64,000 bases of DNA from Diplonema papillatum (taxonomy: Eukaryota; Euglenozoa; Diplonemea; Diplonemida; Diplonemidae): NCBI GenBank assembly GCA_030068145.1, contig JAPJBO010000581.1:81561-145560 (forward strand), read 5' to 3'. The translations under genes were made by a program, and so were the position numbers. This document shows, one piece after another, positions 1-64,000 of the stretch. The notes under the pieces were generated by a model. The model worked only from the letters and a program-made list of their open reading frames with translations, did no database searches and was not told the origin of the DNA. The stretch's first letter is position 1; every line of letters starts with the position of its first letter.

Positions 1-1359
1 CTGCGCCTCCACCATGTCCCCTACTTCCCACCGGCCGCCCCTACATGAGGATGGGGTCGATGGCGGTGCGCCCTCACTGTCGCTCCCGTCAGTTGCCCAA
101 TCCACGACGCTCGGGCTCTCGCTGCTGTCCTCAGAGTCCTGCGCCAGGCGCAGCTTTGCCTTGGCTGGCGTTCCCTCTGCTGATCGGGATGCCTCCCGCT
201 TCGTTGCGACCTTAGGCCGCGGCTGGTTCGTGTCACGCTGCTGTCGTTTCTGCAGCTCCCGGACGTGTTGCTGCTCGTGCTTATCCCACTGTTCCTGCTG
301 CTCCTGTTGCACCCGTCCTCGCTCCTGCTCCTCTGCCGTGACCAGCTGCTCCTGTCGTCCCTGCAGATCCTGCTCCCGGACGCGTTGCTGCTCCTGTTCG
401 CTTCGGCTTTCCCGCTGCAGGTGCACCAATTGTTGTAGCATCTCATGTTGCAACTGCTGCTGGCGTTCCTGACGCTGCTCCTGCTCGGCCATCCACCGTT
501 GCTGGCGCGTCGTTTGCTCCTGTTGTTGCTTCTGTTGCTGCTCGTGTTGCTGACCGATTAGCTTTTGAAGATCAGTAAGGAACGCAGTTTGTGTTGTTCC
601 CAGTGTTTCTGCGTGGTGTACGATCGCCTCTTCCAGTCGGCGGTCCACTCTTTCGGTCAGGCGTCGCTCCATCTCGGCAAGTTCCTTCTTCAAGTGAGCT
701 AGCTGTGTCGCCCGTGGTGGCGACGCAGCTGCCTGTCCGGGTACTGGAACCGTTGCCGTCGCTGGTGCCGGTGCTGACGTTGCTTCTGGTGCTGCCCGTG
801 CCGCTGCGACCGACGCCGGCGCCGAAGCTGACGCGGGCGTCTGGTTCCCGTCTACCCACGTTGTATTCGCCCTGATGGGTGCGGCCGTTGTTCTCTCTCC
901 TTTCTGTTCCCGCCACTCGCGCTCCAACTGCAGCCCTCTCTCCCACCTGCGTACCCCTTCCTCTCGCCCGCAGAAGTCCAAGAACTCTTTCTTGGTGTAC
1001 TTCTCCCGCTTGTTCCTCGCGGTGGGGTCTGGGACTCGGCTGATGGGTGGTGGTGACGGTCTGATGGTGCACGTCCCACCCTCGCGCAGCTTGAACTCCG
1101 TGGCCGGCGGAGCTCCGGCTGCTCGCACCACTAATACACGCCCATTCCGGGGCAGTGCTACGACCTCGGCATCCCAAGGGAGCTGCTGCAGGAGGGACGT
1201 TGCTGCCTCCCTCCTGGTTCCTTCCGGCAGCGCTTTGATGTCGTACAGCGACATCGTTCTCCTCACGAGTGTGATTGTGGGGAGGGTTGGGTCCGGCTGT
1301 TGGCTGGTGCTCGCACCATTGACCGGGGGAGCCGCGTGGAGGCCGCCGGACCCTGCCAT
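1..1359 (-). CDS. Gln-rich coiled-coil ORF, gag-like (C-terminus off the left edge)
   Basis: The minus-strand frame whose codons start at position 3 is open from the in-frame stop at about 1483 to the window edge. Its first ATG is at 1359, and a second in-frame ATG at 1254 begins MSLYDIKALPEG. It encodes about 453 residues here without a stop. The N-terminal third is globular and contains KYTKKEFLDFCGREEG. It is followed by an Ala/Pro-rich linker, then a long Gln/Glu/Arg heptad-like region (roughly residues 250-390, QEQQQK- and RQERQQQ-like) predicted to form coiled coil, then an acidic Ser-rich tail. No known domain is certain. The layout resembles gag or ORF1 proteins of retroelements, which is inference. 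The frame was established codon by codon, and other frames in the interval are broken. Confidence 0.55.
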   Translation of the reverse strand, partial: MAGSGGLHAAPPVNGASTSQQPDPTLPTITLVRRTMSLYDIKALPEGTRREAATSLLQQLPWDAEVVALPRNGRVLVVRAAGAPPATEFKLREGGTCTIRPSPPPISRVPDPTARNKREKYTKKEFLDFCGREEGVRRWERGLQLEREWREQKGERTTAAPIRANTTWVDGNQTPASASAPASVAAARAAPEATSAPAPATATVPVPGQAAASPPRATQLAHLKKELAEMERRLTERVDRRLEEAIVHHAETLGTTQTAFLTDLQKLIGQQHEQQQKQQQEQTTRQQRWMAEQEQRQERQQQLQHEMLQQLVHLQRESRSEQEQQRVREQDLQGRQEQLVTAEEQERGRVQQEQQEQWDKHEQQHVRELQKRQQRDTNQPRPKVATKREASRSAEGTPAKAKLRLAQDSEDSSESPSVVDWATDGSDSEGAPPSTPSSCRGGRWEVGDMVEAQ

Positions 1360-1412
1360 TATATTGTTGTCTTCGGTATATTTTTGGCTTTCGTGTTCCC
1401 TCTCAATTCCCC

Positions 1413-1433
1413 CTGTGTGTGTGTGTGTGTGTA
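1413..1433. repeat. (GT)n microsatellite
   Basis: A run of about ten GT units lies just upstream of the first ATG of the leftward gag-like ORF. It could belong to that ORF's leader or promoter region, but nothing in it shows a function. Confidence 0.8.
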
Positions 1434-1472
1434 CCGGTGTGTCGAAGGGAAAAAGATAGTACGTGCTGATGG

Positions 1473-1558
1473 CGTACTGATTTCAGCACGTGTACACGTA
1501 CTGATTCAGCATGTGTACAAAAAGAAACTAAAAAGAATAACGTGCTGAAATCAGTACG
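1473..1558. repeat. Perfect 18-bp inverted repeat in a palindrome-rich patch
   Basis: CGTACTGATTTCAGCACG at 1473-1490 is exactly the reverse complement of 1541-1558, with a 50-nt spacer. The spacer and flanks repeat shorter versions (ACGTGCTGAT, ACGTACTGATTCAGCATG, CAGCATGCTGAACG). This resembles a transposon end or a recombinase-binding region near the start of the leftward gag-like ORF, but no mate copy is seen in the window. Confidence 0.7.
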
Positions 1559-1579
1559 TTCAGCATGCTGAACGTAAGG

Positions 1580-3546
1580 CCTGTGCGCAGCTAGTTCACA
1601 CCACGGCAGCAGTTGCTCAGTGCAGAGAGAATGTTCAGCAGACACGGCCCGACTTGCTTACCGCCGTTGGGGCTTGCGTGCCCTCGCTTGAGTTCAAAAA
1701 TTGCACTGAGCAAAACCGGGGTTAAAAGCTGGACCCGCATCGCCCCAAACCCTACCAAATACGCCCGGGACCCCGTGCACCCCTGTATACTAGCTTTGTA
1801 GGCCGGGGGGGACGTGACGAGTTTATAGACTCTAAAGACACCCGAAAGCTGCAGTTCTGTTTGTCCAAAGAGTACACATGAGGCGGCAGGTCCCTGATGG
1901 ACAAATGGTGGGGAGAGAAATTAACAACAAACATGGATTTTGTTTTGTAGCATCATCTGCTGTCTTATTTTTGTATTCGCAGCTGCCCGTTGTTCGGCGT
2001 ATTATTGCGCGTCTTCCCCGACGCATGAAGGCCGATCTGGACATGTACGACACCAGGCAATCCAATACTAGATCTGTTGGAGGACAGACAGTGTCCACAG
2101 TCGCTGCTCCGCTGGTCAAGTTGCGAAGTCGATATGTATACATGAGACCGCGTTTTCACGGAAGAGCAGGGGGTTTTCCCTGCCAAATTTGTTTTTGCCC
2201 GGCGGCTTTTCTTCCTCCTGGCATACCTTCTTTCCAACAACAAAAAACCGTACACCGCGAGAGTAGGAGAAAGTAGAAAGGGAAACTAGAGTTTTCATCT
2301 GCAAATGCTCACGATCAGAAGGTCCTACTTGGGCGGTGCAGTTTCCTCACACATTGCATGTGGCTAAAAAAAAGGTTTCAGGAACACGGCTGGCAAAAAG
2401 GCTTTTTTCTTCAAATCTCCAAACGAATTTTTACATGTGTGCCCACTGGAAGGAGTAGAGGACCGCGTGAGGCCTGTGGCTGGGCGGAGTGTAGGACCCG
2501 GCAAGGTCAGGATTCAGCGAGGTCGCGAGGCAGGATCGACGGATTGCACGGACCACCTGCAAGAGGCAAGAGAGACCTAGAAAACTCGTGAAAACTCAAA
2601 CAAAAGCTAACATGCCGGGAGTGAAGCGCCCCGACCAGGGGAAGGAAAGCCACCGAAAAAACTGAAGCGCCACATTGTTTGACATAGGCCTGCCAACGCC
2701 AGTAACCGAAGTAGGGAGCCTCTACGAAGATGTCAACGACCTCGAAGAACTTCAAACATGTGAAGCTGGGTTTGACAGTCCTGAAGACAGTCCGGAAGGC
2801 CGGTTGGTCTTCGACCGGCAGCCTTCAGCAATGGCAGGCCGGGGTCCCTCCGTTTCAGCAGGGACTTTGCCAGGTCTCTGAAACGGGCCGGCGCGAGGAC
2901 GCCATCGAAGCAGGTGTTGCCGGTGAAAAAATACGTAGTTTTGCTTTATTAGTTACTTGCTAGTTGTCGAAAGACGAGTTGCATCAGCCGTTCGACTGGA
3001 AGCGGATCCAGGGCGCCGTAGTGCCGAGGCTGCTGAGAGATTCCGCGAGGTCAACCTCGGGCTTTACGTCATAGCCGCCCCAAACGCTGCTTAGCATTGG
3101 CCTGGCAAGGCGCCGCATGTGTATGACAGGTGGAGCAGACAGGTAGCTTGCCCCACCTGGTTGCGTTACCTGAACCTTTCCGCAAAATTAAGCAGGTAGG
3201 GCCGCTGCCATACCTGGCTGCCCTGGCACGACAACTCTGACCGAGCTCCACGATTCGGCGTGGAAGAGGGTCCCCGCGGGTTTTCCCTGAGGATACGAGG
3301 TGCTCGGCACACACAATCAAGAGCGGGGTCCCAACTTGGTCCGACCAGCGTATTGCAACACTCGAGAGTTGGCGACGCACAGTGAGCTGGATCGTATTTC
3401 AAGTTCCCGGGCAACTAGCAACTGAACAACAGGCTGCAGCCCCGCCTATATTTTTGGCACTTAGAGTAGTAGAACTGGTTTTATTCACTGAAGTGTGGCA
3501 GAAGCGCCAGAAACAAAAGCGCCGCCATTAGACGACGTAGATAAGC
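1580..3546. other. Intergenic stretch without a supportable gene
   Basis: All six frames are broken into short ORFs with no recognisable motif, and composition is mixed. I see no tandem repeat or transposon terminus. Small exons of an unrecognised gene cannot be excluded. Confidence 0.5.
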
Positions 3547-3572
3547 GGACTACCCGGTAAACCGGGTAGTCC
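3547..3572. repeat. Perfect 12-bp stem hairpin
   Basis: GGACTACCCGGT (3547-3558) is followed by AA and its exact reverse complement (3561-3572). It lies 51 bp beyond the stop codon (3623) of the minus-strand exon, so it could act in 3' end formation of that gene or be a foldback relic. Only the symmetry is observed. Confidence 0.6.
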
Positions 3573-3622
3573 CCTTCGTTTCTCGGAAGCTTTTTGTGCC
3601 TAATACCCCTCAACGACTTTCG

Positions 3623-3942
3623 TTATTTTTCGAAAGAGAACTGGGCTCTAAATTTGCCCCTTTGCTGGATGAGTACCGAGATACTACTTGCGCCTTTGAT
3701 GTCTTCCTCTGGATCAACTTCAACATCTTGCATCAGTCTGCGGGTTGCTTGGTTGAAAATGCTCGCTCGTTCACGACCATTGTTGCAGTTCTTACAAGGC
3801 CAATAGGGCCAGTTTCCCTTCCCTTGCACTTCCCAATCAGTCAGGTCTTGTCCACAGGCACATCTTATACCGTCTGGGAAAATCCCATCGGAGCCCTCTT
3901 GCCCCACGTTTGCCCCAACCGGCTGCCAGGGTGAACTTCTCC
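3623..3942 (-). CDS. Probable terminal exon with CxC...CxxC motif
   Basis: This minus-strand frame is open from 4003 to a stop at 3623. A plausible acceptor (ATCTATTTAG) would start the exon at 3942 in phase 1. The peptide contains RCACGQDLTDWEV and then WPCKNCNNGRER, giving a C-x-C...C-x2-C arrangement that may bind zinc, followed by an acidic segment and a short basic end (RAQFSFEK). It lies just downstream of the coiled-coil exon at 4360-5058, whose donor is also phase 1, so the two join without breaking frame. Function is unknown. Coding status rests on open frame and splice phase only. Confidence 0.4.
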
Positions 3943-4359
3943 CTAAATAGATCTGTCGTTGCGGTTTTCTTCGGAACCGGACCCCGAGACTACTGGAAAG
4001 ACTTTATCCCGTGAGAATACGCTTTAATAAAAGTATCTTGACATTTCCTTGGAAAAGAGGTGAGATCAAAGTTGGGGAATCGACGACGAAGGGGGGACGA
4101 TGGTGTCTGCCCGCGGCAAACAACAAACACTGTGTTCTTGAGTGGATGCATATTTTCCATTCTTCTTCTTCTATTGTTCTAGCTGAGAAAGGCTTGAAGC
4201 TGGACAGATGCTCTCTCCAGTTGAGCATGGAGAAAGCTATGAGAATAGCTCATGAGAAGACGCGTCCATTGGCTGGGATGGAGAAAAGGGAAGGGGCTGT
4301 TGGAGAAAAGAAAGACAACGGAGAGAGAGTAAAACAAGCATGGGTAGGGGAGTTCATAC

Positions 4360-5058
4360 CAATTTGCATCCGATACGCAGCGACTTCCTCTTCAAGCACT
4401 TCAATTTTAGCCTCGTACGACGGGTCACCTTCGGCTGTTTCTTGACCGTCCGGCGATGTCGAGGGTAGGTGGTACTGGCTGAACTCGGCTTTTCTTGCTT
4501 CAACGCGCGCTTCGTAACTTTGTTTACGTGCTTGTTCCAGCTGCTTCAATTTTTGTTCTTCGGCTATGCGTGACTTCTCGTTCTTCTTTTGTAAAACACG
4601 GTCTTTTGCGGAGAGTGCTGCTGGCTGGGTACCTGGTTGGGACGCAGACCGCGGCGGCCGAGGAGGCACCAACAACTCGGAGTTGGTAGGACAACACTCG
4701 TTGTCACTATGACTCCGTGCGTGGGCTCCTTGACGGTCATTCATTTGCTCGTGCAGATGGTCAATCTGCTTGGAAAGCGCTTCTGTGTGATTGTCAGCCT
4801 CCCGCTTCAACCGTCGAATTGTGTTATCCCGCCTGATAACGGTGTCGTCTCCATTTGCCTTAGGGCTTGCTTTGGCGGGAGGGCTGCTGTAGCCTTGCCG
4901 TCGCTCTGAAAGCACTTCCAACGTCTTTTCCTTCTTGCGTTTGTCTGCGTTCTTTTGACGTAGGCTCTGCAGCTCCGAAGCGATACGGCTTTCTCGGCGC
5001 TCAGGCGGCGGAGCCTTGGTCGGCTCATCAAGGCTAATACCGAGCAGAGCTAGTTGAT
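4360..5058 (-). CDS. Coiled-coil exon (candidate middle exon of the NEK gene)
   Basis: The minus-strand frame is open from a TGA near 5073 to beyond a good donor (ATTG|GTATGA, exon end 4360). A phase-1 acceptor CACAAACAG gives an exon start at 5058. The 233 codons are rich in Lys, Glu, Gln and Arg, with helical segments around RIASELQSLRQKNADKRKK, LKREADNHTEALSKQIDHL and RIAEEQKLKQLEQARKQSYE, separated by a Ser/Pro linker. There is no catalytic domain. NIMA-related kinases often carry such coiled coils after the kinase domain, and this exon's incoming phase equals the outgoing phase of the NEK exon at 23291-24146 on the same strand. That linkage is inference. The exon itself is fairly convincing. 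Confidence 0.5.
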
Positions 5059-5557
5059 CTGTTTGTGCAGTGGTTCGAGATCAGAAACGTCTAAGATGAA
5101 TTTGTGTGACCTTTGTCGAACACGAAGCGCGCGCAAGGCTAAGACTTTCACTGCATCCACACAGCCCACCACAGCATCGAGCAGGAAAGTGCAGGTGCCA
5201 GTGTCTTGACTCTGCTTGCTTCGGTAGCGCAGAATTCGCGTCGTCCCTCCTGCCGCTCTTAATTTATAGGCTCTTTATTCGCGCGCTCTTAATTAGCGGG
5301 GGTTTTAATTTATGAATAATTATTTTTTCATCGGCCCGAAGATTTTGGGCTGAAATTAATTAATTTCGTCCCGACACTTTGAAACTGAGGTACTGCCGGT
5401 ACAGTACACGGTACGGTACAGACGGTACGGTACAGACAGGACGGTACGGTGTCTTTAGGAGCTAGAACGTTGTCAGGCCGAAAACGTAAAAGAAAAATGG
5501 CGAAAGACTCGCTAACTGCAGGGCAAAAACGTTGGTGAAGAGTACGGCCGAGATAAC

Positions 5558-5767
5558 ATGCAGGGTCAGAACCTTGTGTCTTTTTAAAACGCTCCCGCGG
5601 AGCCGATGGACCCCAAAAAAAAATGTTGGAAAAAAAAGATTTTGCTCAACTTCCTCAAAAATTACTGCAGAGTTTGTTCCAAACTTTTAAAATTCAAAAA
5701 CCCCATTTTTTTTCTGGAAATTCTTTTTTTGCCATTTTCAAAAAGACACAAGGTTTTGACCCTGCAT
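5558..5767. mobile_element. 210-bp MITE with 6-bp target duplication (GATAAC)
   Basis: The ends are inverted repeats starting ATGCAGGGTCA and continuing ACCTTGTGTCTTTTT. They are flanked by GATAAC at 5552-5557 and 5768-5773. The corresponding place in pogo copy B (around 16545) has a single GATAAC and no insert, so this is a direct filled/empty-site comparison. The interior is AT-rich and non-coding. A second complete copy is at 55134-55351 and a truncated one begins at 22653. A 6-bp duplication fits few superfamilies (for example IS3EU or Dada), but no transposase is present to decide. Confidence 0.85.
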
Positions 5768-5806
5768 GATAACGTTAGCGGGAAAAGGGGGGAAAGGCTT
5801 GCCAGT

Positions 5807-7073
5807 TCACTCGTCCTTAACCCTCTGCGCTTCAGGCTCGCCCTCAGCAGACGCTTCGAGGGTTCGTTTCTTCGCGAAGAAAGAGTTCAGTGTTGGTTGA
5901 TTCTTCGGAGGGGGTTTCGCCTTCGACGGAGGGCGCCCTGGTCCGCGTTTGCCCGGAGGCTTTGCAGCAGGCTGCGTTGAACGTGTCGCGGGCACTGCCG
6001 CTGGGGCCATCTCTTGGCTTGAGATTGGCAAGGTGATGTCAGAATTGCCTTCCTCCTCAACAGTCTCGACAAGATCCTTGTCCCAGTTTTTCTCCTCGTC
6101 GTAGAGGGCTTTGTACTTGTCAAACACGACAGTGATGGGGGCTCCTTTTGAGTCCACGGGTTGCTGAAGACCGAGTGCTCGGTGCACACCAGAGGCGGCC
6201 CATGAGTACACGACGGATTCACGGTTCAGGCGGTCAATAGCTTGAGCAAGGCACTGGTACTTGACGTGGCGCTTGTAGGGTAATTTTCCCCATGGTGCTA
6301 CCCCACCGTTTTCTCCAGGTGGTGCCCGCTTCCCAGCCAGCACTTCGGCGGCGACTGACGGATCGTACTTGCTGACCGTTTCAGTCACAAAGTCGCTGTA
6401 GCCCTTCACAGCAAGCTTCTTGATGCACGCGATGATGAACTGGTCAGACGTGGGTGAGACTGCGAGGGATCATGTGCACGTTGATCCAGTCGGGAAAGAC
6501 GTCATCGTTACCAAGTTCGTGTTGCCGAGCATGGTCAATGAGCAGATGCACTTTCTTCTTCATCTCGGTCCGTCGTAGCTGCACGTACTCTGAAGCCGAG
6601 CCGCTTCATGTTTGTCTTTGCCCAGCTGTCAGAGAACACGTTGACCGCAGGGACTGGCTGGACATCGTCCTTCCGGAGTTTAAGCACCAGGCCGCGTGCC
6701 ATGGCACTGAATCGACCGGCGGTCAGTGCCCATCCGAGGTTGCGAGTTCGCGAGGTAAGGTCCAGCAGACGTCTTGCCTCGCTGTCGGTGAGAAGTCTTT
6801 TCGGTCCACGGCTTGCAGGGACGAAGTAGGTACCAGTTTCCTTCTTGTGCTTCACATACTTCGAAAGGGTGGCGGTTGAGACAGTGGGTGTTCTTTGTTC
6901 CATGCCCTCACGATGTCAGCCTGTACTCTCTCTCCTGCTTCGTCGGTCAGCTTCCGAATTTCATCCGCCGAAAGGACCATTCGTTCGGTAGCCGGCTTAC
7001 TCCCAAGTTCGACAACGCTGTCGTCAAGTGCCCTTTCGTCAACAGCCCTGAAGAGCTCAGGGACGGAAGCCAT
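5807..7073 (-). pseudogene. pogo/Tigger-like transposase, frameshifted and internally deleted
   Basis: Three minus-strand pieces in different frames make up one protein: 6852-7073 (N-terminus, MASVPELFRAVDE), 6535-6903 (CENP-B-type helix-turn-helix, with RLLTDSEARRLLDL and a FSDSWAKTNMKRLGF end), and about 5807-6580. The last piece holds a DDE-like segment, KKVHLLIDHARQHE, then VHMIPRSL, comparable to LLLDNAPSH...LPPNTT in DDE_1 transposases. The first part of the catalytic core (before LLIDHARQ) is missing. The C-terminus has an AT-hook (GPGRPPSK) and QPTLNSFF at 5876-5899, an exact match to the PCNA-binding PIP-box pattern QxxLxxFF. PIP boxes are known in pogo transposases. The several frameshifts mean no intact enzyme is made. 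Confidence 0.65.
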
Positions 7074-7185
7074 GATTTTAATTTGTGGGGTCCTGTTTAG
7101 TGAATTTCTAATTTATGAATAATTATTTAATTTTGGCTGTATTCATAAATTAGAAATTCATAAATTAAGAGCGGGACGGTAAGCA

Positions 7186-7337
7186 GTTTTCTGAAACATT
7201 CCTGGCCATACAAGCAGTTTGAAACATTGCTGGCCATATAAGCAATTTTGAAACATTGCTGGCCATATAAGCAGTATTGTGAAACATTGCTGGCCATATA
7301 AGCAGTATTTTGAAACATTGCTGGCCATATACTGAGC
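7186..7337 (+). repeat. 31-bp tandem satellite (CTGGCCATATAAGCAG type)
   Basis: About five units of roughly 27-31 bp, each holding GCTGGCCATATAAGCAG and TTTTGAAACATT. The same unit returns at 11977-12075, on the other side of the non-LTR cluster. It is adjacent to the right end of pogo copy A. Confidence 0.85.
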
Positions 7338-7417
7338 CAATTCACCTACCCCCCTAAAAGCGACTTGAGCTCGATTACACTCGATTACGCGTCGATTACA
7401 CTCGATTACACTCCCCG

Positions 7418-8515
7418 GCCCCGCCGTGCCTCACGGGGTACGAGATGAGGCCAATCTTCCGTGGTGGTACGGAGACGATGGAAGTGCTCGAGACGCAGCT
7501 GACGACGGCTCGGCACGAATTCAACGGCGAGGCGTGGGGGATGGATCTTTTCCCGACGTACGGAGGTGGAAGGGCGGAGCGTGCGGCGAGATGGGCGGTG
7601 TTCAACGACGCTACGGAGAAGAAGAAAGGCAAGAAGTCGGCAGTCGTCGGAGGGGATCCGTGGTACGTGCCGGAAGGGGTTCCCCGACACGAAAAGTGGG
7701 GTGAGCGGGTGTGCCACGAGCACCAAAAGGTGAAGTGCGACGTCTGCAAGCGCCGGGGCAAGTCGGTGGCGTGGTGCTGTAAGGCCCACCACAAGGAAGA
7801 CGACGGCCTTGCGGTGAAGTTCTGCGCGCAGCACCGCCTGACGCAATGCGCGACGTGCAAGACGATCGCGGAGTGCTGCCGCAACGGACACCACCGGTGC
7901 CTTGATCATGGCATGCCGACGTGTGCGCACTGCAGCCGGCTCGCGGATTTGCGGAGTCGAAGGCCCAAACTGTGCTGTCGGAAGGGGCACCACCGGGCGA
8001 CCGTGGCGAGAGGAGAAGAAGCAGCATCGAAGAAGAGGAAGGCGGAGCTGGAGGGCGCCGCGCCAGCGCCGAGACAGGCGAAGCGTGAGAACGTGGTGTT
8101 CATTCTGCAGGAAGCAGCAGAAGGCAAGCGAGAGCCCGCAACATCAACACCGACGTCAGCAGCGAAGGTCGGGAAGACGGCATCAACGCCAGCGAAGAAG
8201 CGGCAATCGGACTCCGCGGCGGAGCCGGTACCGAAAAGGCGCAAAGGACGCGTCGATGTGCCACGACCATCGCTCAGGCGCCGAGAAGCAGAAATCGACG
8301 CGCAACCGATGAACCTCGACGAGCAATCGAAGAAGAAGCGAAGCACCAAACGCGCGCCTGAGCGCGACGATCAAGACGAGCTAAAGAGGCGAAAGCATGA
8401 CACATCACGTGCGAAGAGATAACCGCGCCGTCGGCGATGCAGATTATCGCCACAGATTCTTTGCATTCTAATCCAAACGATTACACTCGATTACGATCGA
8501 TTACAATCGATCAGC
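7418..8515 (+). mobile_element. 5'-truncated non-LTR retrotransposon 3' end, copy L1
   Basis: Homology to copy L2 starts abruptly near 7418, directly after a run of CGATTACACT-like repeats at 7368-7412. It continues through the ORF (7445-8422) and a short 3' UTR (GCCGTCGGCGATGCAG...) and ends in another run of CGATTACA repeats near 8470-8512. The coding part corresponds to the extreme C-terminus of the non-LTR ORF2 type seen at the right edge of the window, through the shared segment leading into (G)APPCLTGYEMRPIFRGG. This is a 5'-truncated insertion of the classical target-primed type. Confidence 0.7.
7445..8422 (+). CDS. C-terminal domain of non-LTR ORF2: three CxxH/CxxC/CC/HH modules plus basic tail
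   Basis: 325 residues, open from ATG to TAA. Residues 90-183 contain three modules in tandem with the pattern C-x2-H-x4-C-x2-C-x(5-13)-CC-x(2-3)-HH. The residues are C90 H93 C98 C101 C111 C112 H115 H116; C127 H130 C135 C138 C144 C145 H149 H150; and C152 H155 C160 C163 C177 C178 H182 H183. Eight ligands per module could hold two zinc ions, similar in spacing to a compact B-box. The remaining 140 residues are Lys/Arg/Ala-rich with nuclear-localisation-like clusters (KKRKAE, PKRRKGR, KKKRSTK). It is the distal end of a larger ORF2 protein, so this truncated copy is unlikely to be translated by itself. Confidence 0.65.
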   Translation: MRPIFRGGTETMEVLETQLTTARHEFNGEAWGMDLFPTYGGGRAERAARWAVFNDATEKKKGKKSAVVGGDPWYVPEGVPRHEKWGERVCHEHQKVKCDVCKRRGKSVAWCCKAHHKEDDGLAVKFCAQHRLTQCATCKTIAECCRNGHHRCLDHGMPTCAHCSRLADLRSRRPKLCCRKGHHRATVARGEEAASKKRKAELEGAAPAPRQAKRENVVFILQEAAEGKREPATSTPTSAAKVGKTASTPAKKRQSDSAAEPVPKRRKGRVDVPRPSLRRREAEIDAQPMNLDEQSKKKRSTKRAPERDDQDELKRRKHDTSRAKR

Positions 8516-10182
8516 TTTTGGTGAATTGGGGGGGTACTGTAACAATTGATTAAACACACAGCACTCAGCCAATCCTGATTAGCTGATGCAACGTGTCTAT
8601 TATCGAGCCTTCTTCTGGGGCTAAAGATGCTGATAGCACGATCATCGAATATCGAACAAAAAGAAGCATATTCGTCTGAAAAAAGGATGTAGCCAGGCAG
8701 TGCAGCAGGGGACGAGGAAGTTCGGACTGACTTGTGGAAGCAGGTTGTCGAGTGCATAGGGGCTCGGGTACCCGTTTTCCCGTATTAGCAACCTTTGCAA
8801 TTTAGCGCAGCTAATACTCGAGCCTTTTGGCATTCCCTGCGGGGCAGTTCCAGGCGATAGGGCAAGCGCTTGGCAGACACCCTGTCCTCGAAGATGTCAA
8901 GTTTCTGTTTGTGGGTTCGATCTCCCTGGCGACAACAAGGCGGTTGAAAACGGAGGCTAATCTCACCTTTAGGCACTGCAATGTCACGCATGCCATTGTC
9001 AGACGCTACCGTCTGGCATTGCGCAATTCGTGCCATAGTCGTTGGGGGTATTGACAAGGGGGTTCAGTGGACACTCATCTGTTGGCTCCTCGTTACTGCC
9101 CACGTAGGTTCCGGGAGGTCTGCTTGGCTGCACGCGGCTTGTGGTGTTGCTTCGTTCTTGAACTTTTTCTTCGGCTTCATGCGGTTCATCGTCCCGGCCT
9201 GCCCCTGGTACACGACTCGTCTCGTCTCCGTAGCTCGTCTATCCTGCTTCACTTCGTGCTTCCATCGAGCCTACTTGCGCTGTCACATTCCGATGGGTAG
9301 TGCGTCTGCGGGAGGAACCTGCCGTTATTGTGGCTGACACACCCTGTCCCTGCGGCCTTCATCGCTGTCTGCTCTCGTGCGGCCACTGTGGGGCATGATT
9401 CCGCCTCGGATCCTCGGTTGTGCTCCTTAGCTGGATCGCTAGCTCGATAAGAAGAGCTGGTGTGTGGGCACAAGCGAATGTGGTTGCGGTTGCGGGCCGG
9501 CCGGCGTGACTGCGAGCAGACAGGCTGCATGCGCGTGGGCCCAATCGCGCCATTCACGCGGTACTCCAAAGGCCTAATCGGGCCGGGCCGGCACATACAG
9601 ATTGCGACCGGGGCCAGCGTCGCACCTCGGTCTCGTCCCTTACAGCCGGAGCACGTGGCTCTCCCCAAGCCTCTGGGAAGGTGGCGGAGCTGGGAAGACG
9701 CGAGAGAAAACCAAAGTAGCGGCGGCCGACCTCTGTCTGCAAGCACGTCTCTGGCAGGGCAGTCGGCACCAAACGGAGCACAGTACCTCTTCCAAAGCAG
9801 TCGGCTGAAGCGGAGCACAGTCAATGGGCATTCAGAGAGTGCAAAGCATGTCTCTTGTAGGGCAGTGGGCAGCGGGCTTTGAGGGAAAGGTCAGCGCGGT
9901 AGCGATGACCAGGAGAACACATACAGATGGGTGGGGAGAGGCCCTGGGACTAAGGCGTGACTACCCCCGTCCCCCTCCCAGGGCGCCACCCCGAATCTAG
10001 CCTGGCTCCACCACGGTGAAGGCCCACACCTGCGGTTTCCGTCCCTCGTATGCTTGTGCTTGGCACTTCTTGGGCCAGACAGTGGTCAACATGGTCGCTC
10101 ATGGGCCAGCCAGGGGTCACCAGTGGTCGAACCCATAATACTAGTGTCAATTGCGATCACACTCTACAACGCTCGACTACAC
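8516..10182. other. Spacer between non-LTR copies L1 and L2
   Basis: Open frames are short and mutually overlapping on both strands, and none has a motif I recognise. The minus strand around 8790-9820 has somewhat longer frames, which might be an old decayed coding sequence. Just before L2 (10150-10183) there is a degenerate CGATCACACT/CGACTACACT repeat like the non-LTR tails. Confidence 0.45.
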
Positions 10183-11481
10183 TCATCGACTTTGAAGTGT
10201 ACACCGGGCTCGATCTGCCGGGCAGTGTCGTAGCAACGACGGACGGGACACCGTTGAGCATGCGTGCGAGGGTACTCGCGAGGCTTTTGAAAACCGTCGG
10301 GGATGCGCTGGAGCGAAACGGCGACGAACCGCCTCTGCCGGGAAGGAAACTGGGGACGATAGGGTCGCTGAGAACGGTGGGAGCCCCGCCGTGCCTCACG
10401 GGGTACGAGATGAGGCCAATCTTCCGTGGTGGTACGGAGACGATGGAAGTACTCGAGACGCAGCTGACGACGGCTCGGCACGAATTCAACGGCGAGGCGT
10501 GGGGGATGGATCTTTTCCCGACGTACGGAGGTGGAAGGGCGGAGCGTGCGGCGAGATGGGCGGTGTTCAACGACGCTACGGAGAAGAAGAAAGGCAGGAA
10601 GTCGGCAGTCGTCGGAGGGGATCCGTGGTACGTGCCGGAAGGGGTTCCCCAACACGAAAAGTGGGGTGAGCGGGTGTGCCACGAGCACCAAAAGGTGAAG
10701 TGCGACGTCTGCAAGCGCCGGGGCAAGTCGGTGGCGTGGTGCTGTAAGGCCCACCACAAGGAAGACGACGGCCTTGCGGTGAAGTTCTGCGCGCAGCACC
10801 GCCTGACGCAATGCGCGACGTGCAAGACGATCGCGGAGTGCTGCCGCAACGGACACCACCGGTGCCTTGATCATGGCATGCCGACGTGTGCGCACTGCAG
10901 CCGGCTCGCGGATTTGCGGAGTCGAAGGCCCAAACTGTGCTGTCGGAAGGGGCACCACCGGGCGACCGTGGCGAGAGGAGAAGAAGCAGCATCGAAGAAG
11001 AGGAAGGCGGAGCTGGAGGGCGCCGCGCCAGCGCCGAGACAGGCGAAGCGTGAGAACGTGGTGTTCATTCTGCAGGAAGCAGCAGAAGGCAAGCGAGAGC
11101 CCGCAACATCAACACCGACGTCAGCAGCAAAGGTCGGGAAGACGGCGCCAACGCCAGCGAAGAAGCGGCAATCAGACTCCGCGGCGGAGCCGGTACCGAA
11201 AAGACGCAAAGGACGCGTCGATGCGCCACGACCATCGCCCAAGCGCCGAGAAAAAGCAGAAGTCGACGCGCAACCGATGAACCTCGACGAGCAATCGAAG
11301 AAGAAGCGAAGCACCAAACGCGCGCCTGAGCGCGACGATCAAGACGAGCTAAAGAGGCGAAAGCATGACACTTCACGTGCGAAGAGATAACCGCGCCGTC
11401 GGCGATGCAGATTATCGCCACAGATTCTTTGCATTCTAATCCAAACGATTACACTCTACTACACTCGATTACACTATATTA
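10183..11481 (+). mobile_element. 5'-truncated non-LTR retrotransposon 3' end, copy L2 (longer)
   Basis: Similarity to the right-edge element begins at about 10184 (IDFEVYTGLDL here against VDFEVFTGHDI there) and passes through IGSLRTVGAP against VGSMRTLGAP. It then runs nearly identical to L1 through the zinc-module ORF, TAA and 3' UTR. The tail at about 11441-11481 is a string of ATTACACT units. The upstream junction is again a CGACTACACTC-like repeat. Confidence 0.7.
10184..11390 (+). CDS. C-terminal part of non-LTR ORF2 (intact to its stop), copy L2
   Basis: The open frame formally starts at 10050, but only the part from 10184 is homologous to the non-LTR family; the first ~45 codons are flanking sequence. 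About 400 residues have the same three Cys/His modules as copy L1, with no loss of any of the 24 putative ligands, and the same basic tail with minor changes (for example KRREKAEVDAQ). The extra N-terminal 85 residues, relative to L1, match the C-terminal extension of the reverse-transcriptase ORF at 61582-64000. This identifies both L1 and L2 as ORF2 ends rather than independent zinc-finger genes. Confidence 0.6.
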
Positions 11482-11482
11482 C

Positions 11483-11955
11483 ACTGCCGGAGGGCCCCGT
11501 GCCAGCGCCGAGACAGGCGAAGCGAGAGAACGTGGTGCTCGTTCTGCCGGAAGCAGCGGAAGGCGAGCAAGAGCCCGCAACATCAACACCGACGTCAGCA
11601 GCGAAGGTCGGGAAGACGGCACCAACGCCAGCGAAGAAGCGGCAATCGGACTCCGCGGCGGAGCCGGTACCGAAAAGGCGCAAAGGACGCATCGATGTGC
11701 CACGACCATCGCCCAGGCGCCGAGAAAAAGCAGAAATCGACGCGCAACCGATGAACCTCGACGAGCAATCGAAGAAGAAGCGAAGCATCAAACGCGCGCC
11801 TGAGCGCGACGATCAAGACGAGCTAAAGAGGCGAAAGCATGACACTTCACGTGCGAAGAGATAACCGCGCCGTCGGCGATGCAGACTATCGCCACAGATT
11901 CTTTGCATTCTAATCCAAACGATTACACTATATTACACTCGATTACGCTCGATCA
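11483..11955 (+). mobile_element. Strongly 5'-truncated non-LTR copy L3, abutting the tail of L2
   Basis: Immediately after the ATTACACT tail of L2, homology resumes in the basic-tail region of the ORF (frame 11499-11864, start PAPRQAKREN). It runs to the same TAA, 3' UTR and a new tail (11925-11952). The head of L3 therefore sits in the tail of L2. Only the Lys/Arg-rich C-terminus is left, and the zinc modules are absent. Confidence 0.7.
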
Positions 11956-11976
11956 GGGGGTGGGTGAATTGGCTCA

Positions 11977-12075
11977 ATATAAGCAGTTTTCTGAAACATT
12001 GCTGGCCATATAAGCAATTCATGAAACTTTAGTGGCCATATATGCAGTTTATGATAAGTAGGCTGGCCATATAAG
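11977..12075 (+). repeat. 31-bp satellite, second array
   Basis: Three diverged units of the GCTGGCCATATAAGCA repeat, in the same orientation as 7186-7337. The inner flank, AGGGGGTGGGTGAATTGGCT at 11955-11974, is the near-perfect inverse of 7335-7355, so the non-LTR cluster is bracketed by an inverted repeat. Confidence 0.75.
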
Positions 12076-12082
12076 CCATGTT

Positions 12083-12156
12083 GTCCTTTTTTTATTTGTT
12101 CCGCGTTACACGGCTCCCCAAAATTTTCCGTGCGCGCGCGAAAAAAAAAAGGACAA
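12083..12156. repeat. Short foldback sequence with GCGCGC core
   Basis: GTCCTTTTTTT at the left and AAAAAAAAGGAC at the right enclose ATTTGTTCCGCGTT and a GTGCGCGCGCG segment. A related foldback, in opposite orientation, lies at 23178-23256 just past the NEK exon donor. This is likely a tiny foldback MITE, with only two copies seen. Confidence 0.5.
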
Positions 12157-12189
12157 AGTTCCTTATCCGGAGCCGAAGTTTTGGAATAA

Positions 12190-12655
12190 ACCTTTGTATG
12201 GGCTCACTACTTTCTAAAAGGGCCTTTGTATGGACGGCAGAGTTTTGCAAAATACCCTTGTATGGACACAAGGTTTGCAAAATACCCTTGTATGGACAGA
12301 AGATTCTGAATAAATACCCTTGTATGGACACACACATTCTCAAAAGGGACCTTGTATGGACAGACTTTTTTGGCCCCTTATATGGACGGCAGATGTTCAA
12401 AAATACCCTAGTCTGGAGAACCTACCCTTATACGGACGCCGTACTTTCGAAAAGTCCCTTGTATGGACGACATACTTTTGAAAGGTCCCTTGTATGGACA
12501 CCTGACTTTTGGAAAGTCCCTTGTATGGACACCTGACTTTTGAAAAGTCCCTTGTATGGACGGCATACTTTTGCAAAGACCCTTGTATGGACACCTGACT
12601 TTTGAAAAGATCCTTGTATGGACGACGTATTTTCGAATACCCTGGTGCCCTATTG
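12190..12655 (-). repeat. 31-bp satellite array, left inverted arm
   Basis: Around fourteen units of about 31 bp containing CCCTTGTATGGACA and a TTTT(G)AAAAG stretch. On the opposite strand the unit reads TGTCCATACAAGGGAC...TTTT..AAA, matching the spacing of the CCATATAAG satellite at 7186-7337, so both look like descendants of one 31-bp unit. ORFs through the array are by-products of the repeat. Confidence 0.85.
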
Positions 12656-13082
12656 TGTCTGGAAGCCTGCTCTCCATTGCAAACTTGTGTGGACGACGTA
12701 CTTCGAATACCCCTGTGCACTATTGTGTTCGGAAGCCTGCTCTCCATTGCAAACGTTTTGTGTGTGCGCCCCCCTCCCCTTTCCCTTTGCAAATCCAAAA
12801 TATTTGCAGTGTGTTAGGGGTAGTCATAGCAAAGATGACCGAGGCGACAGTTTTTTTGATTCTGAAGGACCTCCCATTCGCCTCTGCGGATGAAAAGAGT
12901 GATGTTCTTAGCCTTGCGTGGTTTCTTCTCGGCATGATGTCGCTCTTTGATGCCTTCTCATACCCTTTCCACTCAGAATGTGAAGGCTCCAATTTCACCG
13001 CAGCTTTACTAATGTGTACATGGGTGAACCCCAACATCAGATCATTCCACGGGTCGACGTGCAGCAAGCAGGTTTCACTACA
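12656..13082. other. Unique core between inverted satellite arms
   Basis: About 430 bp lie between the opposed satellite arms. It begins with a 60-bp direct repeat (GGAAGCCTGCTCTCCATTGC twice, at about 12660 and 12731). The minus strand is open through most of it and contains a protein-like stretch (VKLEPSHSEWKGYEKASK), while the plus strand is open in another frame. It may be a captured host fragment or a decayed transposase. I cannot assign it. Confidence 0.4.
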
Positions 13083-13316
13083 CCGTGCAAGGGACTTTCC
13101 AAAATCAGGTGTCCATATAAGGGACCTGGAAAGTTTGTCCATACAAGGGGCTATAAAAAAATATCTCGTCCATACAAGGGACTTTTCCAAAGTCAGGTGT
13201 CCATACAAGGGACTTTTTCAAAGTCAGGTGTCCATACAAGGGAATTTCGAAAGTTTGCTGTCCATACAAGGGACTTTTTCAAAGTCAGGTGTCCATACAA
13301 GGGACTTTACCCAAAA
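13083..13316 (+). repeat. 31-bp satellite array, right inverted arm
   Basis: About seven units of GTCCATACAAGGGACTTTTT-type repeat, the reverse complement of the array at 12190-12655. The arrangement makes a large imperfect inverted repeat around the 12656-13082 core, as in a foldback transposon. Confidence 0.85.
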
Positions 13317-13359
13317 AAAAAAAAAAATAACGGGACAGAAAAAAAGGAGAAAAAAATAG

Positions 13360-14719
13360 TTGGAGGCTCCCTTAGTAACTTGACACAAACCAAGTTCACA
13401 AAGGTTGTGGGGGGAATTCGGAAAGGGCATGCCCGAAAACGTCAAAAAAAACCCAACACCAGCTGTTGAAACACTCAAATTTGGATTTGGAAAGTGTTTA
13501 ATCTTTTTGCTGGCGGCCTGTTGTGTGTTCTAGACTGTTCTCTTCTGCCGCATTACGGTTGCACGGCTTGCTGTGCTCACCCACAGGGATGATGGACTTC
13601 GTCTTGGGCAACCATCCTGATTATGGGCCCGAATGTGTTTCTTAGCCAGACGCAGTGATCTTGCAGGGTGATCCTGTTCAATCGTATGATCACCTACTAC
13701 CCGATCGGCTTCGTGCGCTCGTACAACGAGGGCCACCCCATTCCAAAAGCTGACAAATATCTTGCTCAGCCTTGATGGACTTCCTTTGGCGACGTTGCTG
13801 ACGGAACGCAAGGGCGTCAACAAGGCCATCGTCCAACGCCGATCCCCCGCTGATCACTTGAAAACTGACAGCAACAAGAGCGAAGTTTCGCCGAGCTGCT
13901 TGCTACGCTTTGGTTTTCAGAATCGAAGTCTTTTGCGCTACGCAACACAGCGCAGACGTCCGCTAGGGACCCCACACGTGACTGGCAGCAAGATGTCATC
14001 GACGCAAGGAAGTTCATCTTGGAAGGAGCCGGAAACCAAGCTGACGGCAACATCTGAGCTCGAGCCCTTTGCGCTCGACACCGTGCTGGGTTTGTTGTCA
14101 TGCCCGGTCAGATTCCTGCAACAGCTCACCAGCATTTCGATTGGGTGTACAAGTACAATGCCGGAGGTTGTGAGTGGACACACTACTTTGAGACCATCTG
14201 AGTCGAGAACACGTTTAACAGGCTCGGGACGAAGTTTCATAAGAGCAATGAAAAACTAACTCGTCAACTTTGGAGGGTGTCCGGGACAAAGCGCACTTGA
14301 TGTACCCGTTTGTGACAGGGGTACGCAAATGTGCCCCGTACATCAACAGAGCAGCAGCTCGCGCAACTTCCCGAACGGACTTCACGGCGGAGGAGTTTAG
14401 CAAGATCGTGTAACGCACGTCTTCGAGTAATCGTCGAAATACGACGATTACTGGGAGGTTATGCATCAGTTTTCTCGAAGAATGCGGCATGGCTGTAGAC
14501 GACAGGCGTCACGGAGAAATCGCGCGGTTAACACCGGAGGATCTCCAGCATTCTGAGGAGGAAGTTAAGAAAAGGCTTCCGGAGGATGCTATCATTCCTT
14601 CCGAGCCTTGGGCGCGGACAGTAGCAAGTAAAAGCAACGCTTCGCTATGGTCTTCGCCACACAGTCGCGTGCGGGCAGAAAACACCGCGTCGATGCTGTT
14701 TCTTCAGCCAGCTCTTGCA
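13360..14719. pseudogene. Possible decayed coding region, plus strand, family unknown
   Basis: Several plus-strand stretches look protein-like but sit in different frames with stops between. Examples are around 13762-14050 (LSLDGLPLATLLTERKGVNK), 14260-14410 (KAHLMYPFVTGVRKCAPYIN) and 14470-14560 (LTPEDLQHSEEEVKKRLPED). No motif identifies a family. A degraded transposase is the simplest guess. It ends where the duplicated unit starts at 14720. Confidence 0.3.
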
Positions 14720-15766
14720 GAAGGCAAGTGTTGGGGTACTGTAGCAGTGTGCCGGGATCATTCAAGAACGTTGAAGTATGGCTAAAGATAAAGTGGTGTC
14801 ACCTGAGGGGGTAATCTCGGCGGACAGCCGCGGTCTTCGCTTTCTTGGCAACACGTCATGAAACAGCCAGAAATACCAGCGCCGCAGGCGCGGAAAATTT
14901 TCAAGCTATTGGGCCAGTCGCAGGTTCCAAAATTGAGGCTGTACGTTGCTTATCCAAAGGTGCAGTAACCGGTGCTGTGTACTGCTAGTGTGACTGCTGT
15001 ACTGCAGCACTACTACTGGGCCCCTCAGCCGGGGCATTCTGTGCTTTTTTTATTTTCGTTGCTCGGACCAGGGTATTAGTTTGAAGGCTTCCAGGGTTTG
15101 CAGATTTAGACCGTTACTATGGGGTGGTTTTGGGCCGTGTTTCGGTGCCGTTTTCGCCGATGTACGGCGTCTTGGGGCGGAGCCGACACATCTCCACAAC
15201 TTCGTTCGGCAAAAGAGGGGTCTTCATGGGTCCTTTAGGGTCAATTATGGTCACCCCGTCAGTTTGGCGACACATTTTGCGGGCGTTTTTTCAACCTACA
15301 CCAGTCTGGATCAAGCGTTTCGGGGGTTTCTGGATGCTTCTGGGTTCCCTGTGGGGTTGCGCTCCAAAAACAGTCAAAATCGTAAACAGACAGTCTCATC
15401 AGGCAGCTGAAGGGGGGTGGACCTGGGGACCTATTTTCCTATGATTCCTATGATAATAGGTCCACAGTTTTGGTGTGCGCCGCCGTACTTACAACAACAT
15501 TTTTAGCGTTATTTTTAGCAACATCGCGCCGAAGGCGCGACGGAAAATTTGGGCAAAAATAACTCCGCCCCCCTTTATCATACATGGGCAACTCTTAGCT
15601 CGTGTGGGATACTCAACTGGCAAACAGGACCTTGATCTGGTAATGAAGCACAGTGGCAGCTGCAACCTGCCGACCCAAAGCTGAACACAATTGAACGGCA
15701 GCGGCTGGGTCTCAGCAGCGGAGGCTCAGCAGCCTTCCGCTACAAACACCACACCCCCCGCCTATA

Positions 15767-16837
15767 CCGTCCCGCTCTTAATTTATGAATTTCTAATTTA
15801 TGAATACGGCCAAAAATAAATAATTATTCATAAATTAGAAATTCACTAAACAGGACCCCACAAATTAAAATCATGGCTTCCGTCCCTGAGCTCTTCAGGG
15901 CTGTTGACGAAAGGGCGCTTGACGACAGCGTTGTCGAACTTGGGAGTAAGCCGGCTACCGAACGAACGGTCCTTTCGGCGGATGAAATTCGGAAGCTGAC
16001 CTGGAGAAAACGGTGGGGTAGCACCATGGGGAAAATTACCCTACAAGCGCCACGTCAAGTACCAGTGCCTTGCTCAAGATATTGACCGCCTGAACCGTGA
16101 ATCCATCGTGTACTCATGGGCCGCCTCTGGTGTGCACCGAGCACTCGGTCTTCAGCAACCCGTGGACTCAAAAGGAGCCCCCATCACTGTCGTGTTTGAC
16201 AAGTACAAAGCCCTCTACGACGAGGAGAAAAACTGGGACAAGGATCTTGTCGAGACTGTTGAGGAGGAAGGCAATTCTGACATCACCTTGCCAATCTCAA
16301 GCCAAGAGATGGCCCCAGCGGCAGTGCCCGCGACACGTTCAACGCAGCCTGCTGCAAAGCCTCCGGGCAAACGCGGACCAGGGCGCCCTCCGTCGAAGGC
16401 GAAACCCCCTCCGAAGAATCAACCAACACTGAACTCTTTCTTCGCGAAGAAACGAACCCTCGAAGCGTGTGCTGAAGGCGAGCCTGAAGCGCAGAGGGTT
16501 AAGGACGAGTGAACTGGCAAGCCTTTCCCCCCTTTTCCCGCTAACGTTATCTCGGCCGTACTCTTCACCAACGGTTTTGCCCTGCAGCTAGCGAGTCTTT
16601 CGCCATTTTTCTTTTACGTTTTCGGCCTGACAACGTACCGTTCTGTCTGTACCGTACCGTCTGTACCGTACCGTGTACTGTACCGTCTGCTGTACCTCAG
16701 TTTCAAAATGTCGGGACGAAATTAATTAATTTCAGCCCAAAATCTTCGGGCCGATGAAAAAATAGTTATTCATAAATTAAAACCCCCGCTAATTAAGAGC
16801 GCGCGAATAAAGAGCCTATAAATTAAGAGCGGGACGG
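15767..16837 (+). mobile_element. pogo-like transposon, copy B (internal deletion derivative)
   Basis: Complete terminal repeats CCGTCCCGCTCTTAATTTA (left) and the inverse (right end 16837). The left flank is TA. The right flank is TT, whereas the empty paralogue at 23021-23040 reads CCTATATTTACTTTG, implying a TA duplication with one later base change. The interior keeps the transposase N-terminus (15873-) and C-terminus (to 16512) but lacks about 0.86 kb between GAAGCTGAC and CTGGAGAAAACGG. The 3' region contains a single GATAAC where copy A has the MITE. Confidence 0.85.
15873..16512 (+). pseudogene. Remnant pogo transposase in copy B
   Basis: The ATG at 15873 starts MASVPELFRAVDE, the same N-terminus as copy A, and runs to the deletion junction (ADEIRKLT|WRKRW), after which the frame is lost. 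The C-terminal frame resumes at about 16090 (LNRESIVYSWAASGVH) and ends at the stop after KDE at 16510-16512. It retains the AT-hook GPGRPPSK and the PIP-box QPTLNSFF (16420-16443). The catalytic core is absent, so this is a non-autonomous derivative. Confidence 0.7.
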
Positions 16838-16895
16838 TTTTTACTTTGGACACCGTTTTTTGAACATTTTTTTTTTTTTCCCCGGCCAAGTCCAG

Positions 16896-17072
16896 GGCCT
16901 TATATATAAAAACTCCTCCCACGTAGCTGTCCATAAATTGCTCGGAGTTACTAAAAATCCCAGTTGCGGCACAACTGCACGTTTATGTACCCGACAGGGT
17001 GCACCTCTTTTGTGGTTGTCACTACTGTCCACCACAGAGACTGTCCTTCGGGAAGCAAAAGAGCCATGCGAA
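16896..17072. other. Short junction between the two duplicated units
   Basis: Unique sequence with no ORF of note. It contains a TATATATAAAA motif near 16905. It separates the end of unit copy 1 from the start of copy 2 at about 17073. Confidence 0.5.
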
Positions 17073-17400
17073 GAAGGCAAGTGTTGGGGTACTGTAGCAG
17101 TGTGCCGGGATCATTCAAGAACGTTGAAGTATGGCTAAAAAAGTGGTGTCACCTGAGGGGGTAATCTCGGCGGACAGCCGCGGTCTTCGCTTTCTTGGCA
17201 ACACGTCATGAAACAGCCAGAAATACCAGCGCCGCAGGCGCGGAAAATTTTTCAAGCTATTGGGCCAGTCGCAGGTTCCAAAATTGAGGCTGTACATTGC
17301 TTATCCAAAGGTGCAGTAACCGGTGCTGTGTACTGCTAGTGTGACTGCTGTACTGTAGCACTACTACTGGGCCCCTCAGCCGGGGCATTCTGTGCTTTTT

Positions 17401-17521
17401 TTTAGCAAACATGAAATGTTGGAGGAAATGAGAAGCTCGTCGCCGCAAACCGTGGCGTTTTCACTTGCGTCCTGAATCCAGCTTTACGTAAAAAACGATC
17501 AGGCACTGCGTTCAACGAAAA
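17401..17521 (+). repeat. Split direct repeat A1 of the YR retrotransposon
   Basis: 121 bp from TTTAGCAAACATGAAATG to TTCAACGAAAA, matching A2 at 21739-21859 with a single evident difference near the start (AGC against ACC). It directly precedes a TATATAAAA motif at 17523-17531, a possible promoter just upstream of the gag ATG at 17539. Confidence 0.9.
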
Positions 17522-17538
17522 ATATATAAAACACCTAA

Positions 17539-18795
17539 ATGTCTACCATGTTGTGGGGCACCCCGTCGAGAAAGAGCAGGTTCTCGTATCCAAGCGAGCT
17601 CGCTGCAGCTTTCGAGCGGGTGACAGGGAGCAAACCCCTGAGAGGGGTGAAGCTGTTGACGGGCGAGGCGACCTCCTTCGTAAGGTCGCGGTTTTCACGC
17701 ACGGAGGAGACCGCGGTGCGCCAGCTGCGCGCCGTGGTGGCCGGGGTTCTGGGCGTGGAGGCGGCTGCGGTGTCGAGCCTGATGGGCTCCCGGCTTCTGC
17801 TGTCTTTCTGGCAGCTGCACAAGAAGGCACCGGAAGTGGTGGCGGCAGAAATGGCGCGTCTCAACATCGACTATGACACGGACCTGGAGGAGACGAGCGA
17901 GGAAGACGAGGAAGACACGGAGGACATCGAGGACGAAACGCCGATAGCCGGCGGCGTTGAAGATGCACACAGAACGGCCTCAGCAGGCCGCGGCACCGGT
18001 TTACGGCCCCCTGGAGTCCCCCACGCCCGACCCGTTTCCCGATCGCGCTCACCCCCCATCACGCCCCCCCCGGTTGACAACGCCATCATCGCTCTCATCG
18101 AGCGGATGGAGAAAGACCGCAAGGCCGAGATGGCCGAGCTGCGGGCTGAGATAGCCCAGCTGAAGAAGGCACCGCCAGCGCCGCGCGCGACACCGGACGC
18201 AGCACAGTCGCGCGCCAACTCCCAGGCCTCGGAAAACGGGGACGCTCTTCCCTCGGTCCGCGGAGGGGAGAGCGATTACTCGGAAGGCGGAATCTCGGTC
18301 GACGCCCCCCGCGAGACGGTGCTGCTCGACCCCGCTTTCTGGGTCAACATGGACCGCACGGAAAAGGCGGTGCTCCTAATGGAGCTCCGCCTCCACTTTG
18401 TGGTCCCCCTCACGAAGGCCCCTCACGAATCGGGGTTCCTGCTCGGCCAACTGGCCGAGCTTCTCACAGGCGTGGGAACCAGCAGTCCGGAGCAGGACGA
18501 GTTCGCAGTCCGCCTCGCGCGAAACGTTATCGTCCGCCTTCTTGTGCTAAAGACGGGGTACGAGGTGTCATGGGACGGTGCGCAGGCGGTAAGCGACACG
18601 TTTTTCGGCGCTCCGAAGGTCCCCGACTACCTGAAAAAGTCGATGGACGTTGCCGACACGTTTCGGAAGAAGAAACCGAAGCCCGAAACGACAACCACCA
18701 CCACCAGAGCGAACCAAGAGGGCAAAGGCCCATTTCGCCCCAGGGAAAAAGGCGCAAAGACCGGAAGCAAGACCGCCGCGAACAGCGGAAGGTGA
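17539..18795 (+). CDS. YR retrotransposon ORF1, gag-like
   Basis: 418 residues starting at the ATG 18 bp after A1. The N-terminus is globular (PSELAAAFERVTGSKPLRGV), followed by an acidic run (EETSEEDEEDTEDIEDE), a Pro/Arg linker and a short coiled coil (MEKDRKAEMAELRAEIAQLK). A second globular part (WVNMDRTEKAVLLMELRLHF) precedes a Lys/Thr-rich basic end (KKKPKPETTTTTTRANQ). There is no CCHC knuckle. By position and composition it is the presumed structural protein binding element RNA. The reading frame is complete with no stop, suggesting a recent insertion. The YR frame begins inside its 3' end. Confidence 0.8.
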   Translation: MSTMLWGTPSRKSRFSYPSELAAAFERVTGSKPLRGVKLLTGEATSFVRSRFSRTEETAVRQLRAVVAGVLGVEAAAVSSLMGSRLLLSFWQLHKKAPEVVAAEMARLNIDYDTDLEETSEEDEEDTEDIEDETPIAGGVEDAHRTASAGRGTGLRPPGVPHARPVSRSRSPPITPPPVDNAIIALIERMEKDRKAEMAELRAEIAQLKKAPPAPRATPDAAQSRANSQASENGDALPSVRGGESDYSEGGISVDAPRETVLLDPAFWVNMDRTEKAVLLMELRLHFVVPLTKAPHESGFLLGQLAELLTGVGTSSPEQDEFAVRLARNVIVRLLVLKTGYEVSWDGAQAVSDTFFGAPKVPDYLKKSMDVADTFRKKKPKPETTTTTTRANQEGKGPFRPREKGAKTGSKTAANSGR

Positions 18796-19814
18796 ACGGA
18801 AATGTCGTCTGCCCACCCTGCCCACCCTCGCACTTCCCTATCACAACCTTCTTGAAGGGGCTCGAGGCACCCGCAAAGTTGAAGCGCGGACGACCGGTGC
18901 TCGTCGAAGCGCCACCGTCAAAACAGGAGATGCGACGCGTCGAAGTTGCGGCGCGAAACCATCTGTCGCTTGCGCTCGCGAGCTCGACGTGGCGGTCCTT
19001 GGAGTCGACGCACCGACGTATGCTCCAGTTCAAGTGGAATTGGGAGTCCCGCTCGGAGCAGGAGATCGACGTCCCAACGGCTGTCGTTTTGTGGCTGACA
19101 AGGAAGATGCTGGGGGAGCCCGGGCGCGCTCCCATAGTGTGCTCGTCAGCGCTGCAGTATCTGCAGGACCTCAAGTCAGCCCAGCGCCGGGTTGGCGCGC
19201 CCATCAGCGACTCGCAGGTGGTGCGCGACTTCGAGAGGTCTCTACGGAGGCAGGGCGCTATGCGCCCGACGCGCCAGGCGGTCCCCGCTACGCACCAGGA
19301 CATCCAGAGGGTGCTCAGGAAGGAGGCGGGCTCACAGGTTGGGCTTGCGATAGCTCTTGCATGGGCGGGGGCCGCGCGGGTGTCGGACGTTACTCGCCTG
19401 ACGGTTGGGGACGTCTCCTGGGAGGACGGTTTCGTCGCTGTGAATTGGTCACAAACGAAGTCGGACCCTTTCCGTCTGGGTGTCACCACTGGTCTGGTGC
19501 TGTCGGAAGACTGGTCGGCCGAGCTTCGGCGGCATGTCGAGGGACGGCCTCCTGGGGAGCTGATCCTGTCCGTGTCATACGCGCAGGTGAAAGCGGCCCT
19601 GAAGCGGGCTCGGCCGGAGTTAACCGGCCACTCGATTCGCCGGGGGGCCCTGTTCCGCCTACTCCAGAAGGGGCTCCACTTGGAGGAGATACGACGAGTG
19701 TCGCGCCACAGCAGTCTGGATGCCTTGGTCCGGTATCTGCCAGCCGGGAAGCTGGCCGTGGCCCGCGAGACGGCGACTTCGTCGGGCCTCCTCGCCGTGA
19801 ACGTCCTCCCGTGA
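18570..19814 (+). CDS. YR retrotransposon ORF2, tyrosine recombinase
   Basis: 414-residue frame that overlaps the gag ORF by 226 bp. The conserved domain starts after about residue 85, so translation may initiate at 18570 or follow a frameshift near the gag stop. The catalytic-domain signatures are in order: GAARVSDVTRL (first Arg), TGHSIRRGA (H-x-x-R), VSRHSSLDALVRYL (the His/Trp position and the nucleophilic Tyr). The N-terminal part is helical, as in core-binding domains (STWRSLESTHRRMLQFKWNW). It would join circular cDNA to the target site without duplication. The frame is intact. It lies between gag and RT, not after RT as in DIRS1 and Ngaro. Confidence 0.9.
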   Translation: MGRCAGGKRHVFRRSEGPRLPEKVDGRCRHVSEEETEARNDNHHHQSEPRGQRPISPQGKRRKDRKQDRREQRKVNGNVVCPPCPPSHFPITTFLKGLEAPAKLKRGRPVLVEAPPSKQEMRRVEVAARNHLSLALASSTWRSLESTHRRMLQFKWNWESRSEQEIDVPTAVVLWLTRKMLGEPGRAPIVCSSALQYLQDLKSAQRRVGAPISDSQVVRDFERSLRRQGAMRPTRQAVPATHQDIQRVLRKEAGSQVGLAIALAWAGAARVSDVTRLTVGDVSWEDGFVAVNWSQTKSDPFRLGVTTGLVLSEDWSAELRRHVEGRPPGELILSVSYAQVKAALKRARPELTGHSIRRGALFRLLQKGLHLEEIRRVSRHSSLDALVRYLPAGKLAVARETATSSGLLAVNVLP

Positions 19815-21571
19815 AAAAGCCGATCCTCCCGCTCGCCCCGGCTTTTCCAAGAGTCCGGCGTCCCAAATACCATCACCTTTCTCCGTACGATCCCACGTCC
19901 CTTGAGACGGGGGGTCCTGACATCGCCTTTCCTTACAGCCAGGCGCTCTGCATCAGGACTACAGGCGGAAGTGTCTCGGTTCCCGCGGCGAAGGCGAGGG
20001 GGAAGCTGGCCCCGATCTCAACTTCTCGTCTTAACTTTGATGCGCTCGTTTGCCTGGACACAGAGGGCGTTCTAGTCGGCGTGCTGGACGTTATACGGTC
20101 TCGTGAGGCTTTTCTAGGGGCCATGCGCGATGGGGCGCGTCCCATCCTGGACGGAGACCCCGGGCTCCCGAGGGGGCTCTCTCGATTCATGCTGCGCCAC
20201 CTTCCGACGTTGGAGTCGTACGGCGTGGTGCGGGCGCGTACAGACGCCTGTGTGGTCTTGCCAGCTTTTACAGTTGAGAAGAAGTCCGGGGGGCTTCGTC
20301 TGGTCGCGGATGGCCGGAAACTCAACGCACTGATGAAGAAGCCCCCGGCCATGCTTCTTCCCGGCATCGACGATGTTGTGAGCAGGTTCCTCGCGTCGAA
20401 GTTTGTAGCGCAGGCGGATGCTGTGAGCTGGTTCTACCAGTTCCCCCTCGAGGAGTCGGTCTCGCGTTTCTTTGGCATGAACCTGTCTGGCCCAAGGGGT
20501 CGATTTACGAAGGTTCAGCTCTCCGTGATGTGCATGGGCTGGAACTGGGCCCCCTGTATAGCCCAGCGGACAGCGCGTGTCCTGTTGCCGGAGTCCGAAG
20601 GTGTGTGCTGGGTCGACAACTTCTTTGTGATTGGCACCTCGTACGAGGAAGCAGAGAGACGCTATCGGCGTTTTCAACACCGCTGCCAGCTGGTCGGCGC
20701 TGCCATGAATACTCATGACAGCATGTACGGACGCCCGCTCAGCCGTTTCGAGGCTCTCGGTCTCGAGTTCGATTTGGGGGTCGAGCCTTCTCGCTACCGA
20801 TCGGCGCCGTCGTGGGTGAAAAAGTTCCTAGGGGGCGAAGCCCTCGCGCCGGTCATGGGCGGGAGTGCGACACCCCGGCAGGTTTTTACTGTGTTCGGCG
20901 GCGTGGTTTGGTTCTTGTTCTCGACCAGGCGACGACTCTGTTTTCTGCGTTCGGCGATGGCTTTTCTGCGCCGGGCGGCATCGCTTTTGGGGGAAGGCAC
21001 GTGGTCGTGGGATGACACGTACGACGTCCCCTCCTCAGCCCTGTATGATCTGCGGTCGGTGCTCGCGGACCTGTCGAGAAACGAATGGGTAACAGAGGTC
21101 GACAGGGACCGGCGTCGTTTACTTGCTTGGTCCGACGCTTCGGACAGCGAGTGGGCAGTGGTTCTCGAGACTCGCCCGGAGCTCGCCTATCAGGGGGTTC
21201 TCTTGGACCCATCGGTCCATATATACCTGAAGGAGCTGCTGGCTGCGACGCAGGCGGTCTGGTTCGCATCTCTAGAGGCTCCGGGGTCTTTTCTCGTCCT
21301 GAAGGTTGATAACCAGGCAGCTGTATTCGCTCTGAAGAAGGGGCACAGCAAGAATTTTTGGGCAAACGAAGTCCTGTGCCTGTTTTTCAAGATCGTGGAA
21401 TCTGCGGGCCTCATCATTGACGTTGTCTGGGTGCCCACAGACGTGCAGCGCGCGGACAAGTACACGCGAGGGTGTAAGGCTTTTCCCGGTTCCGGACTCC
21501 TCCTGAGAGATCGGATTGGGGGGTTCCACGCCTCACCGGCCTTCGTCTCTTGGTTCCTGGGCACGTGCTGA
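19814..21571 (+). CDS. YR retrotransposon ORF3, reverse transcriptase-RNase H
   Basis: The frame is formally open from 18650, but the conserved part begins after the YR stop, with first ATGs well inside; a frameshift or reinitiation is likely. RT motifs include FTVEKKSGGLRLVADGRKLN, QADAVSWFYQFPLEE (motif A Asp), VQLSVMCMGWNWAP (motif B) and CWVDNFFVIG (motif C). Motif C has Asp-Asn where YxDD is usual (codons 20615-20620). The RNase H-like domain shows LAWSDASDSEW, KELLAATQA, LKVDNQAAV and VPTDVQRADK, supplying D-E-D-D. The frame is intact to the TGA at 21571, and B1 follows at 21648. Confidence 0.9.
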   Translation, partial: KKPILPLAPAFPRVRRPKYHHLSPYDPTSLETGGPDIAFPYSQALCIRTTGGSVSVPAAKARGKLAPISTSRLNFDALVCLDTEGVLVGVLDVIRSREAFLGAMRDGARPILDGDPGLPRGLSRFMLRHLPTLESYGVVRARTDACVVLPAFTVEKKSGGLRLVADGRKLNALMKKPPAMLLPGIDDVVSRFLASKFVAQADAVSWFYQFPLEESVSRFFGMNLSGPRGRFTKVQLSVMCMGWNWAPCIAQRTARVLLPESEGVCWVDNFFVIGTSYEEAERRYRRFQHRCQLVGAAMNTHDSMYGRPLSRFEALGLEFDLGVEPSRYRSAPSWVKKFLGGEALAPVMGGSATPRQVFTVFGGVVWFLFSTRRRLCFLRSAMAFLRRAASLLGEGTWSWDDTYDVPSSALYDLRSVLADLSRNEWVTEVDRDRRRLLAWSDASDSEWAVVLETRPELAYQGVLLDPSVHIYLKELLAATQAVWFASLEAPGSFLVLKVDNQAAVFALKKGHSKNFWANEVLCLFFKIVESAGLIIDVVWVPTDVQRADKYTRGCKAFPGSGLLLRDRIGGFHASPAFVSWFLGTC

Positions 21572-21647
21572 AGTGCTTGTTTGTGGAAAAATTCAACAAA
21601 CGCGGGTGCGTCTGTTTGTTTTGCCGCTGCGCGGACCTGTCGGGAAA

Positions 21648-21939
21648 TGCGTTCAACGAAAACAACTCTCTCTTCACATCATCATCATCATCATTAGTTT
21701 TGTATCAGCCGCGGTTGTGCGAGTGACGAGCTCTTATTTTTACCAAACATGAAATGTTGGAGGAAATGAGAAGCTCGTCGCCGCAAACCGTGGCGTTTTC
21801 ACTTGCGTCCTGAATCCAGCTTTACGTAAAAAACGATCAGGCACTGCGTTCAACGAAAACAACTCTCTCTTCACATCATCATCATCATCATTAGTTTTGT
21901 ATCAGCCGCGGTTGTGCGAGTGACGAGCTCTTATTTTTT
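21648..21939 (+). repeat. Split direct repeats B1-A2-B2 of the YR retrotransposon
   Basis: B1 (21648-21741) and B2 (21846-21939) are identical over TGCGTTCAACGAAAACAACT through GACGAGCTCTTATTTTT, including a (CAT/ATC)n run. A2 (21739-21859) lies between and repeats A1. Overlap of a few bases at the junctions is normal for such elements. Confidence 0.9.
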
Positions 21940-23177
21940 TTTTCGTTGCTCGGACCAGGGTATTAGTTTGAAGGCTTCCGGGATTTGCAGATTTAGACCG
22001 TTACTATGGGGTGGTTTTGGGCGGTGTTTCAGTGCCGTTTTCGCCGATGTACGGCGTCTTGGGGCAGAGCCGACACATCTCCACAACTTCGTTCGGCAAA
22101 AGAGGGGTCTTCATGGGTCCTTCATGGGTCAATTATGGTCACCCCGTCAGTAATTTCTGCGGGCGTTTTTTCAACGTCCACCAGCCTGGATCAAGCTTTT
22201 CGGGGTTTTCCGAATGCTTCTGGGTTCCCTGTGGGGGGACGCGCTCCAAAAACAGTCAAAATCGTAAACAGACAGTCTCGTCAGGCAGCTGAAGGGGGGC
22301 GACCTGGGGACCTATTTTCCTATGATTCTTATGATGATAGGTCCACGGTTTTGGTGTGCACCGCCGTGCTTACAACAACATTTTTAGCGTTATTTTTAGC
22401 AACATCGCGCCGAAGGCGCGGCGGAAAATTTGGGCAAAAATAACTCCGCCCCCCCTTTATCATGTGTGGGCAACTCTTAGCTCGTGTGTGATACTCAACT
22501 GTCAAACAGGACCTTGGCCCGGTAAGCACAGTGGCTGCCGACCCGCAGCTGAACGCAATTGAACGGCAGCGGCTGGGTCTCAGCAGCGGAGGCTCAGCAG
22601 CAGGGGGGGAGGGAAGGGGGGGGGTTGCAAGAACGTGCTTGGAATGGGTATCATGCAGGGTCAAAACCTTGTGTCTTTTTAAAACGCTCCCGCGGTATAG
22701 ATATGTGCTCAACACCGCACTGGTCCCGTCTGCGCCGTGTTTCGGTCCTTTAAGCCACGGACACATAAGGCGGACCATCATCAGCGTGGAACCTGAGTGT
22801 CTGCAGACAGGACTGCGGTGTGAGTCTGGTTTGTCAGGCGGCTGTTCGGAGGGGGGGGGGACGCGTGCGCGTCGCCAACCCCCCCAGTTCGGGAAAAGGG
22901 GTCATGCCCAATATAGGAAGGGGGGTCCTCCCCTCCTGGAAGCTCTTGAGCTCCAGGAGGACGGAAGGATCACTACCTCTCTTCCAGCACCTTCAGCACA
23001 CTGCTGAACACCACACCCCCCACCTATATTTACTTTGAACACCGTTTTTTGAACTTTTTTTTTTTTTTCCCGGCCAAGTCCGGTTTGCAGACTTAGACCG
23101 TCGGTCTAAATCTGCAACAGAAACTAATCCCCTGGCTCGGACTTGGTCCGAGCACCAGACCCATATATAAGCCACTG

Positions 23178-23256
23178 ACTATCTTTTTTTCCGGGATTTC
23201 TCAAAAATTTCCGCGCGCGCGAACGCGGAACAAATAAAAAAAAAAAAATAGTCCAC
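23178..23256. repeat. Foldback sequence inside the NEK intron
   Basis: GACTATCTTTTTTTCCG and its inverse CGGAACAAAT...ATAGTC enclose TTTCCGCGCGCGCG. It resembles 12083-12156 in reverse orientation. The kinase reading frame runs formally into it, but only beyond the splice donor at 23290. Confidence 0.5.
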
Positions 23257-23290
23257 CCTAAAAAGTCAGCTTCAGAAACGAAGGACATAC

Positions 23291-24146
23291 CTAGGAGGAC
23301 GGGGTCGGTTCGTTGCGATCCTTTTGTTGCAATCTGGATGGCTTGCCGACGAATCAGTGGCATCTGAAGAACGTTGTCAGCAAGGGGTCGCTTCGAAGCC
23401 GACTTGTGGAGCATTTGCGAGACGAGGCTTGTGAATGACTTGCGATATCGAGTGCCAGTCAGCGGGGGATAGTTTGCATTGAGAATTTTAACTATGAGAG
23501 AACCGATGTCACGCGATGCGAAAGGGTGTGTCAGCGCTGCCATTTCATACATAATGCAGCCGACTGCCCAGACGTCAGATGTATATGAATAGCGCTCGCC
23601 ATTGCATACTTCCGGTGACATGTACATCGGGGTGCCGATAGCAGTATGAGCAAGGTCTTGCGATCTTTCCAGGACTCGTGCTATCCCTAAGTCGCCAACT
23701 GCTATAGAATCGGCACCAGCAACAACGAATATGTTCTGCGATTTCAGATCTCGATGCAAAACACGGCGAGCGTGCATATGTTGCAACCCTAGCAGCACTT
23801 GCGTAATCACTGACAAGATGTAGGACTCATCAAAGCTCGACGAGACGGGCGTTTCTGCCTTTTTTCTAATAATTTCGGCCAGATCGCCCCCCTGGTAATA
23901 CTTCATCACTATGCAGATGTCCTCATCATTGTGAAGAAACCCTTCCCTATACTCGGTTAAGAAAGGGTGAACCAGTCGTTGCATGAGCTGAACCTCCAGC
24001 TTCGTTTGCTTCCGTTCTTTTTCGCTCAAATCAAGAACGGGGATTCGCTTCAGAACAAGCTCTTCTTTGCTCTCGCGTTCGCGAACAAGGAATACAGCCC
24101 CATAACTTCCCTGTCCAATTTTCTTTACTATTTGGTATTTCTCCAT
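23291..24146 (-). CDS. NIMA-related (NEK) Ser/Thr kinase, catalytic-domain exon
   Basis: The exon starts at ATG 24146 (MEKYQIVKKIG) and ends at a canonical donor (CTAG|GTATGT, exon end 23291), phase 1. It encodes a complete kinase domain of about 270 residues: glycine loop GQGSYGAVF, VAIK-type lysine in LVLKRIP, HRDLKSQNIF catalytic loop, DLG (VGDLGIARV) in place of DFG as in several NEKs, GTPMYMSPE activation segment, DVWAVGC. The order and the EVQLMQRLVHPF and KILNANYPPL stretches are NEK-like. NEKs act in mitosis, centrosome and cilium control. Sequence past the donor (LFVPRSRARK) is intron with a foldback. Downstream exons are not nearby; the coiled-coil exons at 3.6-5.1 kb are candidates. 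Confidence 0.85.
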
Positions 24147-25649
24147 TCCACACAACCCACCACCTCCAAACCTGCCACCTGTGTAAAGAGCGTGGGTGAA
24201 GGGTATGGAGTAAATTAGTGTCAGAGGTAATATCAGGGCCGTTCACGTGATGAAGCTGTTGAGCACTGGGAACTTTTAACACATGGATCAGCATGCACAG
24301 CAAGCCGTTGAGCAGCGGCTGCCGGATTATCCCTTGACAGCTTTGTAGCATTCTTTGAGATTTGAAGGCCCACAGATACCCCGAACGACTACCTGGACTA
24401 CTGAACATCGGATTGTCGGTATCGATTTCCATCAGATCCGACGCCCGAATTACCCATCGCAGATGAGCGGTCCAAGTAAGCTCATCCTCCCTGCAGGGAA
24501 CTTAGCAGAAAGAGTAAAGCCACCCCAATGTTGGCACCCTACCTGTTTTTTTGTTTTTTTTTTTTTGTTTTTTTGCTGTTTTTTTGCTGTTTTTTTGCTC
24601 TGGAGATTTGTGTTTGTTTGCCTGGCGATCTGCTGGTGCACTCCTGCTGGCTCGGGTCTTCCACGTGCAGGACAGTGGTCTGGTGAGGTGGCATTCGAGT
24701 GTATGTGTGTTTTTTCAGAAGCTTGTGACAAGACAATTAGTGCACAAGGCGGGACACGTCTCTTGTCAAGTCATCAATGCCTCCAAAACATGCTGGAGGG
24801 AGAGCTGAGTGCTGGTCGAAGGCACACTTCGAGAGGATAGGTACTGCGTTGGAGCTGAAGTGGAAATGCAGCGTATGACAAGACAATTAGTGCACAAGGC
24901 GGGACACGTCTCAAGGAACATCTAAGGGCTTGTGATCCATAGGATGCATGTTACATTCACGCAAGTACTTTTTGCACTTATGAGCACTGTCCTGTAGGTA
25001 AAGCAAAGCGCAAAAAGTCATAACAAGATGCCAAGGAAAACTTGCTGGGCCCAGGTACATCAGAAATGCTGAATGCGTGCAGAGGGAGCCGGCTGAAGCT
25101 CAAATTAGCACGGAGTGGTTAGAGAAACAACACAGAGAAACGACGCCTAACTTTCCTGAGCATTTTCAATGATTTGGTACGAGTAGAATGCTGTGGCACC
25201 CTAAAACCAACAGCAGCAAAGGAAATCTACAAAACGGTAACAAAATGTAGCGAGACTTTTGGCCGCCAGGCTGCAAACCTGAAGAACTGCTACTGTTACA
25301 TGGTGCTTGTATTTTATTGTATTTTATTGTATTTTATTGTATTTTATTGTATTTTATTTTATTTTATTTTATTCAGGCTGAGTCAGTGTATTTTATCTTC
25401 CTTGCGGGGGAGGGAAGGGAAGGGTGCTCGGCGCGGGAAGTCACTTCCCAGCGAGAGAGTCACTTCCCAACGAGAATTACACCTGTTTGTGTCGATTGCG
25501 AAGCCAACGAAGGCTTTGGCCGGATTTAGCTGACATAAACCTCCAGTTAAATAGTGGTTAAATAGTGGCCAAATAGTACGAGTCACCCAGAAAGTTTGGG
25601 GGGGGTGTACTTCTAGCTTTTTCAGGAAATATCTGATGATTTTCACCTA
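24147..25649. other. Upstream region of the NEK gene with low-complexity tracts
   Basis: No supportable gene. It contains a T-rich tract (24543-24600), a 37-bp direct repeat (TGACAAGACAATTAGTGCAC...) at 24726-24762 and 24876-24912, exactly 150 bp apart, and a (TTTTATTGTA)n/(TTTTA)n microsatellite at 25306-25375. The promoter of the leftward NEK gene would lie in its left part, but no motif stands out. Confidence 0.5.
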
Positions 25650-25899
25650 CCGTCCCGCTCTTAATTTATGAATTTCTAATTTATGAATACGGCCAAAAAT
25701 AAATAATTATTCATAAATTAGAAATTCACTAAACAGGACCCCACAAATTAAAATCATGGCTTCCGTCCCTGAGCTCTTCAGGGCTGTTGACGAAAGGGCG
25801 CTTGACGACAGCGTTGTCGAACTTGGGAGTAAGCCGGCTACCGAACGAACGGTCCTTTCGGCGGATGAAATTCGGAAGCTGACCTGGAGAAAACGGTGG
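25650..25899 (+). mobile_element. pogo-like transposon, copy C (truncated)
   Basis: It starts CCGTCCCGCTCTTAATTTA after TA and continues with the same N-terminal coding segment (MASVPELFRAVDE) and the same deletion junction as copy B (GAAGCTGACCTGGAGAAAAC). It stops at ACGGTGG (25899), where the palindrome array begins. The rest of the element is not found beyond that array. Confidence 0.85.
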
Positions 25900-26056
25900 A
25901 GCACGAGCTAGTTATATAAATAGCTCGTGCTAGTTATATAACTAGCTTGTGCTAGTTATATAACTAGCTCTGCTAGTTATATAACTAGCTCTGCTAGTTA
26001 TATAACTAGCTCTGCTAGTTATATAACTAGCTCTGCTAGTTATATAACTAGCTCCT
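25900..26056. repeat. Left array of 21-bp palindromes (element P1)
   Basis: Seven or eight units of TAGCTC(T/GTG)CTAGTTATATAAC. Each contains the perfect palindrome GCTAGTTATATAACTAGC. The outer units carry CTCGTGC or CTTGTGC spacers and the inner units CTCTGC. The right array repeats this order in mirror image. Confidence 0.9.
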
Positions 26057-26259
26057 AGGGTATTTTACGGGTGAAATGCATTGAAATACACCATCACTAA
26101 ACAGCTACCACAGCTCGAAAGACACAAAATAACAAGAAAACAGCAGCCTCGCAGGGAATGTGCCAGCAGGACCAAGAAGGGAAGTGTGTTGTTACAAACT
26201 GAGGCCGTGGAAAATCAGAATGTTCCACACGATACTTCGTCTGATGCACTCCTATGAAT

Positions 26260-26390
26260 GTGTGGACGCAGAAACTCTGCGGGCACATGGGAACTAACTG
26301 CCGAGAACCGGGCGCGACTGGGACTATCACTCAACGCATGCGCAGAGCGGATACGGATCGTGAAGGAAGAAACTGGGTTGCTATGCGCCG
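26260..26390 (+). pseudogene. Decayed duplicate of the ORF2 5' end inside element P1
   Basis: GTGGACGCAGAAACT through GAAGGAAGAAACTGGG is a close but frameshifted copy of 27878-28000, the start of the zinc-finger ORF (MDAETVRAIGKII). It lies upstream of ORF1. A GGTATTTTACGG-containing segment is likewise repeated at about 26061 and 26451. The left end of P1 thus carries a second, dead 5' end, perhaps from nested insertion or tandem recombination. Confidence 0.7.
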
Positions 26391-26524
26391 AGGCTGCCGC
26401 ATCGTGGCTCCTATTATGCAAATTCTCTCACTTGTAACTTGCTCCTCATGGTATTTTACGGAGAAATGCACTGAAATACTGCCCACTGAACGGCGACCAC
26501 AGCTGATATACACGAATAATCAAA

Positions 26525-27556
26525 ATGAGCAAGCGCGCACGTGAGACAAAGGCGAAGACACCCGAGAAGAAGAAGCAGAAGTCCGGCGACTTGGAGCCGG
26601 ACGCGAATGCCAAGACGGACGCGAACATCGTGGAAGACTTCGTGGAGTTGTTTTTGATGGTAAAGGAGGGAGAGGAGGTCCAACACGTGCCTTTGAAGGC
26701 ACTGGTGGGACAGCTTTTTGGTCTCTCGTTGTCAACGAAGAATGGCATCCTCGGCAAGGCTATTGCCGCAAAGTTTCCTGCGCTCAAGGCGCTGAAAAAC
26801 CAGACCCAAACAATTGGCTCAAAACTCTATTCGCTGCGGGTGAAAATGAACACCGACTTGGTGTTCCGCGGTGTCGGGCTCCGCAAAAAGCTGACGGCCA
26901 CGGCGAAGGACTCGGAGGCGTACCACCGATTGAAGGCGGCTACGGTAGGCGATGTCAACCTGGAAACGGTTGACTTGCCGTCCTTATACAAGTGCAAGAC
27001 GGCATCGGGGGCTATTACTCCCGCTGCTGCTGTCACAGGGACTCGCAGAAACAAGTGGCCGGACATCACTGTCCTGGGGAGGAAACAGGTGCGCGAAGAG
27101 GGTGTGGACGTCACCTACTTCTGCATCGTTATCGAAAGTGGGTGCAGTGTCGTGTCGACTGTGCACCCACCGACGCTGACAGGCAACCGGCTGGATTTCA
27201 CGTTTCTTCGTGAACGTCCGTCGGAGCACTGTGAGGCTGGTTTGTACACCGGAAGCTACACCCTCCCTCCAGACGTCATGATCGACAGTGTCCGGCCCCT
27301 GCAGGTCCGGGGGGCTAGCGGGGGATTTGCAACCTTTGTGAACTTTCCCCTGTCGAGGAAGAAACATAGCGTGAGCCTGCAGCCCGGTGACTGGCGCAGC
27401 AATCCAGATGTCGTGGGGCTTTTCTCCGACTCGGGGGACGACGCTGATGGCATCGAGGATGAGGACGACGACGACAAAGACTCTCAAATCAAAGCCGACG
27501 TGGAGGATGATCCTGATGCCAGCGACAATGAGAGCGTGACGTTTGTTCCCAACTGA
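26525..27556 (+). CDS. Element P1 ORF1, unknown protein with acidic C-terminus
   Basis: 343 residues from ATG (MSKRARETKAKTPEKKKQKS). A basic N-terminal nuclear-localisation-like stretch is followed by a helical part (VEDFVELFLMVKEGEEVQHV), a central region predicted to be beta-rich (VDVTYFCIVIESGCSVVSTV, TGNRLDFTFLRE, FATFVNFPLSRKKHSVSL), and a strongly acidic tail (DSGDDADGIEDEDDDDKD). I recognise no domain. It is co-oriented with and 321 bp upstream of the zinc-finger ORF, within the same palindrome-bounded unit, so it probably serves that element. An intact frame suggests recent activity. It could alternatively be cargo. Confidence 0.65.
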   Translation: MSKRARETKAKTPEKKKQKSGDLEPDANAKTDANIVEDFVELFLMVKEGEEVQHVPLKALVGQLFGLSLSTKNGILGKAIAAKFPALKALKNQTQTIGSKLYSLRVKMNTDLVFRGVGLRKKLTATAKDSEAYHRLKAATVGDVNLETVDLPSLYKCKTASGAITPAAAVTGTRRNKWPDITVLGRKQVREEGVDVTYFCIVIESGCSVVSTVHPPTLTGNRLDFTFLRERPSEHCEAGLYTGSYTLPPDVMIDSVRPLQVRGASGGFATFVNFPLSRKKHSVSLQPGDWRSNPDVVGLFSDSGDDADGIEDEDDDDKDSQIKADVEDDPDASDNESVTFVPN

Positions 27557-27877
27557 AAACCTTTTTGTTTTTGCAGCACCAAAATCAGATCATCCTTTTT
27601 ATTTTGTACTCCGTTTTTTGAGCAAACCAAGGTACAGGCACATCACATACCGGTAAGCAACATTGACACTTTGCGGGTTACGTAAGCAACTTTTAAAACT
27701 TCGCTGGTCACAACAGTTTTTGATGAGTAGGATGCGGTCTTCCAGGTTCCTCGTAGGGAAGTGTCGAACGAGGAAGGAAATTTATTGTTAGAACCAGACC
27801 ATGGATACCACTTGAAATCTTCCGCAGGACAAAAAAAATACTCCATTCTTTCCTGGCCAGCTTACACTCTTAAGAAG

Positions 27878-29716
27878 ATGGACGCAGAAACTGTGCGGGC
27901 AATTGGGAAGATAATAGCCGAGAACCGGACGCGATTGGGACTATCACTCAACGCTTGCGCAGAACTTGGACGGATAGTGAAGGAAGAAACTGGGATTGCG
28001 ATGGGGCTGTCGCAATCGGTCGTGGCCAAGGCCGGCGAAGACTTCAAGCTGATGGCAGGTAGGGCCCTGGGGAATATCGCGGAATCCCTCCAGTTTTTAT
28101 TGCGCAAATTTCCGTTCAAGACGTGTAGGGAGGCTCCCTCCGTGATTATATTCATGGACGCGTACAACACGGGGAATGCCTTTCGCTCTCGGAGCTCCAG
28201 GCAGCGGCTGGCCATCTCCCTCTCGGCTGGGAGGACTGCGACACGCTTTCTTACAGTTTGTGACAAGCGAAAGCCGCAGTTCCACGAATGGTGGATATTC
28301 AACGCCTTGCCGCAGCTGACGCAGATTCAGACGGGCAGTTTCAGCAAAGGGAAGCACGCAGCCTCTGTACAGCTGTTTCGCTTCGGCGGGGATCATGCGG
28401 AGCTGTGGTCGCTGTTCAGTGGTGTTGGCGGTTCTGGCCATCGTAGTGCGTTTTGTACGACGGCTGCCGGTGACTGGCTAGAGCAACTGCACGCCTGCGA
28501 GAGGCTCAGCCTGCAAGAGATGCATGCAGCCGGCTATACATGCCACATCGCGCAACGGTTCCTGCAACCGTGCTTCACGATGACCCCGGCCCTGCACGAC
28601 GTGAAAGGGATGATACGCCTCATTGTGCAGACGCTTCCGCACGCAGCAGGGATAGAGCTCGCTGTCATCGGCAGCATTGGCAACAACATGACAGGCTCCC
28701 AAGCACGCAAACTGCTGGCTGCCCTGATAGCGCAAACGCAAGGGAACCAGTTGACACTGTGTTCCCTCATGGATGTTCTCGTGTTCTTTCGCTATCAGGA
28801 CATACCTGTGCGCTTCTTTTACGCAGACACTCCAGACAGCCAAATTGTGAAGTATTTTTTGTTCAGTTTACTGAGCTACCACGCACTCATCTTTGTGCTG
28901 GAGTGGGCCAATCCCGGAGTCACTCGTTCAGCTTATGCCCACAGTATGAGTCACTGGTTTGATGTTCAGGATGCCCATCGGTTGGTGACATCTGATGAAG
29001 CGTTCGAGCAGATGAATGGTGAACGCAAACGATGGGTGGCGTGCACGTCTCAACAGACGATGGAACGTGACTTGCAAGTGTGCGAGCTTCAGCACAAACA
29101 CTTCGACAAAAAAGGTCAACGCACTCCACTACCGGAGCTTACACCCCCCGCAGCAGGAATACCGAGACTATTTGAGTACGACACTTTTCATTTTTGCATC
29201 TGCATTGTTCACAGGGGGAAAAATGCCACGACAAACTTAGTTGCGCGTCTCAAAAATCTGGGCCTTGGTGCGCACGTAGGTCGCAGAACGCGCTGGGGAA
29301 TAAAATTCAATGCGACCCCGGGTGTTGAAACTAGTGAAATAATGTTTTGCGTTTGTGAGGAAGCCCCCTGGAAGCTTCGTCCTCCTGAGAGAGAGAAAGA
29401 CAGCGCCGAAGTGGCTGAATCGGAAAGCAGTGATAGCAGTGAAGGCGAGGCGCACTCTTGTATCATATGCGGAAGGAGCTTCAGTCGGGTGTACGGTCTG
29501 TACGCACACTACGACTCTCAGCACCGCCCTGCCGTGACATGTGAGTGCAAGGAAGACTGTCCCGCCTGTGCGAAGTCTGTACTAAAACGTGGCTTGAGCC
29601 AACATATCTTGTACAACCATGCAAGTCTACTGACAAAGACGAAGTGTCCTCTGTGTCTTGAGAGCTTTTCCTCCGCAAGACTAAGAGACTCGCACATGAA
29701 GAAACGCCATCTGTGA
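27878..29716 (+). CDS. Element P1 ORF2: large putative transposase with three C-terminal C2H2-type fingers
   Basis: 612 residues from the ATG at 27878 (MDAETVRAIGKIIAENRTRL). The frame is open from 27761, but only via a non-ATG start. Landmarks shared with the relative at 59.9-61.5 kb are GGDHAELWS..G.GHRSAFC, LHDVKG, an N-x-TG-x-QAR-x-LL stretch, FRYQD(I/M)PVRFFY, EWANPGVT(R/H)SAYAHSM and GERKRW. IIFMDAYNTG and FGGDHAELW supply Asp residues that might belong to a DDE-type RNase H fold (inference). The C-terminus has CIICGRSFSRVYGLYAHYDS, CECKEDCPAC with QHILYNH, and CPLCLESF with HMKKRH, three zinc fingers likely to bind DNA. No family name is recognised. Confidence 0.65.
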   Translation: MDAETVRAIGKIIAENRTRLGLSLNACAELGRIVKEETGIAMGLSQSVVAKAGEDFKLMAGRALGNIAESLQFLLRKFPFKTCREAPSVIIFMDAYNTGNAFRSRSSRQRLAISLSAGRTATRFLTVCDKRKPQFHEWWIFNALPQLTQIQTGSFSKGKHAASVQLFRFGGDHAELWSLFSGVGGSGHRSAFCTTAAGDWLEQLHACERLSLQEMHAAGYTCHIAQRFLQPCFTMTPALHDVKGMIRLIVQTLPHAAGIELAVIGSIGNNMTGSQARKLLAALIAQTQGNQLTLCSLMDVLVFFRYQDIPVRFFYADTPDSQIVKYFLFSLLSYHALIFVLEWANPGVTRSAYAHSMSHWFDVQDAHRLVTSDEAFEQMNGERKRWVACTSQQTMERDLQVCELQHKHFDKKGQRTPLPELTPPAAGIPRLFEYDTFHFCICIVHRGKNATTNLVARLKNLGLGAHVGRRTRWGIKFNATPGVETSEIMFCVCEEAPWKLRPPEREKDSAEVAESESSDSSEGEAHSCIICGRSFSRVYGLYAHYDSQHRPAVTCECKEDCPACAKSVLKRGLSQHILYNHASLLTKTKCPLCLESFSSARLRDSHMKKRHL

Positions 29717-29974
29717 GGGGAGAGAGCGGTGTTAGCTTTGTTCTCCGACCATCTGTCTCCTTCTACAGCTCTGTAAAGCATTTCTGTTCAGATCGATTAC
29801 CTCAAGACGCTTCTTGCTTCACCGTTCCGCTAAGGTGAACACAACGAAGAGACAACCGAGACAGCCGAGCAGATAGCAGAAAAAGCGGGCCAGGATACCT
29901 AGTCCGAGTGATATACACGTCCTTTTTGACTCAACTCAATGCAGTTTCACTGTATTTCACTGGTTATTCTGCTG

Positions 29975-30145
29975 GGAGAGCTAGTTATATAACTAGCAGA
30001 GCTAGTTATATAACTAGCAGAGCTAGTCATATAACTAGCAGAGCTAGTTATAAAACTAGCACGAGCGTTATATAACTAGCTCGTGCTAGTTATAAATTTC
30101 ACTAGTCATTGAGCTAGTTAATAACTAGCAAAACTCCATAACTAG
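29975..30145. repeat. Right array of palindromes (element P1)
   Basis: GAGCTAGTTATATAACTAGC units in mirror order to 25900-26056. The inner units have AGAG spacers and the outer units CACGAGC. The terminus matching the left end is at 30087, after which two more degenerate units (to about 30145) follow. Confidence 0.85.
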
Positions 30146-30772
30146 TGCGTCGTGTAGGCAAAAAAACAAATCCTGGAGCAAAAAAACAGCAAAAAAAACA
30201 AAAAAAACAAAAAAACAAGAGGACTAAGCTTATCGGAAGCACTTAAGTCGGGAAAATATATATCGGAACTGCTTCCGTTATATATTTTTCTGCTTCCGTT
30301 ATATATTTTCTGCTTCCGTTATATATTTTCAAGCTTCCGTTATATTTTTCCCAGCTTCCGTTATATATTTTCCAGCTTCCGTTATATATTTTCCAGCTTC
30401 CGTTATATATTTTCCAGCTTCCGTTATATATTTTCCAGCTTCCGTTATATATTTTCCAGCTTCCGTTATATATTTTCCAGCTTCCGCTATATATTTTCCA
30501 GCTCCCGTTATATATTTTCCAGCTTCCGTTATATATTTTCCAGCTTCACTATATATTTTCCAGCTTCCGTTATATATTTTCCAGCTTCCGTTATATATTT
30601 TCCAGCTTCCGCTATATATTTTCCAGCTTCCGCTATATATTTTCCAGCTTCCGTTATATATGCTATGTTCTGATAAATATTGGAGTGTTTCCATAAGTCA
30701 CCACACAGAAATGCAGGCCCAAAGTCACCGGAGAAAGCCTAACTAGAGAAACAAAAGAGGAACAGCAACAGG

Positions 30773-31558
30773 ATGGAAAGGCAACGAGACGCATCTGGAA
30801 ACCCCCGACAGCAAAATCAGCAGCAGCTTCCGCACCAGCTGCAACTTCCGCAGTTTCAACACCCGCAGCAGTTTCAGCACCAGCAGCAACTTCTGCATCA
30901 GCATCACCAGGCACCGAACCACCCGCAGCAGTTCCAGCACCAGCAGCAACTTCCGCACCAGCTTCACCAGGCACAGTACCACCCAGCAGCAGTTTCAGCA
31001 CCCGCAGCACCACCAGCCGCACCAGCACCAGCAGCAGCAGCTTCAGCACCAGCAGCATTTTCAGCCCAGACTGTGCAGTACCAGCACAGTCCGTACTCCT
31101 ACCCGGCGGGTTATCCGGGTTACTACAACCCAGTGCCCTCCTACGGTCCGGGTGCCTATATGGACGCACCATACAACCCGCATCCAGACGCACCGCGAGG
31201 CGCAGCCTCTGGGCACGTGCGAGCAGCACAGCATCAGGCCGCACCACGGGCAGAAAGAGCAGCCCCACCAGCGGCCAGGGAGGTGCAGGCGCAGCATCGG
31301 GACGCACCACGAGCAGAAGAAGCAGCCCCACCACTGCAAGCACAGCATCGGGACGCACCGCAAGCAGAAGGAGCAGCCCAGGCAGGGCAGCAGGTCGCAG
31401 CAGCGGAAGCAGAAGACGTGACGATGGGCGGGGTGAAAAGTGAGGATTGCTTCGCGAAGTGGGAAGACTGCAGGGGGCTCTCCTCAGCCACGCGAGCAAA
31501 ACAGGGAGATTCTTTAAGAAGGTCTTCTCTAGCGAAGTTCGAGGTCAATGGAAGGTGA
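30773..31558 (+). CDS. Gln/Pro/Ala-rich ORF in E1
   Basis: 261 residues. It starts MERQRDASGNPRQQNQQQLP and continues with His-Gln-Pro repeats, then an Ala-rich part, then a Tyr-rich prion-like segment (YSYPAGYPGYYNPVPSYGPG) and an Ala/Gln tail with a basic end. Its first 60 or so codons lie within the terminal inverted repeat and are therefore present again, inverted, at the right end. It is nearly identical to the ORF at 35723-36376 in E2 apart from indels. The function is unknown; it may be the N-terminal, low-complexity extension of the element's transposase. Confidence 0.5.
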   Translation: MERQRDASGNPRQQNQQQLPHQLQLPQFQHPQQFQHQQQLLHQHHQAPNHPQQFQHQQQLPHQLHQAQYHPAAVSAPAAPPAAPAPAAAASAPAAFSAQTVQYQHSPYSYPAGYPGYYNPVPSYGPGAYMDAPYNPHPDAPRGAASGHVRAAQHQAAPRAERAAPPAAREVQAQHRDAPRAEEAAPPLQAQHRDAPQAEGAAQAGQQVAAAEAEDVTMGGVKSEDCFAKWEDCRGLSSATRAKQGDSLRRSSLAKFEVNGR

Positions 31559-31661
31559 GGTGTTGTGATGCGGCGTGCAGCTGGAGTTATGGCGAAGAAA
31601 GAGTCTATTGAGGTTGGGCACCAGGTCAAGGTAGTGAGCGTACGCGGGGTACGCCAAGGTA

Positions 31662-32117
31662 GTGACACGCGGGGTAACGGGGGCCGTTTGGAAGCAACAC
31701 ACATCGTTGCTTAGCACCTCACATGGGGTAGCCTCTGCCCGAAAGACGCTGCAGGCAGACCACGAGACGTCGCTCTCGTATACTGCAGTGCAGCGCCTGC
31801 AGCAGAAGGCGCAGCGGGTGGAAATGGAAGAATTCGCCCGCGAATACGGGCTTGTGCGGCCCTATTTGCGTGCCATTGCAGACGCAAACCCGGGGAGCGT
31901 GTGGAGTGTAACCCCTGGTCCCCCAGACAACGACAGCGAACCGGTGCACTTCAAGTGCGCCTTCCTGGCCCTCGCCAGCTCAAAGAGGGCTCTTGCCGGG
32001 GCTCTACCCCAGATCTTCTTGGATGGAACCGCGCTGCATGGTGGTTTCGGGGGTGTGGCCTTAGTGGCCTGCTGCAAGGACGCCCACCGGAACATCGTTC
32101 CGTTGTGTGCCTGGTAA
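31662..32117 (+). pseudogene. Mutator-like (MULE) transposase fragment
   Basis: The frame reads TAVQRLQQKAQ, LVRPYLRAIADANPGSV, then HFKCAFLALASSKRALAGAL, PQIFLDGTALHGGFGG and VALVACCKDAHRNIVPLCAW. This is the MULE core pattern F-K-R-x-F...C-R-P-x-I-x-I-D-G-T-H-L-K-G...G-G-x-L-L-x-A-x-x-x-D-A...P-x-A. The first catalytic Asp (FLDGT) is present. The protein stops right after AW, where the inverted terminal repeat begins, so the rest of the catalytic core and the zinc knuckle are missing. The upstream frame is broken. The element is non-autonomous. Confidence 0.8.
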
Positions 32118-32765
32118 AGCTGATGCGGAAGTTGCTGCTGGTGCTGGAACTGCTGCGGGTGGTTCGGTGCCTGGTGATGCTGATGCGGAAGTTGCTGCTG
32201 GTGCTGAAACTGCTGCGGCAGCTGGTGCGGAAGCTGCTGCTGATTTTGCTGTCGGGGGTTTCCAGATGCGTCTCGTTGCCTTTCCATCTTGTTGCTGTTC
32301 CTCTTTTGTTTCTCTAGTTAGGCTTTCTTCGTTATCTAGTTAGGCTTTCTCCGGTGACTTTGGGCCTGCATTTCTGTGTGGTGACTTATGGAAACACTCC
32401 AATCTTTATCAGAACATAGCATATATAACGGAAGCTGGAAAATATATAGCGGAAGCTGGAAAATATATAGCGGAAGCTGGAAAATATATAACGGAAGCTG
32501 GAAAAATATATAACGGAAGCTGGAAAATATATAACGGAAGCTGGAAAATATATACGGAAGCTGGAAAATATATAACGGAAGCTGGAAAATATATAACGGA
32601 AGCTGTGAAAAATATATAACGGAAGCTGGAAAATATATAACGGAAGCTGGAAAATATATAACGGAAGCAGAAAAAATATATAACGGAAGCTGGGAAAAAT
32701 ATATAACGGAAGCAGCTTCCGTTATATATTTTCCCGACTTAAGTGCTTCCCTTATGGTTAAGTCC

Positions 32766-33037
32766 GTTTTTTTTTTTTTTTTTTTTTCCGACGACAACTA
32801 GTGTCAGACTAGCCTACCCGAAGGCAGTTGATTCCTTTAGGCAAGATTTCTCTACCGGCGGAAGTTGTTTGGGTTAACGTCTTTTTTTTCTTTTTTTGTC
32901 TCGCGCCGTCTCTATAAGAAAAGAAGAATTCGTAGTCCCGCCTCGTTCGCCCTCTAGGTGTCCCGCTCGCAAAGATAAAACCAAAGCTCTCGATAGTGTC
33001 CACATTTCTCATATCGGCTATTTCGGTGCCGGGCTTC
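32766..33037. other. Spacer with poly-T, no gene seen
   Basis: A 22-bp T run after E1, then unremarkable sequence up to the stop codon of the minus-strand ORF at 33038. No repeat or ORF of note. Confidence 0.5.
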
Positions 33038-33514
33038 TTAGACCGAATACGTCGTGATCAGCGTCGACCATCGGGCGGCGAGCGGGTCATCGCACAGGGC
33101 TTTCACGCGTCTCGCGACGTGTAGTACCGCCGGCCCGTGCTTCAGCGCAAAGTCTTCAAGGAGCTCTTTTACCACCGGCGGGCGACGCGTTGTGGCGCTT
33201 CGGATGTCCGACACTTCGTTGTGTGTGTCGTCGTCGGCAAGCAGCACGTGTTCTGCGGTCGCCAGCTCGCAACACCGTCTACACTGCACGCGGGTTCCCT
33301 TCGGCAGTATCGACCTTCTCACGATCGCGAGCAGGAGGTCCACCGCCCCTGGGACCGTCTCCAGCGCCCTGAGGGTGCTTCCTCTCGTCGTCTTCCCCGT
33401 CGCCATCTGCCGAATCGCCCTCGTCGCGGTCTTCGCTCGTCCGACTGGCACACTCGCCGCACGTACTCGGCTGGTCCCTCCAGCTGGGGGAAGTTCCCGG
33501 CTGCGAAGCAGCAT
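33038..33514 (-). CDS. Uncertain ORF with CRRC...EHVLL motif, perhaps a non-LTR 3' relic
   Basis: 158-residue minus-strand frame. The C-terminal half (DLLLAIVRRSILPKGTRVQ, CRRCCELATAEHVLLAD, ELLEDFALKHGPAVLHV) looks protein-like. C-x2-C followed by T-A-E-H recalls the C-terminal zinc motif of non-LTR retrotransposon ORF2 (C-x2-C...E-x-x-H). The N-terminal half is Arg/Ala/Thr-rich and could be out of frame; another frame there is acidic with CGEC. No neighbour helps. I regard it as a possible fragment only. Confidence 0.3.
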   Translation of the reverse strand: MLLRSRELPPAGGTSRVRAASVPVGRAKTATRAIRQMATGKTTRGSTLRALETVPGAVDLLLAIVRRSILPKGTRVQCRRCCELATAEHVLLADDDTHNEVSDIRSATTRRPPVVKELLEDFALKHGPAVLHVARRVKALCDDPLAARWSTLITTYSV

Positions 33515-34977
33515 ACTGCCTTCTCCCCGTTTCTCCAGTGGTGTTTTTTTTTTTTTTGCACATTTGAGGTCAGGGTATTAGCGTGACCCTCAAAATCGTG
33601 TACAACCTGAAAATAATGTGAGGGACAGCCATTTTCTGGTGGGAAAGCTATATTGGGCACTTTTTGTCTCGAAGAAATGTAAAAAACAGGAGTTCGGCTA
33701 GAAGCTCATCAGAAAAAGCGCAGTTTGCGCAGAAGAAAAGCCTCTGTTCGCTGTTGCACCGTGGTGCAGTGGGTTGGACTCCCGACCGACTGCACCAGGG
33801 TGCTTCACCGAGACCCCTGTGTTTCAGATCGCGTCCTCCCCGTCTTGTATAAGAACGGGTTTGGCCTATTTTTGTTGACTCAGGCCCCGCGCAGCGGCAA
33901 ATTTTTTTTGGATACACTTTTGAGAGGGGGGTAGTTTCTTGGCCCCGCGCAGCGGCAATTTTTTTTTTTGGGTATGTTTCTTGGTGACGTATTAATGACT
34001 GCCGTCCTGATGATGAGACTTTAGCTAGGCCCCACCAGCAGTTGGACCCAGTTTGACCCCTACACCACCCGACTGGCCCCCAGGGTTCCCGAAAAAAACG
34101 CATATTTCTTTCGGATTTTTCCGTTTTCCAAGGTGGACTAGAGGATGTGACACCAGTTTCCTCCCCAGATTCTTTTTTGTCAACACCAGCAGCTTGTGCT
34201 GGGCTCCTCTTTTTTTCCGTTTTTTTTTTTTTTTTTTCAAAACGTGAGCAGGGGTTTTTCCACTCACCAGTTTCGGGCCAAACCCGTGGTGAAAAAAAAT
34301 TTCACTCCGGCAGAAAAGTTTTTCTGCCGGTGTGGTGTGGTGTGGGTGCCAGTCGACACGTGCCTGTGTCTGTCTGTGTGTGGTACGCGTCGTTGACCTC
34401 GTAGCCCCATAAGCGGGGGTCCCTCTGGCTTTTTTGTGTCTCAACCCGGCTCTGGTGTGATGTAATGTGATGAATTGATTTGTGATTTTGTGGGCGCTAT
34501 GCCTGAAAGGAGACAAGAACTTGTTCCGGTGGACACCAGGTGATGGAGCTGCCGCCATAAATCTCGTCAAATTGGACGCCAGATATCCGGTCGTTGAATC
34601 CGGTCGTCAAATCCGGACACTGGTTGACTCGATTTCCGCCTTGGATACGGTCCGCATCATACAGACCTGTTGTTGGGCCGCTTAAACCACACCCTGACCA
34701 CACACAACACGCACCCACTTCACCACCAGCCCACCACCCACGCCCACCCACACTGTCCACCACAACCCGCGCCCTTACCACCCACAACCCACGCCCCGAC
34801 CACACACAACACGCACCCACTCCACCACCAGCGCCCACCACCCACGCCCACCCACACTGTCCACCACAACCCGCGCCCTGACCACCTACACCCAGCAACG
34901 CAAAATCCCTTTAGTGAAAAAAGTTTTTTCACCAAGCCCATTTTGGGAATTTTTTTTTTTTAGTGAATTTTTTTTGA
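33515..34977. other. AT- and T-rich spacer with minisatellite
   Basis: It contains two copies of a CCCCGCGCAGCGGCAA-TTTTTT motif (33883-33910 and 33941-33971), several poly-T tracts, and an ACC-rich minisatellite. In the minisatellite a roughly 95-bp unit (CACAACACGCACCCACT...CACTGTCCACCACAACCCGC) is present at 34695-34790 and again at 34801-34885. No supportable gene. Confidence 0.55.
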
Positions 34978-35722
34978 GGACTAAGCTTATCGGAAGCACT
35001 TAAGTCGGGAAAATATATATCGGAACTGCTTCCGTTATATATTTTTCTGCTTCCGTTATATATTTTCTGCTTCCGTTATATATTTTCAAGCTTCCGTTAT
35101 ATATTTTTCCCAGCTTCCGTTATATATTTTCCAGCTTCCGCTATATATTTTCCAGCTTCCGTTATATATTTTCCAGCTTCCGTTATATATTTTCCAGCTT
35201 CCGTTATATATTTTCCAGCTTCCGTTATATATTTTCCAGCTTCCGTTATATATTTTCCAGCTTCCGTTATATATTTTCCAGCTTCCGTTATATATTTTCC
35301 AGCTTCCGTTATATATTTTCCAGCTTCCGCTATATATTTTCCAGCTTCCGCTATATATTTTCCAGCTTCCGTTATATATTTTCCAGCTTCCGCTATATAT
35401 TTTCCAGCTTCCGTTATATATTTTCCAGCTTCCGTTATATATTTTCCAGCTTCCGTTATATATTTTCCAGCTTCCGTTATATATTTTCCAGCTTCCGTTA
35501 TATATTTTCCAGCTTCCGTTATATATTTTCCAGCTTCCGCTATATATTTTCCAGCTTCCGTTATATATTTTCCAGCTTCCGTTATATATGCTATGTTCTG
35601 ATAAATATTGGAGTGTTTCCATAAGTCACCACACAGAAATGCAGGCCCAAAGTCACCGGAGAAAGCCTAACTAGATAACGAAGAAAGCCTAACTAGAGAA
35701 ACAAAAGAGGAACAGCAACAGG

Positions 35723-36376
35723 ATGGAAAGGCAACGAGACGCATCTGGAAACCCCCGACAGCAAAATCAGCAGCAGCTTCCGCACCAGCTGCAACTTCCG
35801 CAGTTTCAGCACCCGCAGCAGTTTCAGCACCAGCAGCAACGTCCGCATCAGCATCACCAGGCACCGAACCACCCGCAGCAGTTCCAGCACCAGCAGCAAC
35901 TTCCGCACCAGCTTCACCAGGCACAGTACCACCCGCAGCAGTTTCAGCACCCGCAGCACCACCAGCCGCACCAGCACCAGCAGCAGCAGCTTCAGCACCA
36001 GCAGCATTTTCAGCCCCAGACTGTGCAGTACCAGCACAGTCCGTACTCCTACCCGGCGGGTTATCCGGGTTACTACAACCCAGTGCCCTCCTACGGTCCG
36101 GGTGCCTATATGGACGCAACATACAACCCGCATCCAGACGCACCGCGAGGCGCAGCCTCTGGGCACGTGCGAGCAGCACAGCATCAGGCCGCACCACGGG
36201 CAGAAAGAGCAGCCCCACCAGCGGCCAGGGAGGTGCAGGCGCAGCATCGGGACGCACCACGAGCAGAAGAAGCAGCCCCACCAGCTGCCGGGCTGCAAGC
36301 ACAGCATCGGGACGCACCGCAAGCAGAAGGAGCAGCCCAGGGCAGCAGGTCGCAGCAGCGGAAGCAGAAGACGTGA
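35723..36376 (+). CDS. Gln/Pro/Ala-rich ORF in E2
   Basis: 217 residues, colinear with 30773-31558 in E1. It keeps the His-Gln-Pro repeats in frame where E1 has shifted to Ala-rich (HPQQFQHPQHHQPHQHQQQQ here), then a frame change in the distal part relative to E1. This suggests the E2 frame is the ancestral one in the middle and that both copies have suffered indels. Function unknown. Confidence 0.45.
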   Translation: MERQRDASGNPRQQNQQQLPHQLQLPQFQHPQQFQHQQQRPHQHHQAPNHPQQFQHQQQLPHQLHQAQYHPQQFQHPQHHQPHQHQQQQLQHQQHFQPQTVQYQHSPYSYPAGYPGYYNPVPSYGPGAYMDATYNPHPDAPRGAASGHVRAAQHQAAPRAERAAPPAAREVQAQHRDAPRAEEAAPPAAGLQAQHRDAPQAEGAAQGSRSQQRKQKT

Positions 36377-36499
36377 CGATGGGCGGGGTGAAAAGTGGGA
36401 AGACTGCAGGGGGCTCTCCTCAGCCACGCGAGCAAAACAGGGAGATTCTTTAAGAAGGTCTTCTCTAGCGAAGTTCGAGGTCAATGGAAGGTGAGGTGT

Positions 36500-36662
36500 T
36501 GGGATGCGCCTTCCTGGCCCTCGCCAGCTCAAAGAGGGCTCTTGCCGGGGCTCTACCCCAGATCTTCTTGGATGGAACCGCGCTGCATGGTGGTTTCGGG
36601 GGTGTGGCCTTAGTGGCCTGCTGCAAGGACGCCCACCGGAACATCGTTCCGTTGTGTGCCTG
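36500..36662 (+). pseudogene. Short MULE transposase remnant in E2
   Basis: Encodes CAFLALASSKRALAGALPQI, FLDGTALHGGFGGVALVACC and KDAHRNIVPLCAW, identical to the E1 fragment but lacking the upstream 100 residues. It is fused at its left to the Gln-rich ORF region (FEVNGR|CAFL) by deletion. Confidence 0.75.
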
Positions 36663-37279
36663 GTATAGCTGATGCGGAAGTTGCTGCTGGTGCTGGAACT
36701 GCTGCGGGTGGTTCGGTGCCTGGTGATGCTGATGCGGAAGTTGCTGCTGGTGCTGAAACTGCTGCTGCGGAAGTTGCAGCTGGTGCGGAAGCTGCTGCTG
36801 ATTTTGCTGTCGGGGGTTTCCAGATGCGTCTCGTTGCCTTTCCATCTTGTTGCTGTTCCTCTTTTGTTTCTCTAGTTAGGCTTTCTTCGTTATCTAGTTA
36901 GGCTTTCTCCGGTGACTTTGGGCCTGCATTTCTGTGTGGTGACTTATGGAAACACTCCAATCTTTATCAGAACATAGCATATATAACGGAAGCTGGAAAA
37001 TATATAGCGGAAGCTGGAAAATATATAACGGAAGCTGGAAAATATATAACGGAAGCTGGAAAATATATAGCGGAAGCTGGAAAATATATAACGGAAGCTG
37101 GAAAATATATAACGGAAGCTGGAAAATATATAACGGAAGCTGGAAAATATATAACGGAAGCTGGAAAATATATAACGGAAGCAGAAAAAATATATAACGG
37201 AAGCTGGGAAAAATATATAACGGAAGCAGCTTCCGTTATTTATTTTCCCGACTTAAGTGCTTCCCTTATGGTTAAGTCC

Positions 37280-38762
37280 GTTTTTTTTTTTTTTTCACTA
37301 AAGGGGAAAATCCCTGAACGTGAGGATTTGCCTCACAATTGAAACTGACGCTAACCCTATGTTTGAGGTGCGCAAAAGACCCCCTGTATTATCCTATGGA
37401 CTCCAGTGCCCCCGCTAACCTCACTTTTGGTGAGGAATTCCAAAACCTGCTTTTGGACTTTTTTTTTTTTCGTGCTCCCCAAAAAAATTCCCCCTGTGCT
37501 GCGCAGGTTATTAGCTTCGTTTCTGCCTCGGTTTCTCGACCAACTTTCTGAGACCGAGAAGCTTTTCTCCAGGGGAGCACCAGAATCTTTAGGGGTCTGC
37601 CCCCCGGTGAACGGTACGGTACAGGTGGAGAAAGTTTACACTTCTCAGTCTGTTTGTCACAATAAACACTGCACATTCCTGAGGCAACAGCCCATTTCAA
37701 ATTCAACCACCACTCGATACTGTGTGCTGGTAAATCATTGCCACGAGTAGATGCAGACCAGAGATCACATGGAACAAGGCACTTGTGTCGACTCGGAGAG
37801 AATCTGTCAAGAAATCCGGGGCTGCTTCTGAGCCTCGACTCTCTTTCTCAGCTTCAGCCCCCAACTTCTACCCGCCAGCCCACCATGCCCAGCAGAGAGT
37901 AGACCGTGATGCAGTCTTTGGCTACACGATACCACCAATCGGAAAAAGGTGAGGAATTCCTCACCCTCTTTTTTCGAGCCTCTTTTTTTTGGAGGAATTC
38001 CTCGCACTTTTTCGTTAGGGGGAGCACTGGCAGACTCGCACAAAAATCGGCCGATTTTCAACAGTGTAAGCTTTGGCTATGCCGCCCATGGAGCGGAATC
38101 AGCTTGACGCACTGGCAAGATGTTGTCGTAAACCCCTTCTGGTCGGCAGACCTTCCAAAAATCAGCCGGCTGATTATCAGCCGATCAGGTTTTCAAGAAT
38201 TTTTTTTTCCGGCTGAAATCAGCCGCTTTTTCCCCTAGCGCGAACACTGGGAGGGGCATTCATGACCAGTACTAGTCGCGAGCTACACCCACACGGGTTC
38301 ACTCCTACGCCCCAGGTACCAGGCCGGAGGAATTCCTCAGGGCCCCCCGGAGGAATTCCTCCGGGGCATTTTTCAGCACCTTTTTTTTTTGAGGAATTCC
38401 TCCGGGGTTTTCCTTAGCGGGAGCACTGGAGTTACCTCACCCAACCGCTGCAGTGCATAACCCCCTGAATCAGCCGCTTTTTTCCCTAGCGCGAACACTG
38501 GGAGGGGCACCACTGGGAACGGATGCTCTCCAGTCCAGTTCTGATTTTTTTGCGTGGAACGCAGCGCCTGACCTTTTGAGCTAGAGTTAGAACGCAAGTA
38601 AAAACGCCACGGTTTAGCGCGATCCTCCAAACACTTCAGGTTTGGTAGAGGAACGTGCCGAAGGGGGATAGGATAGCCTGTTCGTGAGTGGACATGATCG
38701 CCAGGCTCATCTCCTCCCAAGCGACTTGAGCAGCTCAGCCATTTCTAAGATTCTTTCTTTGT
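37280..38762. other. Region of short hAT-type foldback ends and GAGGAATTCCTC palindromes
   Basis: No supportable host exon. Several sequences end in (AGCG)(G/C)(G/A)A(G/A)CACTG, the inverse of a hAT-like CAGTG-TCGCGCT end, at about 38029, 38251, 38431 and 38492. A possible pair is CAGTGCCCCCGCTAACC at 37402 with CGTTAGGGGGAGCACTG ending about 38029; flanks ATGGACTC and GCAGACTC share five of eight bases. The interior and neighbours contain GAGGAATTCCTC (four times) or nested palindromes such as ATCAGCCGGCTGAT. These are probably non-autonomous hAT elements, but pairings are uncertain. Confidence 0.45.
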
Positions 38763-38899
38763 TTGTGCGTGCCGGTTGATCGTTTCCCCACTTGTATTTA
38801 CCCTGTGTAGGAATTCTGATCAACCACCAAAACACGCTGCCTACGTCTTTTTAGCCTGCACAATACATTGAAGGGCAACCCACAAGATTGTTAGTACTA
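38763..38899 (+). repeat. Dispersed 140-bp repeat, copy 1
   Basis: TGTGCGTGCCGGTTGATCG through GGGCAACCCACAAGATTG. A second copy in the same orientation is at 46001-46149. It has internal inverted GGTTGATC...GATCAACC. It lies in what would be the third intron of the CK1 gene. Confidence 0.8.
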
Positions 38900-38955
38900 A
38901 AAAAAGTGCCAGTCTCCCTTCTCATGCGAGAGACAGAAAAGAATGGGTGCGATAC

Positions 38956-40653
38956 CAGGTAGTTGGAAAACTCCTGCGGATAACCTGCGCAAAGCTGTGC
39001 GATGGACGTCTGCATTTTCTTCTCAGCGATGCGGTCGTACTGTGTTGGGAAAAGTGTTGGTTCGACAAATTCGGCAGTAATGGGAGGAACAGTCTTCTTC
39101 TGTTGTTGAGGTGGCAATTGGAAGAATAAGTCTGAAAACGGGGTTTTGCTTAGAGGCTTTTCGTGTTTTTCTGCAGATGCTTTGAGCTATCTTTTGTGTC
39201 TATGCGCTCCAGTTCCGGAGGAAGCACTGCCTCTCATGCATGGTCGATGCTAGCATCAAGTCTTCTTCGAGGAAGATGTCGTCTAGGAAAAGGATGCAAA
39301 ATAGAAAATAGAAAGTTGTAAAAAGGGGAGTGTACGGCTCCCAAAGTGGGGAATGAAACCTTGAGGGACTAGCCCCCTGTGTTTTTTTTTTCACCGCGGT
39401 GTTGTGTGCACCTCGTTCTTCGTCTCATGTTTCGCTCTTGAACGCAGACCAATCCAAAGTCAGAGATCATCAGTGGGTCCTTTGGATGGGGATTTTCAGT
39501 CCTGTTCCGGTGTGAGCACAACTTGGTCATGTGATAAGATGCCAAAAACCCCCCCTCCCCTTTGCACTAATAAAACATTTTTTGACGTCATCCCATACTG
39601 TATGCCGGCCCCGAAACACTACGAGGGGGTTTGGCATCGTCTCATGTGTTTGGGAGAGGGAACGAAGACGTTTGCCGAGAGTTAAAGCCCAGATACCTTC
39701 TGTTTCTTCGTGTGCGCTTTGAGACCCTGCCACGGGAGCTGCCCCCTCAGGAAGTACATAACGATGTACCCAACGGCCTCAAGGTCGTCTCTTCTCGACT
39801 GTTCAATGCCGTTGTGGGTGTTGATCGACGCGTATCTTGCGGTTCCTGTGTGTTGAAAACGACGTGACGGATAGTAGAAGGAATCGCATATCGCTGCATA
39901 TTTGACTAGAAGGCGGGGCATTACGCCGAGAGAGTATCCGCTTGACCTGTTCTCGCAGCGTTAACAAAGCAGGGTACTGGGCAGGAGACACTTTTTTAGG
40001 CGGGTGGTCAAAAAAGGGAGCTCGCGATTTTCCCCTTCGTCTAGCGTTTCCACTGCTTGTGGCATTGACAGACACCCTTCCCCCTCCCCTCAACCAATGA
40101 AAACGAGAGTTTTGCACAAACCGGTGAGGTTCTTGCCGTCCTTGTACGGGATGTGCTGGTGAGTCTTCGGGTCGCGGTACTTCTTGGCGAGGCCGAAGTC
40201 GATCATGTAGACGACGTGCGCCTTCTTCTGGAGGCCCATCAAGAAGTTGTCGGGCTTGATGTCTCGGTGCAGGAAGTGCCGGTTGTGGAGGAACTCGACG
40301 CGGGCGATCATCTGGTCCGCGAGCATGAGCACGGTTTTGGTGGTGAGCGTCCGGCCGCAGTAGTTGAAGCAGTCTTCCAGCGACGGGCCGAGGAGGTCGA
40401 CGACCATCACGTTGTAGTCCCCTTCTGTACCGTACCAGCGCACCTGGGGGATGCCGGTTACCACCGAGCCTTGGTGCAGGAGCTTGTACAGCCTGCTCTC
40501 ATAGAGAAGCTGCGGATGCCGCGTTTTCACGGGTTCCAGCTTCACTGCGACCGGCTCGAGCGTCTGGATGTTCGTCCCTTGGTAGATCTCCCCGAACGAC
40601 CCGCCGCCGATGCGCCGGCCTATCCTGTACTTGTTGCCGACGCGGAGATCCAT
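38956..40653 (-). CDS. Casein kinase 1 (CK1) family Ser/Thr kinase, three exons seen, 3' end missing
   Basis: Exons are 40122-40653 (ATG at 40653), 39697-39845 and 38956-39039. Introns are 276 and 657 bp with donors CACCG|GTTTGT and CAGAAG|GTATCT, acceptors CACACAG and CAACACAG, and all phases agree. The protein begins [20 protein letters not shown], has [27 protein letters not shown], then across the junction [39 protein letters not shown], and [20 protein letters not shown]. All are diagnostic CK1 signatures of the delta/epsilon/alpha type. A third donor (ACCTG|GTATCG) follows at 38955. The last part of the kinase domain (CRxLxFxxxPDYxYL) was not found, so it lies beyond transposons or is lost. 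Confidence 0.9.
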
Positions 40654-40875
40654 CGTTCACGAATTGCCTCTCCTTTTTTTATCCGCGCGTTTTGTGTTTT
40701 TATTTTCTCTTTTTCGAAGGTGTTCTTCTTTTCTGAGGGTTCTTCTTTTCGCGAGTTCGAGTTTCCTGTGGGTGCTGGGGTTGTCGAGGTGGCAGCGTCC
40801 TCTCGGACTCAACGCAGATAATAACTCTTGCTTGCACATAATGAGAGAGCCGGCATCGCTGGCCGCTGAGCGAGG
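40654..40875. promoter_or_regulatory. 222-bp head-to-head intergenic region
   Basis: It lies between the CK1 start codon (leftward) and the ATG of the plus-strand gene at 40876. It is T-rich next to CK1 and should hold both promoters if the plus-strand gene is real. No TATA element or other motif is evident. Confidence 0.35.
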
Positions 40876-42148
40876 ATGAGCAAGGCTACTGCCAAACATT
40901 CTCTCGCAAAGCCCACCGCCATGACTTACCCCGTCACCGAATTACCATCAGTGCCGGAGCAGCAGCACTCGATAGCCTCAGCCACAAAGGCTGCTTCACG
41001 AGAAAAGGGCATGTTAATCCATGCGGTTCACGCACTCGAAAGATCCCAGTGCTTCAACAGGTAGGCGATGCCTCCTCCCCCTTGCAAGATGGAGCGATGC
41101 CTCCTCCCCCTTGCAAGATAGAGCGATGCCTCGACGATCGCAATAATGTGCTTGGAGCGGCGGCTACCTGAGCGTGCGTTATGTATGGGTCCAAGACACA
41201 GCTACGTGTCCGAATGTGTCGATGTGCAGAATTGCTGTCCGGCACTCCAATCCTGGTCGCCGGACGTTTTTGGCCGCGTCACTGAGAAAAGGACTTGAGC
41301 AAGCAGGTCTTCGTGTGTGTCAGAGCGAGTGGTGTGACGAGTACTGTCAGAAGCTAGAGGCTGGTCCTTCGGCTTGGCCCGGGTGGTCAACAAGTGTCCC
41401 GAGATTCTGTGTCTGACGCCCTGACCGGATTTCGGGTCACGAGATTCACATGTTTGTATCTTGCAGGAACGCTTGCCCAACGGCAACAATGTGGCGAAGG
41501 GAAACATCGTTCAACGTGCAATGGAAACAAGTCAAGAAAAGCAACCAGTGAGAACGGACAACCCACGGACTACGACGCGTCTCGGAACTGCGTGTGTGGT
41601 TCTCGGAAATGGCTTTGTGCGCAAGTCGAAGTTGGTCGGTATGAGCACGCCCCCTTTCAGCGTCGGGCAGCAGAGGGAGGCTTGCGGCAACCCGCCGAGG
41701 GCTCGCAGAGAGCGAGGCTGCCCGCTTGAAAGCGTGTGTAAATCGCATGAAAGTCGGCCTGCCCGCGGTGCCGAAGCGATGCTCTGCGAGGGCCGAGGAT
41801 TTGCGAGAGTGTGCAGCTGCTCCTCTTCGTTCGCGGCAGACTGAACGGCGCGGGCAGTCAGCTTGGCCCCCGAGAATGCACAGTGTAGGGAACCCTACGA
41901 GGGGAGTCCCTACAGCTGAAAGTCCCCAGGCACAGGCACATTCTATCCTCTCAGGCGGCGTTGAAGCAGGAAACGCCAGACAGCAGGGCAGAAGCCTTTG
42001 CTTGACGGTCGTTGCGCCCCCAACGCGACGGGGCGCCTTCCATGGGGTTGGTTCGCGACACGGTAATCCGCGCGCGAAGTCCCGGCGACTCCTCGTGCAA
42101 CGACTGCCGCAAGGGTTTGGTTGCGGGGAGGGAATCGTAGTTTCTTAG
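40876..42148 (+). CDS. Putative small spliced gene, function unknown
   Basis: Exon 1 (40876-41060) runs from ATG (MSKATAKHSLAKPTAMTYPV) to a donor CAACAG|GTAGGC. A strong acceptor (TATCTTGCAG) starts exon 2 at 41467 (RNACPTATMWRRETSFNVQW), with a donor at CAACCA|GTGAGA (about 41548). An acceptor near 41672 (TCGGGCAG) restores phase into a helical, Arg-rich frame (LAESEAARLKACVNRMKVGL, ARAEDLRECAAAPLRSRQTE) open to the stop at 42148. The intron holds a 30-bp tandem duplication (GATGCCTCCTCCCCCTTGCA) at 41067-41126. Phases fit but the protein has no recognised domain, so this model is tentative. Confidence 0.35.
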
Positions 42149-42404
42149 TGTTTAGACAGAACGCTGCCTCTCATGGGGGTGTCCAAACGTGCGCGATGAG
42201 GTACGGTCTGGTCTGATGCGGCGCGTCTGCGTCGCCATGCGATCGGGACTAATGTGAGCGATAATAATGGCCACTTGGACCAGCTGGATCGCTGCCAGTC
42301 AGATCTCTCCGAATCTTCTGGATACGTCTTCTTCATGCATGAAGATGTGTGCAGGGCACGCGTTGGCCCGCTTGCGTCAGGGAACCGCGCTGTGCAGCGC
42401 ACGC

Positions 42405-42645
42405 GGCTCACGAGGGTTCTATCCTGCGGAGCAGTGCAGCTTCTTCGGCCAGCTGTCTGGCTGCCTCCCGGTTCCAAAACCCCGTAAGAACTCGCCCGGT
42501 CCCACGAGTTGTACCGCAGCGCCACGTCCTCCCCCGCCTCGTGGAGCAGTCGCGGTCGGCCATGAGAACGAAGAAGTCCCCCGTCGGATCGAGGCCGAAG
42601 GAGGCGGCCTCGTGGTTGAACACGTCCGCATACGGCAGCAAAACC
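42405..42645 (-). pseudogene. Partial duplicate of the SET gene, internally deleted
   Basis: The minus strand carries LLPYADVFNHEAASFGLDPT and a degraded GEDVALRYN-like stretch, fused directly to EAARQLAEEAALLRRIEPS, the C-terminus of the neighbouring SET gene, with the intervening 500 bp deleted and frameshifts added. It abuts the stop codon of the real gene at 42646, so it is a tandem, truncated duplication. Confidence 0.8.
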
Positions 42646-43968
42646 TCACGAGGGTTCTATCCTGCGGAGCAGGGCAGCTTCTTCGGCCAGCTGCCTGGCT
42701 GCCTCCCAGGCCTCCCCGGAACCCGTGGGGTCCGGCTGCGCATCGTCGGCAAGCACGAGGATCTCCTTGGCGAGGGCGGCATGCGCCCGCCGCGCGATGT
42801 TGAGCGACCGGCGCAGGATGTCGACGTCGGCCTCCCGCAAGGCCGCGGCCAGCACCCTCCGCGGGTTCGACGGGTCCGCGGCCCGCGGCTCCTTCCGAAA
42901 CGTGCGCAGCGCGCTGCGGCAGAACGTCGCGACGTGCAGCCAGCAGTTCCACTCGTTCTCAAGGCTGACACGCGTGTTTGCCTCCGCGAAGCCGCGCCCG
43001 TCGGCGTCGGACACGAACCGGATCCGCAGCGCGCGCAGCGTGTGCCGAGTCGGTCCGTTCGCCGTCACGCAGAACTCGGACGTCTCCCCCCGGTCCCTCT
43101 GCGCTTGGAGCCGGAACGCATCGATATCCGAGAGGCTCGCGGTCCCGTGCAGCGCGTCGTGCGTGTCCGGGACCTTCGGGAGGTAGATGGGAAACGTGCC
43201 CTTCGCCGCGAGATCCGGCTCCAAAAACCCGTAATAACTCGCCTGGTCCCAGCCGGCCGACGAGTTGTACCGCAGCGCAATGTCCTCCCCCTCCTCGTAG
43301 TCGCGGTCGGCCGTGAAAACGAAGAAGTTCCCCGTCGGGTCGAGGCCGAAGGAGGCGCAGCCGTCGGCCTCGTGATTGAACATGTCCGCGTACGGCAGCA
43401 AAACGAGCCTCCCAGACTCCAGGCTGAACCCTCTGGTCTCAACGGCGCTGTGCGCCCAGCAGAAGTCGTCGTAGGTCAGGCTCGGCTCCGCTGCTCTCAC
43501 CTTCGCGAAGGACTCGCGCGCCTTCTTCTGCAGCTGCGCCGCCATCTTTCTCCGTACCTCCGGATCCAGCTCCGCGATGTCGCTGGGGTCCCAGACCGCG
43601 ATGCAGTTGAAGGTTTCCGGCAGCAGCCGGATCCAGTCGACCCACTTGCTGCCGGCGCCCTTCTGCTTCTCTTTGAGGAGCCGGAGGCAGATCGCGAGGG
43701 AGTCGGGCAGGTCGACTTCGTCGTCTTCGTCGTCTTCGTCGTCGTCGTCGGGGCTTGCCTCAAAAAACAAAGCCCGGGGCACCTTCAGAAACGCGGCGCC
43801 CTTTGCCACCGGCTCGGCGGCCACCATCCCGTGGCCCTTCGAGTCGCCCGCCCACGAGATACGCACCTTCCGCTCAAACCCGTCAGCGGCGTCGACCATC
43901 TCCTCGAGCGCGCACGCCGCCGCCGCGTCCCGGCGGATGTCGTCGCGCGTGGCCATCTTCTTGGCCAT
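42646..43968 (-). CDS. SET-domain lysine methyltransferase (SETD3/SETD6/Rubisco-LSMT type)
   Basis: 440 residues in one exon from the ATG at 43968. It has a GHGMVAAEPVAKGAAFLKVP start to the SET domain, an acidic insert (SPDDDDEDDEDDEVD), the split SET core with LLPYADMFNHEAD (the D-x-x-NH cofactor motif) and DYEEGEDIALRYN with NSSAGWDQASYYGFLEPD (Tyr-Gly-Phe catalytic segment), and a helical C-terminal substrate-binding region. Length and order match SET proteins that methylate non-histone substrates such as Rubisco, actin or ribosomal proteins. The substrate cannot be told from sequence. GC-rich codons give a long but spurious antisense frame (42349-44184). No intron is needed. Confidence 0.85.
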   Translation of the reverse strand: MAKKMATRDDIRRDAAAACALEEMVDAADGFERKVRISWAGDSKGHGMVAAEPVAKGAAFLKVPRALFFEASPDDDDEDDEDDEVDLPDSLAICLRLLKEKQKGAGSKWVDWIRLLPETFNCIAVWDPSDIAELDPEVRRKMAAQLQKKARESFAKVRAAEPSLTYDDFCWAHSAVETRGFSLESGRLVLLPYADMFNHEADGCASFGLDPTGNFFVFTADRDYEEGEDIALRYNSSAGWDQASYYGFLEPDLAAKGTFPIYLPKVPDTHDALHGTASLSDIDAFRLQAQRDRGETSEFCVTANGPTRHTLRALRIRFVSDADGRGFAEANTRVSLENEWNCWLHVATFCRSALRTFRKEPRAADPSNPRRVLAAALREADVDILRRSLNIARRAHAALAKEILVLADDAQPDPTGSGEAWEAARQLAEEAALLRRIEPS

Positions 43969-45200
43969 TTTTTTTCTCTCGGACTACTCCTGCGCCAGCA
44001 GTCCGTGGTGCTCTCAACCCCTCGGCCAACAGTTGGTGGGTATAGTGCGTTGCTCAGGTCAGTCGAAGGCCTGACAATCACACTAATGCAACAAATTATA
44101 CAGCTGGTGGCGGTGGGTGGGGGGGGGTTGCTTCCCTCTTTGTTGGGTACGTCGCCGTTTCCCCCTGCATTGGTATCTACGTAGAGTACACCGAGAGTCC
44201 TACTACTCCACTGCCACTCCACTGCTAGTACTACAAAGCGATGCAGGGGGGTCTGTGTGGTTGCGATGCGACCGTTAGATGCACTAGATGCGCAGGATGT
44301 GGTATACTGGATCCACGAGGTCCTAGCATAGCACGGGCCGCGCTCCTTGATGTGGTGGAGTTCAGCCTCTCAAACCGGAGTTAAAGAGGGTGTGTCCGAC
44401 ACGCACCCGAAGAGCGGTGTGCTGCATATAAATCGAACTTTAAGTGCGTGGGCCCCTCCGAAGAAAGGCTCATCACACTGGGTCCAGACTACTTAGCCCG
44501 GGTCTCTGGGTCGTGTCCCCCTCCTTCTCTTGGTCGCCTGGTCTTGGATCTGGCTGGTTCGTCCGGGCTGGTTGCTTCGCATTTCCTCTTCGTTTTGCAT
44601 CATCTCGTCTTCACTCCCAGCTGTGCGGGCTTCTTCCGTTTGTGCCACCTGCAACGCGGGCCGCTTCCCGAAGAGCGGGTGTGCTGCATGTAAGTCGAAC
44701 TTTGAGCACGCGGGCCCCTAGCGGGGTGTGCTGCAGCCAAAACGCGTCGACGTGCACGCCCGAAAAGTGGCGTGACACCTGCTTTCTAACACAGCTCTAG
44801 TTTCGCTCAAGCAGCCGCGCTGGATTCTGGACAATGAATCCACTTTTACGCCGCTCACCGCGCGGGGGTCTGCACTAGCCCGAGCCACACTGTGGCAACA
44901 CCTGGCCACTTGGAAGATACACTACGCGTATTGAATGGAAAGGCATCTGACACTGAGCGAGGCGCCCTTTCTTCAACAGGAACAGAAAGAACAAGAAGGG
45001 ACACGAAGGCGATACAACCATACTCCCGGAGGGCAACACTGAGTGTCGTTGGCCACACAATCCCCGAATGTCAACTGGGCATGCGTTCGCAAGGCCCTCC
45101 GAGGTACGACGAAAAAAGGTGACAGGATCTACGCGGACTCTAAAAGGTTTTTAACTCCTACTTCTTCGGAACAATCCTCGGGGGAAGATTCCGCTCTATT

Positions 45201-45237
<37 letters not shown>

Positions 45238-46000
45238 CCTCAAGGTAGCGTGGGGCGAGTGTTGTGTGCTAGACAAAACTCTTTGCGCGGGGGCTTCTTC
45301 GCCCTCGTGATCAGCAGCGGCGAAGGCACTGGCACGCTACAAAAACGGGATCGTGAGGGAAAGGTCAAGAAGCTGTAGAAAGTACTCGGGGGTGGCACCT
45401 GTACGCATTTCGAAGGACGGTTTTTTGAATAGTTGGCCCCAGTCTGAGTGACAGGTGGCGGCTCGTGGCTGAGCCGCGGCCTCTCCAGGCCCTTAGCCGA
45501 CTCTCCTTTCGTTTTTCTGAGTCCCCAGTGCCGTGGGGCAGGCGCCGGTTGCAGTGTGCAACTGGTGCGGGTTCAGGTCAGGTAGGGGGAGAAATGGCTA
45601 CCTTCTGATCTGTTCTTGTTGAGCACTCGCACCCCGCACCTAAACCCAGGGTTACCTGAGTTTTAGAGGGAACGTTCCTTGAGACGCAGGTTTTGTCGCA
45701 TTTCCTTTGTTTGCCTTTCGCTACTGGCGGTCTCGAGTACTTCCTACAAAAGGCAGGCATATTCTAAAAGAGGGGGGAGAGGGAAAAAAAAAACAGGTGG
45801 AGGGAAAAGAGTTTTACAGGTTGGGGATGGGGTGGGCGTTAATTGGCCACGAATTTTGCTGGTGTGGGAACTGCTTGCCGGTCTCGTGTCCGCAACTAGA
45901 CTGACAAGTGTCAGGGAACCCTTCCCGTGTGTGTGCCGTGAAAGGGGTCCGTCTGCTGCTCTTTCGCTTTATTCGAAAAAAGACAGACGCTTCGTTTTGG
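43969..46000. other. Intergenic region upstream of the SET gene
   Basis: No supportable gene. It contains a roughly 52-bp direct repeat (CGAAGAGCGG(G)TGTGCTGCAT...GGGCCCCT) at 44403-44455 and 44664-44718, with a third partial at about 44722, and a (CT)n tract at 45209-45234. The first repeat includes GCATATAAATCG, which could serve as a TATA box. Confidence 0.5.
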
Positions 46001-46149
46001 TTGTGCGTACCGGTTGATCGGTTTCCCACTTGTATTTGCCCTGCGTAACTTTCAGGTAAGGAACTCTGATCAACCACCAAACACGCTGCCTACGTCTTTT
46101 TAGCCTACACGATACATTGAAGGGCAACCCGCAAGATTGCTGGTGCTAA
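46001..46149 (+). repeat. Dispersed 140-bp repeat, copy 2
   Basis: Colinear with 38763-38899, with a 12-bp longer centre (AACTTTCAGGTAAGG). It lies just beyond the stop codon (46237) of the long minus-strand gene, so it could fall in that gene's 3' flank. Confidence 0.8.
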
Positions 46150-46236
46150 AATGTGCTGCGGCTTAGCCAGAACGCGGTCAAAACGATGCGTGTTTACTAA
46201 TTGAGGAACCGGTAACAGGGGGTTTCATTTGCGGGG

Positions 46237-49200
46237 TCAGTAGGGCCTGCACGAGTTGTTGATCGGGGAGACGAGACGAGTGGCAACCGGGGACCGCGGC
46301 GCGAGGGATGCGAGGGTGGAACGGATGGAGTCGAGGTCGGCTTGGATGGTCGACGTATACTGCGTGTTGGCCGGGACGTGCGGGTTGTGCGTGGGCTCGA
46401 GCCGCCGCTGGGCGAGGGCGGACCGGCGGGGGAGGGTGTGGTGCTGCGGGGAGTGGTGCGCGGCCGCGGGCGGCGGGCCTTGCGACAGCGGGACCGAGTC
46501 GTTCGCCGTGCGGACGGCGCGGGGGCTGATTTCGCGGTACTCGCGCTGGTCCTTCGGCGGGTTGTCGAGGGCCGCGTGGGACGGCAGCTTGCCCATCGAG
46601 TACCCGCCGCCGGCAAGGTTGGGCGCTGCTCCGCTGAGCGGGTACGACCTTCGCTCTGGTTGCGCCGAGGGTGCTGCCGCCGCCATTTTATGCCGCTCGT
46701 ACTCCATCTGTTCTTCGCGCTCGCGAAGCCGCGCGCGGCGGGCGAGCATGCGATCGCTTTGCTCGTCTCGTGCCACTTGTGCCAGTAACAGGCCGTCGTT
46801 GCGATCGACAACAACGGGTAACGGAGGCGGGAACTGCACTCTCCGCTCGGGCTCGAGCCTTCGCAAAAGGGAGCTCTGCTCGTGGTCGGCCATCAGTGAC
46901 TCGTGGTACACAACGCGGCCTTCTCTTTCGATAAGGTCCTGCTCTAACCTGACCGACTGCGCGTTCTTCGTTTGCAGCGTGTTCTCCAACCTCCGAACCT
47001 CGGAGTCTTTGAGCTCGAGTTCGCGTGCCCTGAGCGACAAATCTTCGCTTTGCCGTTCGATGGCCCGCCGCATCTCCCGGATGTCGTCTTCCGCCCTGAT
47101 TATCTCTTCAGCTTGCATCCGCGTGTTCAGCTCCTTCTTCGCGATGTCATCGAGACTGTCCGTGAGGCGAGCTTGCATCACCTGCGTGGGGATGGGTCAG
47201 AAGTGGGACATAGGAATGCAAGAAACAGGGTCGGTTTTGTCCTTGTCGGTTGACGTATCATATGGGTACATCAGGCATTCTGTGGAGTGCGCGGTGTGTG
47301 TGCATGTGGATTCGCGCCAGTGACCGATTCGAAAGTGAAGCTCCCCTTCAGCGAGTAACCATTTGTTGTGTTTGTGAGGCGTAAGGACGTTGCTGCTCTG
47401 TTGCTACACGAGCGGGCTCTGGGCGGTGATGAACCTTTCACCCACAATTCGCCTCGTTTGTGTGCGTTGCTTGGGTGGATGCGATGCGATGACGCGGAGT
47501 GCTGCTAAGCTGCCGTCGTTGCGGTGACCCGTGCAAGAGTTGTTTGAAACAACGGCCCATATTTGACTACGGCTTCGAAGCGGCCCGTGCGCTGCTAGGA
47601 CCGCCGAATTGGATGAATTGAGAATCAAATCTCACCGATCCTTGGTTGAACTCTGAGGGACGTAGCACGGTTTCCAACTCGTCGGGACTCAAGGAAGCCA
47701 CTGCAGACGACCTCCAAGCAGACAGTGGAACAGGCATGCTGGTTATAACATGTGTAGCGTGAGGAAAGCTGCAAACCTTCAAGTCATGCTCGCGCGCGTC
47801 GAGGTCCGCCTCCCGTTCGTTCGCCCTGCGGAAGCGCGCGGCCACCTCTTCTTCTAGAGCAGAGAGCTGCCTCCTCCGACCTTCGTCGTCCATGTCCTTC
47901 CTCTTCAAATCGTCTTCGGCTTTCGTTAGCAGAACCTCGCGCTCACCGTGGGCAGCGAGTTCCAGGGCCAAGCGCTGCTGTTGGCTGACTTCTTTGTCGT
48001 TCAGCTGTGTGGTTAGATTAATGTGTTGGCTGGGTTTCCGTCTCTCGCGTACAAACAGGAGCTTTCTGCCCGGTATGTAAACCCCCCCGTCGCTTAATAT
48101 TTACATTTTTCTAATATTTGCATTCTCTTAATATTTACAAAATGCTCTTAATATTTACAAAATCTCTTATTATTTACATTTTCTTAATATTTACATTTTC
48201 CATTTTTTTATTTTGACGAGCAACTTTCCTTCCTGGGAGTACCTGCTGCACGAGCTTTCTGCAGTGCCGTGCTCCACGTGGCGGCCGCCAACTTCATCTT
48301 TGCAGTATTCTAGCGTTATTTGTGGATTAGAAGGTCGGTTCTGTTAAACGTGCACGCTTCTTGGCACCATTGTTCTCCCTGCGTCTCTTTCAGCTGCTGG
48401 TCTCTCCAGGGGTTACGGGCATCGAACACAAGATGTTTGATATCTCACCAGATAGTGAACTTCCGAAGCCGTCGAAGACACCGGCTGCTTCTTGCTCGGC
48501 CCGGACAACGGATAATCTGGCCCGTGATGCCAGTCCCTCGAAGGCGTCTTCACCTTCTCCAGTGTCTTCGTCCGATACGATGGAGCTTGCACACGAGCAC
48601 TGCAAACGCCATCTTCCCGTGATGGCAGGTCAGTCATTTCTTGGGGCTGCTATGGTGAGATTTCGGGTTTTGTAAATATTAAGGGCAGAGTCTCATAATA
48701 TTTACAAAACCTCATAATATTTACAATGCTCATAATACATACTATGCAGTCCGCCGCATTCCGCCCGACTTACACGGACTAAAAATACTCCCACACGGAC
48801 TTACACGGAATCGGGGTGAGTCCGTCTGGGGTGCGGGTGGGGTGCGGGTGAACGTTTTCCAATGAAAATACTCAGTATCCTTAGTATTGCTTCGTATTCT
48901 TAGTATTTCTATTCTTGCACATAACAGTCGTTGCGAACTTGGTCATTGCGGTTGCGGAGACCAGCAGCAAGAACACAGGAAACAAACACACAACTTCGAA
49001 GGGGGGGGGGGATGGGAAGGCCTAAGGGCTCGAAAAACAAGGCGAAGGCCGGCAAGTCTGAACCGTCCAACAAGAAGAGAAGGGTGACAATGAGCCAGGC
49101 CATGCAGGATGCGGAGTCCAGCAGCGAAGCACCGACTAGCGAAGCACCGAACAGTGAAGCACCGACCAGCGATTCCGAAGGTGGCTCGTCCGTCCCGATG

Positions 49201-52200
49201 TCGGTCTCGTCGGTTCTTGGTCCGCTCTTTGAGGCAGTCGAGGCAGCCTCACAGGCTGACGATGCAGGTTCACAGACAGAAGATGCAGGTTCACAGGCCG
49301 GCGGGTCAGCCTCACAGGCTGGTACGCCAGCCTCGCAGACAAAGGTGGTCAAAAGACCGTCTAAGCTGCAGCTCCGAAAGGGGCTGGCGAAGGGCGCAGC
49401 GAAGGTTGCAGTGGCCGGCAGCAAACGCCACAATCTGCTGATTACAGCCGTAAAAAGGATGAACAAGCTCACAGACGCAGAAAAGGAAGGCTTGGAGCTC
49501 AGGAAGGTGAAGGACCTCCCTTCATCTTGGAAGTCGTTAGCACTCAGAGACCCCAACGTCACGTTGCAGGAAGAAGTGATCTGGTGCGGTTCATGCCAAA
49601 AGAAAATCAACTACCTCGACAGCACCACGTGCAAGAAGCATCACACCTACGAAGAACACAAGAAGAGGCACACACTTCTGGTGGCACAAAAAAAGGCTGG
49701 CGCGGTTGTTGTGGACGTTGACGCCGGTACCGCAAACGTCACTGAAAAGGGGACCGCCGTACAGGACTTCACGAGGTTGGTTGCGATGGCCGGCATGAAG
49801 GCAGGGGCAGTGGCTTGCATGCGTGTCTTTTTCAGAAAGCATGTCTCCCCGGCAATTCCCCACACGAGGACGCTCATGGATATGAGTCGGGGGTGCGATG
49901 CGAAGACGCAGATGCAGAAGGATCTAATAGAGACGATCGGGACATCGTTTGGCATTGGGTTTGATGGATCCATCATCGACGAGCTCAAGGAGCAGGCATT
50001 GGCAGTGGTCGCATACGACAAGGGACGAGCATACTTGCTGGGACTTCGCGTTGGAGAGGACGGTGAAGCCTTGGACACAACCTCTCAGTCGGAGTTTGTT
50101 GCCAACGTCCTCAAGGACTACGGGATCAAGATACCCAACGTCGCTTACATCGTCGTTGACAAGGCGTCGACGAACGTGGTCGCCCTTCAGGACTGGGAGG
50201 GCATTGTGATATACTGCTTCGGTCACCATCTGAAAAATGCCATCAAGCCGTGGTTCAAGCTGAGTCACCCGAACGCCCACGACACACTGCGTCTCTTCAG
50301 CAACGCTTTCTACAAAGCACCCACGCGTGAGGTTCGGTGGGTGCAGGCGCAGAAGGCAGTCGTGACCCATGATGTCGATGCAGCCGCTACAGAAGACGAG
50401 ATTCCGATCGCCCAAAAGCTGACTGCCCTGCTGTCGTTGCACGAGGATGGCGAAGACGTCGAAGCTGACATCCTTGAGTGTCTTGGTGAAGGAGATGGAG
50501 ACATGTTGGAGCGTGCAAAGGAGAGGTTGACGCAAGCTCAAAATGAGAACGTGCCAGTGGACTTGACACCAGAACCACAACGCGAGCAACGTCCCAGCCC
50601 GGAATACCCCCCCTCTATCAACGACACGAGGTGGGATTCCACCTTCAGATGCCTTGCCCACCTGGTCCCCCGCCTGCAGTCTCTTCCAGCATTTCTTGAG
50701 AAAGAACTGAAAAGGAACACCACACCCGAGAGTATCCAACTACTTGCGGGGAAGTTCAGCGATGCAGACGTCACAGAAACGTGTGCAGCTCTTGTAACGG
50801 CCTTGGAAGCCATGGAACCCGTCATGCCCCTTTTCAGTTTTGCTGCTGATCCACCCGCGCGCAAGCCCCTTGCAGCGGAACTCCCCGCCATGGTTGCAAA
50901 AGCCATGAAGGCCGTTGGCAACGATCTCTCCGCCGTCCTGAAAGAGATGTGGAGCACCTATCTTTCCCGGGACATCTTCAAATCCATGTGGCTCTTTTGC
51001 CCTGAGAAGCTGGGTACGAAGAAGGCAGCGGGAATTGCCATCCCCTCAGTGGAGTCAATCACGGACACATTCAAGGGCGTGTTTCACCGCGACGCCAAAA
51101 CCCAACTGGGCGAGTACCTGAAGGTTTCGATCAGCGTCCTGACGAAATGGAAGGATGCCGAAGCATTCTGGACTTCGAAGAAGCAGGTATGGCCGGATCT
51201 CTCAGCCGTAGCTCTCACGCTGTTGTACCTGCCCGTCAGTGTAACGCGGGTGGACGCCGTGTTCAGCCAGTTGGGGGCAATCTCAAATGAGAGAGGGGGG
51301 AGAATCAACCCTTCTGCATACGAGACGACAGCCCTTTACTACTGCAACAAAGACATCTCTGGGAGGTTCAAGGACTTCGACGACGAACATTCGCTGTCTC
51401 GGGTGTGATTCTCAATAACAGGCATCTGAGAACAAAAGTGCAAGCCTTTTTCCTACTTTCCTACTTTCAGTGTTTTTCCGGGACTCCTGGAGTGGCTTTT
51501 TTTAGCGCACCATGCTACAGCGTGGCTCGCTGGACCGAAACCCGGGAAGAGTGTGCACCACGAGAGGTCCCCGGAAGTGTTCTTTCCCCTGTTTCCCATC
51601 TTTCCCCTCTTCAGCCACGACGAAGTTACGCACATATCCCTTTGTGCTTTTCTCGTTTCCATGCGCATCTTCCTGGATCAGGTTTCTTGGCGCATGGTCC
51701 AGCCGGGTAGAGAAGAACACCAAGAGACCGTGAGTCGGCATTGCGGATTGTCATGGCGAACTGCGTTCCGTGGCGGAAGACTCGGTCGCCAACACTGTCC
51801 TCGAGTGGGATTACTCCCCGTGTGTACGCCACAATGTACGCGGCATACCGCTGGTGTCGCTGAGAAGTGATAACGGGTCCTTGTCCTGGCTGTTCAACCC
51901 GGCACAGATGGGCACAGGGGATCGGAAGCAGTCGGGACCGTGCACATACGCAGTGCACATGAGGCAGTGCGCCGCTGTGGCCACACCCTGATTGAACAGT
52001 TGTGCGCCCGTGGGCTGCGACCGGCAGACACAGAGCCCACTCGCGGTTGGAGGTGGGCTCATAGTGGCCATAAGCTCTTCCCGAGTGTGGCAAGGATACT
52101 TGACCGCTCACCATCATCACCATAATTGTGCTGCTGGTCTCCGCAGCCGCAATGAAAAGGTTCACAATGACTGTTATGTGCAGGAATGGAAGTAAAAGTC

Positions 52201-55200
52201 CACGAATAAATACTAAGACTACTGAGTATTTTTCATTGGAAAACGTTCACCCGCACCCCACCCGCACTCCACACGGACTCACACCGAGTCCGTGTGGAGT
52301 GCGGGTGGGGTGCGTGTGGGGTGCGGGTAGGAGTCGTCGGCGGAAAAAAAAAAAATCTGCGCGGAATGCGGCGGACTGCATATTATGATAATATTTACAA
52401 AAAAAAAATGTAAATATTAATGGTGTGATCCACCCTGGAGTTTTTCCGGGTTTGTGCCGGGTTTGTGCCGGGTTTGTACCGGGGGGGGGGTCCGGGTTTT
52501 TTATTTTTGTCTCCCCAGCACCCGCTAGCACCCTTGGTCGTGGAGATTTCAGGCTTCGCGGTGGATTTTGCCACGTTTCATGATCGTCTGGTGCTCGTGG
52601 GGGTTTGTCCCGCACTTTGCGGTCCCTCGCCCTTCTGTCATAATCAGCCTACGGGCTTCGGTATCGTGTATATTTTGTCGGTTTGAGGCCCCTTCCGTAG
52701 CTTGGAAAACGGAAAGAGAAGCAAGCATCTCCATCAATTCAGAACGAGCGACAGAAGTTCCCACGCTCAACCCGCTCGGCTGTGCCATCGGAACAGAAGT
52801 CGGCAACAAGCGGTTCGGACGGGCGGGTTCCCCGCCCATCAAGTACAACCGGTTTTCCCTCTCGCCTAGAAGGTGCTGTCGGATGGCTTAAGATGGCCTG
52901 AGCAGACTGCTACCTTTGGTTCCGCATCCTTTCAAACTGTGGCTGACCAAGCCGCTGTTTGAGCTCTGCAGGGGTTTCGATGCACTCCAAAATGCGGGTA
53001 CCAACAACCCCGGCAGCTGGGAGGAATGGCTACCGAGCATGGGTGCGTGGCGTTCGTGGACGCGCAACTGCATGCAAACAAGCGTCACGCAATTAGCAGA
53101 GACAGGTCACCACTCGTTCTGCAGTGGAGTTAGCATTAGCTCAATGTGTCGGGAGCAGTAGTTGTCGACTGAAAAGTACCGCGGATGCAGAACATCGATG
53201 CAGACGATGATGCCGCAAATGCAGCTTTCTGCGAGCAGGCAAGATGGCAAGCGAGAGAGCGTGCCGTACCCCAGGCAGGTCGCTCGAAAACGGCGACCCG
53301 AAATGGAAAATTCACCCCCAGGAACAATACCCAGCGGACTGGAAGCGCAGGCAGGCCCGGATGGAAGCATGAGGTGAAGCAGATGGGACAGAGGAGCGGA
53401 AAAACGGGGCCGCACCAGTGGCAGACCCGGACGTTGGGGTTAAACAATCGAAGAAGAAGTGTAAAGACGAGGAAACACCGACTCGGGCACACCGGCCGAG
53501 AACAGCCAATCATGGAACCCAGGGCACAATGGAGGCTACGGCGCGGTGGTGAAGTAACGAAGCTCGCTCGCTAGCATCCGGCAAGAGCCAGCATGACACA
53601 TGAATTTGGAATTGATGCTTCATTTGGAAACAGCGAGGGCAGAGGGTTAATCTGCTTGTACTAGGCTCCTCGGTTCCCGTAGTATCGGGGGAGTTTGAGG
53701 CAATTGCTGGCTGGTGGTCGGTTGTAGTCCGTTGCGTCAAGCACAACCGGGCTTGCCCTCTGGAGGCTTTGGAAAATAGTGGTTCCTGTCTGTCAGAGAT
53801 GTGCATTCAGCGCTGCAATGGCAAAGCATTCCAGGTACCTTCTGCGGTGGACCTTCATATTAATTGGTGTTGGTTTTTACTCGACAGGACCCTGGTGCCG
53901 TCGGTTTAGCTTCATTGCAGCGATCACCTGCCATAACCTGAAGGGGTAGTGCAGAATAAAAAATCGGACCCCCCTTGAGTTTTTCCGGGTTTGTGCCGGG
54001 GTTGCACCGGGCATATGGATCACACCAATTAAGCGAGGGGGGGGGTTAGCTCGTTTCGTTCGCTGCCCAGATGATGAGAAATAGAGCTCGAAAGCCCGAA
54101 GGTCAACAAGAGAAGAGTTGTAGAGAGATCATACCAATTTCTCTTTGTGGTCATGGGCCGCATCGCGCTCTGCTAAAAAGCGTTCTCGCACTTCAACCTG
54201 ACGGACGCGCTCCTCGACCTCGCGCGAGATGGCCGTGGAAGTCTGGTCGGAATGGAGAATACGGCGCTCCTGTGCCTCCAAGGCTGCTTCTTTGTCCAGC
54301 AACTCCCGGCCATTGAGCTCGATATGATTGAGACGATCGTTCAAATCGACCTCGCGAGCAAGCAGGTCTTGCTCCCTTTCCATCATCGCTGTGTGGAATT
54401 CCTCTTCCTTCCTCGACAGCATCGCGAAATGTTCCGCAACCTGCGCCTCCCTCGCATCGATGACACGTTCTCTGTTGTCTGCAGCGGTGTTGTTCCTCAT
54501 TGTCGTCGTCATCAGCGCAACTTCTTTCGCTTGCACCACGCGCTCTCTTTCTTCGAGACGCTTCAGCTGTTGCGGGTTGCAATGGCAGTAAACAGATAGG
54601 AAACCCAAGAGCGCGGCAAGCCGTAAACTCCGGTAAATAGTACAGGTGCTGCTTAAAGAATGAATGGAATGTTACTAGGTATGCCGGTGTGCCGCGGGTG
54701 ATCGGCTGCAAGTACGTCCCGTCTTCGCGGCGGGTGCGGAAACGGCGGCTGTCCTGGAGGCCTGTGCCACGCGAATGCTCGATGGAAAAACTACCGTAAA
54801 CGCACGAGCATTTCTGACTTCTGTTGTAAAAGAAAAAAACATCGCTTTTTGCAAAACCCCCCAACCCGGACCCCTTGGTGGTTGGTGGGAACCTTAAGCA
54901 CTGACAAATGTGCCGAAAGAGCGCGGTTCGAGAGGTCTTTTCAACTCCGGGTGGGCGGATTAGAAAGTACCTCCCCCTTGTAATCGAGACAGCAAAAAAA
55001 ACGACACGTTCTGGGCAGAAGGCGGGGTGTTTTACAAGCGTATGGGAAAATGAAAATGCACCACTGGACGCTGAAATTGGTGCCACCTTACCCAAAAGCC
55101 ACTGTGGTTGTCTCGGTAACCTCTCAGGGTACCATGCAGGGTCAAAACCTTGTGTCTTTTTGGAAATGGCCAAAAAGAAATGTTCGGAAAAAAAATTGGG

Positions 55201-58200
55201 TCTTTTAAATTTTAAAATTTTGGAACAAGAACTGCGGTAATATTTGAGGAAGTTGAGCATTTTTTTTTTTTTTTTTTTTCCAAAAGATTTTTTTGGGAGC
55301 CATCGGCCCCGCGGGAGCGTTTTAAAAAGACACAAGGTTTTAACCCTGCATGGTACCCTGCTTCGGTTAAATAATGCTAAATGAAGAATCTGTCCAATGT
55401 TGTCGCTGGGTTTCGGCTCCAGACGTAATTAGGAAGGGCGCAGGTAGGGCAAAAGCTTTCCAGAGGTGGTCGTTAACAGGAAGGGACCCCTGTCAACAGC
55501 TGCTGCCTTATCATTCCTGAGTCTTGTGCCGCGGGTAGCATATTGGGGTTATTGCCTGTTTCGTCCACATGGCGCCCTGTTTCACGAATGTTTCCGTGTT
55601 CCTGTCAGGATGCGCTATGTACAGTGATTGGGTACACACACCACTGTGACAACAGGAAGAAATGCGTAGTTTTGTGAAAAAACAGCCAGGGGCGGGTAGG
55701 ACCCAAAACCTTCCGAATTGATTGGGTAGGGCCGCTGCCCTACCTCGCTGCCCTGGCACGACGACACTGAATCTGTCTAATTTTCTCGGTAAAACGAAAC
55801 GTAAGAAAACCTGCTCGTTGATGATCGCTTCGGCGGGAGAATGCTTCGGGGGTGAGGCGAGCATTCCGGCCTCGCGTTGTCGCAGAGCGTCTTCGCGCTC
55901 GGCGAGCTGCTTTCCGCGGCGGTCGAGGTTCTCGCTGAGGCGGCGGAGGTCGTCCTCCTGCTCATGATACCGCCCCATGCTGGGGGGCGCTTGCAGCGGT
56001 TCACGTTCCGCCAACCGCGCTTCTCTTTGGGACACCTCACGCCATCTGGCTTGCAGGTGTCTCTCCTGCTCGTCCAGCACCAACGCCTTCTCTCGTAATG
56101 CGGCGGCACTCTCACCACCTTCACGCCTCGACAGCGTCTGTTCCCTCCCTTGCAACTGCCGCTCCCATTCCCTCAGTGCATCTTCTCTGATCGCAATCGC
56201 GTTGTTCCTCTCCTCTGCGGCCTTTCCCAGCGTGACTTCCCGCTCGTTCAATATCCTCTCTCTCGCCTCAAGCCCCACAGCCTCCTCGTACAGCATCCGC
56301 TCTTTTCTCGAAAAGTCGTCAGCGTGCCCTGCACTTGTGACCAGCTGACCAGAGGGAGTCAGGGCTCTGGAAGTTCCATTTCCTGTCCTTCCGCCATCGC
56401 GAGGCGAGCCGAGTGGCATTGTCGACCAACTCGCGATCCCTTGCTTGGGAAGAGTGTACCCTTGGTTTTGCTGCTGCCGGCGGTGGTACTCGCTTGCGGG
56501 GGTCGGCGGGGGGAGGTTGTATTTTTCGTGAAGCTTCACGAACAGGGAGTCTTCTGACAGACCTGCCTGCAACGCTAGCTCCACTTTGAACACCTCGGAC
56601 GGGTTGTGCTTGTTATAGAACTCCGTCAAACGGGCGCGCAGGCGCTCTTCGCGTGTCGGGGCTCCTCGAGCAGTGTCCACAGGTGCGTACCCGGCTTGAA
56701 TTCTTTTGATGAGCTCCCCTTCGTCAATACCCGCAGCCTCCTTCGATGCCAAAGCAAATTCTACTTTCTCGTCAATACGATCGGCATCTTCGTACTGCGC
56801 AAAGCATAAACGAAGCCTTTCTCGTAAACGACTTTCCGCGGACTGGTTTTTCTGGTCTCTCCAATCCTCTCGGGAGTACGCCCCATCGTACGCGCCGAGC
56901 TGGTACCGAAGGTAGAGTGCTTTGAAAAGATCGGCCTCGTCAAGACCACTTGACATCAATGTAGAAACGTTGTTGAGATCTGCTGGAGCATGTTTCACAT
57001 GGAAGAATGCGAGCTTCTCGTTGAGCTCCTCTCTGCGGCGCACCTTCTCTTCGTCTCTCCTTTTTTGGTACTCAAACTGCGGCATTGGGGCATCCACAAA
57101 TGAGTGTCGATAGTCCACCCGTACCGAACTGTTCCTGGACAAACTCTTGCGCAGTTCTTCACCGAGGGCCGAAATGGCCAGCTCTCTTGCATCCAACACA
57201 GACTTTACTGTGGAGTACGCCCGTTGTGCTTCTCCTTCACTACTGGTCGAGATGTGGAAATCAATTCGAGGGGGGTTTGGCTGGATTTCATCGATATGCG
57301 TCCTGTCCATCGGGTGGCCGAATGCGCGGGACAGGTCGGTGCGGGCTGCCTCCTTCAGACGGCGGCCCGAGTCAGGATTGAATCCTGGGATCAGATCCAG
57401 TACATCCAAGGCCAGCGTTCCCGGGATAATCGTCCCCTTCCCTCCAGCAGGAGCTACCGTCTGATTTAAGGCGAAACTGCCTCGTTTCGACAATCTCGAA
57501 GAGTGATGCTCGTTCAAGCTGGACCGCCTCGAGCCCGACCCGTGTTCCTCAACATCCTTCACCTCGCTTGTACGTGACACCATGGATTCACGCCGACTCA
57601 TGACAGCAGGCGGCGGAAGCACCTCTGCAGGTGATCGAGAAGGCGGCGCGCCATCCAACCGACTCTGTGGCCATTTTCTTCCAAGAGCTACCCCGTGGTT
57701 CTTATACAACTCCGGCCAGAACTCTTTGTCAAGGGGTTCATTCTTAGAAATGTATTCCACATATGCTTGTATTTGCTGGTCAGCCGCGGGCTTCTTTGTG
57801 TAGTTCGAGAAGAATTCGACGAGCCGCTCCCGGTTATCCTCCTCAATTTGCTGAGGTGAATATCGCAACTTCGAATCAAAGGTCCAAGCGTCTTCAGGGC
57901 TGATGTTGTATTCTTTGTATAGATCTCTCAGAACTTCAATGATCGGCAACGGAGAGGCTGCCAGGTCTGCCACACGGTACCCGTGGTCGGGTCGGTGGTT
58001 CTCGAAAAACGACGTCATCCAAGCAAGTCGATGGGCCGGATCTTCGCGAATCGGCTCTTCATCTGCGAGTGTCAGTTGGGATAGCTCATGTGAAATGCGA
58101 TTGAAAAGCGCTCTTTCCCCCCCGTGGGATGCTTACATGGGCTGTTGATAACCTGAAGAAGCTGTCGTCGCTGCGACGCTAAAGCAAAACATACCGGGCG

Positions 58201-59041
58201 AGAGTATCTCTGAGGAATTGGTTTTGCCAGGCGCTGGGGACTCATCGACAGATTTTGGGTCGATGGGGCCGTTCATAAGAGCTCGCGGGAACTCACTTCC
58301 CCAGTCGGCGGCCGCGTCTGGAACGTCGTACTTCGCACAAAGATCACGAACAGCGACGTCGATATCCTTCCCTTGTTCGATATCGTTAAGCACGTTGGAA
58401 ACCTCTTTTTCGAGGTCGCACCCTGCATCATACTTTCGGAAAAAGTTCTCGAAACGATACTTCAAAGCGCCGACACAGTATTCACCGTCCTGCCCACGCC
58501 ACTCCTCGTAATCCGCACCTCGTTCTCGGTACTCGTTCTTATCACAACATTTTCGCAAAAGTACGTCAAGGGTTGCCTCGCCACTGACCACGGTTGCCAC
58601 AAGATCAGACACCTTTCCAAGGGTTTCCGGATCATATTGGCGGTAGAAAGCTTCAAGGACAAAGCGAGCAACACTTTCATCAGGTATTGGACTGCCGTCA
58701 GTACCGATGCCATACTCACCAAACAATTGATCAAACAATCCATCCTCATCTTGGTCGGCGAGCGTCTTTACGTCACCGACCCTGGGTGGGTCGTGCTGCT
58801 CGAGAAAGTCGGTTAGGCGTTTCTCTAGACGCTCCCTGTCCGCTTCCTTATCTGTAGGTTCTCCGTCATCATTTAGACCCCATTCGCGAAACTTGCTCTC
58901 GCAGATCTCTCGTTGCGCGGCCTCCGTTTCTGCTTGCTTGACCAGATCTTCGACGGCGTCCACATTCTTCCAATCGTACTTCAAGAACAGGTAGAAGAGC
59001 TTGTCTCTAAAATGCTCCGAGCTGCCCACCACAGCGTCCAT
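46237..59041 (-). CDS. Five-exon gene for a ~1590-residue repeat and coiled-coil protein
   Basis: Exons: 58195-59041, 55811-58131, 54135-54566, 47777-48004, 46237-47181. Donors are CCCG|GTATGT, GCAG|GTTTTC, ATTG|GTATGA and GAAG|GTTTGC; acceptors are ATGTAAG, CAACAG, CACACAG and CACGCAG. Total 4773 nt, 1591 codons with the stop, every junction in phase. The first half has degenerate repeats of about 60-75 residues around FYRQYDPETL, FFENHRPDHG, FFSNYTKKP and FYNKHNPSEV, each followed by a helical stretch and an L..LY..Y end. The middle is long coiled coil (RLEERERVVQAKEVALM, EEEVAARFRRANEREADLDA). The tail is Pro/Ser/Ala-rich. I recall similar F-Y-x-x-[YH]-[ND]-P repeats in kinetoplastid and alveolate proteins. 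Cytoskeletal or flagellar function is inference. Introns carry a MITE and nested transposons. Confidence 0.75.
48747..52378 (+). mobile_element. Autonomous-looking hAT transposon
   Basis: Terminal inverted repeats of about 225-250 bp start CAGTCCGCCGCATTCCGC on both ends and include GTGCGGGTGAACGTTTTCCA and CTTGCACATAACAGTC-type blocks. The flanks CATACTATG (48738-48746) and CATATTATG (52379-52387) agree in 8 of 9 bases, probably a target duplication, though hAT elements normally give 8 bp. It encodes one intact transposase (49012-51408). It sits in intron 3 of the long minus-strand gene, opposite in orientation. Confidence 0.8.
49012..51408 (+). CDS. hAT transposase (BED-like finger, RNase H-like core, dimerisation region)
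   Basis: 798 residues from the ATG at 49012 (MGRPKGSKNKAKAG, an AT-hook); 27 further codons upstream are open but lie in the G-run leader. A Ser/Ala/Glu low-complexity segment with SEAP and DAGSQ repeats is followed by a BED-like Cys/His unit (WCGSCQKK...CKKHHTYEEHKKRH). The core has LLGLRVGEDG, VAYIVVDKASTNVVALQ (second catalytic Asp), CFGHHLKNAI and NDTRWDSTFRCL. The hAT C-terminal dimerisation motif is WPDLSAVALTLLYLPVSVTR, VDAVFSQLGAISNER. The frame is undamaged with typical terminal repeats, so the element may be active. Confidence 0.9.
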   Translation: MGRPKGSKNKAKAGKSEPSNKKRRVTMSQAMQDAESSSEAPTSEAPNSEAPTSDSEGGSSVPMSVSSVLGPLFEAVEAASQADDAGSQTEDAGSQAGGSASQAGTPASQTKVVKRPSKLQLRKGLAKGAAKVAVAGSKRHNLLITAVKRMNKLTDAEKEGLELRKVKDLPSSWKSLALRDPNVTLQEEVIWCGSCQKKINYLDSTTCKKHHTYEEHKKRHTLLVAQKKAGAVVVDVDAGTANVTEKGTAVQDFTRLVAMAGMKAGAVACMRVFFRKHVSPAIPHTRTLMDMSRGCDAKTQMQKDLIETIGTSFGIGFDGSIIDELKEQALAVVAYDKGRAYLLGLRVGEDGEALDTTSQSEFVANVLKDYGIKIPNVAYIVVDKASTNVVALQDWEGIVIYCFGHHLKNAIKPWFKLSHPNAHDTLRLFSNAFYKAPTREVRWVQAQKAVVTHDVDAAATEDEIPIAQKLTALLSLHEDGEDVEADILECLGEGDGDMLERAKERLTQAQNENVPVDLTPEPQREQRPSPEYPPSINDTRWDSTFRCLAHLVPRLQSLPAFLEKELKRNTTPESIQLLAGKFSDADVTETCAALVTALEAMEPVMPLFSFAADPPARKPLAAELPAMVAKAMKAVGNDLSAVLKEMWSTYLSRDIFKSMWLFCPEKLGTKKAAGIAIPSVESITDTFKGVFHRDAKTQLGEYLKVSISVLTKWKDAEAFWTSKKQVWPDLSAVALTLLYLPVSVTRVDAVFSQLGAISNERGGRINPSAYETTALYYCNKDISGRFKDFDDEHSLSRV
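52388..54026. other. Non-coding remainder of intron 3
   Basis: Two copies of GAGTTTTTCCGGGTTTGTGCCGGG at about 52438 and 53973. Frames between 53160 and 53580 are open on both strands, with an Arg/Gln-rich plus-strand reading, but no motif is seen. Nothing here is supportable as a gene. Confidence 0.45.
55134..55351. mobile_element. 218-bp MITE, second complete copy, target duplication GGTACC
   Basis: ATGCAGGGTCAAAACCTTGT at the left and its inverse at the right. It is flanked by GGTACC at 55128-55133 and 55352-55357. The interior has an A/T-rich core and a GCCCCGCGGGAGCG segment shared with the copy at 5558-5767, in opposite orientation. It lies in intron 2 of the long minus-strand gene. 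Confidence 0.85.
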
Positions 59042-59500
59042 ATCGAACTCGGGGCTCACGCCCCGGACACCAAAGCGCCGTCCACTTTAGCCAATGAACC
59101 CCTCTGCCCGATGGCTGCCCTGTCCCCTGCCTGAAGATTGTCATGATAGAAGCTGGTAATGGACAAGACAAACGACAAATACGAACATCGAGGTGTCTTG
59201 CGCCCAGTGCTGTTTCAAGTTGCTTTTTTGGAATGAGGTGTCGTTAGAAACTATAACCTTTTGTGCAGTCTAGCCCGTAAATAGTGCGACCTTGATTCGA
59301 GTACACTTTATATTATGTCGGTTGTATTTGTAGAGTGAAAACCTCTTATCGGGCCCATTTTCCTCAGCTTTCCTGCATTATAGACTTACTGCTGCTTTCC
59401 TAGTGGATCTGACGGGACTTCTTCCCAGGCTGGTTAATAAAAAACGGATCTGGCTGGTGTGGTCGGTGGGCCAGTTCCCCGTAGTTCCCCCGGAGTTCAA
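59042..59500. other. 5' flank of the long minus-strand gene
   Basis: The presumed promoter region. The minus frame upstream of the ATG at 59041 is open only to a TAA about 45 bp further, supporting that start. No TATA-like or other element is clear. Confidence 0.4.
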
Positions 59501-59504
59501 CATG

Positions 59505-59625
59505 GGGGGGGAGTACATGTACTTGTCATAATATGACGAGTACTATGACAAGCATGTACTTGTCATATGACAAGTACGTACTTGTCATATGACAAGTACC
59601 TACTTGTCATGTGACAAGTAAAACA
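59505..59625. repeat. Array of TACTTGTCATATGACAAGTA palindromes (element P2 end)
   Basis: Five or so units of a 20-bp perfect palindrome or its variants (CATGTGACAAGTA, CATAATATGACGAGTA) in tandem. It lies about 290 bp beyond the stop of the P2 zinc-finger gene and is directly comparable to the palindrome arrays of P1, with unrelated sequence. Confidence 0.9.
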
Positions 59626-59912
59626 CAGGAAATTCGTTCTGATCACGTACAATTGGGTGATAACTGTGGCTCCAATGACCTTCTTACGGGAAACAGTACT
59701 CCAAAAGGCAGAAGAAGGGAAAGAAATAAGTAACCAGACCTTTGACGCTTAGTTCAGTGCAACAGGAAAGCTTTTATCGGGGCTAGTTCACCGAGGATCA
59801 AACCCACAAAGATAGTGACACCACGAAATCTACGATTTCACAAGTAGCGGAAAAAAACGAGGACCGCGTGGCTTCGTGTGTAACGAATAATGAAAGTGTC
59901 TGCCAATCTGCG

Positions 59913-61500
59913 TTAAATCGTGTGTTCGTCGCTCATGTGCTTGTCCCGTTCCCTTAGAGAACGAAAGGTTCGGAGGCACAGCGGACAAGTTTTCTTATTC
60001 AGCTTCTCTGGATGCATGTACAGTAAGTGTTGACTAAAGCCGAGTGTCCCGACTCGCTTGTTGCAGAACGGGCAGTTCTGCCTGCACTCGCATGTAAAGG
60101 AGGGCCGATGGTAGGCATCATAATGTGCATACAAACCCCTGATGCTCGAAAAGCCTGTCTTTCGGCACATGCAACAAAATACTTCTGCTTCCTCGGCTTC
60201 CTCGGTACTGTCCTCTGCTTCAGCCGCACCCTCTGCTTCACGCCACGGTGTTTCTCCACAAACACACACCTTCAGAAATGCTCCTTCGTCTGGCGGGCTA
60301 CCCAAATACTTCTGACCCCACCCTGTTTTTTTGCCGATGTGTTCGCTCAAGCCCAGGTTGCGAAGTCGAGTCTCCAACTTCTGGGTGGCCTGTTTCCACA
60401 GGTCGTCAGCCCGTACACAAGTATATTGTGTCGTACGTCAGAATTTCCGGGACATACTCGGAAACTGGTGGAAGAGACGGCGGACGAAGCGGTTTCAGTT
60501 GAACATCAACATGTTTGGTCTGGAGTTCGAAGGATAACATGTCGTGTTCGAATGTTTGTTGGGAAGTGTGGGAAGCCCATCGCTTCCTTTCACCATTGCC
60601 TTGCTCAAAGCTTTCATCGGACACGCTCAACCTGTGAGCATCTTCACGGTCAAACCAGTGTTCCATGCTATGCGCATAAGCTGAGTGTGTCACGCCTGGG
60701 TTCGCCCATTCCAGAAGAAATACTAGCACGTGATAGCACACCACACTGAAAACAAACTCCTTTTTATGCGTTGCTCCATAGAAAAACCTGACTGGCATGT
60801 CTTGGTACCTGAAATATATCAGGACATCCATTGCACAGCAAAGCAGGTGTTGATTGCCTGTTGTCTGTGCGAGAAGGGCTCTGAGTAAGTCGCGAGCTTG
60901 GCCACCAGTAAAGTTCGCATCACTGCCAAGCACCGAAGTTTGAAGGGTCTGAGCTCCAGGAATGGTCCTAATTATCAACTTCAAGACCCCTTTCACGTCA
61001 TGCAGCACCGGCGTTACGGTGTAGCACGGGGAACTAAATCTAGCTGCAACAGGGCAATCGAAGCCAGATTCGTGCATTTCTTGCACACTCAACCGAGGGC
61101 AGCAATGCAAGTACCTGAGTCTGTCCTGTAAGGGGGTGCTACAAAATGCACTCCTATGGCCAGTGCCTCTGACGCCACGAAAGAAAGACCACAATTCAGC
61201 ATGGTCGCCACCAAGCCGGAACGTATTCAAAGACAACCGTTTTTCACCCTGGTAGAACGTCCCGTTCTCGATGAAGCAAAGAAAGAGGTGACTATTCGCG
61301 GTGTTCGAGGTTTGCAGGTACCCCCTTGCGAACAGGCTTCTGGTGGTGCGGACACAGGCTCGGGCGGTGCTGCAGCTTCTGTTCGCGGGATCTTGAAAGC
61401 TGCCCCCTCGAGGAAGTTGGTAAGCTGCTGAACACCTTGCGGAGGGGCCTTGCGCTTTGCAACCATTCCTTTGTTGACCGTCTTTTGGCTGGAGCTCACA
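59913..61500 (-). pseudogene. Element P2: degraded relative of the P1 zinc-finger protein
   Basis: The minus-strand piece 60406-61280 encodes FYQGEKRLSLNTFRLGGDHA, GTGHRSAFC, LHDVKGVLKLII, NFTGGQARDLLRALLAQTTG, FRYQDMPVRFFY, EWANPGVTHSAYAHSMEHWF and GERKRW, all colinear with P1 ORF2. A frameshift near 60400 is followed by 59913-60390 with NLGLSEHIGKKTGWGQ and three zinc fingers (CCMCRKTG..H.DAYH; CECRQNCPFC..QHLLYMH; CPLCLRTF..HMSDEH). The N-terminal region (61280-61500) is out of frame or unrelated (MVAKRKAPPQGVQQLTNFLE). The conserved residues shared with P1 are listed in the P1 entry. Its far end is cut off by the non-LTR element starting near 61500. Confidence 0.75.
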
Positions 61501-61581
61501 CTATCAAATTTCGTCTTGAGTGGGGTTGGTACCTTGCCCCGAAGAGTGGGACACCTTACCATGTGGCGTGGAAAATTCTGA

Positions 61582-64000
61582 GAACGGGTGGAGGAGCGAG
61601 GGGAGTGGCCGAAGGGTATGCTGACGTCGTTGGTGTCGCTCATACCAAAGACCGACGACACCTCGCCAACGAACTTGCGGCCAATCACCGTGACGAGCTG
61701 CGTCTATCGGTTGTGGGCCTGCAGGCGTTTGCAAGACGTCATGGAGTGGCAGGACGGCTGGATTCTTCCGTCGCAGCACGGCTTCCGCAGAGGGCATCGG
61801 ACGGACGACGTCCTCATGGAGCTGACGACGCTGATCGAGGAGACGCTGCTCGACGAGTCGAAGTCGCTGTACATGGTCGCACTCGATTTCGCGAAGTGCT
61901 TCGACCGGGTACCGCAGGGGATCGTTCTCCGGCTCGCCGAAGAGATGGGCCTCGACGCGCGCATCCTGCGCCCCCTGCGCGCCATGTACCGCGGCATGAA
62001 GCGACGGTTCAAGCTGCCGCTCGGCGTGGGCTCCGAGTTTGAGGTCACCAACGGTATCTTGCAGGGGTGCCCACTTTCGGTGATCCTCATCAACGCCTTG
62101 CTGTCGATTGTGCTCCGAGCGGTGTCGGCGCGCGTACCGGAGGTTTCGTCGGAGTCGCTGGCGGATGATGCCACGCTCTTCGCGGCGGCGGAAGCCGAGC
62201 TGCAGCAGGCGGTCGACATCGTCGCGCGGTTCTGTGCCCTGACCGGGATGCGCCTGAACATGGCGAAAACCTTGGCGATGGGCATCCATGCGGGCTCGAC
62301 GCAACAGCGCAGGCGGCGTCCGTACGCCAGCGCGGTGAAGGTGGACGGCGAGGCCATAGCGACGGCGACGGCTGCGAAGATCCTCGGGGTGCGAACGAGT
62401 GTGGAGAGCGTCCAAACGGGTCGGGCCAACGATGCGCGTCTGAGCGCACATGACGGTCTGATAGACAGGCTGGGCACCTCGAAGCTTCCGTTCGATGTCC
62501 GCTGCGAGGTGGCGAGTTCGAACGTGCTCAGCAGTGTCCTTACCGGGTGCTCCTACGAGACGTACACGCAGACGCGCCTGAAGGGACTCCGGACGCGGAT
62601 CGTGAGGGGCGCTTTTGGGAGCAAGCACCCGTCGAGGAACGTGACGGCGGTGCTATCGATCTTGGCGAAGGGTCACCGTCTGGATCCGATGATCGCTCGG
62701 CCGTACAGGATTCTGTGCGCGTTATTCGACACCTGCGAGCGGCTGCCACGCGTGTGTGCGCGCATGCGGAACATCGTGAGGTTGTACGAGCGGCACGAAA
62801 CGTTTTTGCCGAGGGCGCGCCTGGGGCCGGTAGGGATCGCCATTGCGGATGGGCTGTCGGTCGCGGGCATTGGCTTCGAGGGCGGGGATCTCTGTTCTGC
62901 GGCGCTGGGGGGTCGTCGGCTTCTCGGCATGCAGCGAGGCGAGAGGCACCACGTCGTCCGAGCGCAGCTGCGGCGGAAGGTGTGGATGCAGCTTGCGCGA
63001 CAGCGGCCTTCGTACGACGGAGTGCAGGCCGGGGTAGACTGCGGGCGCACGAACGGGCTGCGTCTGACGGCGGCCGACGGCAGTGTGAGGCGCGCGCTGA
63101 CCGTCATCCTGTCCGGGGGTGTTTTCCTTGCGGCTCGGTGGGGGCGGAATGCGCGTGCGGGGGAAGAGGCGGCGGGATCGGAAGGTTCGGCGAGCTCTCC
63201 CGCGTCAACGACGGCGTCGTCGACGACGTCGACCGCATCAGATGCGTCCGGTAGCTTCGACGAGCAGGCTGGCGAAGACGGAGGCTCCTCCACGGGTGAG
63301 CGGCGCCCGCCGCCGGACCGGTGTTGCAGGGACTGTGACCGCCACGCCCACGACACGGCGGATCACTTGTGGTGGGAGTGCCCTGCGTACGACGAGATTC
63401 GCCGCCGCCCCTGCTTTGCTGAGCTCATGCGGGCGGACCGTGCGCGGTGGCCGTCTTGTACGCGCGTGCACGGGGTAATCGTGGAAGGCGCGCCGGTCGA
63501 CGCGGCGGCCTTGCACCATTTCATGGCGTCGGTGTACGTGGCGCGCGAAGAGTCAGAGCGTGGCCGTCTGGCAGCGGTACAGCCGATCCACCCCTGGAGG
63601 GCGGCAACGTCGCGGCCGGCGGTCCGACACCTGTTTGACTTCGGGCGCCTACCGGATGAGCCGCCGAAGTGGCCGTATGGGGGACGGACGATGCGGGCGA
63701 TGAAGGGCTGGCTGTCGGCATTGCAGTGGACGGACACTGGCGAAGTGTCGAACATCGAGTTGGCCGTCGACTTCGAGGTCTTCACCGGGCACGACATCCT
63801 GGGCCCCCCGAACCTCGCCGCCAACCGAAGGGGAAAAACCCTTTGGACGATGCTAGCGACGCTGTGCCGCCTGTGTCGGGAACTGCAGCTGCCGTCGCCG
63901 CTTCCGGCCGAGCGGAAGGACCGGGTGGGCTCGATGAGGACGCTGGGGGCGCCGATGCTGTGGGGTGGTCTGACACCGCGGCCACATTTCGCTGGGGGGG
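61582..64000 (+). CDS. Non-LTR retrotransposon ORF2: reverse transcriptase and C-terminal zinc region (open at right edge)
   Basis: The frame starting after the TGA at 61579 is open to the window end (806 codons). RT motifs: VSLIPKTDDTSPTNLRPITV, SQHGFRRGHRTDDVL, YMVALDFAKCFDRVP (motif A), NGILQGCPLSVILINALL (motif B), ESLADDATLF (motif C, Asp-Asp at 62164-62169), GMRLNMAKT (motif D). Further on, CCRDCDRHAHDTADHLWWEC is the usual C-terminal C-x2-C...H...C motif of such proteins. The last 90 residues (AVDFEVFTGHDI, VGSMRTLGAP) are homologous to the start of copy L2, so the three Cys/His modules should follow beyond the edge. The 5' endonuclease part is missing; the element interrupts P2. No stop or frameshift is seen. 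Confidence 0.85.

Follow-up and report, generated by a model that had tools for sequence, protein, structure and literature searches.

P1, a probable autonomous DNA transposon of an unnamed lineage with subterminal palindrome arrays

Introduction

What kind of element carries two intact open reading frames between mirror-image arrays of a perfect palindrome? Such a locus, P1, lies in a 64-kb stretch of DNA (hereafter the window), and an earlier note had proposed it as a candidate for a new group of DNA transposons. We compared P1 with its other copies in the 271-Mb genome to which the window belongs, and with known transposon systems. Taken as a whole, the data make P1 probably a DNA transposon that is autonomous, was active very recently and belongs to an unnamed lineage.

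Results

The genome-wide search suggested in the earlier note returned 16 full-length P1 copies with an identical ORF2 protein, and the comparison of copies gave common ends, 2-bp target duplications and exact empty sites for three copies. The same genome contains diverged relatives with the same layout (66%, 56% and P2-like families) together with internally deleted derivatives. Across the 3192-bp span from ORF1 to ORF2, the 15 other P1 copies of equal length show 0 or 1 difference. The 31-mer of the P1 left end was found at 58 genome places and its reversed control at 0; 36 of the 58 have no P1-type ORF2 match within 12 kb, and thus many copies lack ORF2. Internally deleted derivatives also moved: one in-frame internal deletion is common to seven places in the genome, and the three of these that were retrieved have separate flanks and a 2-bp duplication each.

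The proposal of a new group gains support from this multicopy state and from the libraries used (Pfam and PDB), every one of which leaves the element unnamed. Our literature searches listed no published description of such an element. No ORF2 relatives were found in phage records, IMG/VR contigs or GTDB genome contigs, and the P1 array sequence is absent from IMG/VR. Rfam has no match within the 64-kb window, and no kinship was found between P1 and a hAT-like ORF at 48931-51408.

Where does the element end? Comparison of copies places the true P1 termini at 5'-CACGACGCAC (start) and GTGCGTCGTG-3' (end), which form terminal inverted repeats, and the palindrome arrays lie ~65-80 bp inward of them. 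The earlier note had taken the arrays as the boundaries of P1: they are indeed mirror images, but they are subterminal, and the proposed limits of 25900..30087 do not hold, as other copies reach 79 bp farther left and 66 bp farther right. The window copy therefore occupies 25900..30154 (+), its right end intact, with the right terminal inverted repeat ACTAGTGCGTCGTG at 30141..30154 (+), and its left 79 bp, including the left terminal inverted repeat, lost. At the junction 25899/25900 the missing 79 bp are replaced by part of another repeat; the junction is also set by a 252-bp identity between 25648-25899 and 15765-16016. Since the right half of the 15765-16016 repeat is not found beside P1, the window copy yields no empty site, and we rejected a target duplication or empty site drawn from the window alone. 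The TA that follows the right end (30155..30156) is the site of the 2-bp duplication, the left counterpart of which the window copy no longer has.

Both ends are present in 16/20 P1-family entries; one end was not found in the window copy, L033, L035 and L041. A 2-bp target duplication flanks 15 of the 16 P1-family copies having both ends (14/15 sites) and 6/9 copies of family B, the 66% family, and fails in L036, L024, L030 and L026. Exact 22-bp paralogous empty sites were found for three copies (L040, L045 and L027), and near-match empty sites for 7 further copies. The duplicated dinucleotide is TA, but also TG, CA, CC, TT or AA. CAC..GTG termini are found in the P1 family and in family B; family C has GTG at its right end and so, to judge from the point of divergence, does the P2 family.

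Insertion sites are also marked by their surroundings. A G or C run of at least 8 lies within 40 bp of 24/31 insertion sites, and 24 of 25 run-to-site distances measure 2-14 bp within a 60-bp search zone. We considered that this closeness could be a by-product of insertion into one abundant, run-rich host repeat and not a target choice, as copies of a single host repeat match at least seven of the P1-family sites, and only 2 of eight fresh, one-sided left flanks have a G/C run. We regard this as rather unlikely: the insertions in the host repeat lie at several different positions near different runs, sites of families B and C also have G/C runs, and the distances are narrowly distributed within the search zone. 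A full-text literature search found no parallel for such a target choice, which would be the significance of this placement should it hold genome-wide.

Both reading frames described in the earlier note are open. ORF1 (26525..27556, +) encodes a candidate accessory protein of 343 aa with an acidic C-terminal tail; it is conserved in family B, and no homologue was found outside this genome. ORF2 (27878..29716, +) encodes a candidate transposase of 612 aa, extended upstream to a GTG at 27761 in the mechanical ORF list. A relic of the ORF2 start, 80% identical to 27865-28014, lies inside the element upstream of ORF1 (26247..26401, +). Judged by their substitutions against family B, ORF1 (dN 0.49, dS 1.93) and ORF2 (dN 0.28, dS 2.25) are both under purifying selection, with identities of 47% and 66%, respectively.

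The three C-terminal C2H2-like fingers of ORF2 were borne out, as Pfam zf-Di19 and zf-C2H2_4 both score above cut-off and the C/H columns of all three are conserved. Outside the finger region we found no Pfam or PDB match: the PDB search matched the fingers alone and the Pfam profile search names no transposase family, in keeping with the view that the protein cannot be placed. Several residues of this remaining part are invariant in the members that cover them: D94 (in IIFMDAYNTG) in 5/5, D172 (in GGDHAELW) in 6/6, H188 and C193 in 6/6, and E374, E377 and E382 in 8/8, as is H355-x3-H359 (8/8), which lies between D172 and the glutamates. An RNase H-like DDE fold using D94 and D172 would fit these conserved residues.

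ORF2 could instead be a passenger finger protein, the element being moved by another protein, for example one supplied in trans. The 36 left ends away from P1-type ORF2 matches are in line with such a scheme. Against it, ORF2 is better conserved between families than ORF1, contains invariant acidic residues and occurs in all the families that we examined, and the element has no other enzyme that Pfam recognises; we consider a passenger role very improbable.

The group has a second member in the window, P2, which the earlier note had described as frameshifted. This was confirmed by two homologous ORFs in different frames: the central part of the ORF2 homologue (60406..61236, -) is 58% identical to P1, and the finger part (59913..60377, -) 47%. 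P2 adjoins an array of TACTTGTCATATGACAAGTA-type palindromes (59544..59620; Tandem Repeats Finder). The two arrays differ in sequence, as had been proposed, but are not unrelated, their palindromes being connected by mirrored changes.

What, then, are the palindromes for? Tandem Repeats Finder delimits the left array at 25907..26054 (7.0 x 21 bp) and its mirror on the right at 29977..30094 (5.6 x 21 bp). The unit palindrome GCTAGTTATATAACTAGC has 8 exact occurrences (6 left, 2 right) and is the most repeated among 26 perfect palindromes of at least 14 bp in the 64-kb window. Most spacers read TCT in the left array and AGA in the right one, which makes the two arrays mirror images. Four families have distinct palindromes, with differences mirrored in both halves: 4/9 pairs changed across the four families and 36/36 cells are paired. 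Palindromicity is thus retained while the sequence differs, as the earlier note had claimed from two members.

Mirrored differences in both halves are as expected for dimer-binding sites, a role that we tentatively favour over cruciforms. Alternatively, the palindromes may work through DNA structure, as hairpins or cruciforms, or the arrays may be mere products of slippage. Exact units vary between copies from 3-8 on the left and 2-5 on the right, and a hairpin would be equally served by perfect inverted symmetry. Yet several half-site positions are fixed across families amid family-specific symmetric letters, which suits sequence recognition, and slippage alone would not preserve symmetry when changes are mirrored. 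Neither argument settles the matter; we take structure or slippage to be an unlikely account.

Does P1 belong to a known group? The nearest known kind is the CMCT group (CACTA-Mirage-Chapaev-Transib), by virtue of the CAC..GTG ends, the short duplication and the H-x3-H motif. The 5'-CA..TG-3' termini of this group are seen as CAC..GTG in P1 and family B, and the 2-bp duplication falls within its 2- to 5-bp range. P1 might be a true, very diverged member in which H188…C193 takes the place of C(2)C, and H355-x3-H359 that of H(3-4)H. The termini and the duplication would agree with this, as would the invariance of these histidines and of C193, and the subterminal repeats vary while the terminal inverted repeat stays, as described for CACTA (PMC2613891). 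On the other hand, C(2)C is absent in 7/8 ORF2 members and not conserved (P0001 has one unaligned CLLC), the Pfam matches listed to E = 10 include no CMCT model, and RAG1 was not detected by hhalign against ORF2. We hold true membership to be possible but somewhat doubtful.

Kinship with RAG1 was also considered because ORF2 has blocks resembling the RAG1 blocks ALHxxxG and MxGxxARKL, and was rejected when three tests gave no significant support. Besides the hhalign result, (i) in an HMM search RAG1 ranked 81 of 714 reported sequences, without significant support; and (ii) the second-best block was reached by 8/200 shuffles. The best block match, ERKRW, breaks the order of the blocks and was taken as chance.

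Discussion

How might P1 move? We propose that ORF2 is a DDE-type transposase that would cut beside CAC/GTG, its DDE residues being D94, D172 and either E374, E377 or E382. A homodimer of ORF1, of the ORF2 fingers, or of both may sit on each palindrome, with one protomer on either half-site. The arrays would then take up several dimers and assist in bringing the two element ends together, much as TnpA does at the subterminal repeats of CACTA. The target would be a dinucleotide, TA or TG/CA being the commonest, and a G/C run would often already lie a few bases away.

With many identical copies, defined ends and a compact candidate transposase of 612 residues, the intact P1 family makes these proposals directly testable. 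Families that live in one genome with a common terminal decamer and differing palindromes offer a natural experiment on how a transposon and the protein that binds it shift their specificity in concert. If the ORF2 fold proves to be RAG/CACTA-like without C(2)C, the clade would be widened, with a bearing on the origin of its zinc site.

How does P1 compare with other systems? Foldback and MULE-type elements resemble it in having tandem arrays at their ends in inverted orientation; P1 differs by its palindromic units inside separate conserved termini and by its 2-bp duplication. Tc1/mariner elements invariably duplicate TA, and the other dinucleotides duplicated by P1 led us to reject membership. 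Transib and RAG1 share with ORF2 an H-x(3-4)-H that precedes the last glutamate, but there is no significant profile match and the 5-bp duplication of Transib is not seen in P1. Kyakuja-Dileera-Zisupton (KDZ) elements, like P1, have a large eukaryotic transposase, and the GERKRW…STxxM region of ORF2 presumably resembles theirs.

KDZ duplications are nevertheless described as 7- or 8-bp, against 2 bp in P1 (PMC12730594). Dada resembles P1 in its subterminal inverted repeats and C-terminal zinc finger, but is described as having 6- to 7-bp duplications, fixed RNA-gene targets and, unlike P1, no terminal inverted repeats (PMC3706591). Chapaev has the same 5'-CAC and GTG-3' termini with 3- to 4-bp duplications (PMC4079192). 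PlavakaA shares the 2-bp duplication but ends in TGT..ACA, and ESTA duplications are given as TA, whereas those of P1 are more varied (PMC12730594).

There is also a likeness in design to CACTA/EnSpm elements (plant Spm/En, Tgm) of the CMCT clade. These are described as ending in 5'-CAC..GTG-3', duplicating a short target, encoding two proteins and having deletion derivatives; their terminal repeats are conserved, and their subterminal repeats are specific to each family (PMC2613891, PMC12730594). P1 departs from them in its arrays of complete palindromes, in a duplication of 2 bp against the 3 bp reported for Tgmt, and in an ORF2 that has C-terminal C2H2 fingers, no C(2)C and no detectable Tnp2-type similarity. 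In CACTA/EnSpm, the second protein, TnpA, binds the subterminal repeats; a possible counterpart in P1 would be ORF1.

Ends and internal structure of P1

The element P1 (25900–30154, plus strand) proved to have the palindrome arrays, two ORFs and zinc fingers that the earlier note had described, and the window also holds P2, its truncated and frameshifted relative with a palindrome array of its own (about 59.5–61.5 kb, minus strand). The palindrome GCTAGTTATATAACTAGC occurs exactly eight times in P1, six times in the left array and twice in the right, and the arrays are mirror images because their spacers are mostly TCT on the left and AGA on the right. We fetched 20 further stretches from the host genome (L numbers; contigs, C numbers), dropped one that had no anchor (L047), and compared the remaining 19 with the window copy. 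Both termini, left CACGACGCACTAGT (CACGACACACTAGT in L049) and right ACTAGTGCGTCGTG, were present in 16 of these 20 rows; only one terminus could be located in the window copy, L033, L035 and L041. The left array begins 79 bp inward from its terminus (measured in L038) and the right array 66 bp inward (window copy), with 3–8 exact palindrome units on the left and 2–5 on the right across the 20 rows. In the window copy the right terminus is intact, at 30154; the outermost left 79 bp are missing, and the element there adjoins half of another repeat.

A common repeat lies at 25648–25899, 15765–16016 (identical over 252 bp) and 7181–6945; its copy at 15.8 kb resembles an internally deleted form of a longer element at 5.3–7.2 kb. 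Within P1, 26247–26401 is a relic of the ORF2 start (compare 27865–28014), and 26045–26153, adjoining the left array, is repeated at 26435–26539. Both pairs, 75–80% identical, mark an old internal duplication.

Copies and derivatives

Other copies abound: we found at least 81 matches to ORF2 (27878–29716, 612 residues) in 271.4 Mb on 2910 contigs, a search in which 72 of 728 candidates were scored. Of these matches, 16 are full-length and encode a protein identical to the window ORF2. Two diverged families, B and C, contribute 15 (65–66% identity) and nine (56%, equal scores) full-length copies, and matches outside these sets are broken or partial. Between ORF1 start and ORF2 end (3192 bp), the 15 other copies that match the window copy in length differ from it at 0–1 positions; L046 is 2 bp shorter. 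Twelve contigs have a recorded ORF1 protein that is identical. The near-identity of the copies therefore indicates that the family spread very recently.

One in-frame ORF2 deletion, joining residues 1–249 to 548–612, is common to seven places (L048, L049 and L050 on C27, C220 and C438; also C120, C486, C618 and C708). Such derivatives could encode residues 1–249 plus the last 65, possibly a repressor-like product. For 36 of 58 exact P1 left ends, none of the listed P1-type ORF2 matches lies within 12 kb, as expected if derivatives moved in trans. Many matches to the finger part of P2 sit in open frames that, at about 250 residues, fall well short of ORF2 in length (e.g., C906:86214–86693 and C41:175046–175525), and short finger-only families may exist.

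Target-site duplication and empty sites

The 2-bp flanks match in 15 of the 16 P1-family rows with both ends, or at 14 of 15 sites, because L039 and L040 have common flanks. In the exception, L036 (TG/TA), only two bases remain before the contig end. Agreement extends to three bases once, in L031, and random re-pairing of the dinucleotides would give chance agreement of about 1 in 4 by our own arithmetic. In family B, 6 of 9 copies agree (L024, L030 and L026 do not), leaving out L028, with no left end in its stretch, and L023, which looked rearranged. The duplicated dinucleotides vary (TA, TG, CA, CC, TT, AA), which rejects Tc1/mariner, where the duplication is invariably TA. KDZ and Dada were also rejected, their duplication lengths, in the available text of PMC12730594 and PMC3706591 respectively, being unlike the 2 bp of P1.

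Empty sites were searched with joined flanks of 22 bp, skipping run-dominated queries; that of L036 was too short. Exact matches were found for L040 (in L034, L042 and L045), L045 (in L034 and L040) and L027 (in its own satellite). Matches with 1–3 mismatches were found for L031, L032, L034, L039, L042, L043 and L044; the one for L043 is weak (three mismatches, inside its own locus).

G/C runs at insertion sites

Of 54 flanks, 25 have a G or C run of at least 8 within 40 bp, as do 24 of 31 sites (19 P1-family rows, L040 dropped, 10 of family B and two of family C), a pattern first spotted in the same data used to count it. The background is 28 of 1334 windows in far parts of the same flanks and 6 of 1599 in the 64-kb window. 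Among eight fresh one-sided flanks, two had such a run. Among runs within 60 bp in P1 and family B rows, L040 included, 24 of 25 are separated from the insertion by 2–14 bp and the remaining one by 22 bp. The run at L039/L040, L042, L044 and L045 was not created by insertion, since their empty sites already contain it. Copies of a single host repeat hold at least seven of the P1-family sites. The flanks of L031, L032, L034, L039, L040, L042, L044 and L045 contain a host repeat that has several G/C runs, includes GGCAACTGCACTGTAG and GGCTATTTTCACTGTGG and took several P1 insertions.

Conservation of proteins and palindromes

ORF2 and ORF1 (26525–27556, 343 residues) have both been under purifying selection. 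Between P1 and family B, ORF2 (609 codons, 66% identity) has dN 0.28 and dS 2.25, with 170/123/331 differences at codon positions 1/2/3, and ORF1 (326 codons, 47%) has dN 0.49 and dS 1.93, with 124/107/199; the ORF2 homologue of P2 differs from that of P1 at 103/63/178 over 276 codons. Among 5.8 billion proteins, with the 8000 candidates sharing most words scored in each search, we found seven ORF2 relatives by sequence and an eighth by profile (47–51% identity), one from a EukProt transcriptome; phage records, IMG/VR and GTDB genome contigs gave none. An ORF1 homologue search gave none beyond the host genome. Pfam and PDB matches to ORF2 are confined to the finger region, besides weak sub-threshold ones. 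The candidate catalytic residues D94 and D172 are conserved in 5/5 and 6/6 of the members covering each, and E374, E377 and E382 in 8/8; a putative RNase H-like core can be read from how the hydrophobic stretches flanking D94 and D172 are ordered.

The families differ in their palindromes: ACTTGTTATATAACAAGT in family B, ACTTGTCATATGACAAGT in the P2 family and ACTAGTAAATTTACTAGT in family C, alongside 21-bp units CACTTGTAAATTTTACAAGTG with an unpaired centre. Between families 4 of 9 pairs differ and each difference is mirrored, the 18-mers having been picked one per family, a choice from which pairing inside each row follows. None of 500 shuffles reaches 100% pairing, and slid registers give 22–57%. 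P1 and family B have a common terminal decamer, the family C terminus is GCACCGTG in both copies read, and two P2-family copies remain alike as far as …AAGTACGTGGTGC.

Other elements in the window

Two similar elements (30219–~32790 and 34976–~37290) have inverted ends of 21-bp tandem arrays (GCTTCCGTTATATATTTTCCA), resemble foldback-type elements and hold a fragment that we take to be a MULE-like transposase. ORFs at 17539–21571, read as tyrosine recombinase and reverse transcriptase, are presumably DIRS/VIPER/TATE-like. Reverse-transcriptase-like sequence, on our reading, lies directly past the truncated P2 (~61560–62500), and an ORF at 48931–51408 has a weak hAT dimerisation match (E = 0.0017, short of the Pfam cut-off).

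Proposed mechanism and relation to known transposons

How might P1 move? ORF2 would supply the cutting and joining activity. Each palindrome may be read half-site by half-site by a dimer of ORF1 or of ORF2, dimers bound on both mirror arrays would pair the ends, and the complex would favour dinucleotides adjoining G/C runs.

With the CACTA-Mirage-Chapaev-Transib (CMCT) group P1 shares (i) termini, (ii) duplication and (iii) H-x3-H; the C(2)C motif is absent in 7 of 8 ORF2-family members, and profile and block comparisons detected no similarity to CMCT transposases or RAG1. We do not place P1 as a CMCT member. P1 is a real, recently active transposon lineage, undescribed as far as these searches go and possibly a new superfamily. 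In the available text of PMC2613891, CACTA elements end in CAC..GTG, keep their terminal repeat constant while the subterminal repeats, to which TnpA binds, differ between families, encode two proteins and have derivatives that move. P1 works like them, with such ends, terminal and family-specific subterminal repeats, two proteins and mobile derivatives.
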